Positions 1 through 64,000 of a stretch of 64,000 bases of DNA are shown piece by piece. Position 1 is the first letter of the stretch. The number at the start of each line of letters is the position of its first letter. The notes under the pieces were generated by a model that saw only the letters and a list, made by a program, of their open reading frames with translations, was not told where the DNA came from and searched no databases. Source of the DNA: Henckelia pumila (lineage: Eukaryota > Streptophyta > Magnoliopsida > Lamiales > Gesneriaceae); assembly GCF_033568475.1 (NCBI RefSeq), contig NC_133122.1, forward strand, positions 167,612,130-167,676,129, in the 5' to 3' direction. Made by a program: the position numbers and the translations under genes.

Positions 1-1095
1 TGGATTAACGGAGTCCGGGAATAGACCCAGAATGATCAGGAATGGTCCGGAGGGTCAAGTGGAATGGTCGCAATGTCCTAGGAACGGACGCAACGTTCGT
101 GCCAGCAAGAATGCGTCATTGCTTACACACATGATGTGACGTTTGGACGCAACGATTGTGAACGGATGCTACGAAGGTAGAACGGACGCAACGATGGAGG
201 AACGGACGTTTCGTTCGATGTCTATAAATAGAGGTGTTGAGATTCAATTCCAGGCACACCTTTCAACTCTCTTCTCTCGATTCCTTAGTCTTCTAGCTTA
301 GATCTAGCTTAAATATTTAGGAGTATGCAATAGCTTAGTTAAGGTTTTTAGAGCACTATAATGATATTAGTATCATTTGGCAGCGTAGTGCGGATTGTAG
401 GCGTGGACCTAGAGCTGGTAGAGCTTGCCTAGTATTTGAGGTACAAAAGTACTGTTCGAGATATCCTGACTGAGTATGCATGCATTATGTGACTGCATGA
501 TTTATATGACATGATTATATGCTGCATACATTTGCATATTGAGCTATCTCTTTTGAGATGTCTGGTAGTTGGGTTTTACCCTATCCTGTTAGTAGATGGA
601 CTTCCATCGATTTGGGTCTGGAGTATCCACTGGTTTTCGGTATGTGAGCCACCTCCTGAAATGATGGCACAAAGCGCTACATACCAAGGCCCGGTCTGTC
701 TTTGTTATCTGATTCTTGGCCTCTAGTCAGTAGGAGGTACACTTGCATGCATGTATACTCATACTCTCGTGCTGAGAGTTTTATGCTCATGTCTCGTACT
801 TTGTGTATCAGGACACCCTATTCCATGGGGCAGGTTTGCGATTGGATGAGGCGGGTGGATCCAAGAGGGGCTAGGCAGTGGATGACTAGCTGGAGCTTCG
901 CCTAGTGTTTTATTGTATTGGGTTGATACAATATTCGATTTGGTTGTATAACTATATTGGGTATTTGCAGATTCCTTTTCTTGGGATTGTATAATATTTA
1001 TGGCTTCCGCAGTTTAATTCTGGTTTAATTTTTAATTAAGTTAATTGCATGCCTAAGTTTTTGATTAGTAGGTGATCTCGGTAAGGGTCACTACA
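1..1095 (+). mobile_element. Tekay/Del-like gypsy LTR, left end cut by the window
   Basis: LTR remnant with no coding content. It ends in the TCACTACA terminus also seen at 38105-38112 and shares with the LTR at 36595-38112 a TATA-like TCTATAAATA (221-230), a GAGTATGCATG box near 475 and an AT-rich tail with TTGCATGC (1046 onward). Upstream of the TATA box lies an array of a 10-15-bp motif. The start is outside the window or lost. Family assignment rests on layout shared with the better-supported LTR at 36595. Confidence 0.7.
80..215 (+). promoter_or_regulatory. Repeated GGACGCAACG motif upstream of an LTR TATA box
   Basis: GAACGGACGCAACG and close variants occur about five times (near 82, 134, 156, 180 and 201), just before the TATA-like TCTATAAATA at 221. 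The position in the LTR U3 suggests cis-regulatory repeats. Function is inferred from position only. Confidence 0.45.
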
Positions 1096-1426
1096 CATAC
1101 TATGACTGCTAAATACAAGTGAAAGGTACCAGGAACCTATCAATGTAGAGTATTATTCAGTCAAAGGCACCATGATATGTAGCACGCTGGGCTGTCGCAT
1201 CAGGAGGTGACTCCCATACCATAAATCGTGGACATAACAGGATCCAAAACCATGGCATCCATCCACAAAATATAATGGGGCTTAGCGACCTCTCTACTGG
1301 TTATAACAATGGTAAATGCTCAACATGATAGTGCATGCAGCATAATATCTGTGACATAATATATATGCACATAACAATAATTCCCCATAAAACATGCCAA
1401 CATAGGACATGCGTACTCAATCCGGG
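1096..1426 (-). mobile_element. Inverted Tekay-like LTR fragment
   Basis: Read on the - strand, 1161-1426 matches the LTR at 38372-39865 (compare 38801-39060): shared blocks include AAGGCACCATG, CAGGAGGTG, CTCCCATACCATAAA and ATCCATCCACAAAAT (GAATTCATCCACAAAAT in the other). It meets the + strand LTR at 1095 tail to tail and is cut at 1427 by the next LTR. Confidence 0.7.
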
Positions 1427-4195
1427 TGTAGCGCCTAAAATCCAATCTACTAAATCGCATGCATTAAATTAAATAAATATTATGATTATTATTTTTATGT
1501 TTAATTGATTTAAATTTTTTATTTGAATTATGTGTTAATAAATTATTAATTATTTTTTTAAATGATTTTATTGTACTAACTATTTAATTAATGCTTTTAA
1601 TTGTTTAAGTTTACTTATTTAAATTATTTTATTATACAACTTATTTGTTTTAATGATTTTAAAGGTTTAAGCTTGCTTATTTAAATAATTTTAATAGTCT
1701 AGCTTATTTATTTAAAATGACTTGAGTTTATTGGTTAGTTATTTAAATTATTTTAAATGTCTAGATTATTTATTTAAATGGTTTTTATTGTCCAGCTTAT
1801 TTTAAAGATTTTTAATTCCGTTTGTGTATTTTTTTCAAATGACTTTTAAATGTTAATTTGTTTTCATTAAATTATTTAATCACTCCATTTATTATTTAAA
1901 TGTTTTAATTATATTTTCGACATCAAAATGTTTAAGTATTGATTTTAAAAGAATTCTTGAGTTTCTGTTATTTCGGGGCAGGCGGGCGGAAGCGGAGTCG
2001 CGAGTTATAATTTATTTTTGAGATTTATGTAATAATCTAGAGGAAATTTATTAAATAATTATTTTAAAAATTTTCGGGCATCAAAAATTTATTTTAAATC
2101 CTTACAAGTTGAGGAATGTAGGTAAAGCTTCATTTTAAGAATTTTTGAGTAGTCTCATTTATTTTAAAAGAATGATAAAGTTTATTTAATTAGCTTCCAA
2201 AATTAGTATTTTAAAATCCGGATGGTAGTTATTTAATTCCTTTCAACTTGCCCACTTCAAAGAAAAGATTTTAAATAATTTTAGTGTGTGTGGTGTAGCA
2301 GTTGCTACTAGCCTAATAGCAACTCTATTATTTTTAAAATAACAACTACAATTACACACACATATACATACACCTATACACATATACACACATTTTTAAT
2401 ACCAAAAGAAAAGAAAATAGGCTCCCTCCCCCATTTCCCTAACCCTAGCCGCCACACCCCTCCACTTTTCTCTCCAATCCCGTCGCCCCACCTCATATCC
2501 ACCGCCAGCCGCCGCCGTCCTGCCCTCCAACCGGCCGGAGTCCATCCTCAACCCAAGGGCTAGCTTCTCTCCATCATCTTCCTTTCCAGCTCATTTTTGG
2601 GGTAATTTTTGGTGTTAAAGGCAAGTATAAAGATTTCATTTGGCCTCCAAGCAAATATATTATGTGTATGCCTTGTTATAATTATCATTTCGAATTTTCT
2701 TGCAATTTCAAGCTAGGGTTTCATGTTTTTATTAGAAAATTAGTAGGTGTTCTTTCTTTAATTTTAGATTTATGCATTTTTTTGGTGTTGGAATGAGCTA
2801 TGATTTGTGTTTTCATCGAAACTTTGAAGACTTACATGGGTTTGAATTTTTTAGATTTTTTGTAAGTGGTGTTTGAGATCATTTATGAAATTTTGATGCA
2901 TTGGTGATTAGAGGCTGCCCTAGCTATGATTTTAAGCTTGTTTGAGAGGCTGGTTGAGCCATGGGATGGTCCAGGGCCTGTGGCTAGTCCTAGGGATGGT
3001 CCATGGTGTTCGTATAAGGGATGTTTGTAGGTGGTTGAGGTTAAGGGGTGCAAATGGTTGAATTGATCCTAGGTGAGTAGTGTAGATTTTTTACATGTCT
3101 TTGCATGTTCTGTCATGTTCAGTTCAGGGGGCTGGTTTAAGTGGTCTCGGTAGGGGGTGGTTTGTCCATATTCAATTCTAGGATGTGGTGAACGCGTCTG
3201 TTCAATTTGGGAGCCTTTCGGTTAATTTTTGGATAGGTTAATAGGGAATTAAGTTAAGGTGGTTGTGCAGATTTTTGTTGAGCGTAGTTGCTGCCCGGAA
3301 ATCCATTTTGTTTGGGCTGCTCGGGTTGGAATGGGAGGTTAAGGACTGATCCTTGGGGTAGTTTGGAGTGTGTAGAATATGTCGGTTCAAGCAAAAGTCG
3401 TTTTGGTTAAGGAAAGGTCGAGTTGGGGGTTTTAGGGTTTGAACGCTCGTTGTAAGTTTTGCTTGAGGAGAAAGGGAGTTGTTGTTAATTAGCTTATCCT
3501 AGGTGCAACAACTTAATCATAACATTTCTTTGATCGAAATAATGTTTCTTCATCTAAAATTTGAGTATTTAAATTGTGTTATTTTTTTGGTGTCAAGTTT
3601 TAAAAGGTGTTATTATCTTTAAAGAAAGTTGATGCATGAGTTAGTTAAAAGAAAATTTAAAGTTGAAGTAAGAAAATATTTTGAATGAGGAGAGTTGATT
3701 GTGACAATAAACGTGCAATGTTGGGTCGGGGGATGCCTCGGCTCACTTGCCAAATCAGATGTGTAGTGTGGGGCTAGGAGACATCTCGTTTCTCCTATAA
3801 AAAATAGACGTGTAGTGTGGGGCCGGGAGACATCTCGGTTCCCCTACCAAAATAGACGTGTATTGTGGGGCCGGGAGACATCTCGATTCCCCTACCAAAT
3901 CACAAGTGTAGTGTGGGGCCGAGAGGAATCTCGGTTCCCCTACCAAATTAGAGGGGCAATGTGGGGTTGGGAGAAATTTTGGCTTCCTTGCCGGCATAGT
4001 ACTGTAGTCATTGATCGATCAAAATAAAGAAGGTCACAATCGAGGATCTAAATTCACAGGGAAAAATTCAAAGATAAAGTTTATGAAAATTATGTTTAAA
4101 TGCATGAGTAAAGTTAAAGTTTCAAGAGTGAGTTTCAGTTTATGTTTAAAGGCATGAGTTTCAGTTAACGTTTCAAACGTGAGTTTCAGTTAAAG
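1427..4195 (+). mobile_element. Long AT-rich gypsy LTR (family Z), 3' end cut by the next insertion
   Basis: Starts TGTAGCGCCTAAAATCC. The same start and about 500 bp of homology occur in inverted orientation at 59547-60013. Contents in order: imperfect TTTAAAT-rich repeats (1470-1975), an AC-rich low-complexity stretch (2340-2395), a CT-rich leader-like stretch (2425-2580), unique sequence, a 48-bp tandem repeat (3713-4001) and GTTTCAGTTAA repeats (4110-4195). No protein-coding signal. It stops where the Athila-type LTR begins at 4196. Confidence 0.65.
3713..4001 (+). repeat. Six-copy 48-bp tandem repeat
   Basis: Units start at 3713, 3761, 3810, 3858, 3906 and 3954 (48 or 49 bp each). The core reads GTGTAGTGTGGGGCCGGGAG then ACATCTCGGTTCCCCTACCA. 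The first and last units are the most diverged, the middle four 80-95% alike by eye. Open frames across it, on both strands, simply translate the repeat and are not genes. Confidence 0.9.
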
Positions 4196-5509
4196 TGATA
4201 GTTGTGTTTGTGTTGCATATTTTAATGTCATTTTGTTGTTGTTTTGCATTCGTTTACGTGCTTTAATTATGTATTTTGACCGTATTGCATATTCTATGTC
4301 TGCATGATTTGTTTTCCCATTTTGTGTGAAGGTTGTGCGTTTTAGCGGATGCATGGATGGAACTATGGAGCAATGAAAGTGCTGACATTACTTTGAAGAA
4401 AGTGCTCGACCGATCTGCAGCATCTAGCCGATCGAGCGGAGCATGTAAATGTGAAGAAAGTAGGCTCTGGAATTCTTGACCGATCGATCGGTAACATCTT
4501 ACCGATCGAGCGAGAGGTGCTGTTCGGGAAAGAACTGTTAATTTTAGAAACTCTTTTATTTTGGACTCTAGCTTTTATTAGGCTTTTTATTCCGTTTTTC
4601 AGACTTAATTATCAGACTTGGATATTATATTTGGCGGCTAGGTTTTGTATTAAAATTTTCTCTCAAGATTTCATCCTTTCTTTTAATTTTTCTTGAATTT
4701 TTCATGAATTGTTGTGGCTAAGTTTTAGAACTTGGTTGAGGAAGACAAGCCCTTGATGTTATTTGTTCATGAGATTCTGTTTTCATGGTTTAATTTTTGT
4801 TGAGTATCAATAGTTGATCTGTTTTATTTCATGCTTGTATGTGAAATTTTTGGATTGGCCATCTTAGGATTTCGCTATACAAACTACAGCTAAATTAGAA
4901 TTCAAATCCATAATTTTTTGAATTAACTAATTTGCGAAGTAACTACGTTTAATATTTTTTGCTATTGAATTTGTTGAATCGTAGGAACAACTCTTGACTA
5001 GATTAAATACAATTACTGGTATTTGTGTTGTCTAGATTCATCAGTTTTACTCGTTTGAATGTTACCTTAAATTTAAATCTAGATCGCTGAAATCCGAGTT
5101 GATTTATTGGTAAGGGTTAATCTAGAATGCTGGTGTCTAATTAACTAAGATTAAGGTAAAAAATGAATTTGATTTTCAATGATAAATATTTGATAGGATT
5201 GATTATCTTTAGGAATCGATGATTGAATGAATAAATATCAAGGGTGTAGTCGACCGATACCAAGGCTTGTTTTTCAGTGAATTTTTCAGTTATAATTTAA
5301 TCTTGCATGATAGTTGTTAAGAATTGAATTAATTATTATTTTTAAAATTTTAGTAGTTAATCTCAAACTCAAAAATCCCTCTTATTTTATTTTTAAGAGC
5401 ACATTAAAATTTCCTTTCCACGTGGGAACGATTCCTACTCACACTACCACGTATTTTGGTTATCTGATTGAGTTGGGTAATTTGGGCGTGACGCGACTTA
5501 GTGCTACCA
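4196..5509 (+). mobile_element. 5' LTR of an Athila-type element (family X)
   Basis: Starts TGATAGTTGTG and ends GTGCTACCA immediately before a tRNA-Asp-type primer binding site. It is a relative of the inverted solo LTR at 44402-45874, sharing the start, a GTAGTCGACCGATACCAAGG-like segment and the terminal region before the PBS. Length is 1314 bp. It inserts into the family Z LTR, but the expected 5-bp duplication (TAAAG) is not found at the far end, and the 3' LTR at 19482 is of another family. Confidence 0.8.
4404..4511 (+). repeat. Two U3 inverted repeats at 74-bp spacing
   Basis: The first spans 4404-4437 (34 bp, outer arms GCTCGACCGAT and GCCGATCGAGC). The second ends at 4511 and contains perfect 10-bp arms CGATCGGTAA and TTACCGATCG with loop CATC (4485-4508). 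Their right ends are 74 bp apart, matching the period of related arrays at 19678, 45497 and 8902. Confidence 0.75.
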
Positions 5510-5514
5510 AATTT

Positions 5515-5532
5515 TGGTGCCGTTGCCGGGGA
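5515..5532 (+). other. Primer binding site (tRNA-Asp type)
   Basis: TGGTGCCGTTGCCGGGGA lies 5 bp after the LTR end. It differs by one base from the complement of the 3' end of plant tRNA-Asp, the usual Athila primer. Confidence 0.8.
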
Positions 5533-5639
5533 ACGGTGTTGTTTTATTGTGTTCTTTTTTGTTTATTATTATTATTTTTATTTTTATATTCTCACTCTGG
5601 TTTTCTTTTCTTTGTTTCTAGTTCTCTATGTTGTTTATG

Positions 5640-5906
5640 CTTTCAGGTGACTCTTCTGACGAAGAATTCCCCAACGACCCAGAGATCGAAAGGAATTTGC
5701 ACAGGCGAAAGAGAGAATTCCGTAGGAAATAGGAAGAGAACCAAACTCGAACAGAAGAACAAATGGCTGATAATGCTAATCTGAGTCTTAGACAATTGGG
5801 CACTCCTGGTCCCAATCAACAAACTTTATGAATTACTTTTCCTAATTTAGAAAATAATGCTACTTTTGAGCTTAAATTTGGTTTGATTCACTTATTACCT
5901 GTCATA
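5640..5906 (+). pseudogene. gag N-terminal remnant fused in frame to pol
   Basis: The frame carrying MADNANLSLRQLG (ATG at 5763) is the conserved N-terminus of Athila Gag, preceded by a charged stretch with ERNLHRRKREF. It has in-frame stops at 5730 (TAG) and 5829 (TGA). After LIHLLPVI it runs straight, in the same frame, into the start of pol near 5907. The rest of gag, the zinc knuckle and the protease (normally over 1.5 kb) are missing, so an internal deletion joined gag codon ~45 to pol. Confidence 0.7.
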
Positions 5907-8738
5907 ATTTCTTCTTCTTTGACAGGTGAGATGGAAGCCAGACTGCTGGATGTTCTCAAAAATCACAAGAGTGTGTTTGCTTGGAAGGTAGCAAATATCA
6001 AAGGCATTAATCCTTCCATCTGCATGCATAAAATCCTAATGGAAGAGAGCATCAACCCTTTGGTTCAACCACAGAGGAGATTGAATCCCAAGATGCAAGA
6101 AGTAGTGAAACCTGAAACGATAAAACTTCTGGATGCAGGTATTATTTATCCCATTTCTGGTAGTTCTTGGGTGAGTCCGTTTCAATGTGTTCCGAAGAAA
6201 GGTGGGATAACTGTCATCAAGAATGAGCAAAATGAGTTGATACCTACTAGGACAGTTATAGGTTGGCGGGTGTGTATAGATTATATGAAATTAAATGATG
6301 CAACCCGTAAAGACCATTTTCCCCTCCCCCTTCATTGACCAAATGCTAGAAAGACTTGCTGTGTATGAATTTTATTGCTTTTTAGATGAGTATTCAGGAT
6401 ACAATCAAATAGCAATTGCACCTGAAGATCAGGATAAAACAACTTTTACTTGCCCATATGGTACGTTTGCTTATAGACGTATGCCTTTTGGTCTTTGTAA
6501 TTCTCCTGCAACTTTTCAGAGATGCATGACTGCTATTTTTCATGATATGGTTGATAGTTTTCTAGAAATATTCATGGATGATTTTTCCATTTTTGGCCAA
6601 TCTTTTGATGCATGTCTGAACAATCTAAATACTGTTTTGATGAGATGTGAGGAGACAAACTAGGTACTAAACTGGGAAAAGTGCCACTTCATGGTGACAG
6701 AAGGTATTGTCTTAGGGCACCAAATATCTGAGCAGGGAATCGAGGTGGACAAGGACAAGGTGCAAGTCATTCAGAATTTACCTCTACCGACGACAATCAA
6801 AGGAGTCAGAAGTTTTCTAGGCCATGCCGGGTTTCATCGGCGATTCATTAAAGATTTTTGAAAAATTGCAAAACCTCTATTTTCTTTATTGATGAAAGAT
6901 ACACCTTTTAATTTTGATTCCAAATGTTTACAGGAGTTTGAATTTCTGATAGAAAGATTGGTGACTGCACCAGTGCTGACCTCACCGGATTGGGATCTTC
7001 CATTTGAGGTGATGTATGATGCCAGCGACTTGGCTGTTGGAGCTGTACTTGGCCAGATGATAGACAAGGTATTCTGTACCATTTACTATGCTAGCAAAAC
7101 TTGAATGAGGCTCAATTGAATTATGCTACCACTAAAAAGGAGTTGCTAGCTGTAGTTTTTGCACTTGACAAGTTTCATTCATACCTTGTACTTTCAAAAA
7201 TCATTGTATACACTGATCATTCTGCAATAAGACACCTCTTGGCTAAGAAAGATGCAAAACCTATGTTGATTAGGTGGATCCTGCTCTTAAAAGAATTTGA
7301 CTTAGAGATAAAGGATACAAAAGGAGTAGAAAATGTTGTCGCTGATCACCTGTCTAGACTAGAATTCATTCTTGATTGTGCACAGAATGATACTGAGGAC
7401 ATAGATGATTGGTTCCCTGATGAAAAGTTGTTTGCTATAGAAAACTCCCCTTGGTATGTTAATTTTGTAAATTACTTGGTCACAGACACACTCCCACATA
7501 ACTTGTCTTTTCATCAAAAGAAAAAGTTTCTGTCAGATGTAAAACATTATTTTTGGGAAGAACCTTTCTTGTTTAAAATTTGTGCTGACTCTATGATCCA
7601 GAGATGATGTGTGGCGGAAGGAGAGATGATAAGTATCCTCAGTCATTGTCATGACAGTGAGGTAGGTGGCCATGCTGGGCCAATCAAGACGGAAGCTAAG
7701 GTACTTGAATGTGGGTTTTATTGGCCCAATCGTTTTAAAGACGCAAGGTCTTTTGTCATTGAGTGTGATAGATGTCAGCGGACAGGTAATATCTCAAATC
7801 GTAATGAAATGCCATTGAATAATATTATTGAGTGTGAGATATTTGATGTGTGGGGAATCGACTTCATGGGACCATTTCCAAAATCTTTTACAACAAAATA
7901 CATTTTGGTCGCTGTCGATTATGTTTCTAAATGGGTGTAAGTAGAAGCTTGTGTAACTAATGATTCACTGGTGGTCACAAATTTTTTAAAGAAAAACATT
8001 TTTAATCGGTTTGGTACACCCCGTGCAATTATTAGTGATGGTAGCACCCACTTTTGCAACAAACTCTTCGAAAAAATTTTGAAGAAATATGGTGTCAAGC
8101 ACAAAGTTTCTACAACTTATCATCCCCAAACGAGTGGCCAAGTAGAAGTGTCCAATCGAGAAATTAAGCAAATTTTAGAAAAAAAGTGTGAGTAAAAATA
8201 GAAAAGATTGGGCACTTCGACTTGATGATGCATTATGGGCCTACAAAACTGCTTTAGAACTCCGATCGGCACTTCCCCATATAGACTGTTGTTTGGTAAA
8301 GCATGTCACTTGCCAGTTGATTTAGAGCATAGAGCATATTGGGCTATCAAATCATTAAATTTTGAATTTGCAGCTGCAGGTGAGAAGAGATTGCTTGAGC
8401 TGCACCAATTAGAGGAATTTTGAGATCAAGAATACGATATGACGGTGTCGTACAAAGAAAGGACCAAGAGAATACATAACAGACGCATTCGTCACAGATA
8501 ATTTAAGGAAGGAGAAGCAGTTCTTTTGTTTAACTCCCGGCTGAGGCTCTTTCCTGGAAAATTGAAATCTCGGTGCTGCGGTCCCTACAAAATCACTAAG
8601 GTATATCCATCAGGAGCCATTGAGATAAAAGATGCAAGAAACGAGTCTTTCACGGTCAATGCTCAGAGGCTAAAACACTATTTAGGGGGTGATGTCAACT
8701 CAACGCCAGTCATCACCACACTGACTGACCAAGACTAG
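5907..8738 (+). pseudogene. Athila-type pol: reverse transcriptase, RNase H, integrase
   Basis: Ty3/gypsy pol that would copy element RNA and insert the DNA. RT spans 5940-6900 with CIDYMKLN near 6275, PFGLCN near 6485 and the catalytic FMDD at about 6573. RNase H includes [11 protein letters not shown] near 7215. Integrase has the HHCC region (7630-7785, ending CDRC) and the D,D,E core: DFMGPF near 7862, ISDGSTHF near 8033, and E in [11 protein letters not shown] near 8155. The C-terminal part runs to the TAG at 8736. It is broken by a frameshift near 6335, TAG at 6661, TGA at 6859, a frame change near 7102, and further stops at 7605, 7938, 8195 and 8420. It cannot encode a working polyprotein. 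Confidence 0.92.
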
Positions 8739-9248
8739 TTTGGGGAGACGAACAGTCAAGCTCTAGACTCTAAATTGAGAACTACTTGCTTATCTTTGCT
8801 TTATATTAATTTATTTTGCTTCAGAATTTTTACCCTTCTGTTATTTTAAGTTTTAGCAATTTTATTTTCGTTTATTTTTTTAAAAAAATTCGAAATGGGG
8901 TGCGCTCGGGCTGCGAAATTCTGCAGACCGAGCGCCCAAATATTCTTCAACTTACTGTGTTGCTAAAATGGGGGAGCGCTCGGTCTGCGAAATTCTACAG
9001 ACCGAGCGCGTAAGAATGCCCAACTCTCTGTTTTACTCAATCGGGGGTGCGCTCGGTCTGCGAAATTCTGCAGACCGAACGCATCGCGCAGATATAGAAA
9101 TTAAATATCCCGATCCCCTTTCCCCTTTCATTCTATTTCTTTCCTTCTCTCACCCTAAACCCTAAGCCCCTTTCATCTTCTTCTCAATCTCATTCTATCT
9201 CCTTTCAATCACAGGTAATCACCCACGATCTCTTACACCACGTTCACG
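8739..9248. other. Spacer between pol and env-like ORF, with inverted-repeat array
   Basis: Non-coding 510 bp. Three 34-bp inverted repeats lie at 8902-8935, 8976-9009 and 9049-9082 (period 74 and 73 bp), with arms GCGCTCGGTCTGC and GCAGACCGAGCGC and a short GAAATTCT-type centre. The 39-bp spacers also resemble each other. The array is inverted relative to the similar one in the LTR at 19678-19855, whose first hairpin has nearly the same arms. That links this internal region to the 3' LTR family. Confidence 0.85.
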
Positions 9249-10234
9249 ATGGGTCCAAAAAGAGCAAAGATCGCCACTTCCCGTGCTTCTTATTCATCCT
9301 CCACCATTATTGATGGGAAATTCATATCTGAAGAAGCCAAAGTGCGATTTGAAGCCGCCCGGATCAGCAAAAACACGATCCCTGAGAGAGGAATTGATCT
9401 AGGACCGGCCCATACCAATGCCCTAGGCATAGTTCAACGTGGCTGAACCAAATTCTGCCGCCAACCACCTGCCGTCGTCGTGACCTTGTTAAGGGAGTTT
9501 TACGCCAACACCCCAAAACGCACTGATAGCAAGGCTTTTGTCCGGGGTAAGTGGGTTCTTTTTGACCCCGACACGATTAACACTTTGTTGCAAACACCAG
9601 TGGTTGATGATAGCCAATTTTTGGAATTTAAGGCTCAACCCGATCTAAATCTTATCACTTTGGAATTGTGTTATGATGCTAATGTGTGGAAAGACCCAGT
9701 AAAGTTTTTGTCTTTTAAAGAAAAGTTTTTTCAAGTACACCCGGCTCTTTGGTACGCGTTTGTCACTCATCGTCTGATGTCCGTATCCCACACAAATGAT
9801 GTCGTGATAAGTCGGGCTTTATTGTTGTTTGCCTTGTATAAGCAATGGCCGCTCAATGTCTGCAAGATCATTAATAAGGAGTTATATAAGTCTATCCGCT
9901 CCCCCAACATCCGCATGTTCTTTCCATCCATTGTTACTTCCCTCTGTATTCAAGCGGGTGTTGTGGTTTGCGACGACGAGGAATGGCAGCACCCTATGCA
10001 GTCGGTCGACACTTCTATTCTGAAAACAAAAAGGGTGGTTCGGTTACAAGAGTTTACATCGCCTGGGCAGGCAAGTTTCGGGGCCGGTACATCTTCGAGG
10101 CATGTACCAAAACCAATTCCCAGTCGTCGCCTTGCTACCGAGACTACCAATGAATTGTTATGTCTGGGCTCAATATCAGAATGAGTTCCAAAACGTCACT
10201 TTTGCCCACTTGGAGTCACAGAATGCTATGCTTC
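9249..10234 (+). pseudogene. Athila env-like / putative plant transposon protein, 5' part
   Basis: The ORF downstream of integrase in Athila-type elements, often called env-like; its function is unknown. The frame starts MGPKRAKIATSRA (ATG 9249). A conserved core FYANTPKRTD then VRGKWVLFDPDTIN follows, and later VTHRLMSVSHTNDV (9762 onward) and RALLLFALYK, typical of the plant transposon-protein domain. No signal peptide or membrane segment is evident, so an envelope role is unsupported. Broken by TGA at 9444 and a frame change near 10150. The reading frame is interrupted at 10234 by an Athila insertion and resumes at 18276. Confidence 0.75.
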
Positions 10235-11625
10235 TGTTGTGAAAAATCCTCGCAAGCGTACGAGTGTCAAGTTTTAATATAGTGATAAAATCAAATATCG
10301 ATCCCACAAGGAGTAAAATGAAAATATTCAGTGCTTTTAATTAAAATAGTCCAAACTTTATCTAGAAAATCAATATTTTAGAGATTTGCATAAAAATAAA
10401 ATAATCAATGAGTTTAAAAGCACGCACACAACTTTCAGATAAATATCAATCAGAGAAAAATGGTCTAGAGGTATAGATTTCACCTGGTTTCAAAAACAAT
10501 CAATCCTAATTAATAAATCTTCATTAATTCCCGTCAATTAATAGCCAAGAACACTTAAGTATATTATTCCCTCTCCCAAGTGCCGAATAAAATATATCAA
10601 CTACAATTCAATTCCAATATCCCTATTAAGAATCTACTTGTAGTGATCAATTCAAAACAATGTTCTTTTTTTAAAAGCTCTGTTAAAATTATACACTCTC
10701 CTGAGCGATACAAATAATTAACAGTGTATTCTCTATTGGTCCTATTCAAAATCTCCTCTCCCGAATGCCAGATTTCAAATAAATATTACAAATCAATTAT
10801 TGATAAGATAATTGAAAAGACAATCAATTCTAGAAAAAACAATTAATCTAGAAGAAACTCAATTCAATAAAATAAAAAATTCATGAAAGTGTCTACACCA
10901 GGTTCCATCCCACCTCTAGACTCTAAAAAATTAGTTCATAATAAAATTCTAAATAAAACAAAACATGTTCAAAAATCCAAAAATATTCAGAATAAAATAA
11001 AAGATAAGAAACAAATCCGTCGTCGACGCCGTGTCCGGTCGATCGAACTCCGTCTTCGTTCTTCAAGTAAGCACAAAAATTCTTCACGATCACTTCTCAA
11101 ATATTTCTCTGATATGCGTGTATTTTGTGTGGCGTCTCTCTTGTCTGATGAAAATTTCCTTTTATATGGTCATGAAAAAGCCCACTCAAAAGCCCATGAA
11201 AATAATTTATTTCCTTTCCGATAAAAATTCCCAAAGTCAGATTTCGCGACGCGCGGGCGCTCCAAAATCCATGCGGGCGCGCATAGACTACTGCTTTTAA
11301 TTCTCACGCCTTCAGAAAGTAGTGCGTTAGCGCTTCCCTTTTCCTCATTAGCGCTTGAAGAAGCGCTAACCATTTGGCCCAAAAGAAGGCCCAATTACTT
11401 TCTCTTCTTATCTGATCGTTCTTTTCTTTCTTTTCTTCTCTAATTCCTCTTTTATTTTTATTTTCTTTTAATTTCTTTTTCTCACATAATTTTCTTCTTC
11501 TTCTACCAAATGTCCATAATTCCCTACGAACACAAAAACAACAAAACACCCACATAAATCTGCTCGAAACAAACAATTAACAATTAAAATCATATATAAA
11601 TTAAGTGTATAAAATACACTTATCA
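10235..11625 (-). repeat. 3' LTR of the nested Athila element
   Basis: On the - strand it starts TGATAAGTGTATTTTATACA and ends next to duplication GCTTC. A TATA-like CCATATAAAAGG lies near 11158-11169 (complement). Upstream of it is an inverted repeat at 11326-11370 (arms GTTAGCGCTTC and GAAGCGCTAAC) and a GCGC-rich block at 11251-11284. The LTR matches 16881-18270 over its length with a few percent of differences. Confidence 0.93.
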
Positions 11626-13539
11626 AATACTCCCAAACTTAGACTTTTGCTAGTCCCGAGCAAAACTATTAAAAACCAAATTCTAAAACTCATTCTCTCA
11701 AACCAACAAGAATAGCCAAGAAATATTACGGAGCAATGGCCTCAGCAATGATTTCAAAGAATTCAAATCCAATCCTATCCAACCTACTAACACTTGAAAG
11801 TTTTAATCATAACCAAAATAACCGCATAAACTCACAATATCCGCAACTCACGTTTCAAAACACCCTTATCCAAGTTCAATTCAAACATTCATAGATCAAG
11901 AGGACTTTTCAGGGTAGCAAAGGATCAAATATAGGATATAAAATCAAAAACACTCACAAATAGGTAAATGCAAAGAATAAGATTGTGTGCATTTTTCAAT
12001 CAAAATTCATAATCATTAAAAGTATCAATCAACAGTACATAGGCTAAATTCTCGCAACTCTTCTCCGCTAGTATATTGGGCAACTGAGACTCGATCAATA
12101 GGACTTAATCAGCTTATAATGTAATCCTGGCTTATGGCTACAAACGAAGGATAAGAATTCAAAATAAGGAATAAATGATGCTTAAACTCTAATCTCGACT
12201 CCTTTTCATTCACAATTTCACACTTATTTCTTTACTTCATTGATTTTTTCAACTTTCATCTTTTCAACTTCTTTCACAACTAATTTATTTTCACAACTTT
12301 TTCAAATCTTCCTTTTCTACTACCTCTTTTCATCTTTTCAATTCATCCACCACACCATTCCATTTTTCACAAATAAAACTAGGAGAATATAATATTTTAA
12401 CATTCAAATTACTCCCTTAAAGGTAGGAAATAATGTTTAGGCTATTCAGGTAGTCAATGTAGGACCTTGAAATAATGACGAATGGGGGTTTAATCACACG
12501 TTTACACGCATGTCATTCGATTTTCAATAAAGCTCAAACAAGGTACTAGGGATAAAATATATAATTAGGTAGCTTGAAAGGCTCAAACGAATTCAGAAAA
12601 ATCGCCTAAATTATTCCTAATCACAGTTTTTCCCGTATTTCGCCTCGAAGAGTGTTCGAACTAGTTCTAGACAAGTCTCAATCCATAATTAATTCATACA
12701 AAAATCAATCAGTGCAGAATAAGAATAATCATCAACAGTAAACGATGATTTTTAACAAATTTTCAGAATTTTCTTGTACCTCAATGTTCTCATATACGTG
12801 TAGGCTCAAATGGGCAACTAAGGATAAATAAATTCAATGAAAATTAGGCCCAAAAATTCAAACAATGCCTGAATCATCTCTATGTTTGTATGTCTCAAAA
12901 TTCAGATTCAAGTATTAATCACAGAGTATATAGGAAATTGTTCATCTAATTGGTTCTATTTTTTCAAAAAAATATTTGTCAGATAGGTGGACAATCATGG
13001 ATTTCAGTTATAGCACAAAAAATTTTTCTTTCATCAGCCATGCTTCCAATTCTTTCTCGACTTCTTTTCAATTCAACTCAACTCAACTAACAAAATTTTA
13101 TTCTCAACAAAAAAATTTTATCTATGAAGCACAATAAAACTCAACGAAACAACTATCAACCAACTAAATCAAACACTAATTCAAACACTAAATCAAACAT
13201 TGATTTACCCCCCAAAACTTAATGTAATCATTGTCTCTAATGATTAAAAACAATAAAGAACAATGGACTCATACCTTCAACACCGATCATCAGTACTCGA
13301 TGTCATCAAAATTTCCAGTAAAATAACTCGCAACCGCAAGACCATATGAGAGGTGAGAAGCGCAACATGAACGTCCAAATTAACCTGAAAAGAATACATG
13401 CACAGAATTAAGTCACAAAAATAAAACCAACGCAAACAAGATACAACGCTTAATGTATGGGAAAGAAGAGAGTGTGCTCGATGTCAAGCCCAAGAGAAGA
13501 TTCGATGGCCCATGAAAGTGAAGCCGTTGGAGCATGAAT
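11626..13539 (-). other. Non-coding 3' internal region of the nested Athila element
   Basis: About 1.9 kb without a credible ORF. It begins (on the - strand, adjacent to the LTR) with the polypurine tract. The TAGTCCCGAGC next to it (near 11651) is the complement of the GCTCGGGACTA also found before the LTRs at 24225 and 26955. The rest is AT-rich and CT-rich in patches. I did not find the CATCCGG block of the other Athila-type elements here. Confidence 0.7.
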
Positions 13540-14290
13540 GAGACGCCCTTCCTTAGTGCGATTGCGCTTGTATGTTGCTCGGTCCATGGCTGCGTAGTAT
13601 TAGTTTGCACTCTGCTGGGACATTTGCTTGAACAAGGAAGTGATTGCTAGTAAAGAGGCATCATGATCGCATGTACGGAGCAACTAGGAAAGCATGGAAA
13701 GCTTTTCTGTTCGTGTTGTTGTAGGTTGCTAGTTATCGCATAAAGGAGCAGCTGGTGATGTAAAAGCTTGTTCGCGCATGGTCTGCAACTGATGAGTGAA
13801 ATTGCGAAGCTTGCTGCGCTGTTGAGGATTTTTGGCGCAAGAGATTGGTGGAGCTGCGCGATCGCACAAGAGGTTGTGCAGATGGAAAATTGTTTGCGCA
13901 AGGGTGAAGGACTGTTAAGCGCGATAGCACTTGATTCAGTGCTAATGAGGAGAGGTACGCGCTATTTCTCTTGGATTTGCGCAGAAGAGGTTGGATAGGC
14001 GCGATTGCGCATGGAGTAATGCAGATGGGGTAATGGGAGCGCGATTGCGCTTAGTGGGGCGCAGATGGGAACTTGTTAGCGCATGGTTTAGGGAATGTGG
14101 CATGCGCGTTTGCGCTGAGGATGGCGCATATGAGGATGTTGTTTGCGCAAGGAAGAGCGCTGATGAGATTGCGCGTTTGCGCTAAGTGAAGCGCGGTTAG
14201 GGATCCTTTTGTTTGCGCAAGATTTTGCGCGGATGGTTGGCGCGATTGCGCTAGGGGAAGCGCAAAAGACATGGAATCAATGCGCAGAGG
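13540..14290 (-). repeat. GCGC-rich palindromic repeat island
   Basis: GCGCGATTGCGC, GCGCGTTTGCGC and variants occur about eight times (near 13557, 13854, 13918, 13999, 14039, 14103, 14171 and 14239), mixed with TTTGCGCAAG. Spacing is mostly 40-80 bp, often 64-68. Small open frames here are low-complexity shadows. The block lies between gag-pro and the polypurine tract, a position similar to the array at 8902-9082. Confidence 0.7.
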
Positions 14291-14484
14291 AGAGGCGGGC
14301 ACGGGATAGTTACGAGCGAGCGTGAATAAAGGTCTGCCAGAAGCTCTAAATTCCTGAAAAATTCAAAAATTTTATAATATCAAGCCTCCAATAATAATTC
14401 AAAAATCATAAATTAAATGATGAACAAAAATAAAAATTAAAGCAGAAATTGAATAAAATAGAAATAAATTAAAATACACAAAAA

Positions 14485-14534
14485 TTTTGGGTTGCCTCCC
14501 AAAAAGCGCTTGGTTTAGAGTCGTCAGCCCGACT
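14485..14534 (-). other. Conserved post-gag hairpin, AGGCAA loop
   Basis: On the - strand, AGTCGGGCTGA (complement of 14524-14534) is followed by TTTTGGGAGGCAACCCAAAA (complement of 14485-14504). The stem is 7 bp (TTTTGGG with CCCAAAA) and the loop AGGCAA. The same pair of boxes with other stem bases occurs near 23109, 25839 and 55734. It lies right after the gag-pro stop. Confidence 0.8.
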
Positions 14535-14544
14535 TTCACCAATC

Positions 14545-16750
14545 TTAGGTCTTCCCCTTAACTTTCACATGCCAAATAAATTCCACGAACCGCCATTTAA
14601 ATTTTGCTCTCTTTTTTGTGGCCTTCTTCGTTGGTAAATTCTGCGCTTCCAGCTTCTCAACCGGCTCAATCAAGCACAATTCCTCGATGGGTGGGCTAGA
14701 TGTCTTCATGAAGAATTTAAAAATCACTCGTTCGTACTCCACACCCATCGACAATTCCCCCTTCTTTACTTCAATTTTGGCATCCGCTGTGGCCAAGAAT
14801 GGTCTCCCAAAGATAAGTGGAGCACCATGATCCGCGTCAATGTCCAAAATTACAAATTCCGCTGGGAATATGAATTTATCCACCTTGACTAGCACATCTT
14901 TAACAATACCCAATGGATATGTGATGCTTCTATCCGCTAATTGCAATGAAATCATAGTCGATTTCATCTCTCCCAACTTTAAGGCCCTGTAAATAGACAA
15001 CGTCATTAAATTAATACTGGACCCTAAATCACATAGTGCAGTAGTAAAATGAGAACCACCAATAGAACAAGGAATAGTAAAACTCCCTGGATCTTTCAGC
15101 ATTTGTGGCACTTTCTTTTGTAGCACCGCACTGCACTCTTCAGTTAGATTCACCACCTCGTTCTCTAGCAGTCTCCTTTTCTTGGACATCATCTCCTTGA
15201 TGAACTTTGCATAATTTGGCATTTGCTCCAAAGAATCAGCAAAAGGGATGTTGATGTGAATTTTCTTGAAAATCTCCAAAAACTTGGAGAACTGCTCATC
15301 TAAAGCTTTCTTCTTCAACCTCTGCGGGTAGGGGAGTGGAGGCTTGTACATCGGTTTCGAGTCAGGTTTAGGCTCCTTCTCTTCGACTTTCTCCTCAAAT
15401 TTCTCCTCTTCAATAGCAGGTTCTTGGACTCCAACTTCTTTGCCACTCCTCAACTCAATGGCATTGCACTTGTCCTTGGGATTTACCTCTGTGTTGCTTG
15501 GGAATTGGCCGCGGTTGTTGTCTTTCAGTGCGTTCGCCAACTGCCCTATGCTAGTCTCCATGGAATGCAATACCGCGCCCATGTTGGCCATGTGCGTTTC
15601 CAAGCTGTCAAGGCGAGACTCAGTTCTCTCCATCCTCTTACCTGATTCCTGCACAAAGGTACTAACCACATCCTCCAAAGACAACTTACCATCACCCTTA
15701 TTAGTATTATTAGCATATGAAAAATTTTCATTATTCCGCAAACTAGGGTGATAAGCATTAGGAACCGGATTACCTTTGTAAGCTCCATAACCTCGGTAGC
15801 CAGTAGGATTGATATAATTGACTTCCTCTGGGCATGTGATCCTTCAAATCCAGTTGAATTTGCAACATTAATCTTATTCAAAGAAGCTTTCTGTGTAGTC
15901 AGTGCAGATAATTGAGCAGTGATGGATGTGAGAGGATCCACGGCATACACTCCAGCTGGCTTCTTGACTCCCATACGCTCAGATGGCCATTGGAAACTAT
16001 TGACTGTCATCTGCTCCAGCATATCATAGGCCTGTACAGGGTCCTTTGCAAAAATAGTTCCTCCAAAACCAGAATCCACGTTCATCCTTGTAGGCACGTT
16101 CAGTCCGTTGTAAAACCACTCGATCTGTTTCCAATCTGCAAAATTGTGGTTAGGACAACGTCTAAGTAATTCTTTGTACCTTTCCCACGCCTCGTATAGA
16201 TTTTCAATGTCCATCTGCCTGTAAGTGCTGATTCAATCTTCAACTGGGTGGACTTGGCAGGTAGAAAGTACTTTGCAAGAAATTTTTCTGCTATCCCCTC
16301 CCAAGTAGTGATTCTTCCTAGCGGCAGCGATTGCAACCAACTTCTGGCTTGATCCCTGAGAGAAAACGGAAACAAGCATAAGCGGATAATATCCTCAGAC
16401 ACAACATTAATTTTTACCGTATCGGTTATCTCCAAGAAAGTGCGTAGGTGTAGGTGAGGATCAGCAGTGGCGCTCCCATTAAATTTGTTCTGTTGAACCA
16501 TGTTGATCAAGGCCGTCTTTAGATCAAAATTATTTGCATTGATGGTTCCTCAAGCGATTACAGAATAGTGAACCTGGATCGTCGGTCGGAAGTGATCTCT
16601 GATTGGCACCAGGGAAGCTTGATTGACGTTCTCTTCATCCATTCTCTCAATTTCTTCTCTTCTAATTCTTCTTAAAGCACGTGCAGTGCGCTCGATCTTC
16701 GGATCAAAAATTAGAGAATTCGCACTTTGAGATCGTCGCATAGACTGCAA
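14545..16750 (-). pseudogene. Athila gag-protease
   Basis: Read from 16750 to 14545. The N-terminal part has MRRSQSANSL and the RRIRREEIERMDEENV helix. The capsid-like region (16510-16230) contains LFPFSLRDQARSWL, a gypsy Gag hallmark. A coiled-coil-like stretch (ESRLDSLETHMANMG) lies near 15620 and an acidic linker near 15390. The protease domain has active site DLGSS at about 15025 (DLG in place of DTG, as usual in Athila) and ends with LIFGRPFLATADAKI. Defects: TGA at 16550 and frame changes near 16220 and 15845. The last 398 codons are open. Stop at 14545; no pol follows. Confidence 0.9.
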
Positions 16751-16857
16751 TTAAAAATAAGAAGAAATTAATTAGTAACATAAAAATAAAATAAAAAGAA
16801 CTCTAAATTAAAATCTAGACTAATTGGTAACAAGACTAAAAAATAATCAAAATTTAC

Positions 16858-16875
16858 TTCCCGGCAACGGCGCCA
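16858..16875 (-). other. Primer binding site (tRNA-Asp type)
   Basis: On the - strand TGGCGCCGTTGCCGGGAA, 5 bp from the LTR end, matches the complement of plant tRNA-Asp 3' end over 16 bases. Confidence 0.85.
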
Positions 16876-16880
16876 AAAAC

Positions 16881-18270
16881 TGGTTGTGAAAAATCCTCGC
16901 AAGCGTACGAGTGTAAAGTTTTAATATAGTGATAAAATCATATATCGATCCCACATGGAGTAAAATGAAAATATTCAGTGCTTGTAATTAAAATAGGCCA
17001 AACTTTATCTAGAAAATCAATATTTTAGAGATTTGCATAAAAATAAAATAATCAATGAGTTTAAAAGCACGCATACAACTTTCAGATAAATATCAATCAG
17101 ATAAAAATGATCTAGAGGTATAGATTTCACCTGTTTCAACAACAATCAATCCTAATTAATTAATATTCATGAATTCCAATCAATTAATACCAAGAACACT
17201 TAAGTGTATTATTCCCTCTCCCGAGTGCCGAATAAAATATATCAACTATAATTCAATTCCAATATCCCTATTAAGAATCTACTTGCAGTGATCAATTCAA
17301 TACAATGTTTTTTTTTTAAAAGCTCTGTTAAAATTATACACTCTCCTGAGCGATGTAAATAATTAACAGTGTATTCTCTATTGGTCCTATTCAAAATCTC
17401 CTCTCCCGAGTGCCAGATTTCAAATAAATATTACAAATCTATTATTGATCAGATAATTGAAAAGACAATAAATTCTAGAAAAAAAAATTAATCTAGAAGA
17501 AACTCAATTCAATAAAATAAAAAATTCATGAAAGTGTCTACACCAGGTTCCATCCCACCTCTAGACTCTAAAAAATTAGTTCATAATAAAATTCTGAATA
17601 AAACAAAACATGTTCAAAAATCCAAACATATTCAGAATAAAATAAAAGATAAGAAACAAATCCGTCATCGACGTCGTGTCCGGTCGATCGAACTCCGTCT
17701 TCGTTCTTCAAGTAAGCACAGAAATTCTTCACGATCACTTCTCAAATATTTCTCTGATATGCGTGTATTTTGTGTGGCGGCTCTCTTGTCTGATAAAAAT
17801 TTCCTTATATATGGTCATGAAAAATCCCACTCAAAAGCCCATGAAAATAATTTATTTCCTTTCCGATAAAAATTCCCAAAGTCAGATTTCGCGATGCGCG
17901 GGCGCTCCAAAATTCAAGCAGGCGCGCATAGACTACTGCTTTCAATTCTCACGCCTTCAGAATGTAGCGTGTTAGCGCTTCCCTTTTCCTCATTAGCGCT
18001 TGAAGAAGCGCTAACCATTTGGCCCAAAAGAAGGCCCAATTACTTTCTCTTCTTATCTGATCGTTCTTTTCTTTCTTTTCTTCTCTAATTCCTCTTTTCT
18101 TTTTATTTTCTTTTAATTTATTTTTCTCACACACTTTTCTTCTTCTTCCACCAAATGTCCATAATTCCCTACGAACACAAAAACAACAAAACACCCACAT
18201 AAATCTGCTCGAAACAAACAATTAACAATTAAAATCATATATAAATTAAGTGTATAAAATTCACTTATCA
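16881..18270 (-). repeat. 5' LTR of the nested Athila element
   Basis: Matches 10235-11625 along its length (1390 bp). It carries the same U3 inverted repeat at 17971-18015. Its outer end is followed by duplication GCTTC at 18271-18275. Confidence 0.93.
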
Positions 18271-18275
18271 GCTTC

Positions 18276-18427
18276 GAGGGCTAATATCTCATGTCGGGTT
18301 GAACCCTGCGGCCTATCCTACTGCACCACCATATCCACCTCCATTCCATTTCCAATACACTGCTCTCCGCCAAAATCTGCCTGATGATTCAGATGACCAA
18401 GCCACTGGCGACGATGAGGACCAATGA
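18276..18427 (+). pseudogene. env-like ORF, 3' end
   Basis: Continues the frame cut at 10234 and ends at TGA 18425-18427. The encoded tail is proline-rich (PTAPPYPPPFHFQ) and then acidic (DDSDDQATGDDEDQ). The join at the GCTTC duplication keeps the frame, which is independent support for the insertion model. Confidence 0.8.
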
Positions 18428-19481
18428 TCAAGGGAGTTTTTTTTAGTTTTATTTTGTTTTATTTAGTGTGTGTTTTGCATCATAAGTTCTGTTTGTTTTT
18501 CTCCATGCTTTTAAGTTTGTTTTTAGTTTCTTTAGCATTGGGGACCATGCTTGTTTTGAGGTTGGGGAGGGTGTTTGCGTTGAAGTTTTTCTTGGTTAAT
18601 GTTTAGTGTTTGCATTTTCACTTTTGTTTGCATTGTGTGTTGAGTGAGACGATGAATGGGGGCTGATGATGATTCGAAATTGTGAATTTTGAAAAAAAAT
18701 AAATAAATTTGTGTGTGGTGCTCTTGATTTGACATGAAAAACTGTAGGTTGACCCGTGAATAGTTTAAGCACTCATGTTAGACCAATGGATTGTAACGAA
18801 ATATTTGATGAAATTTTTGTCTTTTTGACCATTGCACAGCAATAGGTGGTTTGTGGATCTTAATTGTGTTCTATGAATTTTGACGAGCTGCTAGCATGAC
18901 ACTTAAGATCTTGGGCGCACCTAAAAAAAATAAAAAAAATTTACAACTCCATTCGGGCCTTGAAAGGATTGAAATCCTAAAATATTAAATTCAAGGCTAA
19001 GTATGCGGATAAAATGGGGTTGATGCTCCATCCGGGCTATAAAAAAAAGAAAAATTTCATATCCTAAGCCAGTTATAGCTAAGTCAGTGGGTAATTATTG
19101 GGGCTAAAGCAATACCAGGTGTAAAATCCGGAAGTGTGTAATTCCTTATCTCAAGGGAGGTGGGTGTGTCTAGAGTCGTTAGAAGGAATGGACACTTGAG
19201 AGTGAAACTTGCACTGATTTGTTATAGGTCGCTAAGCAGATTTGAAATGGATTCTGTCTGAGTTGTATGAAACTGGAATAAAATTTCACACACACACGTT
19301 CACGTTAAACCGAAGGTATATTATGAAAACTTAAGAGCAATGGTATTTTTGTGTTCTGTTGTGAAGGAATTTCTCGGAGGCCATGAATTCTCATGAATCG
19401 TCTTACTCGCTTTTGTGTTTGCATTTTAGTTATCACCTGTTTTGATCAGGGAGAGCAAAAGGTTAGTTTGGGGATCGAGGT
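18428..19481 (+). other. 3' non-coding region of the chimeric Athila element
   Basis: No gene. Includes a TTTAGTTT-rich start, then the CATCCGG/ATTGAAATCC block (18941-19145) that recurs at 23727, 26457 and 56447. It ends with a polypurine-like AGTTTGGGGATCGAGG just before the LTR at 19482. Confidence 0.75.
18941..19145 (+). repeat. CATCCGG/ATTGAAATCC block, copy A
   Basis: Contains CTCCATTCGGGCCTTGAAAG, GATTGAAATCCTAA, GCGGATAAAATGGGGTTGAT, GCTCCATCCGGGCTATA and AGTTATAGCTAAG in that order. The same order occurs in copies B, C and D. Confidence 0.85.
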
Positions 19482-20872
19482 TGATAGGAGTCATTTTTCC
19501 CGTGTTTTATTACTTATTTTCTTTGTGTTTGGCATGCGTTCCATGTTGTCATGTTCGTTTTTATCCATTTCTTGTTGCATTTTAGTGTATTTCTGTGTGT
19601 TTTGTTCACTCCTATTGATTTATGGTTAATTTGGCAGGAAAATAGAAAAATCATAATTTTGGGAATCATAAGGAGGTGCGCTCGGTCTGCAGGATTTAGC
19701 AGACCGAGCACAGGCATACTAAGGAGAGGCAGAAAGTTGAAAGAAATTGGGCGCCCGAGCGGTAGAAAAGAGCCGCTCGAGCGCGTGCTCGAGATGCAAG
19801 GCAGAAAGCTAGTGGAATTCCCAGCGCCCAAGCGGTAGAAAAGCCGCTCGGGCGCTCCCGCGTAATTATGGAAATTATTATTCCGGGAGTTTTATTTGGA
19901 AAGGACTCTGAGGGGCACTATATATAGGATATTTTCAGACGTCTAAAGGGTTGGATACACAGAGAATTGAGGCGGAGGCGGCTGCTGAAGATTGAAGACT
20001 TCTTCTTCTCGTTGGGATTTTTTCTTCTTCAAAATTACTAGATTTTTATGTTGGAAACTTTGTTAGCTTGAATTTTATGATGAATTGTAGTAGCTATACT
20101 TTTATTTTGTTGGAATTTAGGGGATCTGAACCCCAAAACACGTATGTGTGATTGAACTTTTTGGACGAATTGAGTTTGATTTATACTAGTATTTGATTTT
20201 ATCATGGTTTATTATTCTATGTTGAGGAGTAGCTAACTCTAGCATAGATTCGTAGGTTGTGAATTGCTGTCGAGAGATATATTCATGATTAGGATGAGTT
20301 ATAAAATCCATGGACTTAAAATATGCATAGAGATATTATATTTAGTACATGTTGATAACCATAGACCAACAAGTTGAAAGTTATAGGAATTCAAAGAACG
20401 TCAAGCAATCAGTAATGATAAATAATTAAAGAGATTTTATTGTTTCATTAACTTGAATTAGATTGGCATAAACTCGAGAGAAAGTATCGATACTTCAGGA
20501 ATTTCTGTCAAATCTATGTGTATTAAATTAAGATTCAATCGTCCAGCTCAATTAGGGGGAAGGTGAATCGAAATTCCAACAAAATCCTTTCATATTATCT
20601 TTCTCAATCTTGAAAAGTTCGGTTCATAATATGCATTAATTTTAGTTATTTAAGTTGAATTCATTAGTCACAAATTTTAGTTACAATTAATCATCAAACT
20701 TTCGTTACTTTGGGTAGAGAAATAAGATAATTGAGTTATTGTGACGTAGTCCCTGAGGACGATACTTGTACTCCGTACAATTTTCTATAACTTAAGTCGT
20801 GCACTTGCGATAATATTGATCATAAAAAAGAGATAATTATATTAATTTTAAGTGTTGGTATTTGTTCGATCA
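19482..20872 (+). mobile_element. 3' LTR, Athila-type (family Y)
   Basis: Starts TGATAGGAGTCA after a purine tract and ends at a CA near 20872 where Tekay gag begins. The 1391 bp length equals the nested Athila LTRs. TATA-like TATATATA at 19919. It carries a three-unit inverted-repeat array (19678-19855). It does not resemble the LTR at 4196-5509 beyond general layout. The right boundary is inferred from where Tekay sequence starts. Confidence 0.75.
19678..19855 (+). promoter_or_regulatory. Three-unit inverted-repeat array in LTR U3
   Basis: Inverted repeats start at 19678, 19751 and 19824, exactly 73 bp apart. Arms: GCGCTCGGTCTGC with GCAGACCGAGCAC; GCGCCCGAGCGG with CCGCTCGAGCGC; GCGCCCAAGCGG with CCGCTCGGGCGC. 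The two intervening spacers share AGGCAGAAAG. The array ends about 65 bp before the TATA box. Confidence 0.9.
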
Positions 20873-20875
20873 TCG

Positions 20876-21495
20876 GGCTACTACATGGAGAGAATGGAGA
20901 GTGCTTCCAGATTTTTCACTGCATCGATGAGCAGAAGAGGGAGTTTGTTAGCTTTCTTCTGGAAAGGAGTGCCCGCAAGTGTTGGAAGTCCACTTCTGCA
21001 CCTATGTTGTTCGAGCGAGGCGTGGATACTTGGGCAGAGTTCCATACAGTGTTCAGGAATTTGTACTTCCCTCAAGCACTACGTCAGGAGAAGATGAACG
21101 AACTGATGAAGTTGCGACAGGGAATCATGTCGATAGATGAGTACCAGCAGAGGTGCTTTGAGGTTTTTCCATATTGCCCATATGTTGCTACAAGCTCTAA
21201 GGCCAAGTTTGATCATTAATTTATGCAGGGCGTCAACCTAGAGATTTACAAGAGAGTGGCTATATATGAAGATCAGATGTTGTACGAGGTGTTGGTTAAC
21301 AATTGTCGATAGGTAGAGAAAAATATCCAGGGTAATAGGGATTTTTCCTCCTTCTGACCAGGTAACTCTTTGGGGCCTAAACAACAGTCTTTCAAGAAGC
21401 CTAGTGCATCTTCTTCTTCAGGTTCAGGTTCAGGTTCAGGTTCAGGTTTTGGTGGTGTTGTGTTCCACTCTGTGAAAAAGAAGGGACAATGTGAG
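20876..21495 (+). pseudogene. Tekay gag, capsid part
   Basis: Structural Gag protein. Recognised by WAEFHTVFRNLYFP, ALRQEKMNELMKLRQGIMS and VDEYQQRC-like IDEYQQRCFEVF, typical of chromovirus capsid. A GGTTCA microsatellite (21417-21449) encodes a Gly-Ser run before the zinc knuckle. In-frame stops at 21217, 21310 and near 21356. The first cysteine codon of the zinc knuckle (21490-21492) is separated from the rest by the insertion at 21496. Confidence 0.85.
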
Positions 21496-22883
21496 TGATA
21501 AGTGCAATTTATGCACTTAATTTATATATGATTTGACATGGATTTTGTGATGTATCAAGTAGATATTATGAGTATTTGTTGTTGTTTTTGTGAGATGGAA
21601 GGATTGGAAGAAAAGTAGCAAGAAGAAGCAAAAAAGATGAAATACGCAGCAGAAACTTCAGAACATTACTGGGAAAGTTTGAAACTTCCAAAACAAATCT
21701 CTACCATTCAAAGTTTAGGATATTTTGAAGCTACTGTCAAAATTTCAGCTCAATCTGATGATTAGATTGTGAGATATGAATTTTTGAAAATTGTCGCGCG
21801 CTGCAGAATATCACATGCGAGAGGCATGCATGCCCTCACCCTACTACTGAGTGCCCGCGCGTCGCGATTCCAGATTTGCATAGTCTTATTTTGGAAGGAA
21901 ACTTTGGAATATTTATGGGCTTTCTTTGACGGGCTTCGAGGACATATAAAAAAAATTTGTTATGCACAATAGAGAGGAGCAGCCGCCGCACAACTTAGAC
22001 AGAAAAATTGGGAGTTAAGCGTGAGAATTGGGAAGAGAAATCTGGACAAGAACTTGAAGAAATTGAAGAACAAAGACGAAGATCGATCGACTGGACCTGT
22101 CGTCAAATACTCGGATTTGTTTTTCATCCTTTAAAACTTATTATTATTGATTTGATGTCTAGTTTCATGAACATGACTTGGTTTTATTTATTTTTGATCA
22201 TTAACTAAATTTTATTAGTCTAGATATTGACGTAGCATGGAGTAGACACTTCTACAACTTTTTATTTTTACTGGATTTAATTTCTCCTAGATTAATTGTT
22301 TTTCTAGATTGATTGTATTTTCAATTAATTGATCACTAATTGATTTGTTATATTTATTTGAAATCATTGCTCGGGAGAGGGAATTTTGAATAGGACCAAT
22401 AGAAATTACACCGTTAATTGTTTATATAGCTTGGGAGAGTATATAACATTAATGGAGCCTTAGGAAGAACATAGTTTTTAATATATCACTAAGACTAAAT
22501 TTTTAATAGGGATATTGGAATTGAATATTAGTTGATGCACGAAAATAATACAATTTTGGGGTTATTGGCTATTAATTGAATAGAATTCATGAAAATAATT
22601 TAATAAGGAATAGTTGTTGTCGAAACCAGGTGAAATCAAAACCTTTAGACCATTTTCTCTCATTGATATTTTCTGAAGTTATGTGTGCACTTTGCTAAAA
22701 TTTTCTGATTTTATTTAAGTTGAAAACCAAAAATATTTATTTAATTTTCTATATAAAGTTAAGACTATTTTAATTACAAGTACTAAATAATTTTCAATAT
22801 TACTCCATGTGGAATCGACACTCTATTCATCACTTTATTAAAACATGACACCATGCAATTTGCGGGCACAAAAATACGCAACA
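21496..22883 (+). repeat. First LTR of the tandem element
   Basis: 1388 bp from TGATAAGTG to GCAACA. TATA-like TATAAAAA at 21945, preceded by a GC-rich patch with GTCGCGCGCTGCAG near 21795. A diverged PBS, TGGCGTCGTTTCGGGGA, begins at 22890. Confidence 0.92.
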
Positions 22884-23078
22884 AGTTTTTGGCGTCGTTT
22901 CGGGGATTGGTTCAATTTATTGTGTAGTAATACTGTACCAAGTGATCTTGATTTTGATTTAGAATTATTATTTTTTATTGTCTATTTATTATTATCATTA
23001 TTTTTTGGATTAATTTATTTTGTTTTATCTATGTCTGTATTTTATTCACAGATCTTAAAGTTTTGTAAGTGCGGACGC

Positions 23079-23126
23079 AGTCGGGCTGAGGCTATATACT
23101 ATGTGCTGCTTGGGAGGCAACCCAAG
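23079..23126 (+). other. Conserved AGGCAA-loop hairpin
   Basis: AGTCGGGCTGA followed 19 bp later by CTTGGGAGGCAACCCAAG: a 6-bp stem (CTTGGG with CCCAAG) closing the AGGCAA loop. Confidence 0.85.
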
Positions 23127-23726
23127 AGTTTCAGTATTATTTATTTATTTTGTTTATTTAATTTTTATGTATTTACTTCTTAAATTTGTCCCTTGTCAAT
23201 TTTTTTTATAGGATGTGTGGAGATGAAGTTTGGTGGTGTTACCCCCACTATACCCCAATGTGCTGCAAATGACGATGAAAAGGATGACGATTACGGATGG
23301 TCGTTGTCACCGGTACGTGCATTCCTATTCATTTCATTTGTGTTTTTTTTGTACATTGAGGACAATGCATAATTTAAGTTTGGGGTGTTTAAAAATTTTG
23401 AAAATTTTTAAAATTTTTGATGAGTTAGTTTGAGTTAGCATGATGTGTAATTGTGTTGACCTATGATGAAAATAATTTTTTGTGTCAAAATGTCAATGTT
23501 AACTATATTTAATCTTGAGTTATCGCAAAATTGCACTATGCCTTGATTGTTTAGACCCTAGTGATTAGAGAAGTTTTGTGATTTTGTGAGTGGATCGGAT
23601 TATTCGATTCTTAACTTTGATTTATACTTGAAACCGAGGTAGACTTCTACAAGCTTAGAAATGATTTATTGAATTCATTGAGTAGCTAAAAATTTGAAAA
23701 AGCAATAGAGGGGAAAAAAAATTTAA

Positions 23727-23925
23727 CAACTCCATCCGGTCCTGGAAAGGGATTGAAATCCTAATCACAAATCCATGGATAATTTTGCGGATAAAATGGG
23801 GTTGATGCTCCATCCGGACTATAGACGAGGGGATTGAAATCCGAATCCTATCTTTAGTTATAGCTAAGTTTGAGGATAATTTATGGGGATAAAATAAAAC
23901 TAGGTGCAAAATACGGCATTATTAA
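23727..23925 (+). repeat. CATCCGG/ATTGAAATCC block, copy B
   Basis: CTCCATCCGGTCCTGGAAAG, GATTGAAATCCTAATC, GCGGATAAAATGGGG, TGATGCTCCATCCGGACTAT, GATTGAAATCCGAATCC and AGTTATAGCTAAG in the same order as copy A. Confidence 0.88.
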
Positions 23926-24224
23926 AAAGCTTTGATATACCTTGAAAATTCTTTTTGATCTTAGTGAGTTGAAGTTCCACTTGGTAGAGAGTGTTTTAAA
24001 AGTTGAGAGCGGAATTGATGAATCTATGAAACAAACTTGTTGCATTAGTGTATCGAAAGCGAGGAGGATATATAGACAAGATTGGAAAATCACACACACA
24101 CGAGAACTATTGAGAAAATTAGAGGACATGTGTATGGAATCTTGGACTATGAAACTCAGAGGTCGATTACATTACTCGTTATTGTTTAGCTCGGGACTAG
24201 CAAAAGTCTAAGTTTGGGGGAATT

Positions 24225-25613
24225 TGATAAATTCAATTTATGCATTTAATTTATATATGATTTGACATGGAATTTGTGATGTATCGAGTATATATTATGC
24301 GTATTTGTTGTTGTTTTTGTGAGATGCAAGGATTGGAAGAAAAGTAGCAAGAAGAAGCGGAAAGATGAAATACGGAGCAGCAACTTCAGAAAATTACTGG
24401 GAATGTTTGAGACATCCAAATCCAATATCATCATTCATAATGAATTTTAGGATGTTTTGAAGCTGCTGTCAAAATTTTAGTTCGATCCTACGATTAGATT
24501 TTGAGATATTAATATTTTAAAATTGTCGTGCGCTGCAAAATAGCACATGCGAGAGGCATGCGCACCCACGCCCTTCTACTGAGCACCCGCGCGTCGCGAT
24601 TCCAGATTTGCATAGTCTTATTTTGGAAGGAAACTTTGGAATATTTATGGGCTTTCTTTGACGGGCTTTGAGGACATATAAAAGGGAATTGTTATGCACA
24701 ATAGAGAGGAGCAGCTGCCGCACAACTTAGACAGAAAAATTGGGAGTTAAGCATGAGAATTGGGAAGAGAAATCTGGACAAGAACTTGAAGAAATTGAAG
24801 AACAAAGACGAAGATCGATCGACTGGACACATTGTCAAGTACTCGGATTTGTTTTTCATCCTTTTAAACTTATTATTATTGATTTGATGTCTAGTTTCAT
24901 GAACATGATTTGGTTTTATTTATTTTTGATCATTAACTAAATTTTATTAGTCTAGATATTGACGTAGCATGGAGTAGACACTTCTACAACTTTTTTATTT
25001 TTTTGGATTTAATTTCTCATAGATTAATTGTTTTTCTAGATTGATTGTATTTTCAATTAATTGATCACTAATTGATTTGTTATATTTATTTGAAATCATT
25101 GCTCGGGAGAGGGGATTTTGAATAGGACCAATAGAAATTACACCGTTAATTGTTTATATAGCTCGGGAGAGTATATAACATTAATGGAGCCTTAGGAAGA
25201 ACATAGTTTTTAATATATCACTAAGACTAAATTTTTAATAGGGATATTGGAATTGAATATTAGTTGATGCACGAAAATAATACAATTAAGTGTTATTGGC
25301 TATTAATTGAAAAGAATTCATGAAAATAATTTAATAATGAGTAGTTGTTGTCGAAACCAGGTGAAATCAAAACCTCTAGACCATTTTCTCTCATTGATAT
25401 TTTTTGAAGTTATGTGTGCGCTTTGCTAAAATTTTCTGATTTTATTTAAGTTGAAAACCAAAAATATTTATTTAATTTTCTATATAAAGTTTAGACTATT
25501 TTAATTACAATTACTAGATAATTTTCAATATTACTCCACGTGGAATCGACACTCTATTCATCACTTTATTAAAACATGACACCATGCACTTGCGGGCACA
25601 AAAATATGCAACA
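24225..25613 (+). repeat. Middle LTR of the tandem element
   Basis: 1389 bp from TGATAAATTC to GCAACA, directly abutting the polypurine tract on the left and a PBS on the right. TATA-like TATAAAAG at 24677. No target duplication flanks it, so it is shared by both internal units and is not a separate insertion. Confidence 0.92.
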
Positions 25614-26954
25614 AGTTTTTGGCGTCGTTTCGGGGATTGGTTCAATTTATTGTGCAGTAATACTGTACCAAGTGATCTTGATTTTGATTTAGAATTATTA
25701 TTTTTTATTGTCTATTTATTATTATCATTATTTTTTGGATTAATTTATTTTGTTTTATCTATGTCTGTAGTTTATTCACAGATCTTAAAGTTTTGTAAGT
25801 GCGGACGCAGTCGGGCTGAGGCTATATACTATGTGCTGCTTGGGAGGCAACCCAAGAGTTTAAGTATTATTTATTTATTTTGTTTATTTAATTTTTATGT
25901 ATTTACTTCTTAAATTTTTCCCTTGTCAATTTTTTTTATAGGATGTGTGGAGATGAAGTTTAGTGGTGTAACCCCCACTATACCCCAATGTGTTGCAAAT
26001 GACGATGAAAAGGATGACGATTACTGATGGTCGTTGTCACCGGTACGTGCATTCCTATTCATTTCATTTGTTTTTTTTTGTACATTGAGGACAATGCATA
26101 ATTTAAGTTTGGGGTGTTTAAAAATTTTGAAAATTTTTAAAATTTTTGATGAGTTAGTTTGAGTTAGCATGATGTGTAATTGTGTTGACCAATGATGAAA
26201 ATAATTTTTTGTGTCAAAATGTCAATGTTAACTATATTTAATCTTGAGTTATCGCAAAATTGCACTATGCCTTGATTGTTTAGACCCTAGTGATTAGAGA
26301 AGTTTTGTGATTTTGTGAGTGGATCGGATTATTCGATTCTTAACTTTGATTTATACTTGAAACCGAGGTAGACTTCTACAAGCTTAGAAATGATTTATTG
26401 AATTCATTGAGTAGCTAAAAATTTGAAAAAGCAATAGAGGGAACAAAAATTTTTAACAACTCCATCCGGTCCTGGAAAGGGATTGAAATCCTAATCACAA
26501 ATCCATGGATAATTTTGCGGATAAAATGGGGTTGATGCTCCATCCGGACTATAGACGAGGAGATTGAAATCCGAATCCTATCTTTAGTTATAGCTAAGTT
26601 TGAGGATAATTTATGGGGATAAAATAAAACTAGGTGCAAAATACGGCATTATTAAAAATCTTTGATATACCTTGAAAATTCTTTTTGATCTTAGTGAGTT
26701 GAAGTTCCACTTGGTAGAGAGTGTTTTAAAAGTTGAGAGCGGAATTGATGAATCTATGAAACAAACTTGTTGCATTAGTGTATCGAAAGCGAGGAGGATA
26801 TATAGACAAGATTGGCAAATCACACACACACGAGAACTATTGAGAAAATTAGAGGACATGTGTATGGAATCTTGGACTATGAAACTCAGAGGTCGATTAC
26901 ATTACTCGTTATTGTTTAGCTCGGGACTAGCAAAAGTCTAAGTTTGGGGGAATT
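25614..26954 (+). other. Second internal region of the tandem element
   Basis: 1341 bp, about 99% like 22884-24224. Carries the AGTCGGGCTGA box (25809-25819), hairpin (25839-25856), CATCCGG block (26457-26655) and polypurine tract (26941-26950). Confidence 0.9.
26457..26655 (+). repeat. CATCCGG/ATTGAAATCC block, copy C
   Basis: Nearly identical to copy B, with one or two substitutions (for example GAGGAGATTG for GAGGGGATTG). Confidence 0.88.
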
Positions 26955-28363
26955 TGATAAATTCAATTTATGCACTTAATTTATATATGATTTGACATGG
27001 ATTTTGTGATGTATCGAGTATATATTTTGCGTATTTGTTGTTGTTTTTGTGAGATGCAAGGATTGAAAGAAAAGTAGCAAGAAGAAGCGGATAGATGAAA
27101 TACGGAGCAGCAACTTCAGAAAATTACTCGGAATGTTTGAGACATCCAAATCCAATCTCATCATTCATAATGAATTTTAGGATGTTTTGAAGCTGCTGTC
27201 AAAATTTTAGTTCGATCCTACGATTAGATTTTGAGATATTAATATTTTAAAAGTGTCGCGCGCTGCAAAATAGCACATGCGAGAGGCATGCACGCCCATG
27301 CCCTTCTACTGAGCGCTCGCGCGTCGCGATTCTGGATTTTCATAATTTGATTTTGGAAGGAAACTTTGTAATATTTACGGGCTTTATTTGATGGGCTTCG
27401 AGGACATATAAAAAGGAATTGTTATGCACGATAAAGAGGAGCAGCCGCCGCACAACTTAGACAGAAAAATTGGGAGTTGAGCATGAGAATTGGGAAGAGA
27501 AATCTGGACAAGAACTTGAAGAAATTGAATAACAAAGACGAAGATCGATCGGCTGGACATGACGTCGAATATTCGGATTTGTTTTCATCCTTTTGAACTT
27601 ATTATTATTGATTTGATGTCTAGTTTCATGAACATGATTTGGTTTTATTTATTTTTGATCATTAACTAAATTTTATTACTCTAGAAGTTGACGTAACCTG
27701 GTGTAGATACTTCTACAACTTTTGATTTTTATTGTATTGAATTTCTCCTAGATTAATTGTTTTTCTAGATTTGATTGTCTTTTCAATTAATTGATCACTA
27801 ATTGATTTATTATATTTATTTGAAATCATTGCTCGGGAGAGAGGATTTTGAATAGGACCAATAAATATTAAACCGTTAATTGTTTATATAGCTTGGGAGA
27901 GTATATAACATTAATGGAGCCTTAGGAAGAACATCGTTTTTCATATATCACTAAGACTAGATTTTTAATTGGGATATTGGAATTGAATCTTAGTTGATAC
28001 ACATTATTTGTTGCTCGGGAGAGGGAAATAATACAATTAAGTGTTCTTGGCTATTAATTGAATAAAATTCATGAAAATAATTTAATTACGATTATTTGTT
28101 GTAGAAACCAGGTGAAATCAAAACCTCTAGACCATTTTCTCTCATTGATATTTTCTAAAGTTTTGTGTGCGCTTTGCTAAAATTTTCTGAATTTATTTAA
28201 TTTGAAAACCAAAAATATTTATTTAATTTTTTAGATAAAGTTAAACTATTTTAATTACAAGTACTAAATAATTTTCAATACTACTTCTCGTGGGATCGAC
28301 ACTCTACTCATCACTTTATTAAAACATGACACCATGCACTTGCGGGCATAAAAATATGCAACA
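26955..28363 (+). repeat. Third LTR of the tandem element
   Basis: 1409 bp from TGATAAATTC to GCAACA, followed by GTGAG. It is the most diverged of the three, with an extra CTCGGGAGAGG-like segment near 28015. Confidence 0.92.
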
Positions 28364-28500
28364 GTGAGCACTGTGGTGGTCGTCATGCATCCGAGAAGTG
28401 CCGTGGAGTTGGAGGTGCTTGTTTCAGTTGTGGCAAGATAGACCACATGAAGAGAGATTGTTTTCAGTCTATTGGAGGATCAAATTTCAATCATTGATAC
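28364..28500 (+). pseudogene. Tekay gag zinc knuckles
   Basis: Resumes gag at the GTGAG duplication. First knuckle CEHCGGRHASEKC (its first Cys codon is at 21490), second CFSCGKIDHMKRDC, both CCHC RNA-binding motifs of Gag. The frame ends at a TGA near 28495. Confidence 0.85.
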
Positions 28501-28539
28501 CACAGAGGCCATCTGGACAATTTGTTTGGAGCACCAACC

Positions 28540-28819
28540 AGAGGCCTAGTATTCTCGAGTAGATCAGGTTCAGAAAAAGAACGATGTGGTAATAACAGGT
28601 ACATTTTTATGTGAAATTCCTGCTTTAATTCTCATAGATACTGGTGCATCGCCTTCATTCATGTCGGCATGCTTCGTTAAGCACCATATATTGTCGTACG
28701 TGTCCTTAGACGTAGTGTTGTCTGTGTCTACCCCAATTGGCCATTCGGCTTTGGCCAAGCATTTAGTCTTGGTTTGCCCTTTAGAGTTTGAGAACTCTGA
28801 GTTGTCAGCAATCTTATGA
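28540..28819 (+). pseudogene. Tekay aspartic protease
   Basis: Retropepsin that would cleave the polyprotein. Active site LIDTGASPSF with DTGAS at 28637-28651, followed by GHSALAKHLVLVCPLEF, the usual downstream strand region. The frame stops at 28817-28819, but homology continues in another frame (MEDFDYIFGIDFL near 28830). Confidence 0.85.
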
Positions 28820-30360
28820 TTTTAGAGATGGAGGATTTTGACTATATCTTTGGTATTGATTTTTTGAATTCTTATCGAGCTACTGTGGATTTTTATCAAA
28901 AAAAATTTTAGTTTTTTCCGGTTGAGGGCGACGGTTTCTATGGTGAGGGAGCGCGACCTCCTATGCTTCTAGTATCAGTTCTGAAGGATGGTCAGGCTTT
29001 AAAGGTGGGTGGAAAAGGCTGCCTTATCTATGTAGTTGATACATCCATAAGGATCAAGGTTATTGAGGAATTGACAGTAGTTTGTGAGTACCCAGATGTT
29101 TTTCCGAATGAGATTCCTGGTTTTCCTCCAGTTCGAGAGATTGAGTTCGCGATCGAACTTGTGCCAGGAACGACACCAATTTCTCGTGCACCTTATCTTC
29201 TGACACTAGTAGAGATGAAGGATTTGAAGCAGCATTTGTAGGATTTTTTTGGATAAGAGATATATTTCCACCGAGCGTTTCACCTTGGGTAGCACCAGTG
29301 CTTTTCTTCAAGAAAAAGGATGGTTCCATGCTTCTCTGTATCGACTACAGACAATTGAACCAAGCAATGATCAAGAACATGTATCCTTTGCCACACATTG
29401 ATGATTTGTTCAACCAAATTCAAGGTACATCTATCTATTACAAGATTGACTTGAGGTCGAGTTATCATAAATTGCGAGTTCGAGATACAGATGTTTTGAA
29501 AACTGTGTTTAGGTATGATCACAGAGTTTTTAATGATGCCTTTTGGACTAACAAACGTGCCTGCAGTTTTTATTGATTGATGAACAGAGTCCTTCGCAGT
29601 TATTTGGACAAATTCATCGTGGTTTTTATTGATGATATTTTGATCTATTCGCGTAATGTTGATGAACGTGCGCAACACTTGACGCTTGTACTTCAAATTC
29701 CCTGTGAGAAGCAGTTATATGTCAAGTTCAACAAGTACGAGTTCTGGATTGACCAAGTAGTGTTCCTTGCTCATGTCATTTCTCGGGAAGGAATTTCAGT
29801 GGACTTGAGCAAGACTGAAGCTATATTGAACTGGCCACTTCCGACGACAGCTTCAGAGATTTGTAGCATATTGGGTTTGGCATGGTACTATGGGATTAAT
29901 CAAGAATTTCTCACAGGCTGATAGGCCGCTGATGCAGTTGAAAGGAAGGATTTTCCTTTTATCTGGTCAGTCGAGTGTGAGAAGAGCTTCGATGAGTTGA
30001 GGAGTCGACTGACTACCGCGCTTGTTCTTGCTTTACCATTTGGATCTGGAGGCTATGTGGTATATACAAATGCATCTCTTCAAGGTTTGGGTTGTGTGCT
30101 GACACATAACTGGCATGTGATTGCCTATGATTCTTGACAGTTGAAGACCCATGAAGGAACTACCTAGTGCAAGATCTAGGACTTGTAGATATCGTGTTTG
30201 CACTAAAGATCTGGTGTCATTATCTGTATGACGAGCATTTCAAGATCTTTTTACACCACAAGAGTTTAGATATTTGTTCACTCAGGCTGAGTTGAACATG
30301 CGGCAGTGTCGTTGGATGGATCTTCTGAAAAATTATGATGGTGAAATCAAGTGCAATCTA
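28820..30360 (+). pseudogene. Tekay reverse transcriptase and RNase H
   Basis: RT linker [18 protein letters not shown] (29095 onward). RT core: [20 protein letters not shown] near 29330, [14 protein letters not shown] near 29440 and the catalytic FIDDILIYS near 29623-29650. The RT C-terminal SREGISVDLSKTEAI is near 29790. RNase H is heavily decayed (CGSGGYVVYTNASLQGLG-like near 30050). At least six stops or frame changes, among them TAG at 28907, TAG near 29238 and TGA at 29574. The reading is cut by an LTR fragment at 30368. Confidence 0.88.
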
Positions 30361-30367
30361 GGTTCTG

Positions 30368-30600
30368 TGTAGTAGTCCGACTACTAAACTAATCCATTTC
30401 ATAAAAACATGATTAAGGAGTTCTCAAATGAGTTAATGGAGTGGAAAATAGGATTCAGGACATTCAAAATAGTCTAAGAGGAGTTCTTAGTGCCTAGGAG
30501 TTTGGACGATCCGAACTAGGCAAGGCAATAGATCGGAATCTCCGAGGATATTGGACGATCCGATCTCCATTGTATAAGATAAGATAAAATCGAGATTTGA
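30368..30600 (+). mobile_element. Truncated LTR start inserted in pol
   Basis: TGTAGTAGTCCGACTACTAA begins right after RNase H coding sequence and resembles the start of the LTR at 36595 (TGTAGTAGCTC), including ATGATTAAGGAGTTC and palindromic GGACGATCCGAACT motifs. It ends near 30600, before any TATA box. It replaces the RNase H/integrase junction and the integrase zinc finger. The right boundary is approximate; no duplication seen. Confidence 0.6.
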
Positions 30601-31291
30601 TTGGACAGCTCCAGGCAGTATGATGCTATTTTGGTGGTTGTAAAAAAATTTTCCAAATCTTCACACTTTTTTCCGTATAACCACGAGATCGCATGACGAG
30701 TTTATACAAATAGGAGATTGTGCGATTTCATGGATTCCCTTTGAGCATAGTCAGTGATAGTGATCCGAGGTTCACCTCATGATTTTGAGGTAGCTTTCAG
30801 CGAGCCTTGGGTACTACATTGAGTTTGAGCATTGCATATCACGCTGAGACCGATGGTCAATCCAAGAGGACTATTAGGATATTAGAGGATATGTTGAGGA
30901 CTTCAATTATAGATTTTGGGTTATACTGGCAGAATCACTTGCCGATGATAGAGTTCTCGTACGACAATAACTATGATCTTAGTTTTGGCATGACACCATT
31001 TGAAGCTTTATATGGTCGCCATTTTCGGAAACCCTTATTTTTGGATGAGATAGGGGAACGACAAGTTGAAGGACCGGAGTTGATCCAATAGATCTTGGAT
31101 AAGGTTGAGTTGGTCAAAAAAAATATCAGGACCGTACATGACAGACTGGCCAGTTATGCCAACACCAAGCGCAGACCATTGCATTTTGAGGTGAGAGAAT
31201 ATGTTTTCTTGCGACTATCACCTTTCCAGAAGGTGATGAGATTCGGTTTGAAGGGTAAGTTATAGCCTTGATTCATTGGTCCATTTGAGGT
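30601..31291 (+). pseudogene. Tekay integrase core
   Basis: Recognisable from YDAILVVVKKFSKSSHF near 30620 (the usual D is in the diverged start), then SLSIAYHAETDGQSKRTI at 30822-30880 with the catalytic E in DMLRTSIIDFG context upstream of WQNHLPMIEFSYDN, and TPFEALYGRHFRKPL near 30993. The segment continues to PFEVLE at 31291, where the hAT element interrupts it. Stops lie near 30690, 30745 and 31090. Confidence 0.88.
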
Positions 31292-31299
31292 ACTAGAGA
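31292..31299 (+). other. Target-site duplication of the hAT element, left
   Basis: ACTAGAGA, repeated exactly at 36153-36160. Eight bp is the hAT standard. Confidence 0.93.
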
Positions 31300-34200
31300 A
31301 TAGGGGTGTAAATGAGGCAAACTACTCATGAGCAACTCATGAGTTGCTCGATCAATGCTCGACTTGAGTAGCTCGACAATTAAATGGAGTTGAGTTCGAG
31401 CTTCAAATGTGTCTATTCGAGTAGATCGCAAGCTACTCGAATAATTATAAAATTAATTTTTTTAATAGATTTGTAGTATAAGGGTAGTTTGTCAATTATT
31501 AAACCCTAAACTAAAATAACCTAAATAGAATAACTCTTCACGTTGCATAATATACCTTTGTCATTCCTCAATCTGCATTCCTTCGTTCCATACTTTCCTT
31601 CGGACTTCTTGACAATCAGATTTGAAGCTTTGGATCTGGCATCGGCGAAGAGATCACAGAAGAAAAAAAGCAGCGAAGAGTGAAAATGTTTTATTCTTTA
31701 CTTGTCATCTTGGAAATTGTTTGCTCTGATTAATTATTGGTTATTGAATCTTTGGAGTTGGCTTGGTATTTGATAAATTTATTCACATTCTTTGAAGTTC
31801 AGAACTCCCTAATTCGAGTCTGGTCAATAAATCTATCTATATTTCTTGTGCGATAGTCAAACAAATTAGATGGGTCAATAAATTGATTCAGCTAGATGAT
31901 CATTAAGCTTTTACCATTCATAGAATTTATTGATATAAATTTTGGACAATCTTTAATCATCAAAGATTCAAGTTTGGATGGTAATATACAATCAGGTAAA
32001 CATGATAGCTTGGGACAGTAACTTATTTTGTGTACTTTAATTTAGCAAGAACATGATTATAGTTGGTTATTGAATTGATTTAACTCAATTATTATTTAGA
32101 ATTAAAATTTTATTGTTTGGGGAAAAGAATACTTAGAACATAGAATCCATGTTCAAAATATTCGTGTTTCATTCCCGAGATGGTTTGATTTCCTTGCTCA
32201 ATGAGCCACATAATTTTGAACTTCTTATGTTTCAATTCTACTGTTAGTGTTTCAATTCTCAGTTTTTATGTGTTTATTGCACAAGGAAAATACCGCTCTA
32301 GGGAAGCTTATAAAAACAAGAGTATTTTCTTCTCAATCGCTACCAAAAGACACCTTCCACCCGTGCCATGCTCTAGGTTTGATTAATTTTTTTTAATCTC
32401 TGTTTTAACAATCAAATGTGCTTCATTTTTTTTCTATATATGCAAGAAACAGGGACAACATATTTTTTGTACAATCCAACCAAAATTCAATCAATCTCAG
32501 GAACTAATATCTTATATCTTAGAATCCGAGCAAAATAAAGATTTATATTAGCTCGTGAGCAGAATTCTCTATGACTTCGAGTGATATATCTTATTATTAG
32601 CATTGTAAAATCTCATTAATTGTTTTATTTATTTATTTTTTGTAATAAGTCAAATATTAAATTTTCAAGAAAAATCTGTTTAATTGAATTTATTTAAATT
32701 TATGTTACAGGTGATTTTAATCAATGTGAAGGATCTTCAACCCTTTTTTGGTTCAACTAGTTCTTCTAGTTCAATCATGACAAACTCCATTATGACTCTT
32801 AATGTTTCTACACCGTCGACATCTAATGACCCTAATCAAATGGCAGAAAATACAGATAAAGAGAAAGAATCTCAAGATCATGTAGAGGAGGCTGATCCAG
32901 ATCCATTTGCACCCAAAAAAAGACTTAAAAAATCTGGTGTATGGGAAGAGTTTACAGAAATCTAGGTAAATGGTGGCAAAAAATCAGAGTGTGTGCATTG
33001 TAAGACACGCTTGACCATTTATAAAACCAGACCGATGAGTAATTTTCGAAGACATTTAGAGAATTGTGTTGTAAGAGCAGAAAAAATAAATAAATGCACA
33101 ACATAAAAAAATTTTCAGTTATCACTCAAGTAATTGTGCATCATTTCAGCTTGTTTCAATTTCTACAAAGTTTGATATAGGAAGAATGAGATAGGCATAC
33201 ACATTGGATTTTAATGCATGAGCATCCCTTCACTATCTTAGAAGAATAAGGACTTAACATGATGTTAAAGTTTGGGATGCTCGAGTAGAAAAAACTATAA
33301 CTTACCACCGGAAAGACTGATTGTGTGGTAGTGTATGAGCAAGAAAAAAAGAAGTTGAAGAATAAGCTTAAAAAGGCTGAAAATGTGAGCTTGAAAACAG
33401 ACATGTGGAAGTCTAAAAATCAAAAGATTGAGTATATGGTAGTGACAGGGCATTTGATCGATGATGAATGGAAGTTTCAAAAACGAGTACTCAAGTTTGT
33501 ACACATTCCTCCTCCTCGTAGAGGTCTCCAAATATCAGATGTCATTTTCAAATGTGTGAAAGATTGGGGCATTCAGAATAAAACCTGTTCTATTTCAGTT
33601 GACAATTCGTCAAACAATGATTCTGCTATTCGTTTATTGAAAGATAATTTCTCAAGGACCAACAAATTTTTATGTGATGGGAAGCTTTTTCATGTTAGGT
33701 GTTGTGCGTATGTTTTGAATTTTATGGTTCAAGATGGATTGAGTGAGATTGTGGATATCATTAAAAATAAAAGAGTAAGCGTAGACTATATTAATCGATC
33801 GGATGGAAGGATTATTCTTTTTTCAGAAATATTTCAACAATTGCAATTACCTCGAAAAAAAATTAATTCATGATTGTTGAACAAGTTGGAATTCGACATA
33901 CCAGATGTTAATTTGTGCACTTAAATTTCGTGAAGTGTTTCCACAATTTGCCGATAGAGATGCACATTATGATTGTTGCCCTAGTTTAGAAGATTGGAAT
34001 AAAGTTGAGAAAGAATGCTCAATTTTACAGTATTTCTGGACAACTACACAAAATATTTCTGGAAGTGAATATCCAGCATCTAATTTGTTCCTTAAAGAAG
34101 TTCAGAAGATTAAAATGATGTTGGCTAGAATTGCTGATGTTTCTGATGAATTCATACGAGCAATAATTCGAAAAATGAAATTGAAGTTTGATTATTATTG

Positions 34201-36152
34201 GGGCGAGAGTAATTCTTTGATGGCTATCTGGGCTATTTTGGATACCAGGCTAAAAATGTTAAGTGTAAAATTTTGCTTCTCAAAAATGTATTTGAATGTG
34301 AATGCCCAAAAAAAAAAATTAGAGAGGTTAATAAAGCTTTGTATGATCTCTATGATGAGTATGTGACCGCAAACACTCTTGTGAAAAGAGAACACTCAAG
34401 TGGAAATCCAGTTGGTGGTGATGGTCAACTAGAAGAAGATTGGGATGAATATATAAAGACAAATCATGGTTGATCAAGTCCTCAAAATTTTGAGTTGGAT
34501 GTTTATTTTTCAAAACCTATTGAGCCAAAGAAAAACAGAGAGAATTTTGATTGTTTGGAATGGTGGAAGGTAAATAGGCTTACATATAAGATATCCAAGA
34601 TGGATCGAGATATATTAGAAATTCCAATAACCATAGCATCTTCAGAATCAACATTTAGTGCTGGAACAAGTGTCATTGATGCTTATCACTCATCATTAGC
34701 TCCAGACACAGAACAAGTATTGATGTGTGCAGGAGATTGGTGTAGGTGCCACCATGGAGTGAAAATTTAGACAAAAGTAAGTTTTTTTTAAAATTTAAAG
34801 CCTACATAATTTAAATTAAAATTATAATAGTTAACTATATATTTTTATTTTACAGAAAGAGTCAAAAATAAAATAAATTTAGCTTCAATTTCCTTGAATG
34901 ATGAGGTTAATTCACATGTTCTGATCTTTAAAGGTTTTTAATGAATTTTAATTTGTTATTGATGTTTAAAGTATAAATTGGATTATTGAATATGTTTTAT
35001 TTCTTTATTTGATGTGTTACTTATAGGTTTATCATTTTCTTTCAAGTTTCAACTTCCAAATGGCAAAGGCTTAATTCTGAAAAACAGATTGGATATACAT
35101 GGCTGTAATTTTATGGTTTAATTACTTTCAACAAATGATACTTGCGTATAATTCTGAAATAATTGTTTGTTCATCGTCATTTTTAAATGTTTTTGGTGTT
35201 GGAATTAACATTTGTTATATTTAAATGATATTTAATGTTGTTAAATATTGATTGCAAAATATGATAAGGTAACTTTTTTATTACTTAGTTTGCGTATTAT
35301 TGTACAGTTTATTCAAATTATGATTTATTATTGAATTCCAACTTCCTTCATAGATGGTTTTCTTTCTATTGGAGATGGCCGACCCTAATCCCCAAAACAT
35401 ATCTACACCAATCGCCAATGGACAAAAAATAAATACTTGTAAGATGTAAATATTTGTTTCATTTCTTTAAATTATGATTTATTTCTCTATTAATTGATGA
35501 AATTGAGTGGCTTTTCCCAACTCGATCGATTTTGTTCGAATCAAAATCATCCATTTCTGATTATATGTTTTTGTGGATTAAAAACATGTAGATAGAATAT
35601 ATAAGTCGAGATGAAATCAATTGACAGAGTTGTTGTTAAGATCGATTTTGTTGGAATAGGTTAATGAGTAGAAAATATCGATTCTTGAAATTTTCGTCCA
35701 CTTTTTGAACTGGGTCAATGTTTCGTATAGCAGATATGAAAATTTTTTCCACAACTTTTTTTAATGATAATGAGAGTATTTTTGTTGACTTTGGATTCAG
35801 AAGAAGAAACCAACTATATTCCTGCTATTTTAATCGCCTTGCGTTCCATTTTTGTATTTGATTTCAGTGTTACAATATCTAGCAGGATGTATGAATGGTA
35901 ATTTCCCTGTAAATTTTCTATCAATTTTGATATCCCTGAAGAGAGGTGATCTTCTGTTGTTATTATTATGCGACGTACAGTTTATTAAAAATTTTCGAGT
36001 TTTTCGAGCTCGAGCTCCAGTAGCTCGAATTCTATTCGAGTCGATATTGAGTTTGAAACTAATCACTCGATTGAGCTCGAGCATATATAAAACAAATTGA
36101 GTCGAGCTCGAGTAGTATGATACTCGACTTGACACGACTTATTTGCACCCTT
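31300..36152 (+). mobile_element. hAT transposon, non-functional copy
   Basis: A 4.85-kb element with imperfect terminal inverted repeats: AGGGGTGTAAATGAG at the left and, read inward from the right end, AAGGGTGCAAATAAG (12 of 15 match). It is flanked by the 8-bp duplication ACTAGAGA. Both ends carry clustered GCTCGA/TCGAGC subterminal motifs (31318-31440 and 35990-36140). A decayed transposase gene lies at 32684-34770. The 31450-32683 and 34771-35989 stretches are AT-rich and hold no gene I can recognise. Excision of the element restores an open frame in the host pol (VLEKVGDMAY). Confidence 0.93.
32684..34770 (+). pseudogene. hAT transposase (BED zinc finger, hATC)
   Basis: A cut-and-paste transposase. 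The BED zinc finger is at about 32925-33075, with SGVWEEFTEI, CVHCKTRL and FRRHLENC giving C2HC-type ligands. The catalytic region runs over 33325-34250: KTDMWKSKNQK then YMVVTGHLIDDEWKF, SVDNSSNNDSAIRLL, LFHVRCCAYVLNFMVQDGL, EDWNKVEKECSIL and YPASNLFLKEV. The C-terminal dimerisation domain (hATC) is at 34495-34767 with LEWWKVNRLTYK and ITIASSESTFSAG. Defects: TAG at 32963, decay at 33110-33300, a frame change near 33870, and frame changes near 34320 and 34475. It resembles plant RICESLEEPER/Tip100-like hAT proteins. Confidence 0.9.
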
Positions 36153-36160
36153 ACTAGAGA
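36153..36160 (+). other. Target-site duplication of the hAT element, right
   Basis: ACTAGAGA, identical to 31292-31299. Confidence 0.93.
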
Positions 36161-36480
36161 AGGTTGGAGATATGGCTTACTGTTTGGCGTTACCACCGTA
36201 TCTCTCAAGCATTCACAATGTGTTACACGCATCGCTACATCGTCAGTATATTGCAGATGAGTCGCACACTCTGCATCTGACAAAGGTTTAGCTAAAACAC
36301 TATTTATCGTACGTGGAGAGACCGTTCAAGATTCTTGACAAGAAGGACAAGGTGCTTCGGAATAAGAGCATTCCTCTAGTTATGGTTTATTGACAATGCT
36401 GAGGCACTGAAGAGGTGACTTGGGCATTAGAGAGTCATATGCATTCGGAACACCCAGAGTTTTTTTTATTGTAATTACAT
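36161..36480 (+). pseudogene. Tekay integrase C-terminus with chromodomain-like tail
   Basis: Continues pol after the hAT insertion: KVGDMAYCLALPPYLSSIHN and HRQYIADESHTLHL (the GPF/Y-to-LLRQY region of integrase), then ILDKKDKVLRNKSIPLVMV and EEVTWALESHM, the pattern of the chromodomain that targets chromoviruses to heterochromatin. Stops at 36288 and 36392. Confidence 0.85.
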
Positions 36481-36594
36481 TTGTGAATTTAGTGTATTTT
36501 GTAACTGATTGTATTGAGAACTTTTTTCCAGTATTTTTTTTGTTCTGATTATCCTAGTCTGGATTTCCATGATGAAATCTCCTAAGTTGGGGAA

Positions 36595-38112
36595 TGTAGT
36601 AGCTCAAATCTTAATTAGGGTAATCAACCGCCTAAACATGATTAAAGGTTCCTAAGTTGGTTTAAGGAGTTGAAATACGGATTCAGAATGATCTGAAATG
36701 GTTCCAAGGGCTTCAAGTTAGTGGACAATTCGAAAGCTCCGAAGAGCAGTTTGGAACTATTGAACCGGTTCGGAAGCAGTGTTTGTACTTTGGAGGTAGA
36801 GGGTAAGTTCGGAAGCACCGAACCCAGGATTGGAAGGTCTGATTGCCTTTAGATAAGAATGTATTGGAATTCTGATTGGTGACTTGACATAGATCGGAAC
36901 CTCCGAACCCCACTGCGGAAGGTCCGAACTTCATCGGAAGCAGTGTGTTGTCCAATCAGGGACACACATTCTGTAGATAGAGATCGGAAGCTCCGATAGA
37001 GAGATCGAAAGGTCCGAGGTTCGATTATAATGTTTGATAGGAGGATCGGAAGGTCCGATCTTTGCCTATAAATAAGGCCAAGAGCTTCATTTTTAACTCA
37101 CCAATTCACTCATTCCTCTCTTTTTTTGGTGATTTTTGCAGGCTTTTGGGCGTCGTATTAAGGGCTAGTTATATCCAAGCACTACCGGGATCGTAGCAAA
37201 GTTGTGCCTAGGTTTTAAGGTCATTGCATCAAAGAGCTAACGATGGATGCATGTATATGTCTAGACTCTAATTAGCTTATGTGAGTAGCTATTAGTCTAG
37301 TTAAGGCTTGTAGTGGACAATAAGTGATATGATGATTATCTGCTTGTATGCTTGGACTAGAGAGCCAGTGTTGATAGATTTCTTGAGTTTCTTAACAGAG
37401 GTACGGGTGTACTATCCAAGATATCCTGGTTGAGTATGCATGTTTTATGTTTTCATGTTTTATATAAGATGGCTTATGTGCATCTATTATTCCACGGTTA
37501 TTACATATATACAAATTATCATGTTGAGTCTATACCTTGATATTACCAGTAGAGAGGTTGCTCAGCCCCGATTTATTTTTGGATGGATTCCGAGGATTCG
37601 GGTCCAGTTATTTTTATCCACTTATTATTATGGTATGGGACAACGTCCTGATATGACAGCCCAGTATGCTACATACCATGACACCTATTGTTTGAATAAG
37701 AGTTTTCTACCGTAATAGGTTTCCGATGCTTTTTCATTTGCATTAGCATTCATGGCATGTTTATACTCATATTTTTGTATTGAGCATTGTTAGTTCACGT
37801 CCGAGGTTTTTGGTTCTGGGCACCCCATTCTACGGGACAGGGCTTAGGTTGGACGGACTGGGAGGTAGTGGTCATTGAGCTACAACAGGATTATTTGTAC
37901 CGTACTAGGTTTCTATTAGTGGATTTTTATTATTGTTATTCAATGGGGTTGTATAAAATTTGGCTACAATTAATTTCAGTACCGGTTGTATTCCACCGAG
38001 GTTTATAGATGTATCATTTTTATTTCTGCAGAATTTTACTGATTATTGCTTTAAGATATTTTTTGCATGCTTAATATTTTTTTAGTTAGTGATTCCAGAA
38101 TGGATCACTACA
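36595..38112 (+). mobile_element. 3' LTR of the Tekay element
   Basis: Starts TGTAGTAGCTC after AAGTTGGGGAA (polypurine-like) and ends ATCACTACA; 1518 bp. TATA-like TATAAATA at 37067-37074, with a palindromic motif array upstream. Downstream features GATATCCTGGTTGAGTATGC (37418 onward) and TTTTGCATGC match the LTR at 1-1095. Confidence 0.88.
36725..37060 (+). promoter_or_regulatory. Palindromic GGAAGSTCCGA array upstream of TATA
   Basis: About nine copies of TTCGGAAGSTCCGAA-type motif (for example AGATCGGAAGCTCCGAT at 36983 and GATCGGAAGGTCCGATC at 37044), each a near-perfect palindrome. The array ends just before TATAAATA at 37067. Promoter role is inferred from position. Confidence 0.65.
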
Positions 38113-38371
38113 TATATACTGATCACATCATTTCACCTCAAACACACACTGAATTTTGAGAAATCACGGCCTATTGATAGATGGAATTCGGAAGGTCCGA
38201 ACTAGCATGCTTGCCATGCCTCCTAGCAAATCTGATCAGAAGCTCCGATCTGCAATTAAGAAGTTCCGATCATCTTCGGAAGCTCTGAACTCCTACTTCG
38301 GAAGCTTTGATCTGCAAGCATTCTCACGTGTTGGTACAGTCTTGACACATCGATATATAGTACGCATGACC
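38113..38371. repeat. Junction segment with LTR-type palindromes
   Basis: Lies between two opposed LTRs. Contains ATTCGGAAGGTCCGAAC, AGAAGCTCCGATC, TTCGGAAGCTCTGAA and TTCGGAAGCTTTGATC, the same palindrome family as 36725-37060. No gene. Confidence 0.55.
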
Positions 38372-39865
38372 TATAGTGACTCGCTCCGGAATAATCTACT
38401 AACATAGACTTAAGCATGCAATTAAAACTTAAACAACAATAATCAGAGATAAATTCGGAAACTTGAATCATATACTAACCCGACATAATACAACAGGTAA
38501 AATAACTGCAACCCGAAATAATATACAACATAAACGAAAACCCAAAGAACACGAGGGTCAATCCTAACTAACTATGCGGGCACCAACTGAGTCCAAAACT
38601 CCCTAGTCACCAACTACACACTGGTCCCCGAACCTGAGAAACCTGCAGCTGCCCCGCCGAATGGGGTTTCAAAAGAAAATACACGGACGTGAGCTATAAC
38701 AATACTCAGCACGAAGGTATGAGTATACACATGCTATGAATGCTAATGCAAATGAATGGGTACCTAGAATCTATCACGGTAAAAATCATTGCCCAGTCAG
38801 AAGGCACCATGGTATATTGCACGCTGGTCCGTCGTATCAGGAGGTGGCTCCCATACCATAAACCGTGGAAATAACCGGATCCAAATCCATGGAATTCATC
38901 CACAAAATAACTCGGGGCTGAGCTACCCCTCTACTGTTAATATAAAGGTATAGGCTCAATGTGATAATGCATGTAGCAGTAATAACCGTGGCATAATAAA
39001 TGCACATAAGGCATTCCATATAAACCATGCAAACATATAACATGCATACTCAACTAGGATATCTCGGATATTACGTCTGTACCTCTAATCAAGAAACTCA
39101 AGAAACCTAGCCACTTGGTTACTCAAGTCCTATAAGTAGATAATCACCTTATCACTTATTGCTTAATAAAAATCTTAACTAGACTAATAGCTACCCAATG
39201 AAATAAATTAGAGTCTAGAAATATACCTGCATCCGTCGTTAGTCCTTTGATGATGATAACTTCAAAACTTAGGCACAACTCTGCTACAACCCCAGTAGCT
39301 CCTCGCTATCGTAGGCCTCCAAAATGACACCTAGAAATGCCTAAATACCCACAATTATAATAACGTCTGATCTCTCGTTCGGACCTTCCAAACACACTTT
39401 AGAACTTTTGATCATCCTTCCGAACTCCCTCCTACAAACTCGTGTCCTTTGATTGGACAACATAGCTGCGGAAAGATTTTTGTCCTACTGAACTAGGGGT
39501 TCGGAGCTTCCGATCTATTCTAGTCAAGTCAAATCCAGTCAAGTAAAGTCACAAATCAGAAAACTCATATCTGTCTGTCGAGGAAATGTTTGGATATTCC
39601 AAACTTACGATTGGAGCTTCCGAACTGCCCGAAGCTACCAAACTCCAATCTTTCTTCTGAAGGGATTGGAATCACCTAATTGTTCCTAGCTCAAGTTCAG
39701 ACCTTCCGAACTGTTTGAACACTTGAAATCCTCCGGACAACATTCGAATGCCTTGAATCTGATTTCCTACTTAATAATCTCACATGAGAATTCCTTAATA
39801 ATTTTTTAATCATTCTAAACATGCTTAGACAGTTAATCTCTTATTTCTCAAATTGGGCTACTTTA
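38372..39865 (-). mobile_element. Inverted Tekay-like LTR
   Basis: Read on the - strand it starts near TAAAGTAGCCC (39865) after GAGGACAAATCTCCTAAGGT, like the junction at 36560-36600, and ends GTCACTATAG near 38372. It carries palindromes such as GTTCGGAGCTTCCGATC (39489-39505). It is tail to tail with the LTR at 36595-38112. It would be the 3' LTR of a - strand element extending to the right. Confidence 0.7.
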
Positions 39866-41075
39866 TTCTCCCCACCTTAGGAGATTTGTCCTCGAAATCA
39901 GGTCTTGGTCAACCCTAAGAATGTACCCTCAACAGGATTCCCAAAACTGTCGATTGATCATTGATCTAAAACATAAGAAAATTTAACTTCTAACAATGAG
40001 TATACCCTGTCGAATACACCTCCGTTCAGATCCTTTGAGTATAACATCTGAAATACTGAACTTAGAACTTACTCGAATCCAAAAACCAAAATATCCCTGA
40101 AATTGCACCATATCTGATACTGAAATCTCTCATGTCAAGAAATTCTTATGCTAAAGATTCACAGTGTCATCTATTAACGGTTTAGCTAAGGCTAGCAAAC
40201 AAGTTTACCCTAATTTCCATATTGGAAAAACTAAGTCTTATCAAATTCTGACTCACTCATCTTGATGAACACAAATGGAGACATAAAATGTATGTGATGC
40301 CCTAAAAATTCTGCCGCAATCTAGTTTACTCATGAATCTGCTCTGTCGAAGCAACGTCAATGCTCTAGCACATCAAAAGACACTCAGGAAGTCAGTGACA
40401 ATAATCCCAAAGAACCGAAAAATTGCAGGTCTCAGCTACTGTCATCTCCCATGCCTAATCACTAACTCTAACATGCTAGAGCCCATTGGAAACAATTACA
40501 CTTGTTCTAACAATGCCACAGCTTCGAATCACATGAAGAGACTGCTAGAACTTCCTCCCATCGCAAAGCAAATCATTCCTTGAGCGAACCAATAAATCTC
40601 TCATATCTAGTCTTGAAAAGACTCATCCCACTCATCAGCGTACTGATCTGCATTATTGCCAAAATGACTGACAGCACTGCAACTCACAAAGTCTCACTTT
40701 GAATAGAATGCAGCTTATATATCTTATCTAATCGTACTTAAATTCCAACAATCAAACATCTCTTCCTCTATATGTGATAAGAATATTCACATTCTACCAA
40801 TTTTTACAACAAATAGAATCCCTTGAGTGTAAACACTCTAATGGTATGTATTAAGGTAATCTTCCCATGCTAATTCCTAAAGCACAAATGGCTCCCAAAA
40901 TTCTTAACTTGTATCATCTACTGATAGCAAAAGACCGTGTCTTATGCTCAGCCTCAAAATATCAATCAAGTTATGTCAACCTCTTCAAATCCCTGATTCC
41001 TACTGGAATCTAACACTATGGATCAATTTACTCTTGAACTTAGAGTTCCATTTCATCAATTCATGAAATCACAGC
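39866..41075 (-). other. Decayed internal sequence of a - strand LTR element
   Basis: 1.2 kb between the inverted LTR and the Athila insertion. The first 60 bp contain the sequence expected just upstream of the 3' LTR (a GAGGACAAAT-type segment). Beyond that I see no Gag, RT or integrase motif on either strand; short open frames look random. Confidence 0.5.
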
Positions 41076-42542
41076 TGATGAGTGAATTTTGTATGCATTA
41101 GTTTGTGATAGGTTTATTTCTATTTTGTGTGCATTCATATTGTTTTTATGTGTTTTTATGTGTTTTAGTGCATGCTTGTGTATTTCACTCTCCGGGTTAA
41201 TTTTGTAGGAAAATGGATTTATGAAGAATGAATTACAGAGCAGCCTTGGTCAAAAATTCAAATTTATTTTTATAGACGCCTAAATCCGATCTCCAACGTT
41301 CATAATAAATTTCAAGATTTTTTAAAGCTGCTTTCCAAATTTCAGCTTGATCCGACAACTAGAACTCAAGATATGAATTTTTCAAAATTGTCGTGCGGAG
41401 CAAAAAAATCCACTCGCTCGAGCGAGACTTGTGCTCGCTCAAGCGAGCGAGACGTACCAAAAATATTCCGAGACAAAAAGTTGCTCGCTCGAGCGAGCGA
41501 AGCAAGCCTAGAAATCCTTCGGAACAGAGTCATGCTCGCTCGAGCGAGACATGTGCTCGCTTGAGCGAGCGGAGCGTGCAGAATTTGTATTTTTGGAAAC
41601 TCTTGCTCAGATTGGATGCTATCTTTTGAAGACCCTTGGGCATATAAATACAAATCTAATCATCAGATTAAAGGATTCCAACACGCAGAGAACGCAGAGG
41701 GCGGCTACTACAACTTGGGAGAGAAGATTTCTTGTTTCTTCTTCTTTTCTTATTTTTATTTTTAGTTCATGATTAAAACATTGTTTGAATCATGATTTTG
41801 GTTCGTGAGTAGTTTTTCTTTCGATCAAGGCCATGTGATGGGGCCAGACAAATTTATGTAGAAAATTTGGATGTTTGTTTGAGATTTTTTAGACTTGATT
41901 TTATTTTATTGATTATCAGATTTATATTTTTCTTGTGAATAGCCTAATCAACTGTTTGCTTGCATGTTAATCGATTCCAAGTCGACGAAGGAGGTTTCGA
42001 TTTCGATCACTTTAATAATCAACATATTGTAAAATCGACTAGAAATAGAATTCAATTTCAATGTGCGGTTTAGGTATTTACGGAATTCTCACAGTTACTC
42101 ATGCATTCAAATTTGATTAGAATTACGAAAGATTAATCCGTCAATATTTGAATAGGTTTGATTGTTCTAGAAATAGTCCTTTGAACAAATTAGGAGAATT
42201 CCCGCGAATTAAGATTAAATCTGAGTCTTGAATCGACTACTTGTTACATAATTTGTCTAGTACCTACGTGTGTCCTTGATCGAGCTTTTCCCAAATTGAG
42301 TTTTAATCCAAAATCTTTGCTGCGTTTTTACTGAGTTGAATTTTATTTGTTATTTAATTTCTTAGTTTAAAATCTGAAATCACTCTTATTCATTAGTCTA
42401 GATTAAGTAGGAATAATAATATTTTGGTATTTATAATTATACAGTCCATGTGGGTTCGACATCTGGACTTTTGTCCACTTTATTATTACATTACCTGGTA
42501 CGCTTTCCAATAGATTCTTAATCATACCGATTTAAGCGGTCA
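41076..42542 (+). repeat. 5' LTR of the Athila element
   Basis: Matches 57081-58524 along its length. TATA-like TATAAATA at 41643-41650. Upstream lies the inverted-repeat array 41413-41570. Confidence 0.92.
41413..41570 (+). promoter_or_regulatory. GCTCGCTCGAGCGAG palindrome array in LTR U3
   Basis: Three sites: a double palindrome at 41413-41448, a single GCTCGCTCGAGCGAGC at 41483-41498, and a double at 41533-41569. The matching 3' LTR has single, double (57465-57501) and single at the same sites. The array ends about 75 bp before the TATA box. Confidence 0.85.
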
Positions 42543-42548
42543 AGTTTT

Positions 42549-42566
42549 TGGTGCCGTTGCCGGGGA
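42549..42566 (+). other. Primer binding site (tRNA-Asp type)
   Basis: TGGTGCCGTTGCCGGGGA, 6 bp after the LTR end, identical to the site at 5515. Confidence 0.85.
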
Positions 42567-42683
42567 CTGTTTGATATCAGAATTTTTATTTCGCTTGAGA
42601 TTAGACTTAATTTTAATTTATTTTATTAAATTCTGAAATTTTCTTCTTTTCTTGGTGATTTTCAGGTACTCATCTGCCAGTCC

Positions 42684-44401
42684 ATGCACCGATCTCGACA
42701 CACCAAAGATCTCTTACCACTTGACTTGGAGATCGAGCGCACACTTAGCAGGATTCGGAGAGCTAAGAGAGATATTAATCTGGAACTCGATTCAGAAACA
42801 GAAGAAGAGATGGCGGACAACCGTACTGTATGGGATCTGATTAGGCCGCCAATTGAAGGTTATGGATCTAGCATAGTTGCCCCGCTGTTGAGGCGAATAA
42901 TTTTGAGCTGAAACCCTCTACTATTCAGCTGATCCAACTGCAAGCAAGATTTGGGGGTACGTCTCTGGAGGGACCCCTACGCTCATCTGGAGCATTTTCT
43001 GTCGATCCGCGACACGTTCAAGGTTAATGGGGTAACATCTGATGCAGTGCGACTGCGATTATTCCCATTTTCTCTATAGGGAGATGCACTTGAGTGGCTA
43101 GATGATCTGCCTACCGGTTCTATCACTACTTGGACTGAGTTTGTTCAAACTTTTTTGAACAAGTATTTTCCTCCTACAAAGATGGCAAAGTTATTTTCTG
43201 ACATTATTTCTTACATGCAAAAGGAGGGAGAGTCCTTACAAGAATCATGGACCAGATTTAAGAAGATGTTGAGGATGTGTCCTCTACATAATCTCACTCA
43301 GAGCCAGCAGACGCAGACATTATATAATGGAGCTGATCCATCAGTTTGTTTTATGCTGGAAGCTGTTGCTAATGGCTGCTTATTCAGGAAGACGCCGACT
43401 GAAGCTTGGGAGATTATAGGTAATATGGCAGAGAGTAACATTGGGTGGCCGGATGTGAAGAAGGAGAAGAAGGATGGAATTCTAGAGGTTGATGCTTTAA
43501 TGGCCCTGAATGCAAAGATTGACGCTTTGACACACCAAGTGGCACTTATGAAAGTAGCACCAACGACTCAAGTACAAGGGAATCTGCCAGAGGAACAACA
43601 GTTATTTGAAGTTAAAGCGGCTAATTTTGCAGGAAACCAAGGACGGCAGCTGTTCAACTCCTACAATAACAACTACAATCAGAACTGGCAGCCCAAGCAA
43701 GAGAAGAAGAAGCCGAGTTTTGAGGAGATTATGATGAAATATGTGGCTGGTACTGAGGCTCGGCTACAGAATCAAGAAGCTATGCTGCAGAAGTTGGAGA
43801 CTCAGATGGCTCAGATAGCAACCCAATTGTCTACTCGTCCTACTGGAGCATTGCCGAGTAACAACGAAACAAATCCCAGAGGCGTGAATGCTATCATGGT
43901 AGTTAATAGATCACAATCTGAAAAACTTGAGCAGCAGAGGGACGAAGAAAACACTATGGAGGGGCCGAAATGTTCAGAATTAAAGAAGGATGCGCGTACT
44001 GAAAATTCCTCCATGGCAGGTAGAAAAGGTAAAACTTTAAAGTTTGAGGATAATGATAATGTTAATATTTCTACTTTACTTTTTCCTCAAAGAGCTAAGC
44101 AATTTTTGTTTGATTTTCAATTTAAAAAGTTTTTTGAAACTTTAAAGAAACTACATGTTAACATACCTTTTGCAGACGCTTTAGCTCAGATGCCAAACTA
44201 TGCAAAATTTCTGAAGGATTTACTGAGGAATAAAAAGAAGTTGAATGATGTGATGCAGGTCACAATGCATGAGGAGTGTTCGACTGTGCTTCAGAATAAG
44301 CTCCCGCAAAAATCTCAAGATCCAGGGAGTTTTTCTATACCTTTCCAAATTGGACAGCTGATAATGTTTTGTGTGATTTAGGATCAAGTATAAATTTAAT
44401 G
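42684..44401 (+). pseudogene. Athila gag-protease, first part
   Basis: ATG at 42684 (MHRSRHTKDLL). The N-terminal RRAKRDINLEL helix region and MADNRTVWDL, then the capsid region with LFPFSL and GDALEWLDDLP (43050-43110) and LQESWTRFKKMLRMCP (43240 onward). A glutamine-rich and coiled-coil segment (RLQNQEAMLQKLETQMAQ) lies near 43765. The protease active site DLGSS is at 44375-44389. Defects: frame changes near 42870 and 42970, TAG at 43077, and a frame change near 44355. The target site TAATG of the solo LTR falls 8 bases after DLGSS. Confidence 0.9.
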
Positions 44402-45874
44402 TGGTAATGCTAAGTCGTATTGCGCCCAAATTACCCAACTCAATCAGATAACCACAAAAATGTAGCAGTGTGAGTAGGGATCGTTCCCACGAGGAAAGGT
44501 AAATTTAATGCGTTCTAAATAAACTAAAGGGGGTTTTGAGTTTTGGACTAACTACTAAAAATTAAAGCAATTAAAAATTGATAAAATCACTAGCATGCAA
44601 GAATGAATATTAAGTTGAAGAAATCAATAAGAGACGAGTCTTGGTATCGGTTGACTACACCCTTGATATTTATTCATTCAATCATCGATTCCCTAAAAAT
44701 AATTAATCCTATCAAATATTCATCATTGAAAACCAAATTCCTGTTTCACCTTAATTTTAGTTAATTAGACACCAGCGTTCTAGATTAACCCTTACCAATA
44801 AATTAATCCGGATTCCAGCGATCTAGATTTAAATCTAAGGTAGCATTCAAACAAGTAAAACTGACGAATCTAGACAACACAAACACCAGCGGTTGTATTT
44901 AGCCTAGTCAATAATTGACCCTACGATTTAATAAACTCAACAACAGAAAATATCAAATGTAGTTGCTTTGCAAATTAGTTGATTCAAACAATTACGGATT
45001 TGAATTCTAATTTAGCTATAGTTATGTAGCAAAATCCTAAGATGGCTAGTCTAAGAAATTCACATACAAACATGAAATAAAACAGATCAGAAATTGATAC
45101 TTAATAAGAATTAAACACTGAAAATCAAATCTCATGAACAAATTATATCAAGGTTTCGTCTTCCTCAACCAAGAAATAAAGTTTAGCTACAACGATTCAT
45201 CACAAACTCAAGAAAATTTCAAAAGAAAAGAAGAAAACTTGAGAGAGATGTAAAATAAAACCTAGCCTCCAAGGAAGTCTCCAAAAGTCTTATAATAATC
45301 TCTAAAAATTGGAATAAACACCTAATAAAAGATAGAGCCCAAAATAACTAAGTTTCCAAAATTAAAAAAATCTTCCCGAACAGACAAGCGCGCTCGATTG
45401 CATGATCTCTAAAAATCGAAAAAACACCTAATAAAAGATAGAGCCCAAAATAACAAAGTTTCCAAAATTAAAAAAAATCTTCCCGAACAGACAAGCGCGC
45501 TCGATCGCATGAGTTCCTCGGATCGAGCGCGATAAAATATGGGATCTTCTGTTTTAAATCTCCTCGGCCGCGCTCGATCGCATGAGTTCCTCGGATCGAG
45601 CGCTAGCGCGTGCAAAATGTCTCGCCCACTGCCTTGAATCTCTAGATGCCGCGCTCGATCCTATGAGTTCGTGGGATCGAGCGCATGAAAATTATCAACA
45701 TTCTGCCTTTCTTCATCAAATTTGATACCTCCTACACAATTAAACCCGGAAGTATGTTATGAAGCTAAATGCATGCAAACAACAAAACTAAGATAAAACA
45801 TGAACTAAAACAAATAAATGCATGCAACTACTAACAAAATAACATAACCAAATGCAAACAAAACACAACTATCA
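44402..45874 (-). mobile_element. Solo LTR of family X inside gag-pro
   Basis: 1473 bp with TG/CA ends and perfect 5-bp duplication TAATG (44397-44401 and 45875-45879). On the - strand it starts TGATAGTTGTG like the LTR at 4196-5509, and ends GCATTACCA like that LTR. No internal sequence remains, so LTR-LTR recombination removed the element body. Host coding resumes in frame after the duplication (INLM then PHALAMKLG). Confidence 0.95.
45497..45684 (-). promoter_or_regulatory. Three-unit inverted-repeat array in the solo LTR
   Basis: 34-bp inverted repeats at 45497-45530, 45570-45603 and 45651-45684 (spacing 73 and 81 bp). Arms GCGCTCGATC and GATCGAGCGC (third pair 11 bp, GCGCTCGATCC). The spacers resemble each other and those of the nested Athila LTR (CTGNTTTNAATCTC-type). 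A fourth, degraded half lies near 45390. Confidence 0.88.
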
Positions 45875-45876
45875 TA

Positions 45877-46157
45877 ATGCCTCATGCACTTGCTATGAAA
45901 TTGGGTATATGCAACATTGAACCAGCAAATATTTCTCTTAAATTTGCTGATGGATCTATTAAATACCCAAGAGGAGTCGTGGAAAATATTTTAGTCAAGA
46001 TAGAAAAATTTATTTATCCTGTAGATTTTGTTATTCTTGACATAGATGAAAATTGTGAGGTGCCTCTGATTTTTGGACGTCCATTTTTAGCCATGAGTCG
46101 AGCCTTAGTGGTTGTTAAAAAAGGAGAGTTAGTTTTGAGGTTGAATGATGAGCAAGT
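45877..46157 (+). pseudogene. Athila gag-protease, second part
   Basis: Protease C-terminal half: LKFADGSIKYPRGVVENIL, FVILDIDENCEVPLIFGRPF and LVVVKKGELVLRLNDEQV, collinear with the homologous protein at 14545-16750. The frame is cut after DEQ by the copia insertion; the CAAGT duplication is at 46153-46157. Confidence 0.92.
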
Positions 46158-48006
46158 TGTTGGAGAACGGTGATCAGATCAATCAGAATTGATACCCGGT
46201 GCAGCGAAAGTTTTAAAATTTTATATGGAACGATTCCATATCATGGGTATCAAAACTTTACGATTAAATTGTGCGTGTAAAAATTAAATAACAATTAAAT
46301 TTTTACCTTGAAATCTCGAAACGAGATTATGGACACCAACAGATTACTCTGCTCTTGTTGTATATCCCAGGAACTGATGGACGAACAATTCTTCAATCAG
46401 GTCCACGAACAGAAGTTTAATCCCTCTGATAGATTGCACTAGAAAATCTATCAGAAGTTTCTACGAAGAGAATTAATGAATTTGATCCGTTAAACCAGAC
46501 TGCAAATTTGAAATTCACAGGCTGGAATTTTTCGAGCAGAGAGAGGAGAGGGGGGCGGCGGCCACTAGAGGAAAAACACTAGGGTTTTCAAAAATTTTGT
46601 GACCTCTGTTGTGTAATTTCTGTACTGCAATAACTTATTTATAATGTGAGCTGCTAACAGCTTAGGGCCCATTAGTCATAAGTTCAAGCCTGACAAGCAA
46701 AGCCCTCATGTTCAGAAATTAATATAAAATTCATCGTGACTCAGATTGATAAACCAATTTCACCAATGTGCACAGAAACCATTTCTGCATCTTTTAAAGT
46801 CAAGATAAATTTTCCGAATCCGAATTCAGTGGTTTCCAAAAATGTCCATCACTATGTCATTTTAGGAAATCTTACTCCCTCTACTCTTAAATAAGAAGTC
46901 CCACTTCTTTATTCACTAAATTTAACTCTTTAAATTTAATTATCTCAACGGGAATTAAAAATCCATTACTTGTGTGACCCTCAATGGTTCAGGGATACAG
47001 CTAGCCGTGGGCTCACAACTCCTTGTGACTCGAAACAACAATTTCCGACTTGCCCATCGAATCATGGTAAGAGCGCCTAGCAACATCCCCCCATGATTCC
47101 CTAGGTATCACTGATAGTGCCTGCAAGAACCAATAGATTTTGGTTAGCATACAGTACGGTCCCTTCATCCATATATCCCGATCGAATCAACTACTATTGG
47201 TAAATCGAGAGTCGTTCGAGATTCGATAACTATGCAATGCATCTTGAAGATCAAATAGTGACATCGCATGTGCTACTAAGAAACCATTTCTTAAAACACA
47301 TCATGTACTCTGGCCAGAGATTCGTCACACTAATATCTCCTCAGATTGCATAGGATATCCACACTAGCAAGTATGTGGTGAATCCTTGACAACAAAGCAT
47401 CGACTCCTATATGTGTCGTAACTGTACCCAATCCCGACACCTGATGACCCCAATAGAGTCGGTAAATGAGTCAAAGTACAGTACTAGCATATAGAGTCTC
47501 AATGATGTTTCAAGTAGTAAGGACTAATGGTGTACAACCAAAACCGCGGACTTCATCCACTCGATAAGTGATAACCACTTGGAAAGTCCGGATAGGGTAG
47601 TTCGATCATTCATCATATGAATATCCATTTGCATGCTTTGAACATCTCTATGTTCCATACCAATGAAACGTGGTATTCGGCATCGCAAATGCTAGTCTCA
47701 ATCTCGAGCGATCCTTATCCTTATTAACGGACGGCTCAATCGACTAGGAACTGTTTAGAATATACAGTGACTATAAGATGTGTTTCATGATAGCCATCCC
47801 CATGTGCCACCACATCTTACATACACTATAGTATATTCAAGGTCTTCATCTAAACATCTTATAGTATGTCACAACATAATAATATGATAAAAGATAAAGT
47901 AAACGCCATTATAAAAGTGTAAATTATATTAAACAAAAGATTGTTTATACATAGAGTCATAAAAGCCCTTAGCCACAAGTTGGCTCACCGGGCACCCACT
48001 CTTTCA
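46158..48006 (-). repeat. 3' LTR of the copia element
   Basis: On the - strand starts TGAAAGAGTGGGTGCCCGGT right after polypurine AAGTGGGAGAT and ends TCTCCAACA. Pairs with 53641-55489. Confidence 0.95.
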
Positions 48007-48020
48007 ATCTCCCACTTGCC

Positions 48021-49703
48021 CTAAAGCCAACTAGTCATACTACGCAGTCCCATTGCTTCGCGATGTTTGTCAAATAATGGTCCTGGCAAGGGCTTAGTAA
48101 GTGGATCAGTGATATTGTCTGCAGAGACCACTCTCTCGACAGTGATGTCTCCTCTTTCCACGATCTCCCGGATGATGTGGTATTTCCTCAGTACGTGTTT
48201 GGATCTTTGATGAGACCTTGGTTCCTTTGCCTGAGCAACGGCACCCGTGTTGTCACAGTACACCGGGACTGGACCAACAACTTCAGGAATAACGCCCAAC
48301 TCTTGGACGAAATTCCTCATCCAAACGGCCTCTTTAGCAGCAGCTGATGCCGCAATGTATTCTGCCTCAGTGGTGGAATCCGCTGTGGTGTCCTTCTTGG
48401 AACTCTTCCAAGAGACAGCACCGCCATTGATCATGAACACAAATCCAGAGGTTGACTTCGAGTCATCCACGTCACTTTGGAAGCTAGAGTCGGTATAGCC
48501 TTCCAATTTCAGTTCTCTTCCTCCATATACCATGAACATATTCTTAGTCCTTTGTAAGTACTTAAGAATGTCCTTCACGGCTTTCCAATGCATTTGACCG
48601 GGATTGGCTTGATATCTGCTCGTGACACTCAGAGCAAATGCTACATCCGGTCTGGTAGATATCATCCCATACATGATACTACCAATGGCTGACGCATATG
48701 GTACATGTGTCATTTTCTCTATCTCTTCATCAGTCTTGGGACACATGGACTTGGATAGAGAAACTCCATGACACATAGGTAGATGTCCTCTCTTGGACCC
48801 ATCCATTGAAAACCTTTTCAATATTGTGTCGATGTAGGTTGCTTGAGTGAGTCCTATCATTCTCTTAGATCTATCTCTATAGATCTGAATTCCTAGAATA
48901 TAGGATGCCTCACCTAAATCCTTCATCGAGAATCTACCTGATAACCATATCTTTGTTGACTGCAACATCCCTACATCATTCCCAATGAGTAGGATGTCAT
49001 CAACATAAAGTACTAAGAATGTCACAGCATCCTTAACTAATTTCTTGTACACGCACGGTTCCTCCGGGTTCTTGATGAAACCAAAATCCTTTATTGTTTC
49101 ATCAAATTTCTGGTTCCAACTTCTTGATGCTTGTTTGAGACCATAGATCGATCTCTGAAGCTTGCATACCTTATGCTCGCTTCCCATGGATGTGTATCCC
49201 CCAGGCTGCGTCATATAGATCTCTTCCTTAATGTTTCCATTAAGAAATGCAGTCTTCACATCCATTTGCCATATCTCATAGTCATACCAAGCAGCTATGG
49301 CAATAAGGATTCTTATGGACTTGAACATTGCAACTGGTGAAAAGGTTTCATCATAGTCAACTCCTTGTCTTTGAGTATAACCTTTCGCCACCAATCGTGC
49401 CTTGTAGGTCAATACCTTACCATCAGGCTCAAGCTTTCTCTTGTAGATCCATTTACACCCTATTGGAACAATTCCATCGGGAGGATCTACTAAAGACCAA
49501 ACTTGGTTTGTATGCATCGAATCTATTTCCGACTGCATAGCTTCAAGCCATAAATTTGAATCCGCATCAGAAATTGCTTCCTTGAAGTTTCTTGGATCAC
49601 ATCCAACGTCGGGTTCATCTTGATCCCCTTCAAGAAGAAGACCATATCGAATAGGAGGTCTAGAAGTCCTCTCGGATCTTCTAGGTATAGGCGTGTCCAT
49701 CAA
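48021..49703 (-). CDS. copia reverse transcriptase and RNase H (open 560-codon segment)
   Basis: The longest open frame in the window. RT: WLEAMQSEIDSMHTNQVW, GCKWIYKRKLEPDGKV, ARLVAKGYTQRQGVDYDETF, QMDVKTAFLNG and the catalytic YVDDILLIGND near 49000. RNase H: YTDSSFQSDVDDSKSTSGF near 48485, then TTAEAEYIA-like STTEAEYIAAS near 48380 and PRSHQRSKHVLRKYHIIRE, ending in the TAG at 48021. Upstream it is out of frame with integrase (frame change near 49720), so it is the intact tail of a broken polyprotein. Confidence 0.93.
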   Translation of the reverse strand: MMDTPIPRRSERTSRPPIRYGLLLEGDQDEPDVGCDPRNFKEAISDADSNLWLEAMQSEIDSMHTNQVWSLVDPPDGIVPIGCKWIYKRKLEPDGKVLTYKARLVAKGYTQRQGVDYDETFSPVAMFKSIRILIAIAAWYDYEIWQMDVKTAFLNGNIKEEIYMTQPGGYTSMGSEHKVCKLQRSIYGLKQASRSWNQKFDETIKDFGFIKNPEEPCVYKKLVKDAVTFLVLYVDDILLIGNDVGMLQSTKIWLSGRFSMKDLGEASYILGIQIYRDRSKRMIGLTQATYIDTILKRFSMDGSKRGHLPMCHGVSLSKSMCPKTDEEIEKMTHVPYASAIGSIMYGMISTRPDVAFALSVTSRYQANPGQMHWKAVKDILKYLQRTKNMFMVYGGRELKLEGYTDSSFQSDVDDSKSTSGFVFMINGGAVSWKSSKKDTTADSTTEAEYIAASAAAKEAVWMRNFVQELGVIPEVVGPVPVYCDNTGAVAQAKEPRSHQRSKHVLRKYHIIREIVERGDITVERVVSADNITDPLTKPLPGPLFDKHREAMGLRSMTSWL

Positions 49704-49725
49704 TGGTTCCTGAGGTATAGGATCA

Positions 49726-50803
49726 TTATTTTTGTATCTTGGGTTCTTCTCGAATTTCTTCGAGTTCCATCATCTCGCCTTTCTTATCCAATAAGAACTC
49801 CTTCTCCAAGAAGGTGGCATTCCTTGAAACAAACACTTTTGTTTCAGTAGAATGATAGAAATAATATCCGATTGAATTCTTCGGATATCCTACAAAATAA
49901 CATAAGGTGGATCGACTATCCAACTTATCTCCCACTGTCTGCTTCACGTAAGTAGGACATCCCCAAATCCTCAAGTACTAATACTTAGGAGCTTTGCCAT
50001 TCCATAACTCGTATGGTGTTTTGTTTACTGCTTTAGTATGGACGTTGTTCAACAACAACACCGCTGTTTCAAGCGCGTAGCCCCAAAACGAAGGTGGAAG
50101 CTCAGTGAAGCTCATCATGGATCGAACCATGTCCAACAAAGTTCGATTACGATGCTCCGATACACCATTCAGCTGAGGTGTCATAGGAGGAGTCCACTGA
50201 GAGAGAATCACATTCTCTTTCAGATAGTCCAAAAACTCGGTACTTGTATTCTCCACCTCGATCCGATCGAAGTGCTTTAATACTTTTACCTAGCTTGTTT
50301 TCTACTTCAGCCTTGAATTCTTTGAACTTTTCAAATGCTTCAGACTTATATTTCATTAAATATAAATACCCATACCTTGAATAATCATCAGTAAAGGTAA
50401 TGAAGTAGGTGTGGCCAAATTGAGTACCAATTCTAAATGGACCACAAACATCTGTATGGATCAAATCCAACAGATTTTGACTACGCTCAGGTTTCCCCTT
50501 AAAAGGAGATTTAGTCATTTTTCCTTTCAGGCAGGACTCACAAGTAGGTAGAGAGTTAATATCAGACATATCAAACATGCCCTCTCCCACTAGCTTGTTC
50601 ATCCTTTTTGATGAAATATGACCTAGCCTAGCATGCCAAAGGTTTGCCGGGTTTTGACTATCGATTTTCCTTTTGTTTGTTGTTACCGGTTTATCAACAT
50701 AATTTATTGGAACATCTTTTAATTTTAAGTTATATAGATCGTTTTCAAGTTGTTCATTTCCAATCAAACATTCATTCTTGTAAATATTGCAAATCTCATT
50801 CAC
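49726..50803 (-). pseudogene. copia integrase
   Basis: HHCC zinc region LWHARLGHISSKRMNKL with CESCLKGK (50640-50510). DDE core: DLIHTDVCGPF near 50465, DDYSRYGYLYLM near 50385, the second D in LRSDRGGEY near 50268, and the E in NGVSEHRNRTLLDM near 50160. A frame change falls at RSDRGGEY, a TAG at 49978, and another frame change near 49725 after FVGYPKNSIGYYFY. Confidence 0.92.
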
Positions 50804-50809
50804 AAAATT

Positions 50810-51964
50810 TCAAGAAAAACCATCTCTATCAAGCATAGAAACAGAAATAATGTTTTTAATCAAATCTGGAACAAATAAAACATCTCTCAAAAGTAACTTA
50901 AAATCGTTCTGCAAAATTAAATAAACATCTCCCACAGCTTTGGCTTCAACTCTAGAACCATTTCCGAGCCTCAGCTGGGTCTCACCCATTCTAAGCTTGC
51001 GACTTCTTGTCATCACCTGCAAATCATTGCAAATGTGAGATCCACATCCGGTATCCAATACCCAAGAAGTAGTATTAAGTGAAACATTTATTTCAATATA
51101 GAACATACCCTTCGCAGTTCGCAACTGCTCTAGATATTCCTTGCAGTTACGTTTCCAATGACCGGGTTTCTTGCAGTGATGGCAAACATCCTTGGACTTT
51201 TCCATGTTTGAAGCCTTTGTCTTGTTCTTCTTCTCGGGTCCGGTTTTCTTGGATGGGGCAGAACGTTTCTTACCCTTTGTACTTGGCCCCTTCTTAGCAG
51301 AAGAAGAGGAGCCCACCAAGAGAACTGGTTTATCCTTCTTTAAAGTGGCTTCATAAGTTACAAGCATATTGACCATCTCTTCAAGGGAGGCCTCTATCTT
51401 GTTCATATTGAAATTCACCACAAAACCGTCAAACGATGAAGGAAGAGAGAGAAGTAATAAGTTCACATTGAGTTCATGCTCCAATACCAAATCAAGCGTT
51501 ACCAACTTCTGAATGAGCCAAATCACGCGTACCCCATGATCACGGACCGAAGTCCCTTCACGCATGCGACACGTCATTAACTCTTTTACAGTAGCGAACC
51601 TTTCAGCTCTTGATTGAGCCCCAAAAAGTTCCTTGAGTTGTACGTGAATGTCAGCAGCATTCACGGTATCCTCAAATCGCCTCTTGAGTTCATCAGACAT
51701 CGAAGCTTGCATATAGCATTTGGCCTTGATATCATGGTCCCACCATATATCAAGTTTGGCCAACTCTTCCGGACTTATATCAGCTGGTGCTTCCTTCGGA
51801 GGAGATTTTTCTAACACGTAGAGCATCTTCTCCGAGGTCAAGACAATCTTCAACTTACGGAACCATTCCGTATAGTTTGCGCCAGTCAGTTTATTTTGTT
51901 CGAGAATAGAGAATAGTGGATTGCGCGAATTCATCTTAATGAAATACTGAAAAGAAACAGACAA
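50810..51964 (-). pseudogene. copia gag and protease
   Basis: Gag of the UBN2 type: NKLTGANYTEWFRKLKIVL, DIWWDHDIKAKCYMQASM and FMTCRMREG-like LMTCRMREGTSVRDHGVR. A lysine-rich linker precedes the CCHC knuckle CHHCKKPGHWKRNC near 51175. The protease active site DTGCGSHIC is near 51045, and LRDVLFVPDLIKNIISV closes the domain. A single TGA at 50810 separates it from integrase in the same frame. Confidence 0.93.
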
Positions 51965-53629
51965 TAATCAGTGATTGTTTAATTAATTTACTAAGACATA
52001 AAATAGGCGAAATTTATTTTATGAATCTCACTCCCACTATTTTAACGATTTCACTACCATCTAGTGAAAACGGGAAACTGTTTTCCTTAGTGGGAACATG
52101 GAGTCCTATTGACAAACTATGGTCCCGAATAATATCAGCCAACCATAATTTTCAAAAGGTAGAGCCCAATTGCTTCCAAAGCAACCTCCACGTTTTTACC
52201 TCATGTCCAATAAGGGCCCAATAATATGACGCCGTTTATTGTGACATGTCAAGATGACCCATCAATATTAAGTTGTGATGGACGGTCGCCATGTGGATCC
52301 CCCAATAATATGAGCCGATTCCATGGGAGTTCCACCCAACTTACAACATTTGTCGATCCAATGTACAGCTTTCCGACGAACGGGCCCCCCCAATAGTATG
52401 AGCCGGACCGTATCCGCGGGTAGCATCTCATACATTGATCGTTGATGGAAGGTAGGAACATTTAAACAATATTTAAATTTCCTTTATTTATCTTGATATC
52501 AATTTTAAATCATATTTAAAATGAGGGATTTTAATTTTGAAAATTTGTCTCATCATTTAAAATTTGTATGCTTGCGGGATTCATACAATTTAGTCTAAAC
52601 ATGCATACAACGATAATATCATATATTATATTTTAGGATGATCGATTCCATTACTAATCGACCCGTGGTTGCCAATCACGAGTCTAAGTCCAATCCTAGG
52701 TAATATGCAGGTATGCAATGCAATCCTATTACATTGAGCTTCCAATTTACATTTCTTCAGTCTTCATTGTCTGCTGGGCCCACCATTTCTTCAAATCTTC
52801 ATCTCCCACTAAGTATAATGTATTTACAATAAATAACTATGACAAGTAGGGGATACATTTTAAGGGGTGGGAACGGGCCATAAACCAGGCCCACTTTTAT
52901 TACATATGACAATTCATATTGGACCATAAACTAGGCCCATTAATAAATCCAACAACAATAAAAACAAATGTAAATTCCCTAACATACACCTACAAAATTG
53001 GTCATGGCAATCGATCATCCTTATCCAATAATATTTAATTCAAAATTAATTTATTGGATAACATGCAATGGCAATTAAATTAAAAAGGATAAAATCATAT
53101 TCCATATATAAAATCTTATTTTACATACAAAATCATATTTTATCTTTTTATCAAATAAAATCATATTTTACATATAAAATCCAATTTTATACATAAAATC
53201 ATATTTTACTCAATATTTCCATAAGATCATATCTTATCATCAATTGTACCAAAAATAATTAATTTCATAAAATCTGATTTAACGGATAAAATCTATAAAT
53301 TTTCCAAAAATCAATTTTAAAATTTTCGGACTCGAACAATTCGATCCGACGCCTCGTGGACCAATCAAAAACAATTTTTGATCGGACCAAAAATAGAATT
53401 TTAACATATTAAAATTTTAATTAAAATTAAAAATTAATTTTCCCGGGCCGCCCGGGACGATCCCGGGCAGCCCGCGCCCCAAAAGCGGCTCGGGCCGGGC
53501 AGCGATCCAATCGCTGCCCGTGTTTTGCCCGTCAAAAATTTTAAATTTTTATTTTGTTTCAAAAACCGAGGCTTAAAAATTTTTTTTGTACAATTGATTA
53601 ATTTAATCGCTTGATCTGAGCAACATGTA
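51965..53629 (-). other. Long 5' leader of the copia element
   Basis: 1.66 kb between PBS and gag, no ORF. Near the PBS there is a GC-rich patch (53441-53520) with a perfect stem GGGCAGCGA/TCGCTGCCC around loop TCCAA (53497-53519). Further along, the CCCAATAATATGA/CCCAATAATATGAGCCG motif occurs at 52217, 52301 and 52389 (84 and 88 bp apart). An AT-rich TTTTATATATAAAATC-like stretch lies at 53090-53230. Confidence 0.8.
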
Positions 53630-53639
53630 TCTGATACCA
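53630..53639 (-). other. Primer binding site (initiator tRNA-Met type)
   Basis: On the - strand TGGTATCAGA, one base from the LTR end; it is the usual copia PBS core. The next bases (TACATG) diverge from the full tRNA complement. Confidence 0.85.
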
Positions 53640-53640
53640 C

Positions 53641-55489
53641 TGTTGGAGAATGGTGATCAGATCAATCAGAATTGATACCAGGTGCAGCGGAAGTTTTAAA
53701 ATTTTATATGGAACGATTCCATATCATGGGTATCAAAACTTTACGATTAAATTGTGCGTGTAAAAATTAAATAACAATTAAATTTTTACCTTGAAATCTC
53801 GAAACGAGATTATGGACACCAACAGATTACTCTGCTCTTGTTGTATATCCCAGGAACTGGTGAACGAACAATTCTTCAATCAGGTCCACGAACAGAAGTT
53901 TAATCCCTCTGATAGATTGCACTAGAAAATCTATCAGAGGTTTCTACCAAGAGAATTAACGAATTTGATCCATTAAACCAGACTGCAAATTCGAAATTCA
54001 CAGGCTGGAATTTTTCGAGCAGAGAGAGGAGAGGGGGGCGACGGCCACTAGAGGAAAAACACTAGGGTTTTCGAAAATTTTGTGACCTCTGTTGTGTAAT
54101 TTCTGTACTGCAATAACTTATTTATAATGTGAGCTGCTAACAGCTTAGGGCCCATTAGTCATAATTTCAAGCCTGACAAGCAAAGCCCGCATGTTCAGAA
54201 ATTAATATAAAATCCATCGTGACTCAGATTGATAAACCAATTTCACCAATGTGCACAGAAACCATTTCTGCATCTTTTAAAGTCAAGATAAATTTTTTGA
54301 ATCCGAATTCAGTAGTTTTCAAAAATGTCCGTCACTATGTCATTTTAGAAAATCTTACTCCCTCTACTCTTAAATAAGAAGTCCCACTTCTTTATTCACT
54401 AAATTTAACTCTTTAAATTTAATTATCTCAACGGGGATTAAAAATCCATTACTTGTATGACCCTCAATGGTTCAGGGATACAGCTAGCCGTGGGCTCACA
54501 ACTCCTTGTGACTCGAAACAACAATTTCCGACTTGCCCATCGAATCATGGTAAGAGCGCCTAGAAACATCGCCCCATGATTCCCTAGGTATCACTGATAG
54601 TGCCTGCAAGAACCAATAGATTTTGGTTAGCGTACAGTACGGTCCCTTCATCCATATATCCCGATCGAATCAACAACTATTGGTAAATCGAGAGTCGTTC
54701 GAGATTCGATAACTATGCAATGCATCTTGAAGATCAAATAGTGACATCGCATGTGCTACTAAGAAACCATTTCTTAAAACACATCATGTACTCTGGCCAG
54801 AGATTCGTCACACTAATATCTCCTCAGATTGCATAGGATATCCACACTAGCAAGTATGTGGTGAATCCTTGACAACAAAGCATCGACTCCTATATGTGTC
54901 GTAACTGTACCCAATCCCGACACTTGATGACACCAATAGAGTCGGTAAACGAGTCAAAGTACAGTACTAGCATATAGAGTCTCAATGATGTTTCAAGTAG
55001 TAAGGACTAATGGCGTACAACCAAAATCGCGGACTTCATCCACTCGATAAGTGATAACCACTTGGAAAGTCCGGATAGGGTAGTTCGATCATTCATCATA
55101 TGAATATCCATTTGCATTCTTTGAACATCTCTATGTTCCATACCAATGAAACGTGGTACTCGGCATCGCAAATGCTAGTCTCAATCTCGAGCGATCCTTA
55201 TCCTTATTAACGGACGGCTCAATCGACTAGGAACTGTTTAGAATATACAGTGACTATAAGATGTGTTTCATGATAGCCATCCCCATGTGCCACCACATCT
55301 TACATACACTATAGTATATTCAAGGTCTTCATCTAAACATCTTATAGTATGTCACAACATAATAATATGATAAAAGATAAAGTAAACGCCATTATAAAAG
55401 TGTAAATTATATTAAACAAAAGATTGTTTATACATAGAGTCATAAAAGCCCTTAGCCACAAGTTGGCTCACCGGGCACCCACTCTTTCA
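53641..55489 (-). repeat. 5' LTR of the copia element
   Basis: 1849 bp, matches 46158-48006 with about 2% difference by eye. Ends at duplication CAAGT. Confidence 0.95.
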
Positions 55490-55494
55490 CAAGT

Positions 55495-55543
55495 AGTATT
55501 CCATATGTTTAAGTTGGCTCTGCTGTTAATTTTATTGATGTGA
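55495..55543 (+). pseudogene. Athila gag-protease, final codons
   Basis: Continues the frame cut at 46157: after DEQ the joined frame reads VVFHMFKLALLLILL and stops at TGA 55541. The homologous protein at 14545-16750 has VIFKFFMK here. This is the third segment of one gag-pro gene. Confidence 0.85.
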
Positions 55544-55702
55544 TTAATTATGTTGGGGACTGTCAGCAGGTTCAGCTCTCCACAGGAATTGGTCCCTTGA
55601 AAAATCTCTATAGAAGTGAAGAATGCAGTTGCGGGACTGATCTGAGTTTGTCCATGACGGTGGATAAGCCACCTTGAATGTCGCCACTCAAGAGAGGACT
55701 AT

Positions 55703-55751
55703 AGTCGGGCTATAGACTATAAATTTAGCGCTGACTGGGAGGCAACCCAGT
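55703..55751 (+). other. Conserved AGGCAA-loop hairpin
   Basis: Stem ACTGGG with CCCAGT, loop AGGCAA, 20 bp after AGTCGGGCTAT. The stem differs from copies at 23109 and 14485 by compensating changes. Confidence 0.85.
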
Positions 55752-56446
55752 GTTCTTTACCTTGATTTTTATTTTATTTTTTGTTTTTTGTTTGTGTTTC
55801 TTTTTATTTTATTTTTACTTTTTTCCCATGCAAGTTTGACGTGCCTGACTGATATACCTAGCCTGCTGCTACCGTCCCAGTATAAGAAGAAAGCGGATGA
55901 ATCTGCAACCAAGGGAGTGTTACTTTTTCATTTTGTTTTTGTTCGTCTTGCATTTGTGTGTTTGTTATGCATTTTTTTCATTGTTTCTGAAGCATTGATG
56001 GCAATGCTTTGGATAAGTATGGGGGGTGTTATTTAGTTTTGTTTCGTTCATCATTGTGTTTTGCATTCATATGGTTTAGTTCTTTGCATATAGTTTATAA
56101 TCATGTCTATCAATATGTTGTTGTTTGTGTTGTGGATACAAGTAGAATGATGACTGTTAGCCGATGAGGATAGAGTTGAAAAAAAAATTGTGTTGGAAAA
56201 TGTTGCTTTTGATTGAACATGAGAAACTGTTGGTTGAATCGTATCATCTTAAGCACGCATGTTAGACTGGTGTAGTGTAGCGAAGTAATTGATGAAGTTC
56301 GTGTTTGTTTGAACATTGTACGACAATAGATGCTTGTTGATCATGATAGTGTCTTTGGATTCTTGATGACTGTTAGACATTGCATGTTTGATCTTGGGCG
56401 TACCTATAAAATTTTTGAAAAAAACTTTTTGTTGAAAATTAAGTTA

Positions 56447-56745
56447 ACTCAATCCGGGTTACGAGAACAGATTGAAATCTGAATATCTTGTTCTTGACTA
56501 AGTATGCGGATTCCATGGGGTTAATAATTTTGAAATTTTAAAATAACAATTCCATCCGGGCTTGGACAATGATTGAAATCCTAATCATTGTGCCATAGCT
56601 AAGTTAGCGGGTTAAATGGGATTGATGCTTCATCCGGCCTATAAACGATGGGATTGAAATCCGAATCCTATCTTAGTTATAGCTAAGTTTGCAGGTAATT
56701 ATTGGGGCTTATAAAAAAATATCGGGTGCAAAATCCGGAGGTACG
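56447..56745 (+). repeat. CATCCGG/ATTGAAATCC block, copy D
   Basis: The longest copy, with three CCGG/GATTGAAAT units: AATCCGGGTTACG..GATTGAAATCTGAAT, CCATCCGGGCTTGG..GATTGAAATCCTAATC and TTCATCCGGCCTATA..GATTGAAATCCGAATCC, then AGTTATAGCTAAG and GGTGCAAAATCCGGAGG. Confidence 0.85.
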
Positions 56746-57080
56746 TAATTAATCTCAAGAAAGTGCATGTTTTTGTTAGGGGTTTTTTAGATGACGGAGT
56801 GCTGGATTATTATACTTGCATTGAATTGTCATAGGTTGCTAAACACTCTTAGGATGGATTCTTTTGAAGTTGCACAAAACTTGAATAACATGGCACACAC
56901 ACAGGTTTACGTTAAACTGACAGTGTATTGTGAACAATCAGAATTTTGTGGTTTTTAATTTTTGAAGTTGGAATTATCGGAGGCTATGTTGCTCATGATT
57001 CATTCTTACTTATGTTTTTGTTTGCATATTGTTTTTGTATGTCTTGCTCGAGGGCGATCAAGAGTTAAGTATGGGGGTGT

Positions 57081-58524
57081 TGATGAGTGCATTTTGTATG
57101 CATTAGTTCGTGATAGGTTTATGTTTATTTTGTGTGCATTCATATTGTTTTTATGTTTTTTATGTGTTTTAGTGCATGCTTTTGTATTTCACTCACCGGG
57201 TTAATTTTGTAGGAAAATGGATTTCAAAAGAATGAATTACGGAGCAGCCTTGGTCAAAAATTCAAATTTAATTTTATAGAGACCCAAATGCGATCTCCAA
57301 CGTTCAAAATAAAGTTCAAGATGTTTGAAGCTGCTGTCCAAATTTCAGCTCGATCCGACGGCTATAACTCAAGATATGAATTTTTCAAAATCGTCGCGCA
57401 GAGCAGAAAAATCCACTTGCTCAAGCAAGCGAGACGTACCAAAAATATTTCGAGACAGAAAGTTGCTCGCTCGAGCGAGAGTCATGCTCGCTCGAGCAAG
57501 CAAAGCGAGCCCAGAAATCCTTCGGAACAGAGTCATGCTCGCTCGAGCGAGAGGAGCGTACAGAATTTGTATTTTTAGAAACTCTTGCTCGGATTGGATG
57601 CTATCATTTGAAGACCCTTGGGCATATAAATACAAATCTAATCATCAGATTAAAGGGTTCCAACACGCAGAGAACGCAGAGGGTGGCAACTACAACTTGG
57701 GAGAGAAGATTTCTCGTTTATTCTTATTTTCCTATTTTTATTTTTAGTTCATGATTAAAACATTGTTTGAATCATGATTTTGGTTCGTGAGTAGTTTTTC
57801 TTTCGATCAAGGCCACGTGATGGGGCCAGAAAATTTTTTGAAGAAAACTTGGATGTTTGTTTGAGATTTTTTAGACTTGATTTTATTTTATTGATTATCA
57901 GATTTATATTTATCTTGTGAATAGCCTGATCAACTGTTTTCTTGCATGTTAATCGATTCCAAGTCGACGGAGGAGGTTTCGATTCCGATCACTTTGATAA
58001 TCAACATATTGTAATACCGACTAGAAATAGAATTTGGTTTCAATGTGCGGTTTAGGTGTTTACTGAATTCTCACAGTTATTCATGCATTTAAATTTTATT
58101 AGAATTGCGAAATATTAATCCGTCAATATTTGAATAGGTTTGATTGTTCAAGAAATAGTAATTTGAAAAAATTAGGAGAATTCCCGTGAATTAAGATTAA
58201 ATCTGAGTCTTGAATCGACTACTTGTAACATAATTTGTCTGGTACCTATGTGTGTCCTTGATCGAGCTTTTCCCAAATTGAATTTTAATCCAAAATCTTT
58301 GCTGCATTTTTACTGAGTTGAATTTTATTTGCTATTTAATTTCTTAGTTTAAAATCTGAAATCACTCTTATTCATTAGTCTAGATTAAGTAGGAATAATA
58401 ATATTTTGTTATTCATAATTATATAGTCCCTGTGGGTTCGACATCTGGACATTCGTCCACTTTACTATTATTTGACCTCGTACGCTTGCCAGTAGATTCT
58501 TAATCATACCGATTTAAGCGGTCA
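57081..58524 (+). repeat. 3' LTR of the Athila element
   Basis: TGATGAGTG to GCGGTCA, 1444 bp. TATAAATA at 57625-57632. The palindrome array is at 57417-57551 with a half-site pattern complementary to the 5' LTR. Confidence 0.92.
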
Positions 58525-59042
58525 ACAACTCAACAAAGAATTTACCTTTCCCAAGAATGTTGGAACTACTGAAATCTTACACAAAAGATTTATCCTTCCT
58601 ACCTCTGAAAAATTCAAACGATAACTGTAAGTAACCATTGGCACGAATCCTGCACCAGACTAAATCTATTTACCAGAACTACTCCAGTCAAATACTCAAT
58701 GGAGATTGTATTGTATACTTAGTTCTGAACTTACTCTTAGTCAAGGAATAATCCTTTGTCTCAGACAATACTTGTCAAAAGAAAACCTTAATCCGGATCT
58801 CTAACGAAATCAGACAATAAATATACTATAATTCCTTGGTACTAACCCAGTACCAAACTTAATCAAATGAATTTAGTCATCATTGAAAATATTCCTGGTA
58901 GTTATACCCCATTCCACGGCTGCATAAAACATCAAAACTGAGGTAGCCTTACCTATAAGCCTATCTGGAATACAAAACGCTCCCAGAATAAACATCAGCA
59001 TAGGGTCGCACCTCCTAAAACGTCTAAATCGAAAACCAACAC
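58525..59042. other. Host segment right of the Athila insertion
   Basis: 518 bp that should join 39866-41075 once the Athila element is removed. No domain recognised on either strand. Confidence 0.45.
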
Positions 59043-59545
59043 TGAAACGACCCTAACCTCTCATAAATAAATAATAATAAATAACTAAGCAAATGCGAGA
59101 TTTTTCAAAAAATTTCGGCATGACCTTTTTAAAACATTAAAAAAACCACTTGTCTCAAACAGCACACTAACAAATTGAACTAAACAACAAGACGCGGAAA
59201 ATAAACTCTCTAAACTTACACTAGACAGGTCAATAATACCCCATAATACTATTCACGGACATAATTATATCACTAAATAAGCAAACGGTAAAAGAATCTC
59301 TGAAATATGGAAATGAAGCATAAACATCCTTTGCTAAAACTTTTGAATCATACACAACAAAAATATGATTAATTTTCCAATAACTAAAACATAAACTAGA
59401 AATTCTTAAAGTTACTTCAATCCAATAAACAAATTAAAGGACATTGCAACTAAATAATTAAAGCAATTAAATCCAGAAATTAAAATTATAAATATTTAAA
59501 CGAAGTTAGGCATACAATCCAAATTATGGAATTTTAGATGCTACA
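59043..59545 (-). mobile_element. LTR-like segment, - strand
   Basis: On the - strand it starts TGTAGCATCTAAAATTCC and ends GGGTCGTTTCA, giving TG/CA ends and 503 bp. Its start resembles family Z (TGTAGCGCCTAAAATCC). Flanking 5-mers (AACAC and ATTCC) do not match, so it is not a clean solo LTR. Confidence 0.5.
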
Positions 59546-60013
59546 ATTCCTCAGAACTCAAGAATTTTTTTAAATCAATACCTAAACATTTTGATGTCAC
59601 AACGATATAATACACAAGCGGAATTAAAATCTTTAAAACAAATTGGACACAATAAAAGCCCTTAAATAAATAATCTAGACATTTAAAATCATTTAAATAA
59701 TCATCCAATAAACTTAAGTCATTTTAAATAAATAAGAGGGATAGTTAAAATCATTTGAATAAGCAACCTTAAACCTTTAAAATCATTAAGACGAATAAGT
59801 TGCATAATAAAATCATTTAAATAAATAAAATTAAACAATTAAAAGTATTATTCAAATAGTTTGTACAATAAAATCATTTAAATAATTAATTAAAATTTTA
59901 TTAACTCATAAATCAAATAAAGGATTTAAATCAATTAAACTTAAAAAATAATAATCATAATATTTATTTAATTTTATGCATGCGACTTAGTAAATTGGAT
60001 TTTAGGCGCTATA
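59546..60013 (-). mobile_element. Family Z LTR start, inverted copy
   Basis: The reverse complement of this stretch matches 1427-1970, beginning TATAGCGCCTAAAATCC and running through the TTTAAAT repeats to GTATTGATTT and TTCTTGAG. This shows family Z is repetitive and not unique DNA. Confidence 0.75.
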
Positions 60014-60544
60014 AATACAGTCCACATCACTTGGTATAAACCACCACTGTGCCCTCGATGAACTCGTCATCCCTGACAATAACCAATAAGGTCTCAACTA
60101 AATTAATTGGTCTAACAAAACTACCCAGATCAAACCATATAGCAAATAAGTATAAATCATGCCCCTGTGAAACTCGTCATCCCTGACAACAACCTGAGAT
60201 CAAAACTTACCCAACGCCTAGAACTAATGACATGACAGGTAGTTACAACCAGTTTACTCAAATAATCTATGATTCACAGTAGTTGAACACTAATCAACTA
60301 TAAATAATTACTGGAATCAATTGAATAATCCAGCACTTAAACAATAAACCACTGAATCCGATTTAATACAATTTTTTTTACAATTCCGTAGTTACGACCA
60401 CTAGGAAATTTTCAAAAGTCCAGAATCAATAATACAAATGATTCAGTTTCTTACAACAGAAATACATAAAATTTGACGACTAAATGAGAAAATCTTACAT
60501 TCCGTCGAAAATACCCTATACAACACATTTGTCGTATGCATCCA
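60014..60544 (-). other. Gypsy-LTR-like remnant left of the CACTA end
   Basis: Contains two copies of AACTCGTCATCCCTGACAA (near 60062 and 60171), a segment I associate with gypsy LTRs in plants. No gene. It ends at the CACTA terminus. Confidence 0.4.
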
Positions 60545-61140
60545 TACTACAAGAAAAAAGCCCTATAGTGACATTCAAAAATGTCGTTATATTCTACATT
60601 TAGTGGTATTAAAGCTTTAGTGACATCTCCAACAAATGTCCTTTATTTTAATGTCGTCTTAGGCATGCTGACATTTTGTATTGTCATTATAAAATATTAA
60701 TGTCAACTCCATAGGTGTCACAAAATAGTAATATAATGACAATATGAAATGTCAGAAAAACTCATGTTTTAAGAACACTTATATATGTCTTGCTATTATG
60801 GTAATAATGACAAATTTATGTGTCCTTTAAAATAATTTATAAGGAAAACTGCAAGTGCCCTGTATTTTATTTATAGTGACAATAAAAAATATCACTAATG
60901 ATGGCTTATAAGATCAATTTAAAATGTCTGGTTATGTAATTGTGGTGACACTTAAAAATGTCTTTTACATTTACCTATATGGACATTAAAAGTTGTCATT
61001 AATAATTATTTATAATGACTTTTTGAAATGTCTTCATATGAGTTTTACTTTGACATTTTGTGTACCTGATTTTATTTTCTATTGTGACATAAAAAATTGT
61101 CGTAATTTATAATCCAATTTCAGTATTTTCGTTCTATAAT
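60545..61140 (+). mobile_element. CACTA transposon terminus with subterminal repeats
   Basis: TACTACAAGAAAAAAG at 60545 fits the En/Spm-type terminus CACTACAAGAAAA with one change. The next 600 bp hold about eleven GACA..TGTC inverted pairs such as GTGACATTCAAAAATGTCG (60568 onward) and GTGACACTTAAAAATGTC (60943 onward), the usual transposase-binding layout. The other terminus is not in the window, so the element extends right or is truncated. Confidence 0.75.
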
Positions 61141-61669
61141 ATTCACACATATAACAAATAAACATAAATACAAATAAAAAAATTTAAAATAAAAATAAAA
61201 GTGTTAATCAATCATTGAAATTCATCTTGCAATCATTAACGTGCAATACAACTGACAAATTTTCACCTCAAAAAATATTTATACACGAACAAATCTATTT
61301 AAGTATTTAGTTTAAGAAAAAATAAAAAACTAAATCTCATAAAGAAAAACATCTGCGAACTTGATGTGCATCTTCAACCATCGCATCTTAAACAAAATCA
61401 AATATTCTTGTCTCCTACAATAAAAAAAATCGTATATTTGTTTAAATATAATATAATAAATAAAAGATTCACAAAAATAAAGAGATTAAAATTTAATTCA
61501 AACTAATGAATATCATACAAAATGACAAATTGACAAACTGTCATTTATCCAAATGCAACTAACAGAAGTCTTCTTCATTAACTTTCAACTGCAAATATAA
61601 TTTATATTGGTTTAAAAATACAATAACATGACGATATAAACAATAAATAGTTAATTGAAAAGTCGAACA
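61141..61669. other. AT-rich stretch, nothing recognised
   Basis: A-rich on the + strand, no ORF, no repeat I can name. Probably CACTA internal sequence. Confidence 0.4.
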
Positions 61670-61873
61670 TCATACCAAATGACAAGGCCAAGCTATCATT
61701 CCCTTAAGCGCATCCCCAAACTTTTGCAAAAGATCATATGACCTAATCAAACTCTCTTCCTTTTCTAGTACAACTAGAACTTGTATTTCACACCAATTTG
61801 GTCCCAACATCTGTCTTCCTACTTTAATATTCAGATCCATGCTACGAACCACTCCTTTTGCCACGACTTTCAT
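61670..61873 (-). pseudogene. Possible CACTA accessory ORF, C-terminal fragment
   Basis: 67 codons ending in GMIAWPCHLV. NIKVGRQMLGPNWCEIQVLV followed by a LIRSYDLLQKFGDALKGM stretch resembles the C-terminal region of En/Spm-associated plant proteins as I remember them. It sits 0.5 kb inside the CACTA terminus and reads towards it. No upstream exon was identified. The assignment is tentative. Confidence 0.4.
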
Positions 61874-62790
61874 CGAATGTAATAAACTTTTTATCGAGAC
61901 AGAACATCCAATCTACAAGAAAGTGCGAAAGAGAAGGATTTGATGAAAACTAATATTGTACTAAGAAGAATCATAAACAACAGGAAAAAAACATGACCAA
62001 TAGATAATTAAAAGCCCACATAATTAATCTTATTTTACAAAATAACAACCCTCAACTCATCATATAACATTAAACAATAAATAGATCAAAGTAAGCAACA
62101 AGAACCGTTTTTCATCTAACTTTTGTCATCAACAAAAATATACCATCTAAATCAATAAAAGACAAACTCAAGATAATTATTAACTTGAATTTTAGTGCTT
62201 TCACGCATTGTTTAAGATTTTAAAGGATGGTTTTTTGGTAAATTTAACCGTTTCATGAAATAAACCAAGCATGGTTTCCAATCTTGATTATGATATTGAA
62301 AGGTACTTGAAATGAAGCATTATAATTACATGATAGTTTCAGAGATTCATGTTTTGGTTCTAAAGTCTTCAGATAAATTAAATTTCATTTACTTCTTCAA
62401 CTTGTAATTCTAAGTACCATTTTTCACATCAACTGGTCCTTAGGCAGGTCTTTAACTGTTTGGTTGAAATGTTTCTCCACCTTCAAAATGCAGACAGCGC
62501 AAAGGTTTCTGCTTTGCATCAAACTTTTTACTGGATTATGCACAGTAGTGTGCATGCAGTGGTTTGTTTTATTAGGATTAGGCCAGAAACCCAGAAAGTA
62601 GCACACAGGATTGAACATGAAATATGAACAGGAGATTCAGAAACATGTGTTAAGCATATTCGCCATAGTCAATACTCACTAGCTAATGCAGTTCAAGTTT
62701 TTCCTATTGTCATATAATATCCCCTAAATTATCAGCATCAAGGAATTGAATAAATATGTTTGATTGGGATACTGAATTAACGTAAATTAC
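61874..62790. other. Intergenic or intron sequence, nothing recognised
   Basis: AT-rich. I looked on the - strand for the next kinase exon (the YGYGAPE and DVYSFGVV region) and did not find it. Confidence 0.4.
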
Positions 62791-62929
62791 CTGACTTATA
62801 GCTCCAGAGGATATCAATGGAGCCAAACCACAATCAGAGACATGGACAGAGAGTTCATCATCGAGTAGAACATTAGCAGACTTGAAATTCCTGTGAATTA
62901 CAGGCGGCTCACAGACCTCATGAAGATAC
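62791..62929 (-). pseudogene. STRUBBELIG-type kinase, catalytic-loop exon
   Basis: A 139-bp exon with acceptor AG just above 62929 and donor GTAATT just below 62791. It encodes [20 protein letters not shown] then [20 protein letters not shown]. This is the catalytic loop of plant SRF receptor-like kinases, where HRN replaces the active HRD and SDCG replaces DFG; SRF kinases are known as atypical, probably inactive kinases. The next exon is missing. Confidence 0.8.
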
Positions 62930-63247
62930 CTTCACGAAATAGTTCAGGCAGAATTAGAAACTTGTAAATTGACAAACAACAGAACCCATATATGTTACAT
63001 ATCCTTAGGCAACCTAAACTTTAAAATCTAGGCAAACATGTGAGGAAATTCAAAAACTTAAATACGTATGAATTCTGACTAAGGAAAAGAAAGAAACCAT
63101 GAGAGAGAGACGAATATATTTAGACTATAGTCAATGGAATGAAACAAATCTTCAAGCAATCAGACACAGGTGGATTACGTTTAATTGCATCTTTAAAATT
63201 TTAAAACAAAAAATGGTAATATTGTGTATTGGGTTAATTTGACTTAC
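62930..63247 (-). other. Intron between the two kinase exons
   Basis: 318 bp with GTAAGT donor (complement of 63242-63247) and AG acceptor next to 62929; the phase agrees with the ALE-YLHE join. Confidence 0.75.
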
Positions 63248-63518
63248 TCTAATGCTCTTGCAGCTCCAAGTGCCATCCTGATACGAGTGTTCGATGAAAG
63301 TTTTTTCTTAAATTCATCGTCAGAGTGCAGAGAATCCTGAAGTGTTCCGCAAGTACAATATTCATAGATGAGCAGCCTTTGTCCATACTCAGAGAAAAAA
63401 CCCATGAGCTCAACAACATTAGCATGTCGAATTTTATCGAGATTATTAACCAACTCAATGAACTGATCAACCTTCTGTTGGTTGGTAACTTTTTGTCCAA
63501 TTTCTTGATTGCAACCAA
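63248..63518 (-). pseudogene. STRUBBELIG-type kinase, N-lobe exon with a frameshift
   Basis: A 271-bp exon after TTTAG. It opens VAIKKLDKK (the VAIK lysine strand) and, after a frame change at the A5 run at 63491-63495, continues FIELVNNLDKIRHANVVELM, EYGQRLLIYEYCTCGTLQDS and DDEFKKKLSSNTRIRMALGA, characteristic of SRF kinases. One base appears to be missing in the A run. This could be true decay or a sequencing error in a homopolymer. Upstream exons (leucine-rich repeats, membrane span) are not seen in the next 480 bp. Confidence 0.8.
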
Positions 63519-63850
63519 CTAAAGAATAATAAGAGAGAATTGAATATCAAATAGTTTCTTTTGAGTAGTAAGAGTTAAAATTCCTTCCAAATGATAGAGG
63601 TACACCGTACACAGGCAAAATTTGCAGGAATGAAAATATATTTGTTGTTACCATTCATGTATACCATCAGAAAAGGAAATAATCTGAGAGAGAGAAGTAA
63701 ACATAGAGTTTTTTGGGGATGGTCAGATCGAATTCCTATTAGCAAAGAATGATTATTCATACATCATTGTTTATTGGGAAGCGTACAAACTGATCGTTGA
63801 GGTCCTAATTTGCCTGATGTTTACATCTTACGTTCCAACTGCTAACAGGC
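63519..63850. other. No feature recognised
   Basis: 332 bp between the kinase exon and the next possible coding segment. If this were an ordinary SRF gene it would be intron. Confidence 0.4.
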
Positions 63851-64000
63851 TTATTCTTTCTTGACTGCTTTATGTCGCATTAATAATTTTCCATTTCCAT
63901 TTTCCTTAACTTCTCCATTTTCCTCAAGTGCATACAAACCCGAGTTGGTGGTGATTTCAAATTCCTCAAAGTTAATGATGCTTAAAGGCTTGTATTTTAC
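63851..64000 (-). CDS. Possible C-terminal coding segment, cut by the window
   Basis: Fifty codons open to the window edge on the - strand, ending at TAA 63851-63853. It includes IINFEEFEITTNSGLYALEE and ends MRHKAVKKE. The composition is protein-like but I do not recognise the family. It may be the tail of another gene or chance; it has no start here. Confidence 0.3.
   Translation of the reverse strand, partial: VKYKPLSIINFEEFEITTNSGLYALEENGEVKENGNGKLLMRHKAVKKE

Follow-up and report, generated by a model that had tools for sequence, protein, structure and literature searches.

The 64 000 nucleotide stretch of the Henckelia pumila genome analysed here (the window) contains long terminal repeats (LTRs) in which palindromic sequences recur at a regular distance, and the question that it raises is what these arrays are, which elements carry them and what keeps them symmetric. 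The original prediction described them as sets of inverted repeats in Athila-type families, possibly platforms for transcription or silencing factors or cruciform-forming DNA. The observation is confirmed in the main, with the corrections given below, whereas the first interpretation is partly supported. Four contigs of 183–234 Mb make up most of the 885 Mb genome of the window, and all array results refer to this one genome.

Palindrome arrays in the window

The inverted repeats are real, and more numerous than first noted: the window holds five arrays and one decayed sister copy, the array at 8902–9082 having been overlooked. A scan with 13-base arms returned 17 dyads with at least 10 of 13 pairs and at least 50% GC (a limit chosen once the units had been seen), 13 of which lie inside the described arrays, compared with 0–3 per run in 30 first-order Markov simulations of the window. 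Without the GC limit, 64 dyads were found, where 20 simulations averaged 33.2.

The family A LTR (19479–20869, + strand; extent defined by its match with L055) carries the three units foreseen at 19678, 19751 and 19824, with centres 73 and 72 bp apart. P1 (19678–19711, +) has GGTC-type arms, P2 (19751–19784, +) has GAGC-type arms and P3 (19824–19855, +) is inverted in place in the nearest relatives. The first spacer contains the motif GGCAGAAAGTT (19728–19738, +) and the second GGCAGAAAGCT (19800–19810, +), whereas TATATATAGG (19919–19928, +) lies ∼80 bp downstream of the P3 centre. A TATATA sequence stands ∼78–81 bp past the last dyad centre in 27 of the 28 fetched family A copies, the exception being L025.

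Family X/E (LTR at 4200–5513) carries two dyads, at 4406–4439 and 4480–4513 (+), and the pair expected at this LTR is borne out at 74 bp, as judged from the window copy alone. Ahead of it, at 3706–3974, there is a direct repeat with an offset of ∼97 bp that contains GTGTAGTGTGGGGCCGGGAGACATCTC. On self-comparison, the X/E and family A LTRs flank gag-pol and have no mutual match; the internal region at 7967–10232 matches the element L056, which ends in a family A LTR, and another element is nested at 10236–18270, between the two LTRs. The X/E LTR, gag-pol and family A LTR thus represent either two elements or a chimera.

Family C was expected to have three sites. Two of these are full units 122 bp apart (41413–41447, composed of two self-palindromic halves, and 41534–41570, both +), whereas the middle one (41484–41498, +) is a half unit, as it is in 21 of 22 aligned copies (20 fetched and two in the window). 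The outer units are likewise halved or cut short in several of the 22 copies. A strict three-unit period was not found in this family, the 72–73 bp step occurring only across intact units. The sister copy has a full middle dyad (57463–57503, +) with half units on either side. The units of this family, seen in the window at 41413–41570 and 57419–57553, consist of two self-palindromic halves, and different copies lack different single halves, apparently by deletion between the two; the family either functions with half units or has decayed. The sequence TATAAATA (41643–41650, +) is found downstream of the family C array in the window, 91 bp past the last dyad centre.

The family D array lies on the − strand, with P1 at 45651–45684, P2 at 45570–45603 and P3 at 45497–45530. 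Its three units are present as predicted, with centres 73 and 81 bp apart, but the longer interval is a peculiarity of the window copy, which alone among 21 aligned copies has a 6-bp insertion. Besides the window copy, 39 places were scored and 20 of them fetched; all three units were called in 17 of these, at 75 and 73–74 bp; two have a single 148-bp interval with the middle unit under threshold, and in one a single unit was called.

Elsewhere in the window, a segment of ∼4.1 kb (21496–25613) is repeated at 24225–28363 (94.7% identity) with a third related end at 26955, which looks like an LTR-internal-LTR-internal-LTR arrangement (21496–28363). Two very GC-rich inverted repeats of the form CGGGC..GCCCG, 49 bp apart and not of the GCGCTCG type, occur at 53444–53520, and just past them the repeat at 53641–55489 pairs with 46158–48006 around a copia-type polymerase.

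A 34 bp unit at a fixed period

The pattern GCGCTCG-N15–25-CGAGCGC has 6752 matches in the window's own genome (884.7 Mb), compared with 184 for the reversed pattern, and among the matches listed the dyad is exactly 34 bp long in 44 of 50 places. The search pattern fixes the outer seven bases of each arm, and the inner bases provide an open test of pairing. Across 36 distinct 34-mers, arm pairs 8–13 are complementary in 172 of 216 cells, whereas 5000 half-versus-half shuffles, which ignore kinship between copies, averaged 129.8 and reached 161 at most; at pairs 14–17, complementarity falls below expectation. The unit is therefore 34 bp long, consisting of 13 paired, 8 unpaired and 13 paired positions.

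Adjacent dyads (CGAGCGC-N26–56-GCGCTCG) number 4334 in the whole genome against 138 in the control. Four gap lengths, equivalent to a period of 73–76 bp, account for 3567 of these 4334 pairs (82%) and for 28 in the control, where an even spread over the 31 gap lengths would place 13% in any four, and the ∼73-bp module of the original prediction is borne out on this scale. Both the dyad and the pair counts require perfect outer arms, and decayed units are therefore left out. Among the matches listed, the period is 73–76 bp in 48 of 50 adjacent pairs.

The 61 arrays in the fetched loci, grouped by masked flanks and spacers, form 11 groups. Spacings are mainly 73–75 bp in eight of these, with single odd values of 49, 54.5, 69 and 81 bp, whereas three groups, each a single array, have spacings of 58, 63 and 64.5 bp. 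Arrays comprise two to four units. Half-steps of 37–38 bp occur in two arrays of the second largest group; the dyad steps in L072 and L073 are 38, 37 and 74 bp, with an extra palindrome occupying the spacer position. Arm types vary by family (GATC, GGTC and GAGC), which bears out that arms differ between families, with complementarity largely kept. The commonest arm bases in 98 oriented units are GCGCTCG..CGAGCGC, including families that were found by DNA similarity rather than by the pattern.

A motif at the spacer midpoint

The spacers were expected to resemble each other within and between families, and they do so through a AGGCAGAAAG-like motif at their midpoint (consensus by eye ∼RRCAGWRRGTT). 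CAG or CTG stands ≤2 bp from the exact middle in 27 of 37 non-redundant spacers, drawn from 101 spacers of 38–42 bp, compared with a mean of 4.3 and a maximum of 13 of 37 in 2000 shuffles; attention had been drawn to the motif by these same data before it was counted. The other 10 of the 37 spacers have no centred CAG. Within family A the motif windows are less variable than the remaining spacer (0.139 and 0.143 versus 0.251 and 0.199), whereas the family D motif windows show no lower variation (0.141 and 0.188 versus 0.121 and 0.208).

Arrays in a second Ty3/gypsy lineage

Sampling by perfect outer arms, without regard to family, gave 38 arrays in a stretch of C1 (0.25–5.6 Mb). The largest group comprises 20 of these, in some cases both LTRs of a single element, and, to the extent that it could be assigned, represents another Ty3/gypsy lineage. 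Its LTRs end in GGTCTCACA, followed, where a 5′ LTR is in view, by the primer-binding site TTAAGTGGTATCAGAG, which we take to be of the initiator-Met type; the lineage is presumably chromovirus-like. The name Athila for the window families is likewise our assumption, taken over from the original prediction and from the primer site. The carrier L061 encodes Retrotrans_gag, Ty3_capsid, RVP_2, RVT_1, RT_RNaseH and Integrase_H2C2 (gag, protease, reverse transcriptase, RNase H and integrase), and in this one second-lineage carrier scanned for domains there is no copia-type RVT_2. A module confined to Athila was rejected on account of arrays in LTRs that end in this way.

In 14 of the 20 grouped arrays the LTR-end motif could be located; it lies 116–137 bp from the last dyad centre (208 bp in one), and in all 14 the mid-spacer motif points toward the LTR 3′ end. 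The array lies ∼160–216 bp ahead of the primer-binding site in the five arrays where that site was found. Neither TATATA nor TATAAATA occurs between the array and the LTR end in L060–L063, and the second-lineage array may therefore lie within the transcribed R-U5 region. A conserved TATATA up to ∼800 bp upstream of the array was sought as well and was seen in L063, but not in L061 or L062. A position just upstream of a TATA box was shown for families A and C, but not for the second lineage or family D.

An internal array before an extra open reading frame

The overlooked array consists of dyads at 8902–8935, 8976–9009 and 9049–9082, assigned to the − strand by their midpoint CAG motif. It sits between the end of pol and an extra open reading frame (9447–10184, +) that matches PF20167 (Transposase_32) in a Pfam scan; the window element has an RT_RNaseH domain as well. 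An array also precedes the PF20167 frame in L044, and L056 combines an internal array with a family A LTR array in one element. The mid-spacer motif is antisense to the PF20167 frame in all three (window, L044 and L056).

Beyond these elements, 20 PF20167 hits were hand-picked among the matches listed, from a genome search in which the best 150 of 5990 first-look candidates were scored, and none of the 20 has dyads in the 700-bp stretch ending 150 bp upstream, a span into which the window's own internal dyads fall. These hits do not support a general role of the internal array in promoting the PF20167 frame, and it is limited to some families. The same count bears on the idea that the arrays are a platform for an element-encoded anti-silencing protein, by analogy with VANC of the VANDAL transposons. 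Family-specific arm types are what such a protein might be expected to meet, and L056, with arrays both in its LTR and before the extra frame, would fit as well; yet the module is common to lineages with different primer sites and stands upstream of 0 of the 20 checked hits, and we consider this explanation very improbable.

In-place flips of palindromes and copying between units

Of the 27 family A copies compared, 7 (L002–L007 and L009) have an in-place inversion of P3. The window copy (L001) has P3 in the forward orientation and falls in a clade with the inverted copies L002 and L007 (support 93/98, in a palindrome-masked tree whose deeper forks are unsettled), so that its P3 has probably flipped back. 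Both arms have changed, from GGTC/GACC to GAGC/GCTC, in the inverted copies and in the window copy. P3 accordingly contains 18 double-change cells, matched by 0 of 2000 shuffles, and P2 contains 6, matched by 33 of 2000, although the cells of both units stem from few independent events. Covariation in family A P1 and in family D P1 and P2 is not above shuffles, so that clean compensatory evolution in every unit was not found. Family D P3 has 13 double-change cells (matched by 26 of 2000 shuffles), an excess that appears to come from one row, probably L112, shifted by a 1-bp gap together with trimming.

Palindromes are, in addition, copied between neighbouring units. In family D, the window copy is the only one of 21 compared whose P3 is of the usual P2 type, and P2 is of the P3 type in 7 of the 20 other copies; the family D spacers stay distinct despite this copying. 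Across 22 arrays of at least three units outside family A, within-array likeness is 0.84 for palindromes and 0.54 for spacers, with palindromes compared in both orientations and spacers in one, and the direction is the same in 22 of 22.

Flips and copying that affect the palindromes and not the spacers suggest template switching, for which reverse transcription would offer ample chance, and which would keep the arms symmetric while causing the flips. As the palindromes flip and copy between units, arm symmetry is no proof of structural selection. In the excerpted text of PMC8794818, loop inversion together with multiple, simultaneous compensatory changes in stems is described as a footprint of template switching, and family A P3 shows a footprint of this kind. 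The arrays could on these grounds be a mutational by-product, in which palindromes arise and are mended by template switching, become tandem through slippage and spread with the elements, with no protein to read them. The in-place P3 inversions, with a forward L001 inside the L002/L007 clade, and the unit-to-unit copying of family D would fit such a process. It does not account for a period and a midpoint motif that are kept even where within-array spacers are so little alike, nor for arrays that are oriented alike relative to the LTR in two lineages, and complete loop inversions are very rare in the rRNA data of that source, in the portion consulted. We therefore judge a by-product without a reader to be improbable.

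Folded structure versus recognition of duplex DNA

The palindromes might instead act in a folded state, as RNA hairpins of the U3 region or 5′ leader (in small RNA production or RNA handling) or as DNA cruciforms. As RNA, the family A array folds at −87.6 kcal/mol against a shuffle mean of −65.9 kcal/mol (z = −4.72; 0 of 200 shuffles as good), although this would be expected of any such palindromes. The double-change cells of family A P3 and P2 agree with a folded state, and the short distance of the second-lineage array from the primer-binding site would make it possibly part of a leader RNA. Mismatches over all 13 pairs, in 98 distinct oriented units, comprise 64 G-U and 48 A-C (family A: 55 and 44). 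The G-U excess lies at the innermost pairs, many of them common by descent, and a hand count from the table for the outer ten pairs of the same units gives 21 G-U versus 32 A-C. Selection for an RNA hairpin should spare G-U over A-C, so the outer-arm mismatches lend the hairpin no support, and selection through G-U tolerance was rejected. Further evidence against a folded state comes from family A P1 and family D P1 and P2, which show no excess covariation, and from the location of the array relative to the LTR, which differs between lineages; a structure, moreover, would need neither a fixed 74-bp period nor a centred, stranded spacer motif. Taken together, we regard a role of the folded palindromes as unlikely.

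DISCUSSION

The arrays combine a constant geometry with a midpoint motif, are oriented with the LTR in two Ty3/gypsy lineages and precede the TATA box in two families, and their palindromes flip in place and are copied from unit to unit. The reading that we favour, at about an even chance of being right and on the strength of sequence comparison, is that they represent a portable, oriented promoter module of LTR retrotransposons that is read by putative binding proteins. The 34-bp dyad, with its two 13-bp half-sites and 8-bp AT-rich centre, would bind a dimeric sequence-specific protein, and a second factor would bind the CAG motif midway between dyads. A period of ∼74 bp corresponds to about seven helical turns and would place successive dyads on one face of the DNA, and the array might then assemble a single complex, activating or anti-silencing, immediately 5′ of the start site. 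Alternatively, the arrays may serve as a silencing platform.

Several observations count against a promoter module, namely the antisense internal arrays, the result for the 20 PF20167 hits, the second-lineage copies L060–L063 with neither TATATA nor TATAAATA, the family D motif windows, the family C halves, the 10 of 37 spacers that lack the centred motif and the 3 of 11 groups with spacings of 58–64.5 bp. A further proposal, which we put forward as doubtful, is that a cassette of fixed geometry has passed between Ty3/gypsy lineages and that its arms are a recognition code tracking the binding protein or proteins, with template switching supplying symmetric changes in single steps; arm types that change in concert, on both sides of a dyad and between units, would be read in the same tentative way.

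LTR promoters are usually too variable to be compared between families, whereas the present arrays retain a single geometry in thousands of copies despite change in much of their sequence, which makes the parts that matter readable and testable. If the promoter module is real, cis-regulatory modules, and not only genes, would be shared between retrotransposon lineages. The arrays also supply numerous natural instances in which palindromes flip or are copied from unit to unit, a process inferred from RNA genes in the excerpted text of PMC8794818.

Among the matches listed in a literature search (titles and abstract openings), there is no description of palindromes recurring as a periodic module in LTRs of Athila or of other Ty3/gypsy elements. 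The likeness to loxP-like sites of tyrosine recombinases, which are 34 bp long with a 13-8-13 layout and an asymmetric centre, is one of geometry only, the sites here coming in sets at ∼74 bp. The specificity of VANC proteins differs between VANDAL families. Like the factors proposed here, these sequence-specific proteins act on non-coding stretches of transposons; VANDALs, however, are DNA transposons with a known binding protein, and the excerpts of PMC5735166 and PMC10398659 do not state a comparable palindrome or period. The template-switch system of PMC8794818, in the part consulted, concerns RNA genes, whereas the palindromes here belong to retrotransposon promoters and are in addition copied between neighbouring units.

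The closest known system, on the portion of PMC2829016 consulted, is the set of RM boxes of Sirevirus (Ty1/copia) elements, palindromic sequences that cluster in the LTR shortly before the TATA box within non-coding regions that are otherwise very divergent. Further boxes precede the env-like gene, and a regulatory role was proposed for them (PMC2829016). Families A and C share with them the repeated symmetric boxes a short way 5′ of a TATA box. For boxes before an extra gene the picture here is mixed, as arrays precede the PF20167 frame in the window, L044 and L056 and none of the 20 checked PF20167 hits. The Sirevirus boxes are 11–17 bp long, with 8 or 9 copies in two table rows, and in the rows covered all except Tnd-1 have a CGG-CCG core (PMC2829016), which is not the core that makes the palindromes here. 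The carrier in the present case is Ty3/gypsy, the unit is a 34-bp GCGCTCG..CGAGCGC dyad in two to four copies, and a strict ∼74-bp period is combined with a midpoint motif. The module described here is thus not of the Sirevirus family, but by analogy it may well work as the Sirevirus boxes do.
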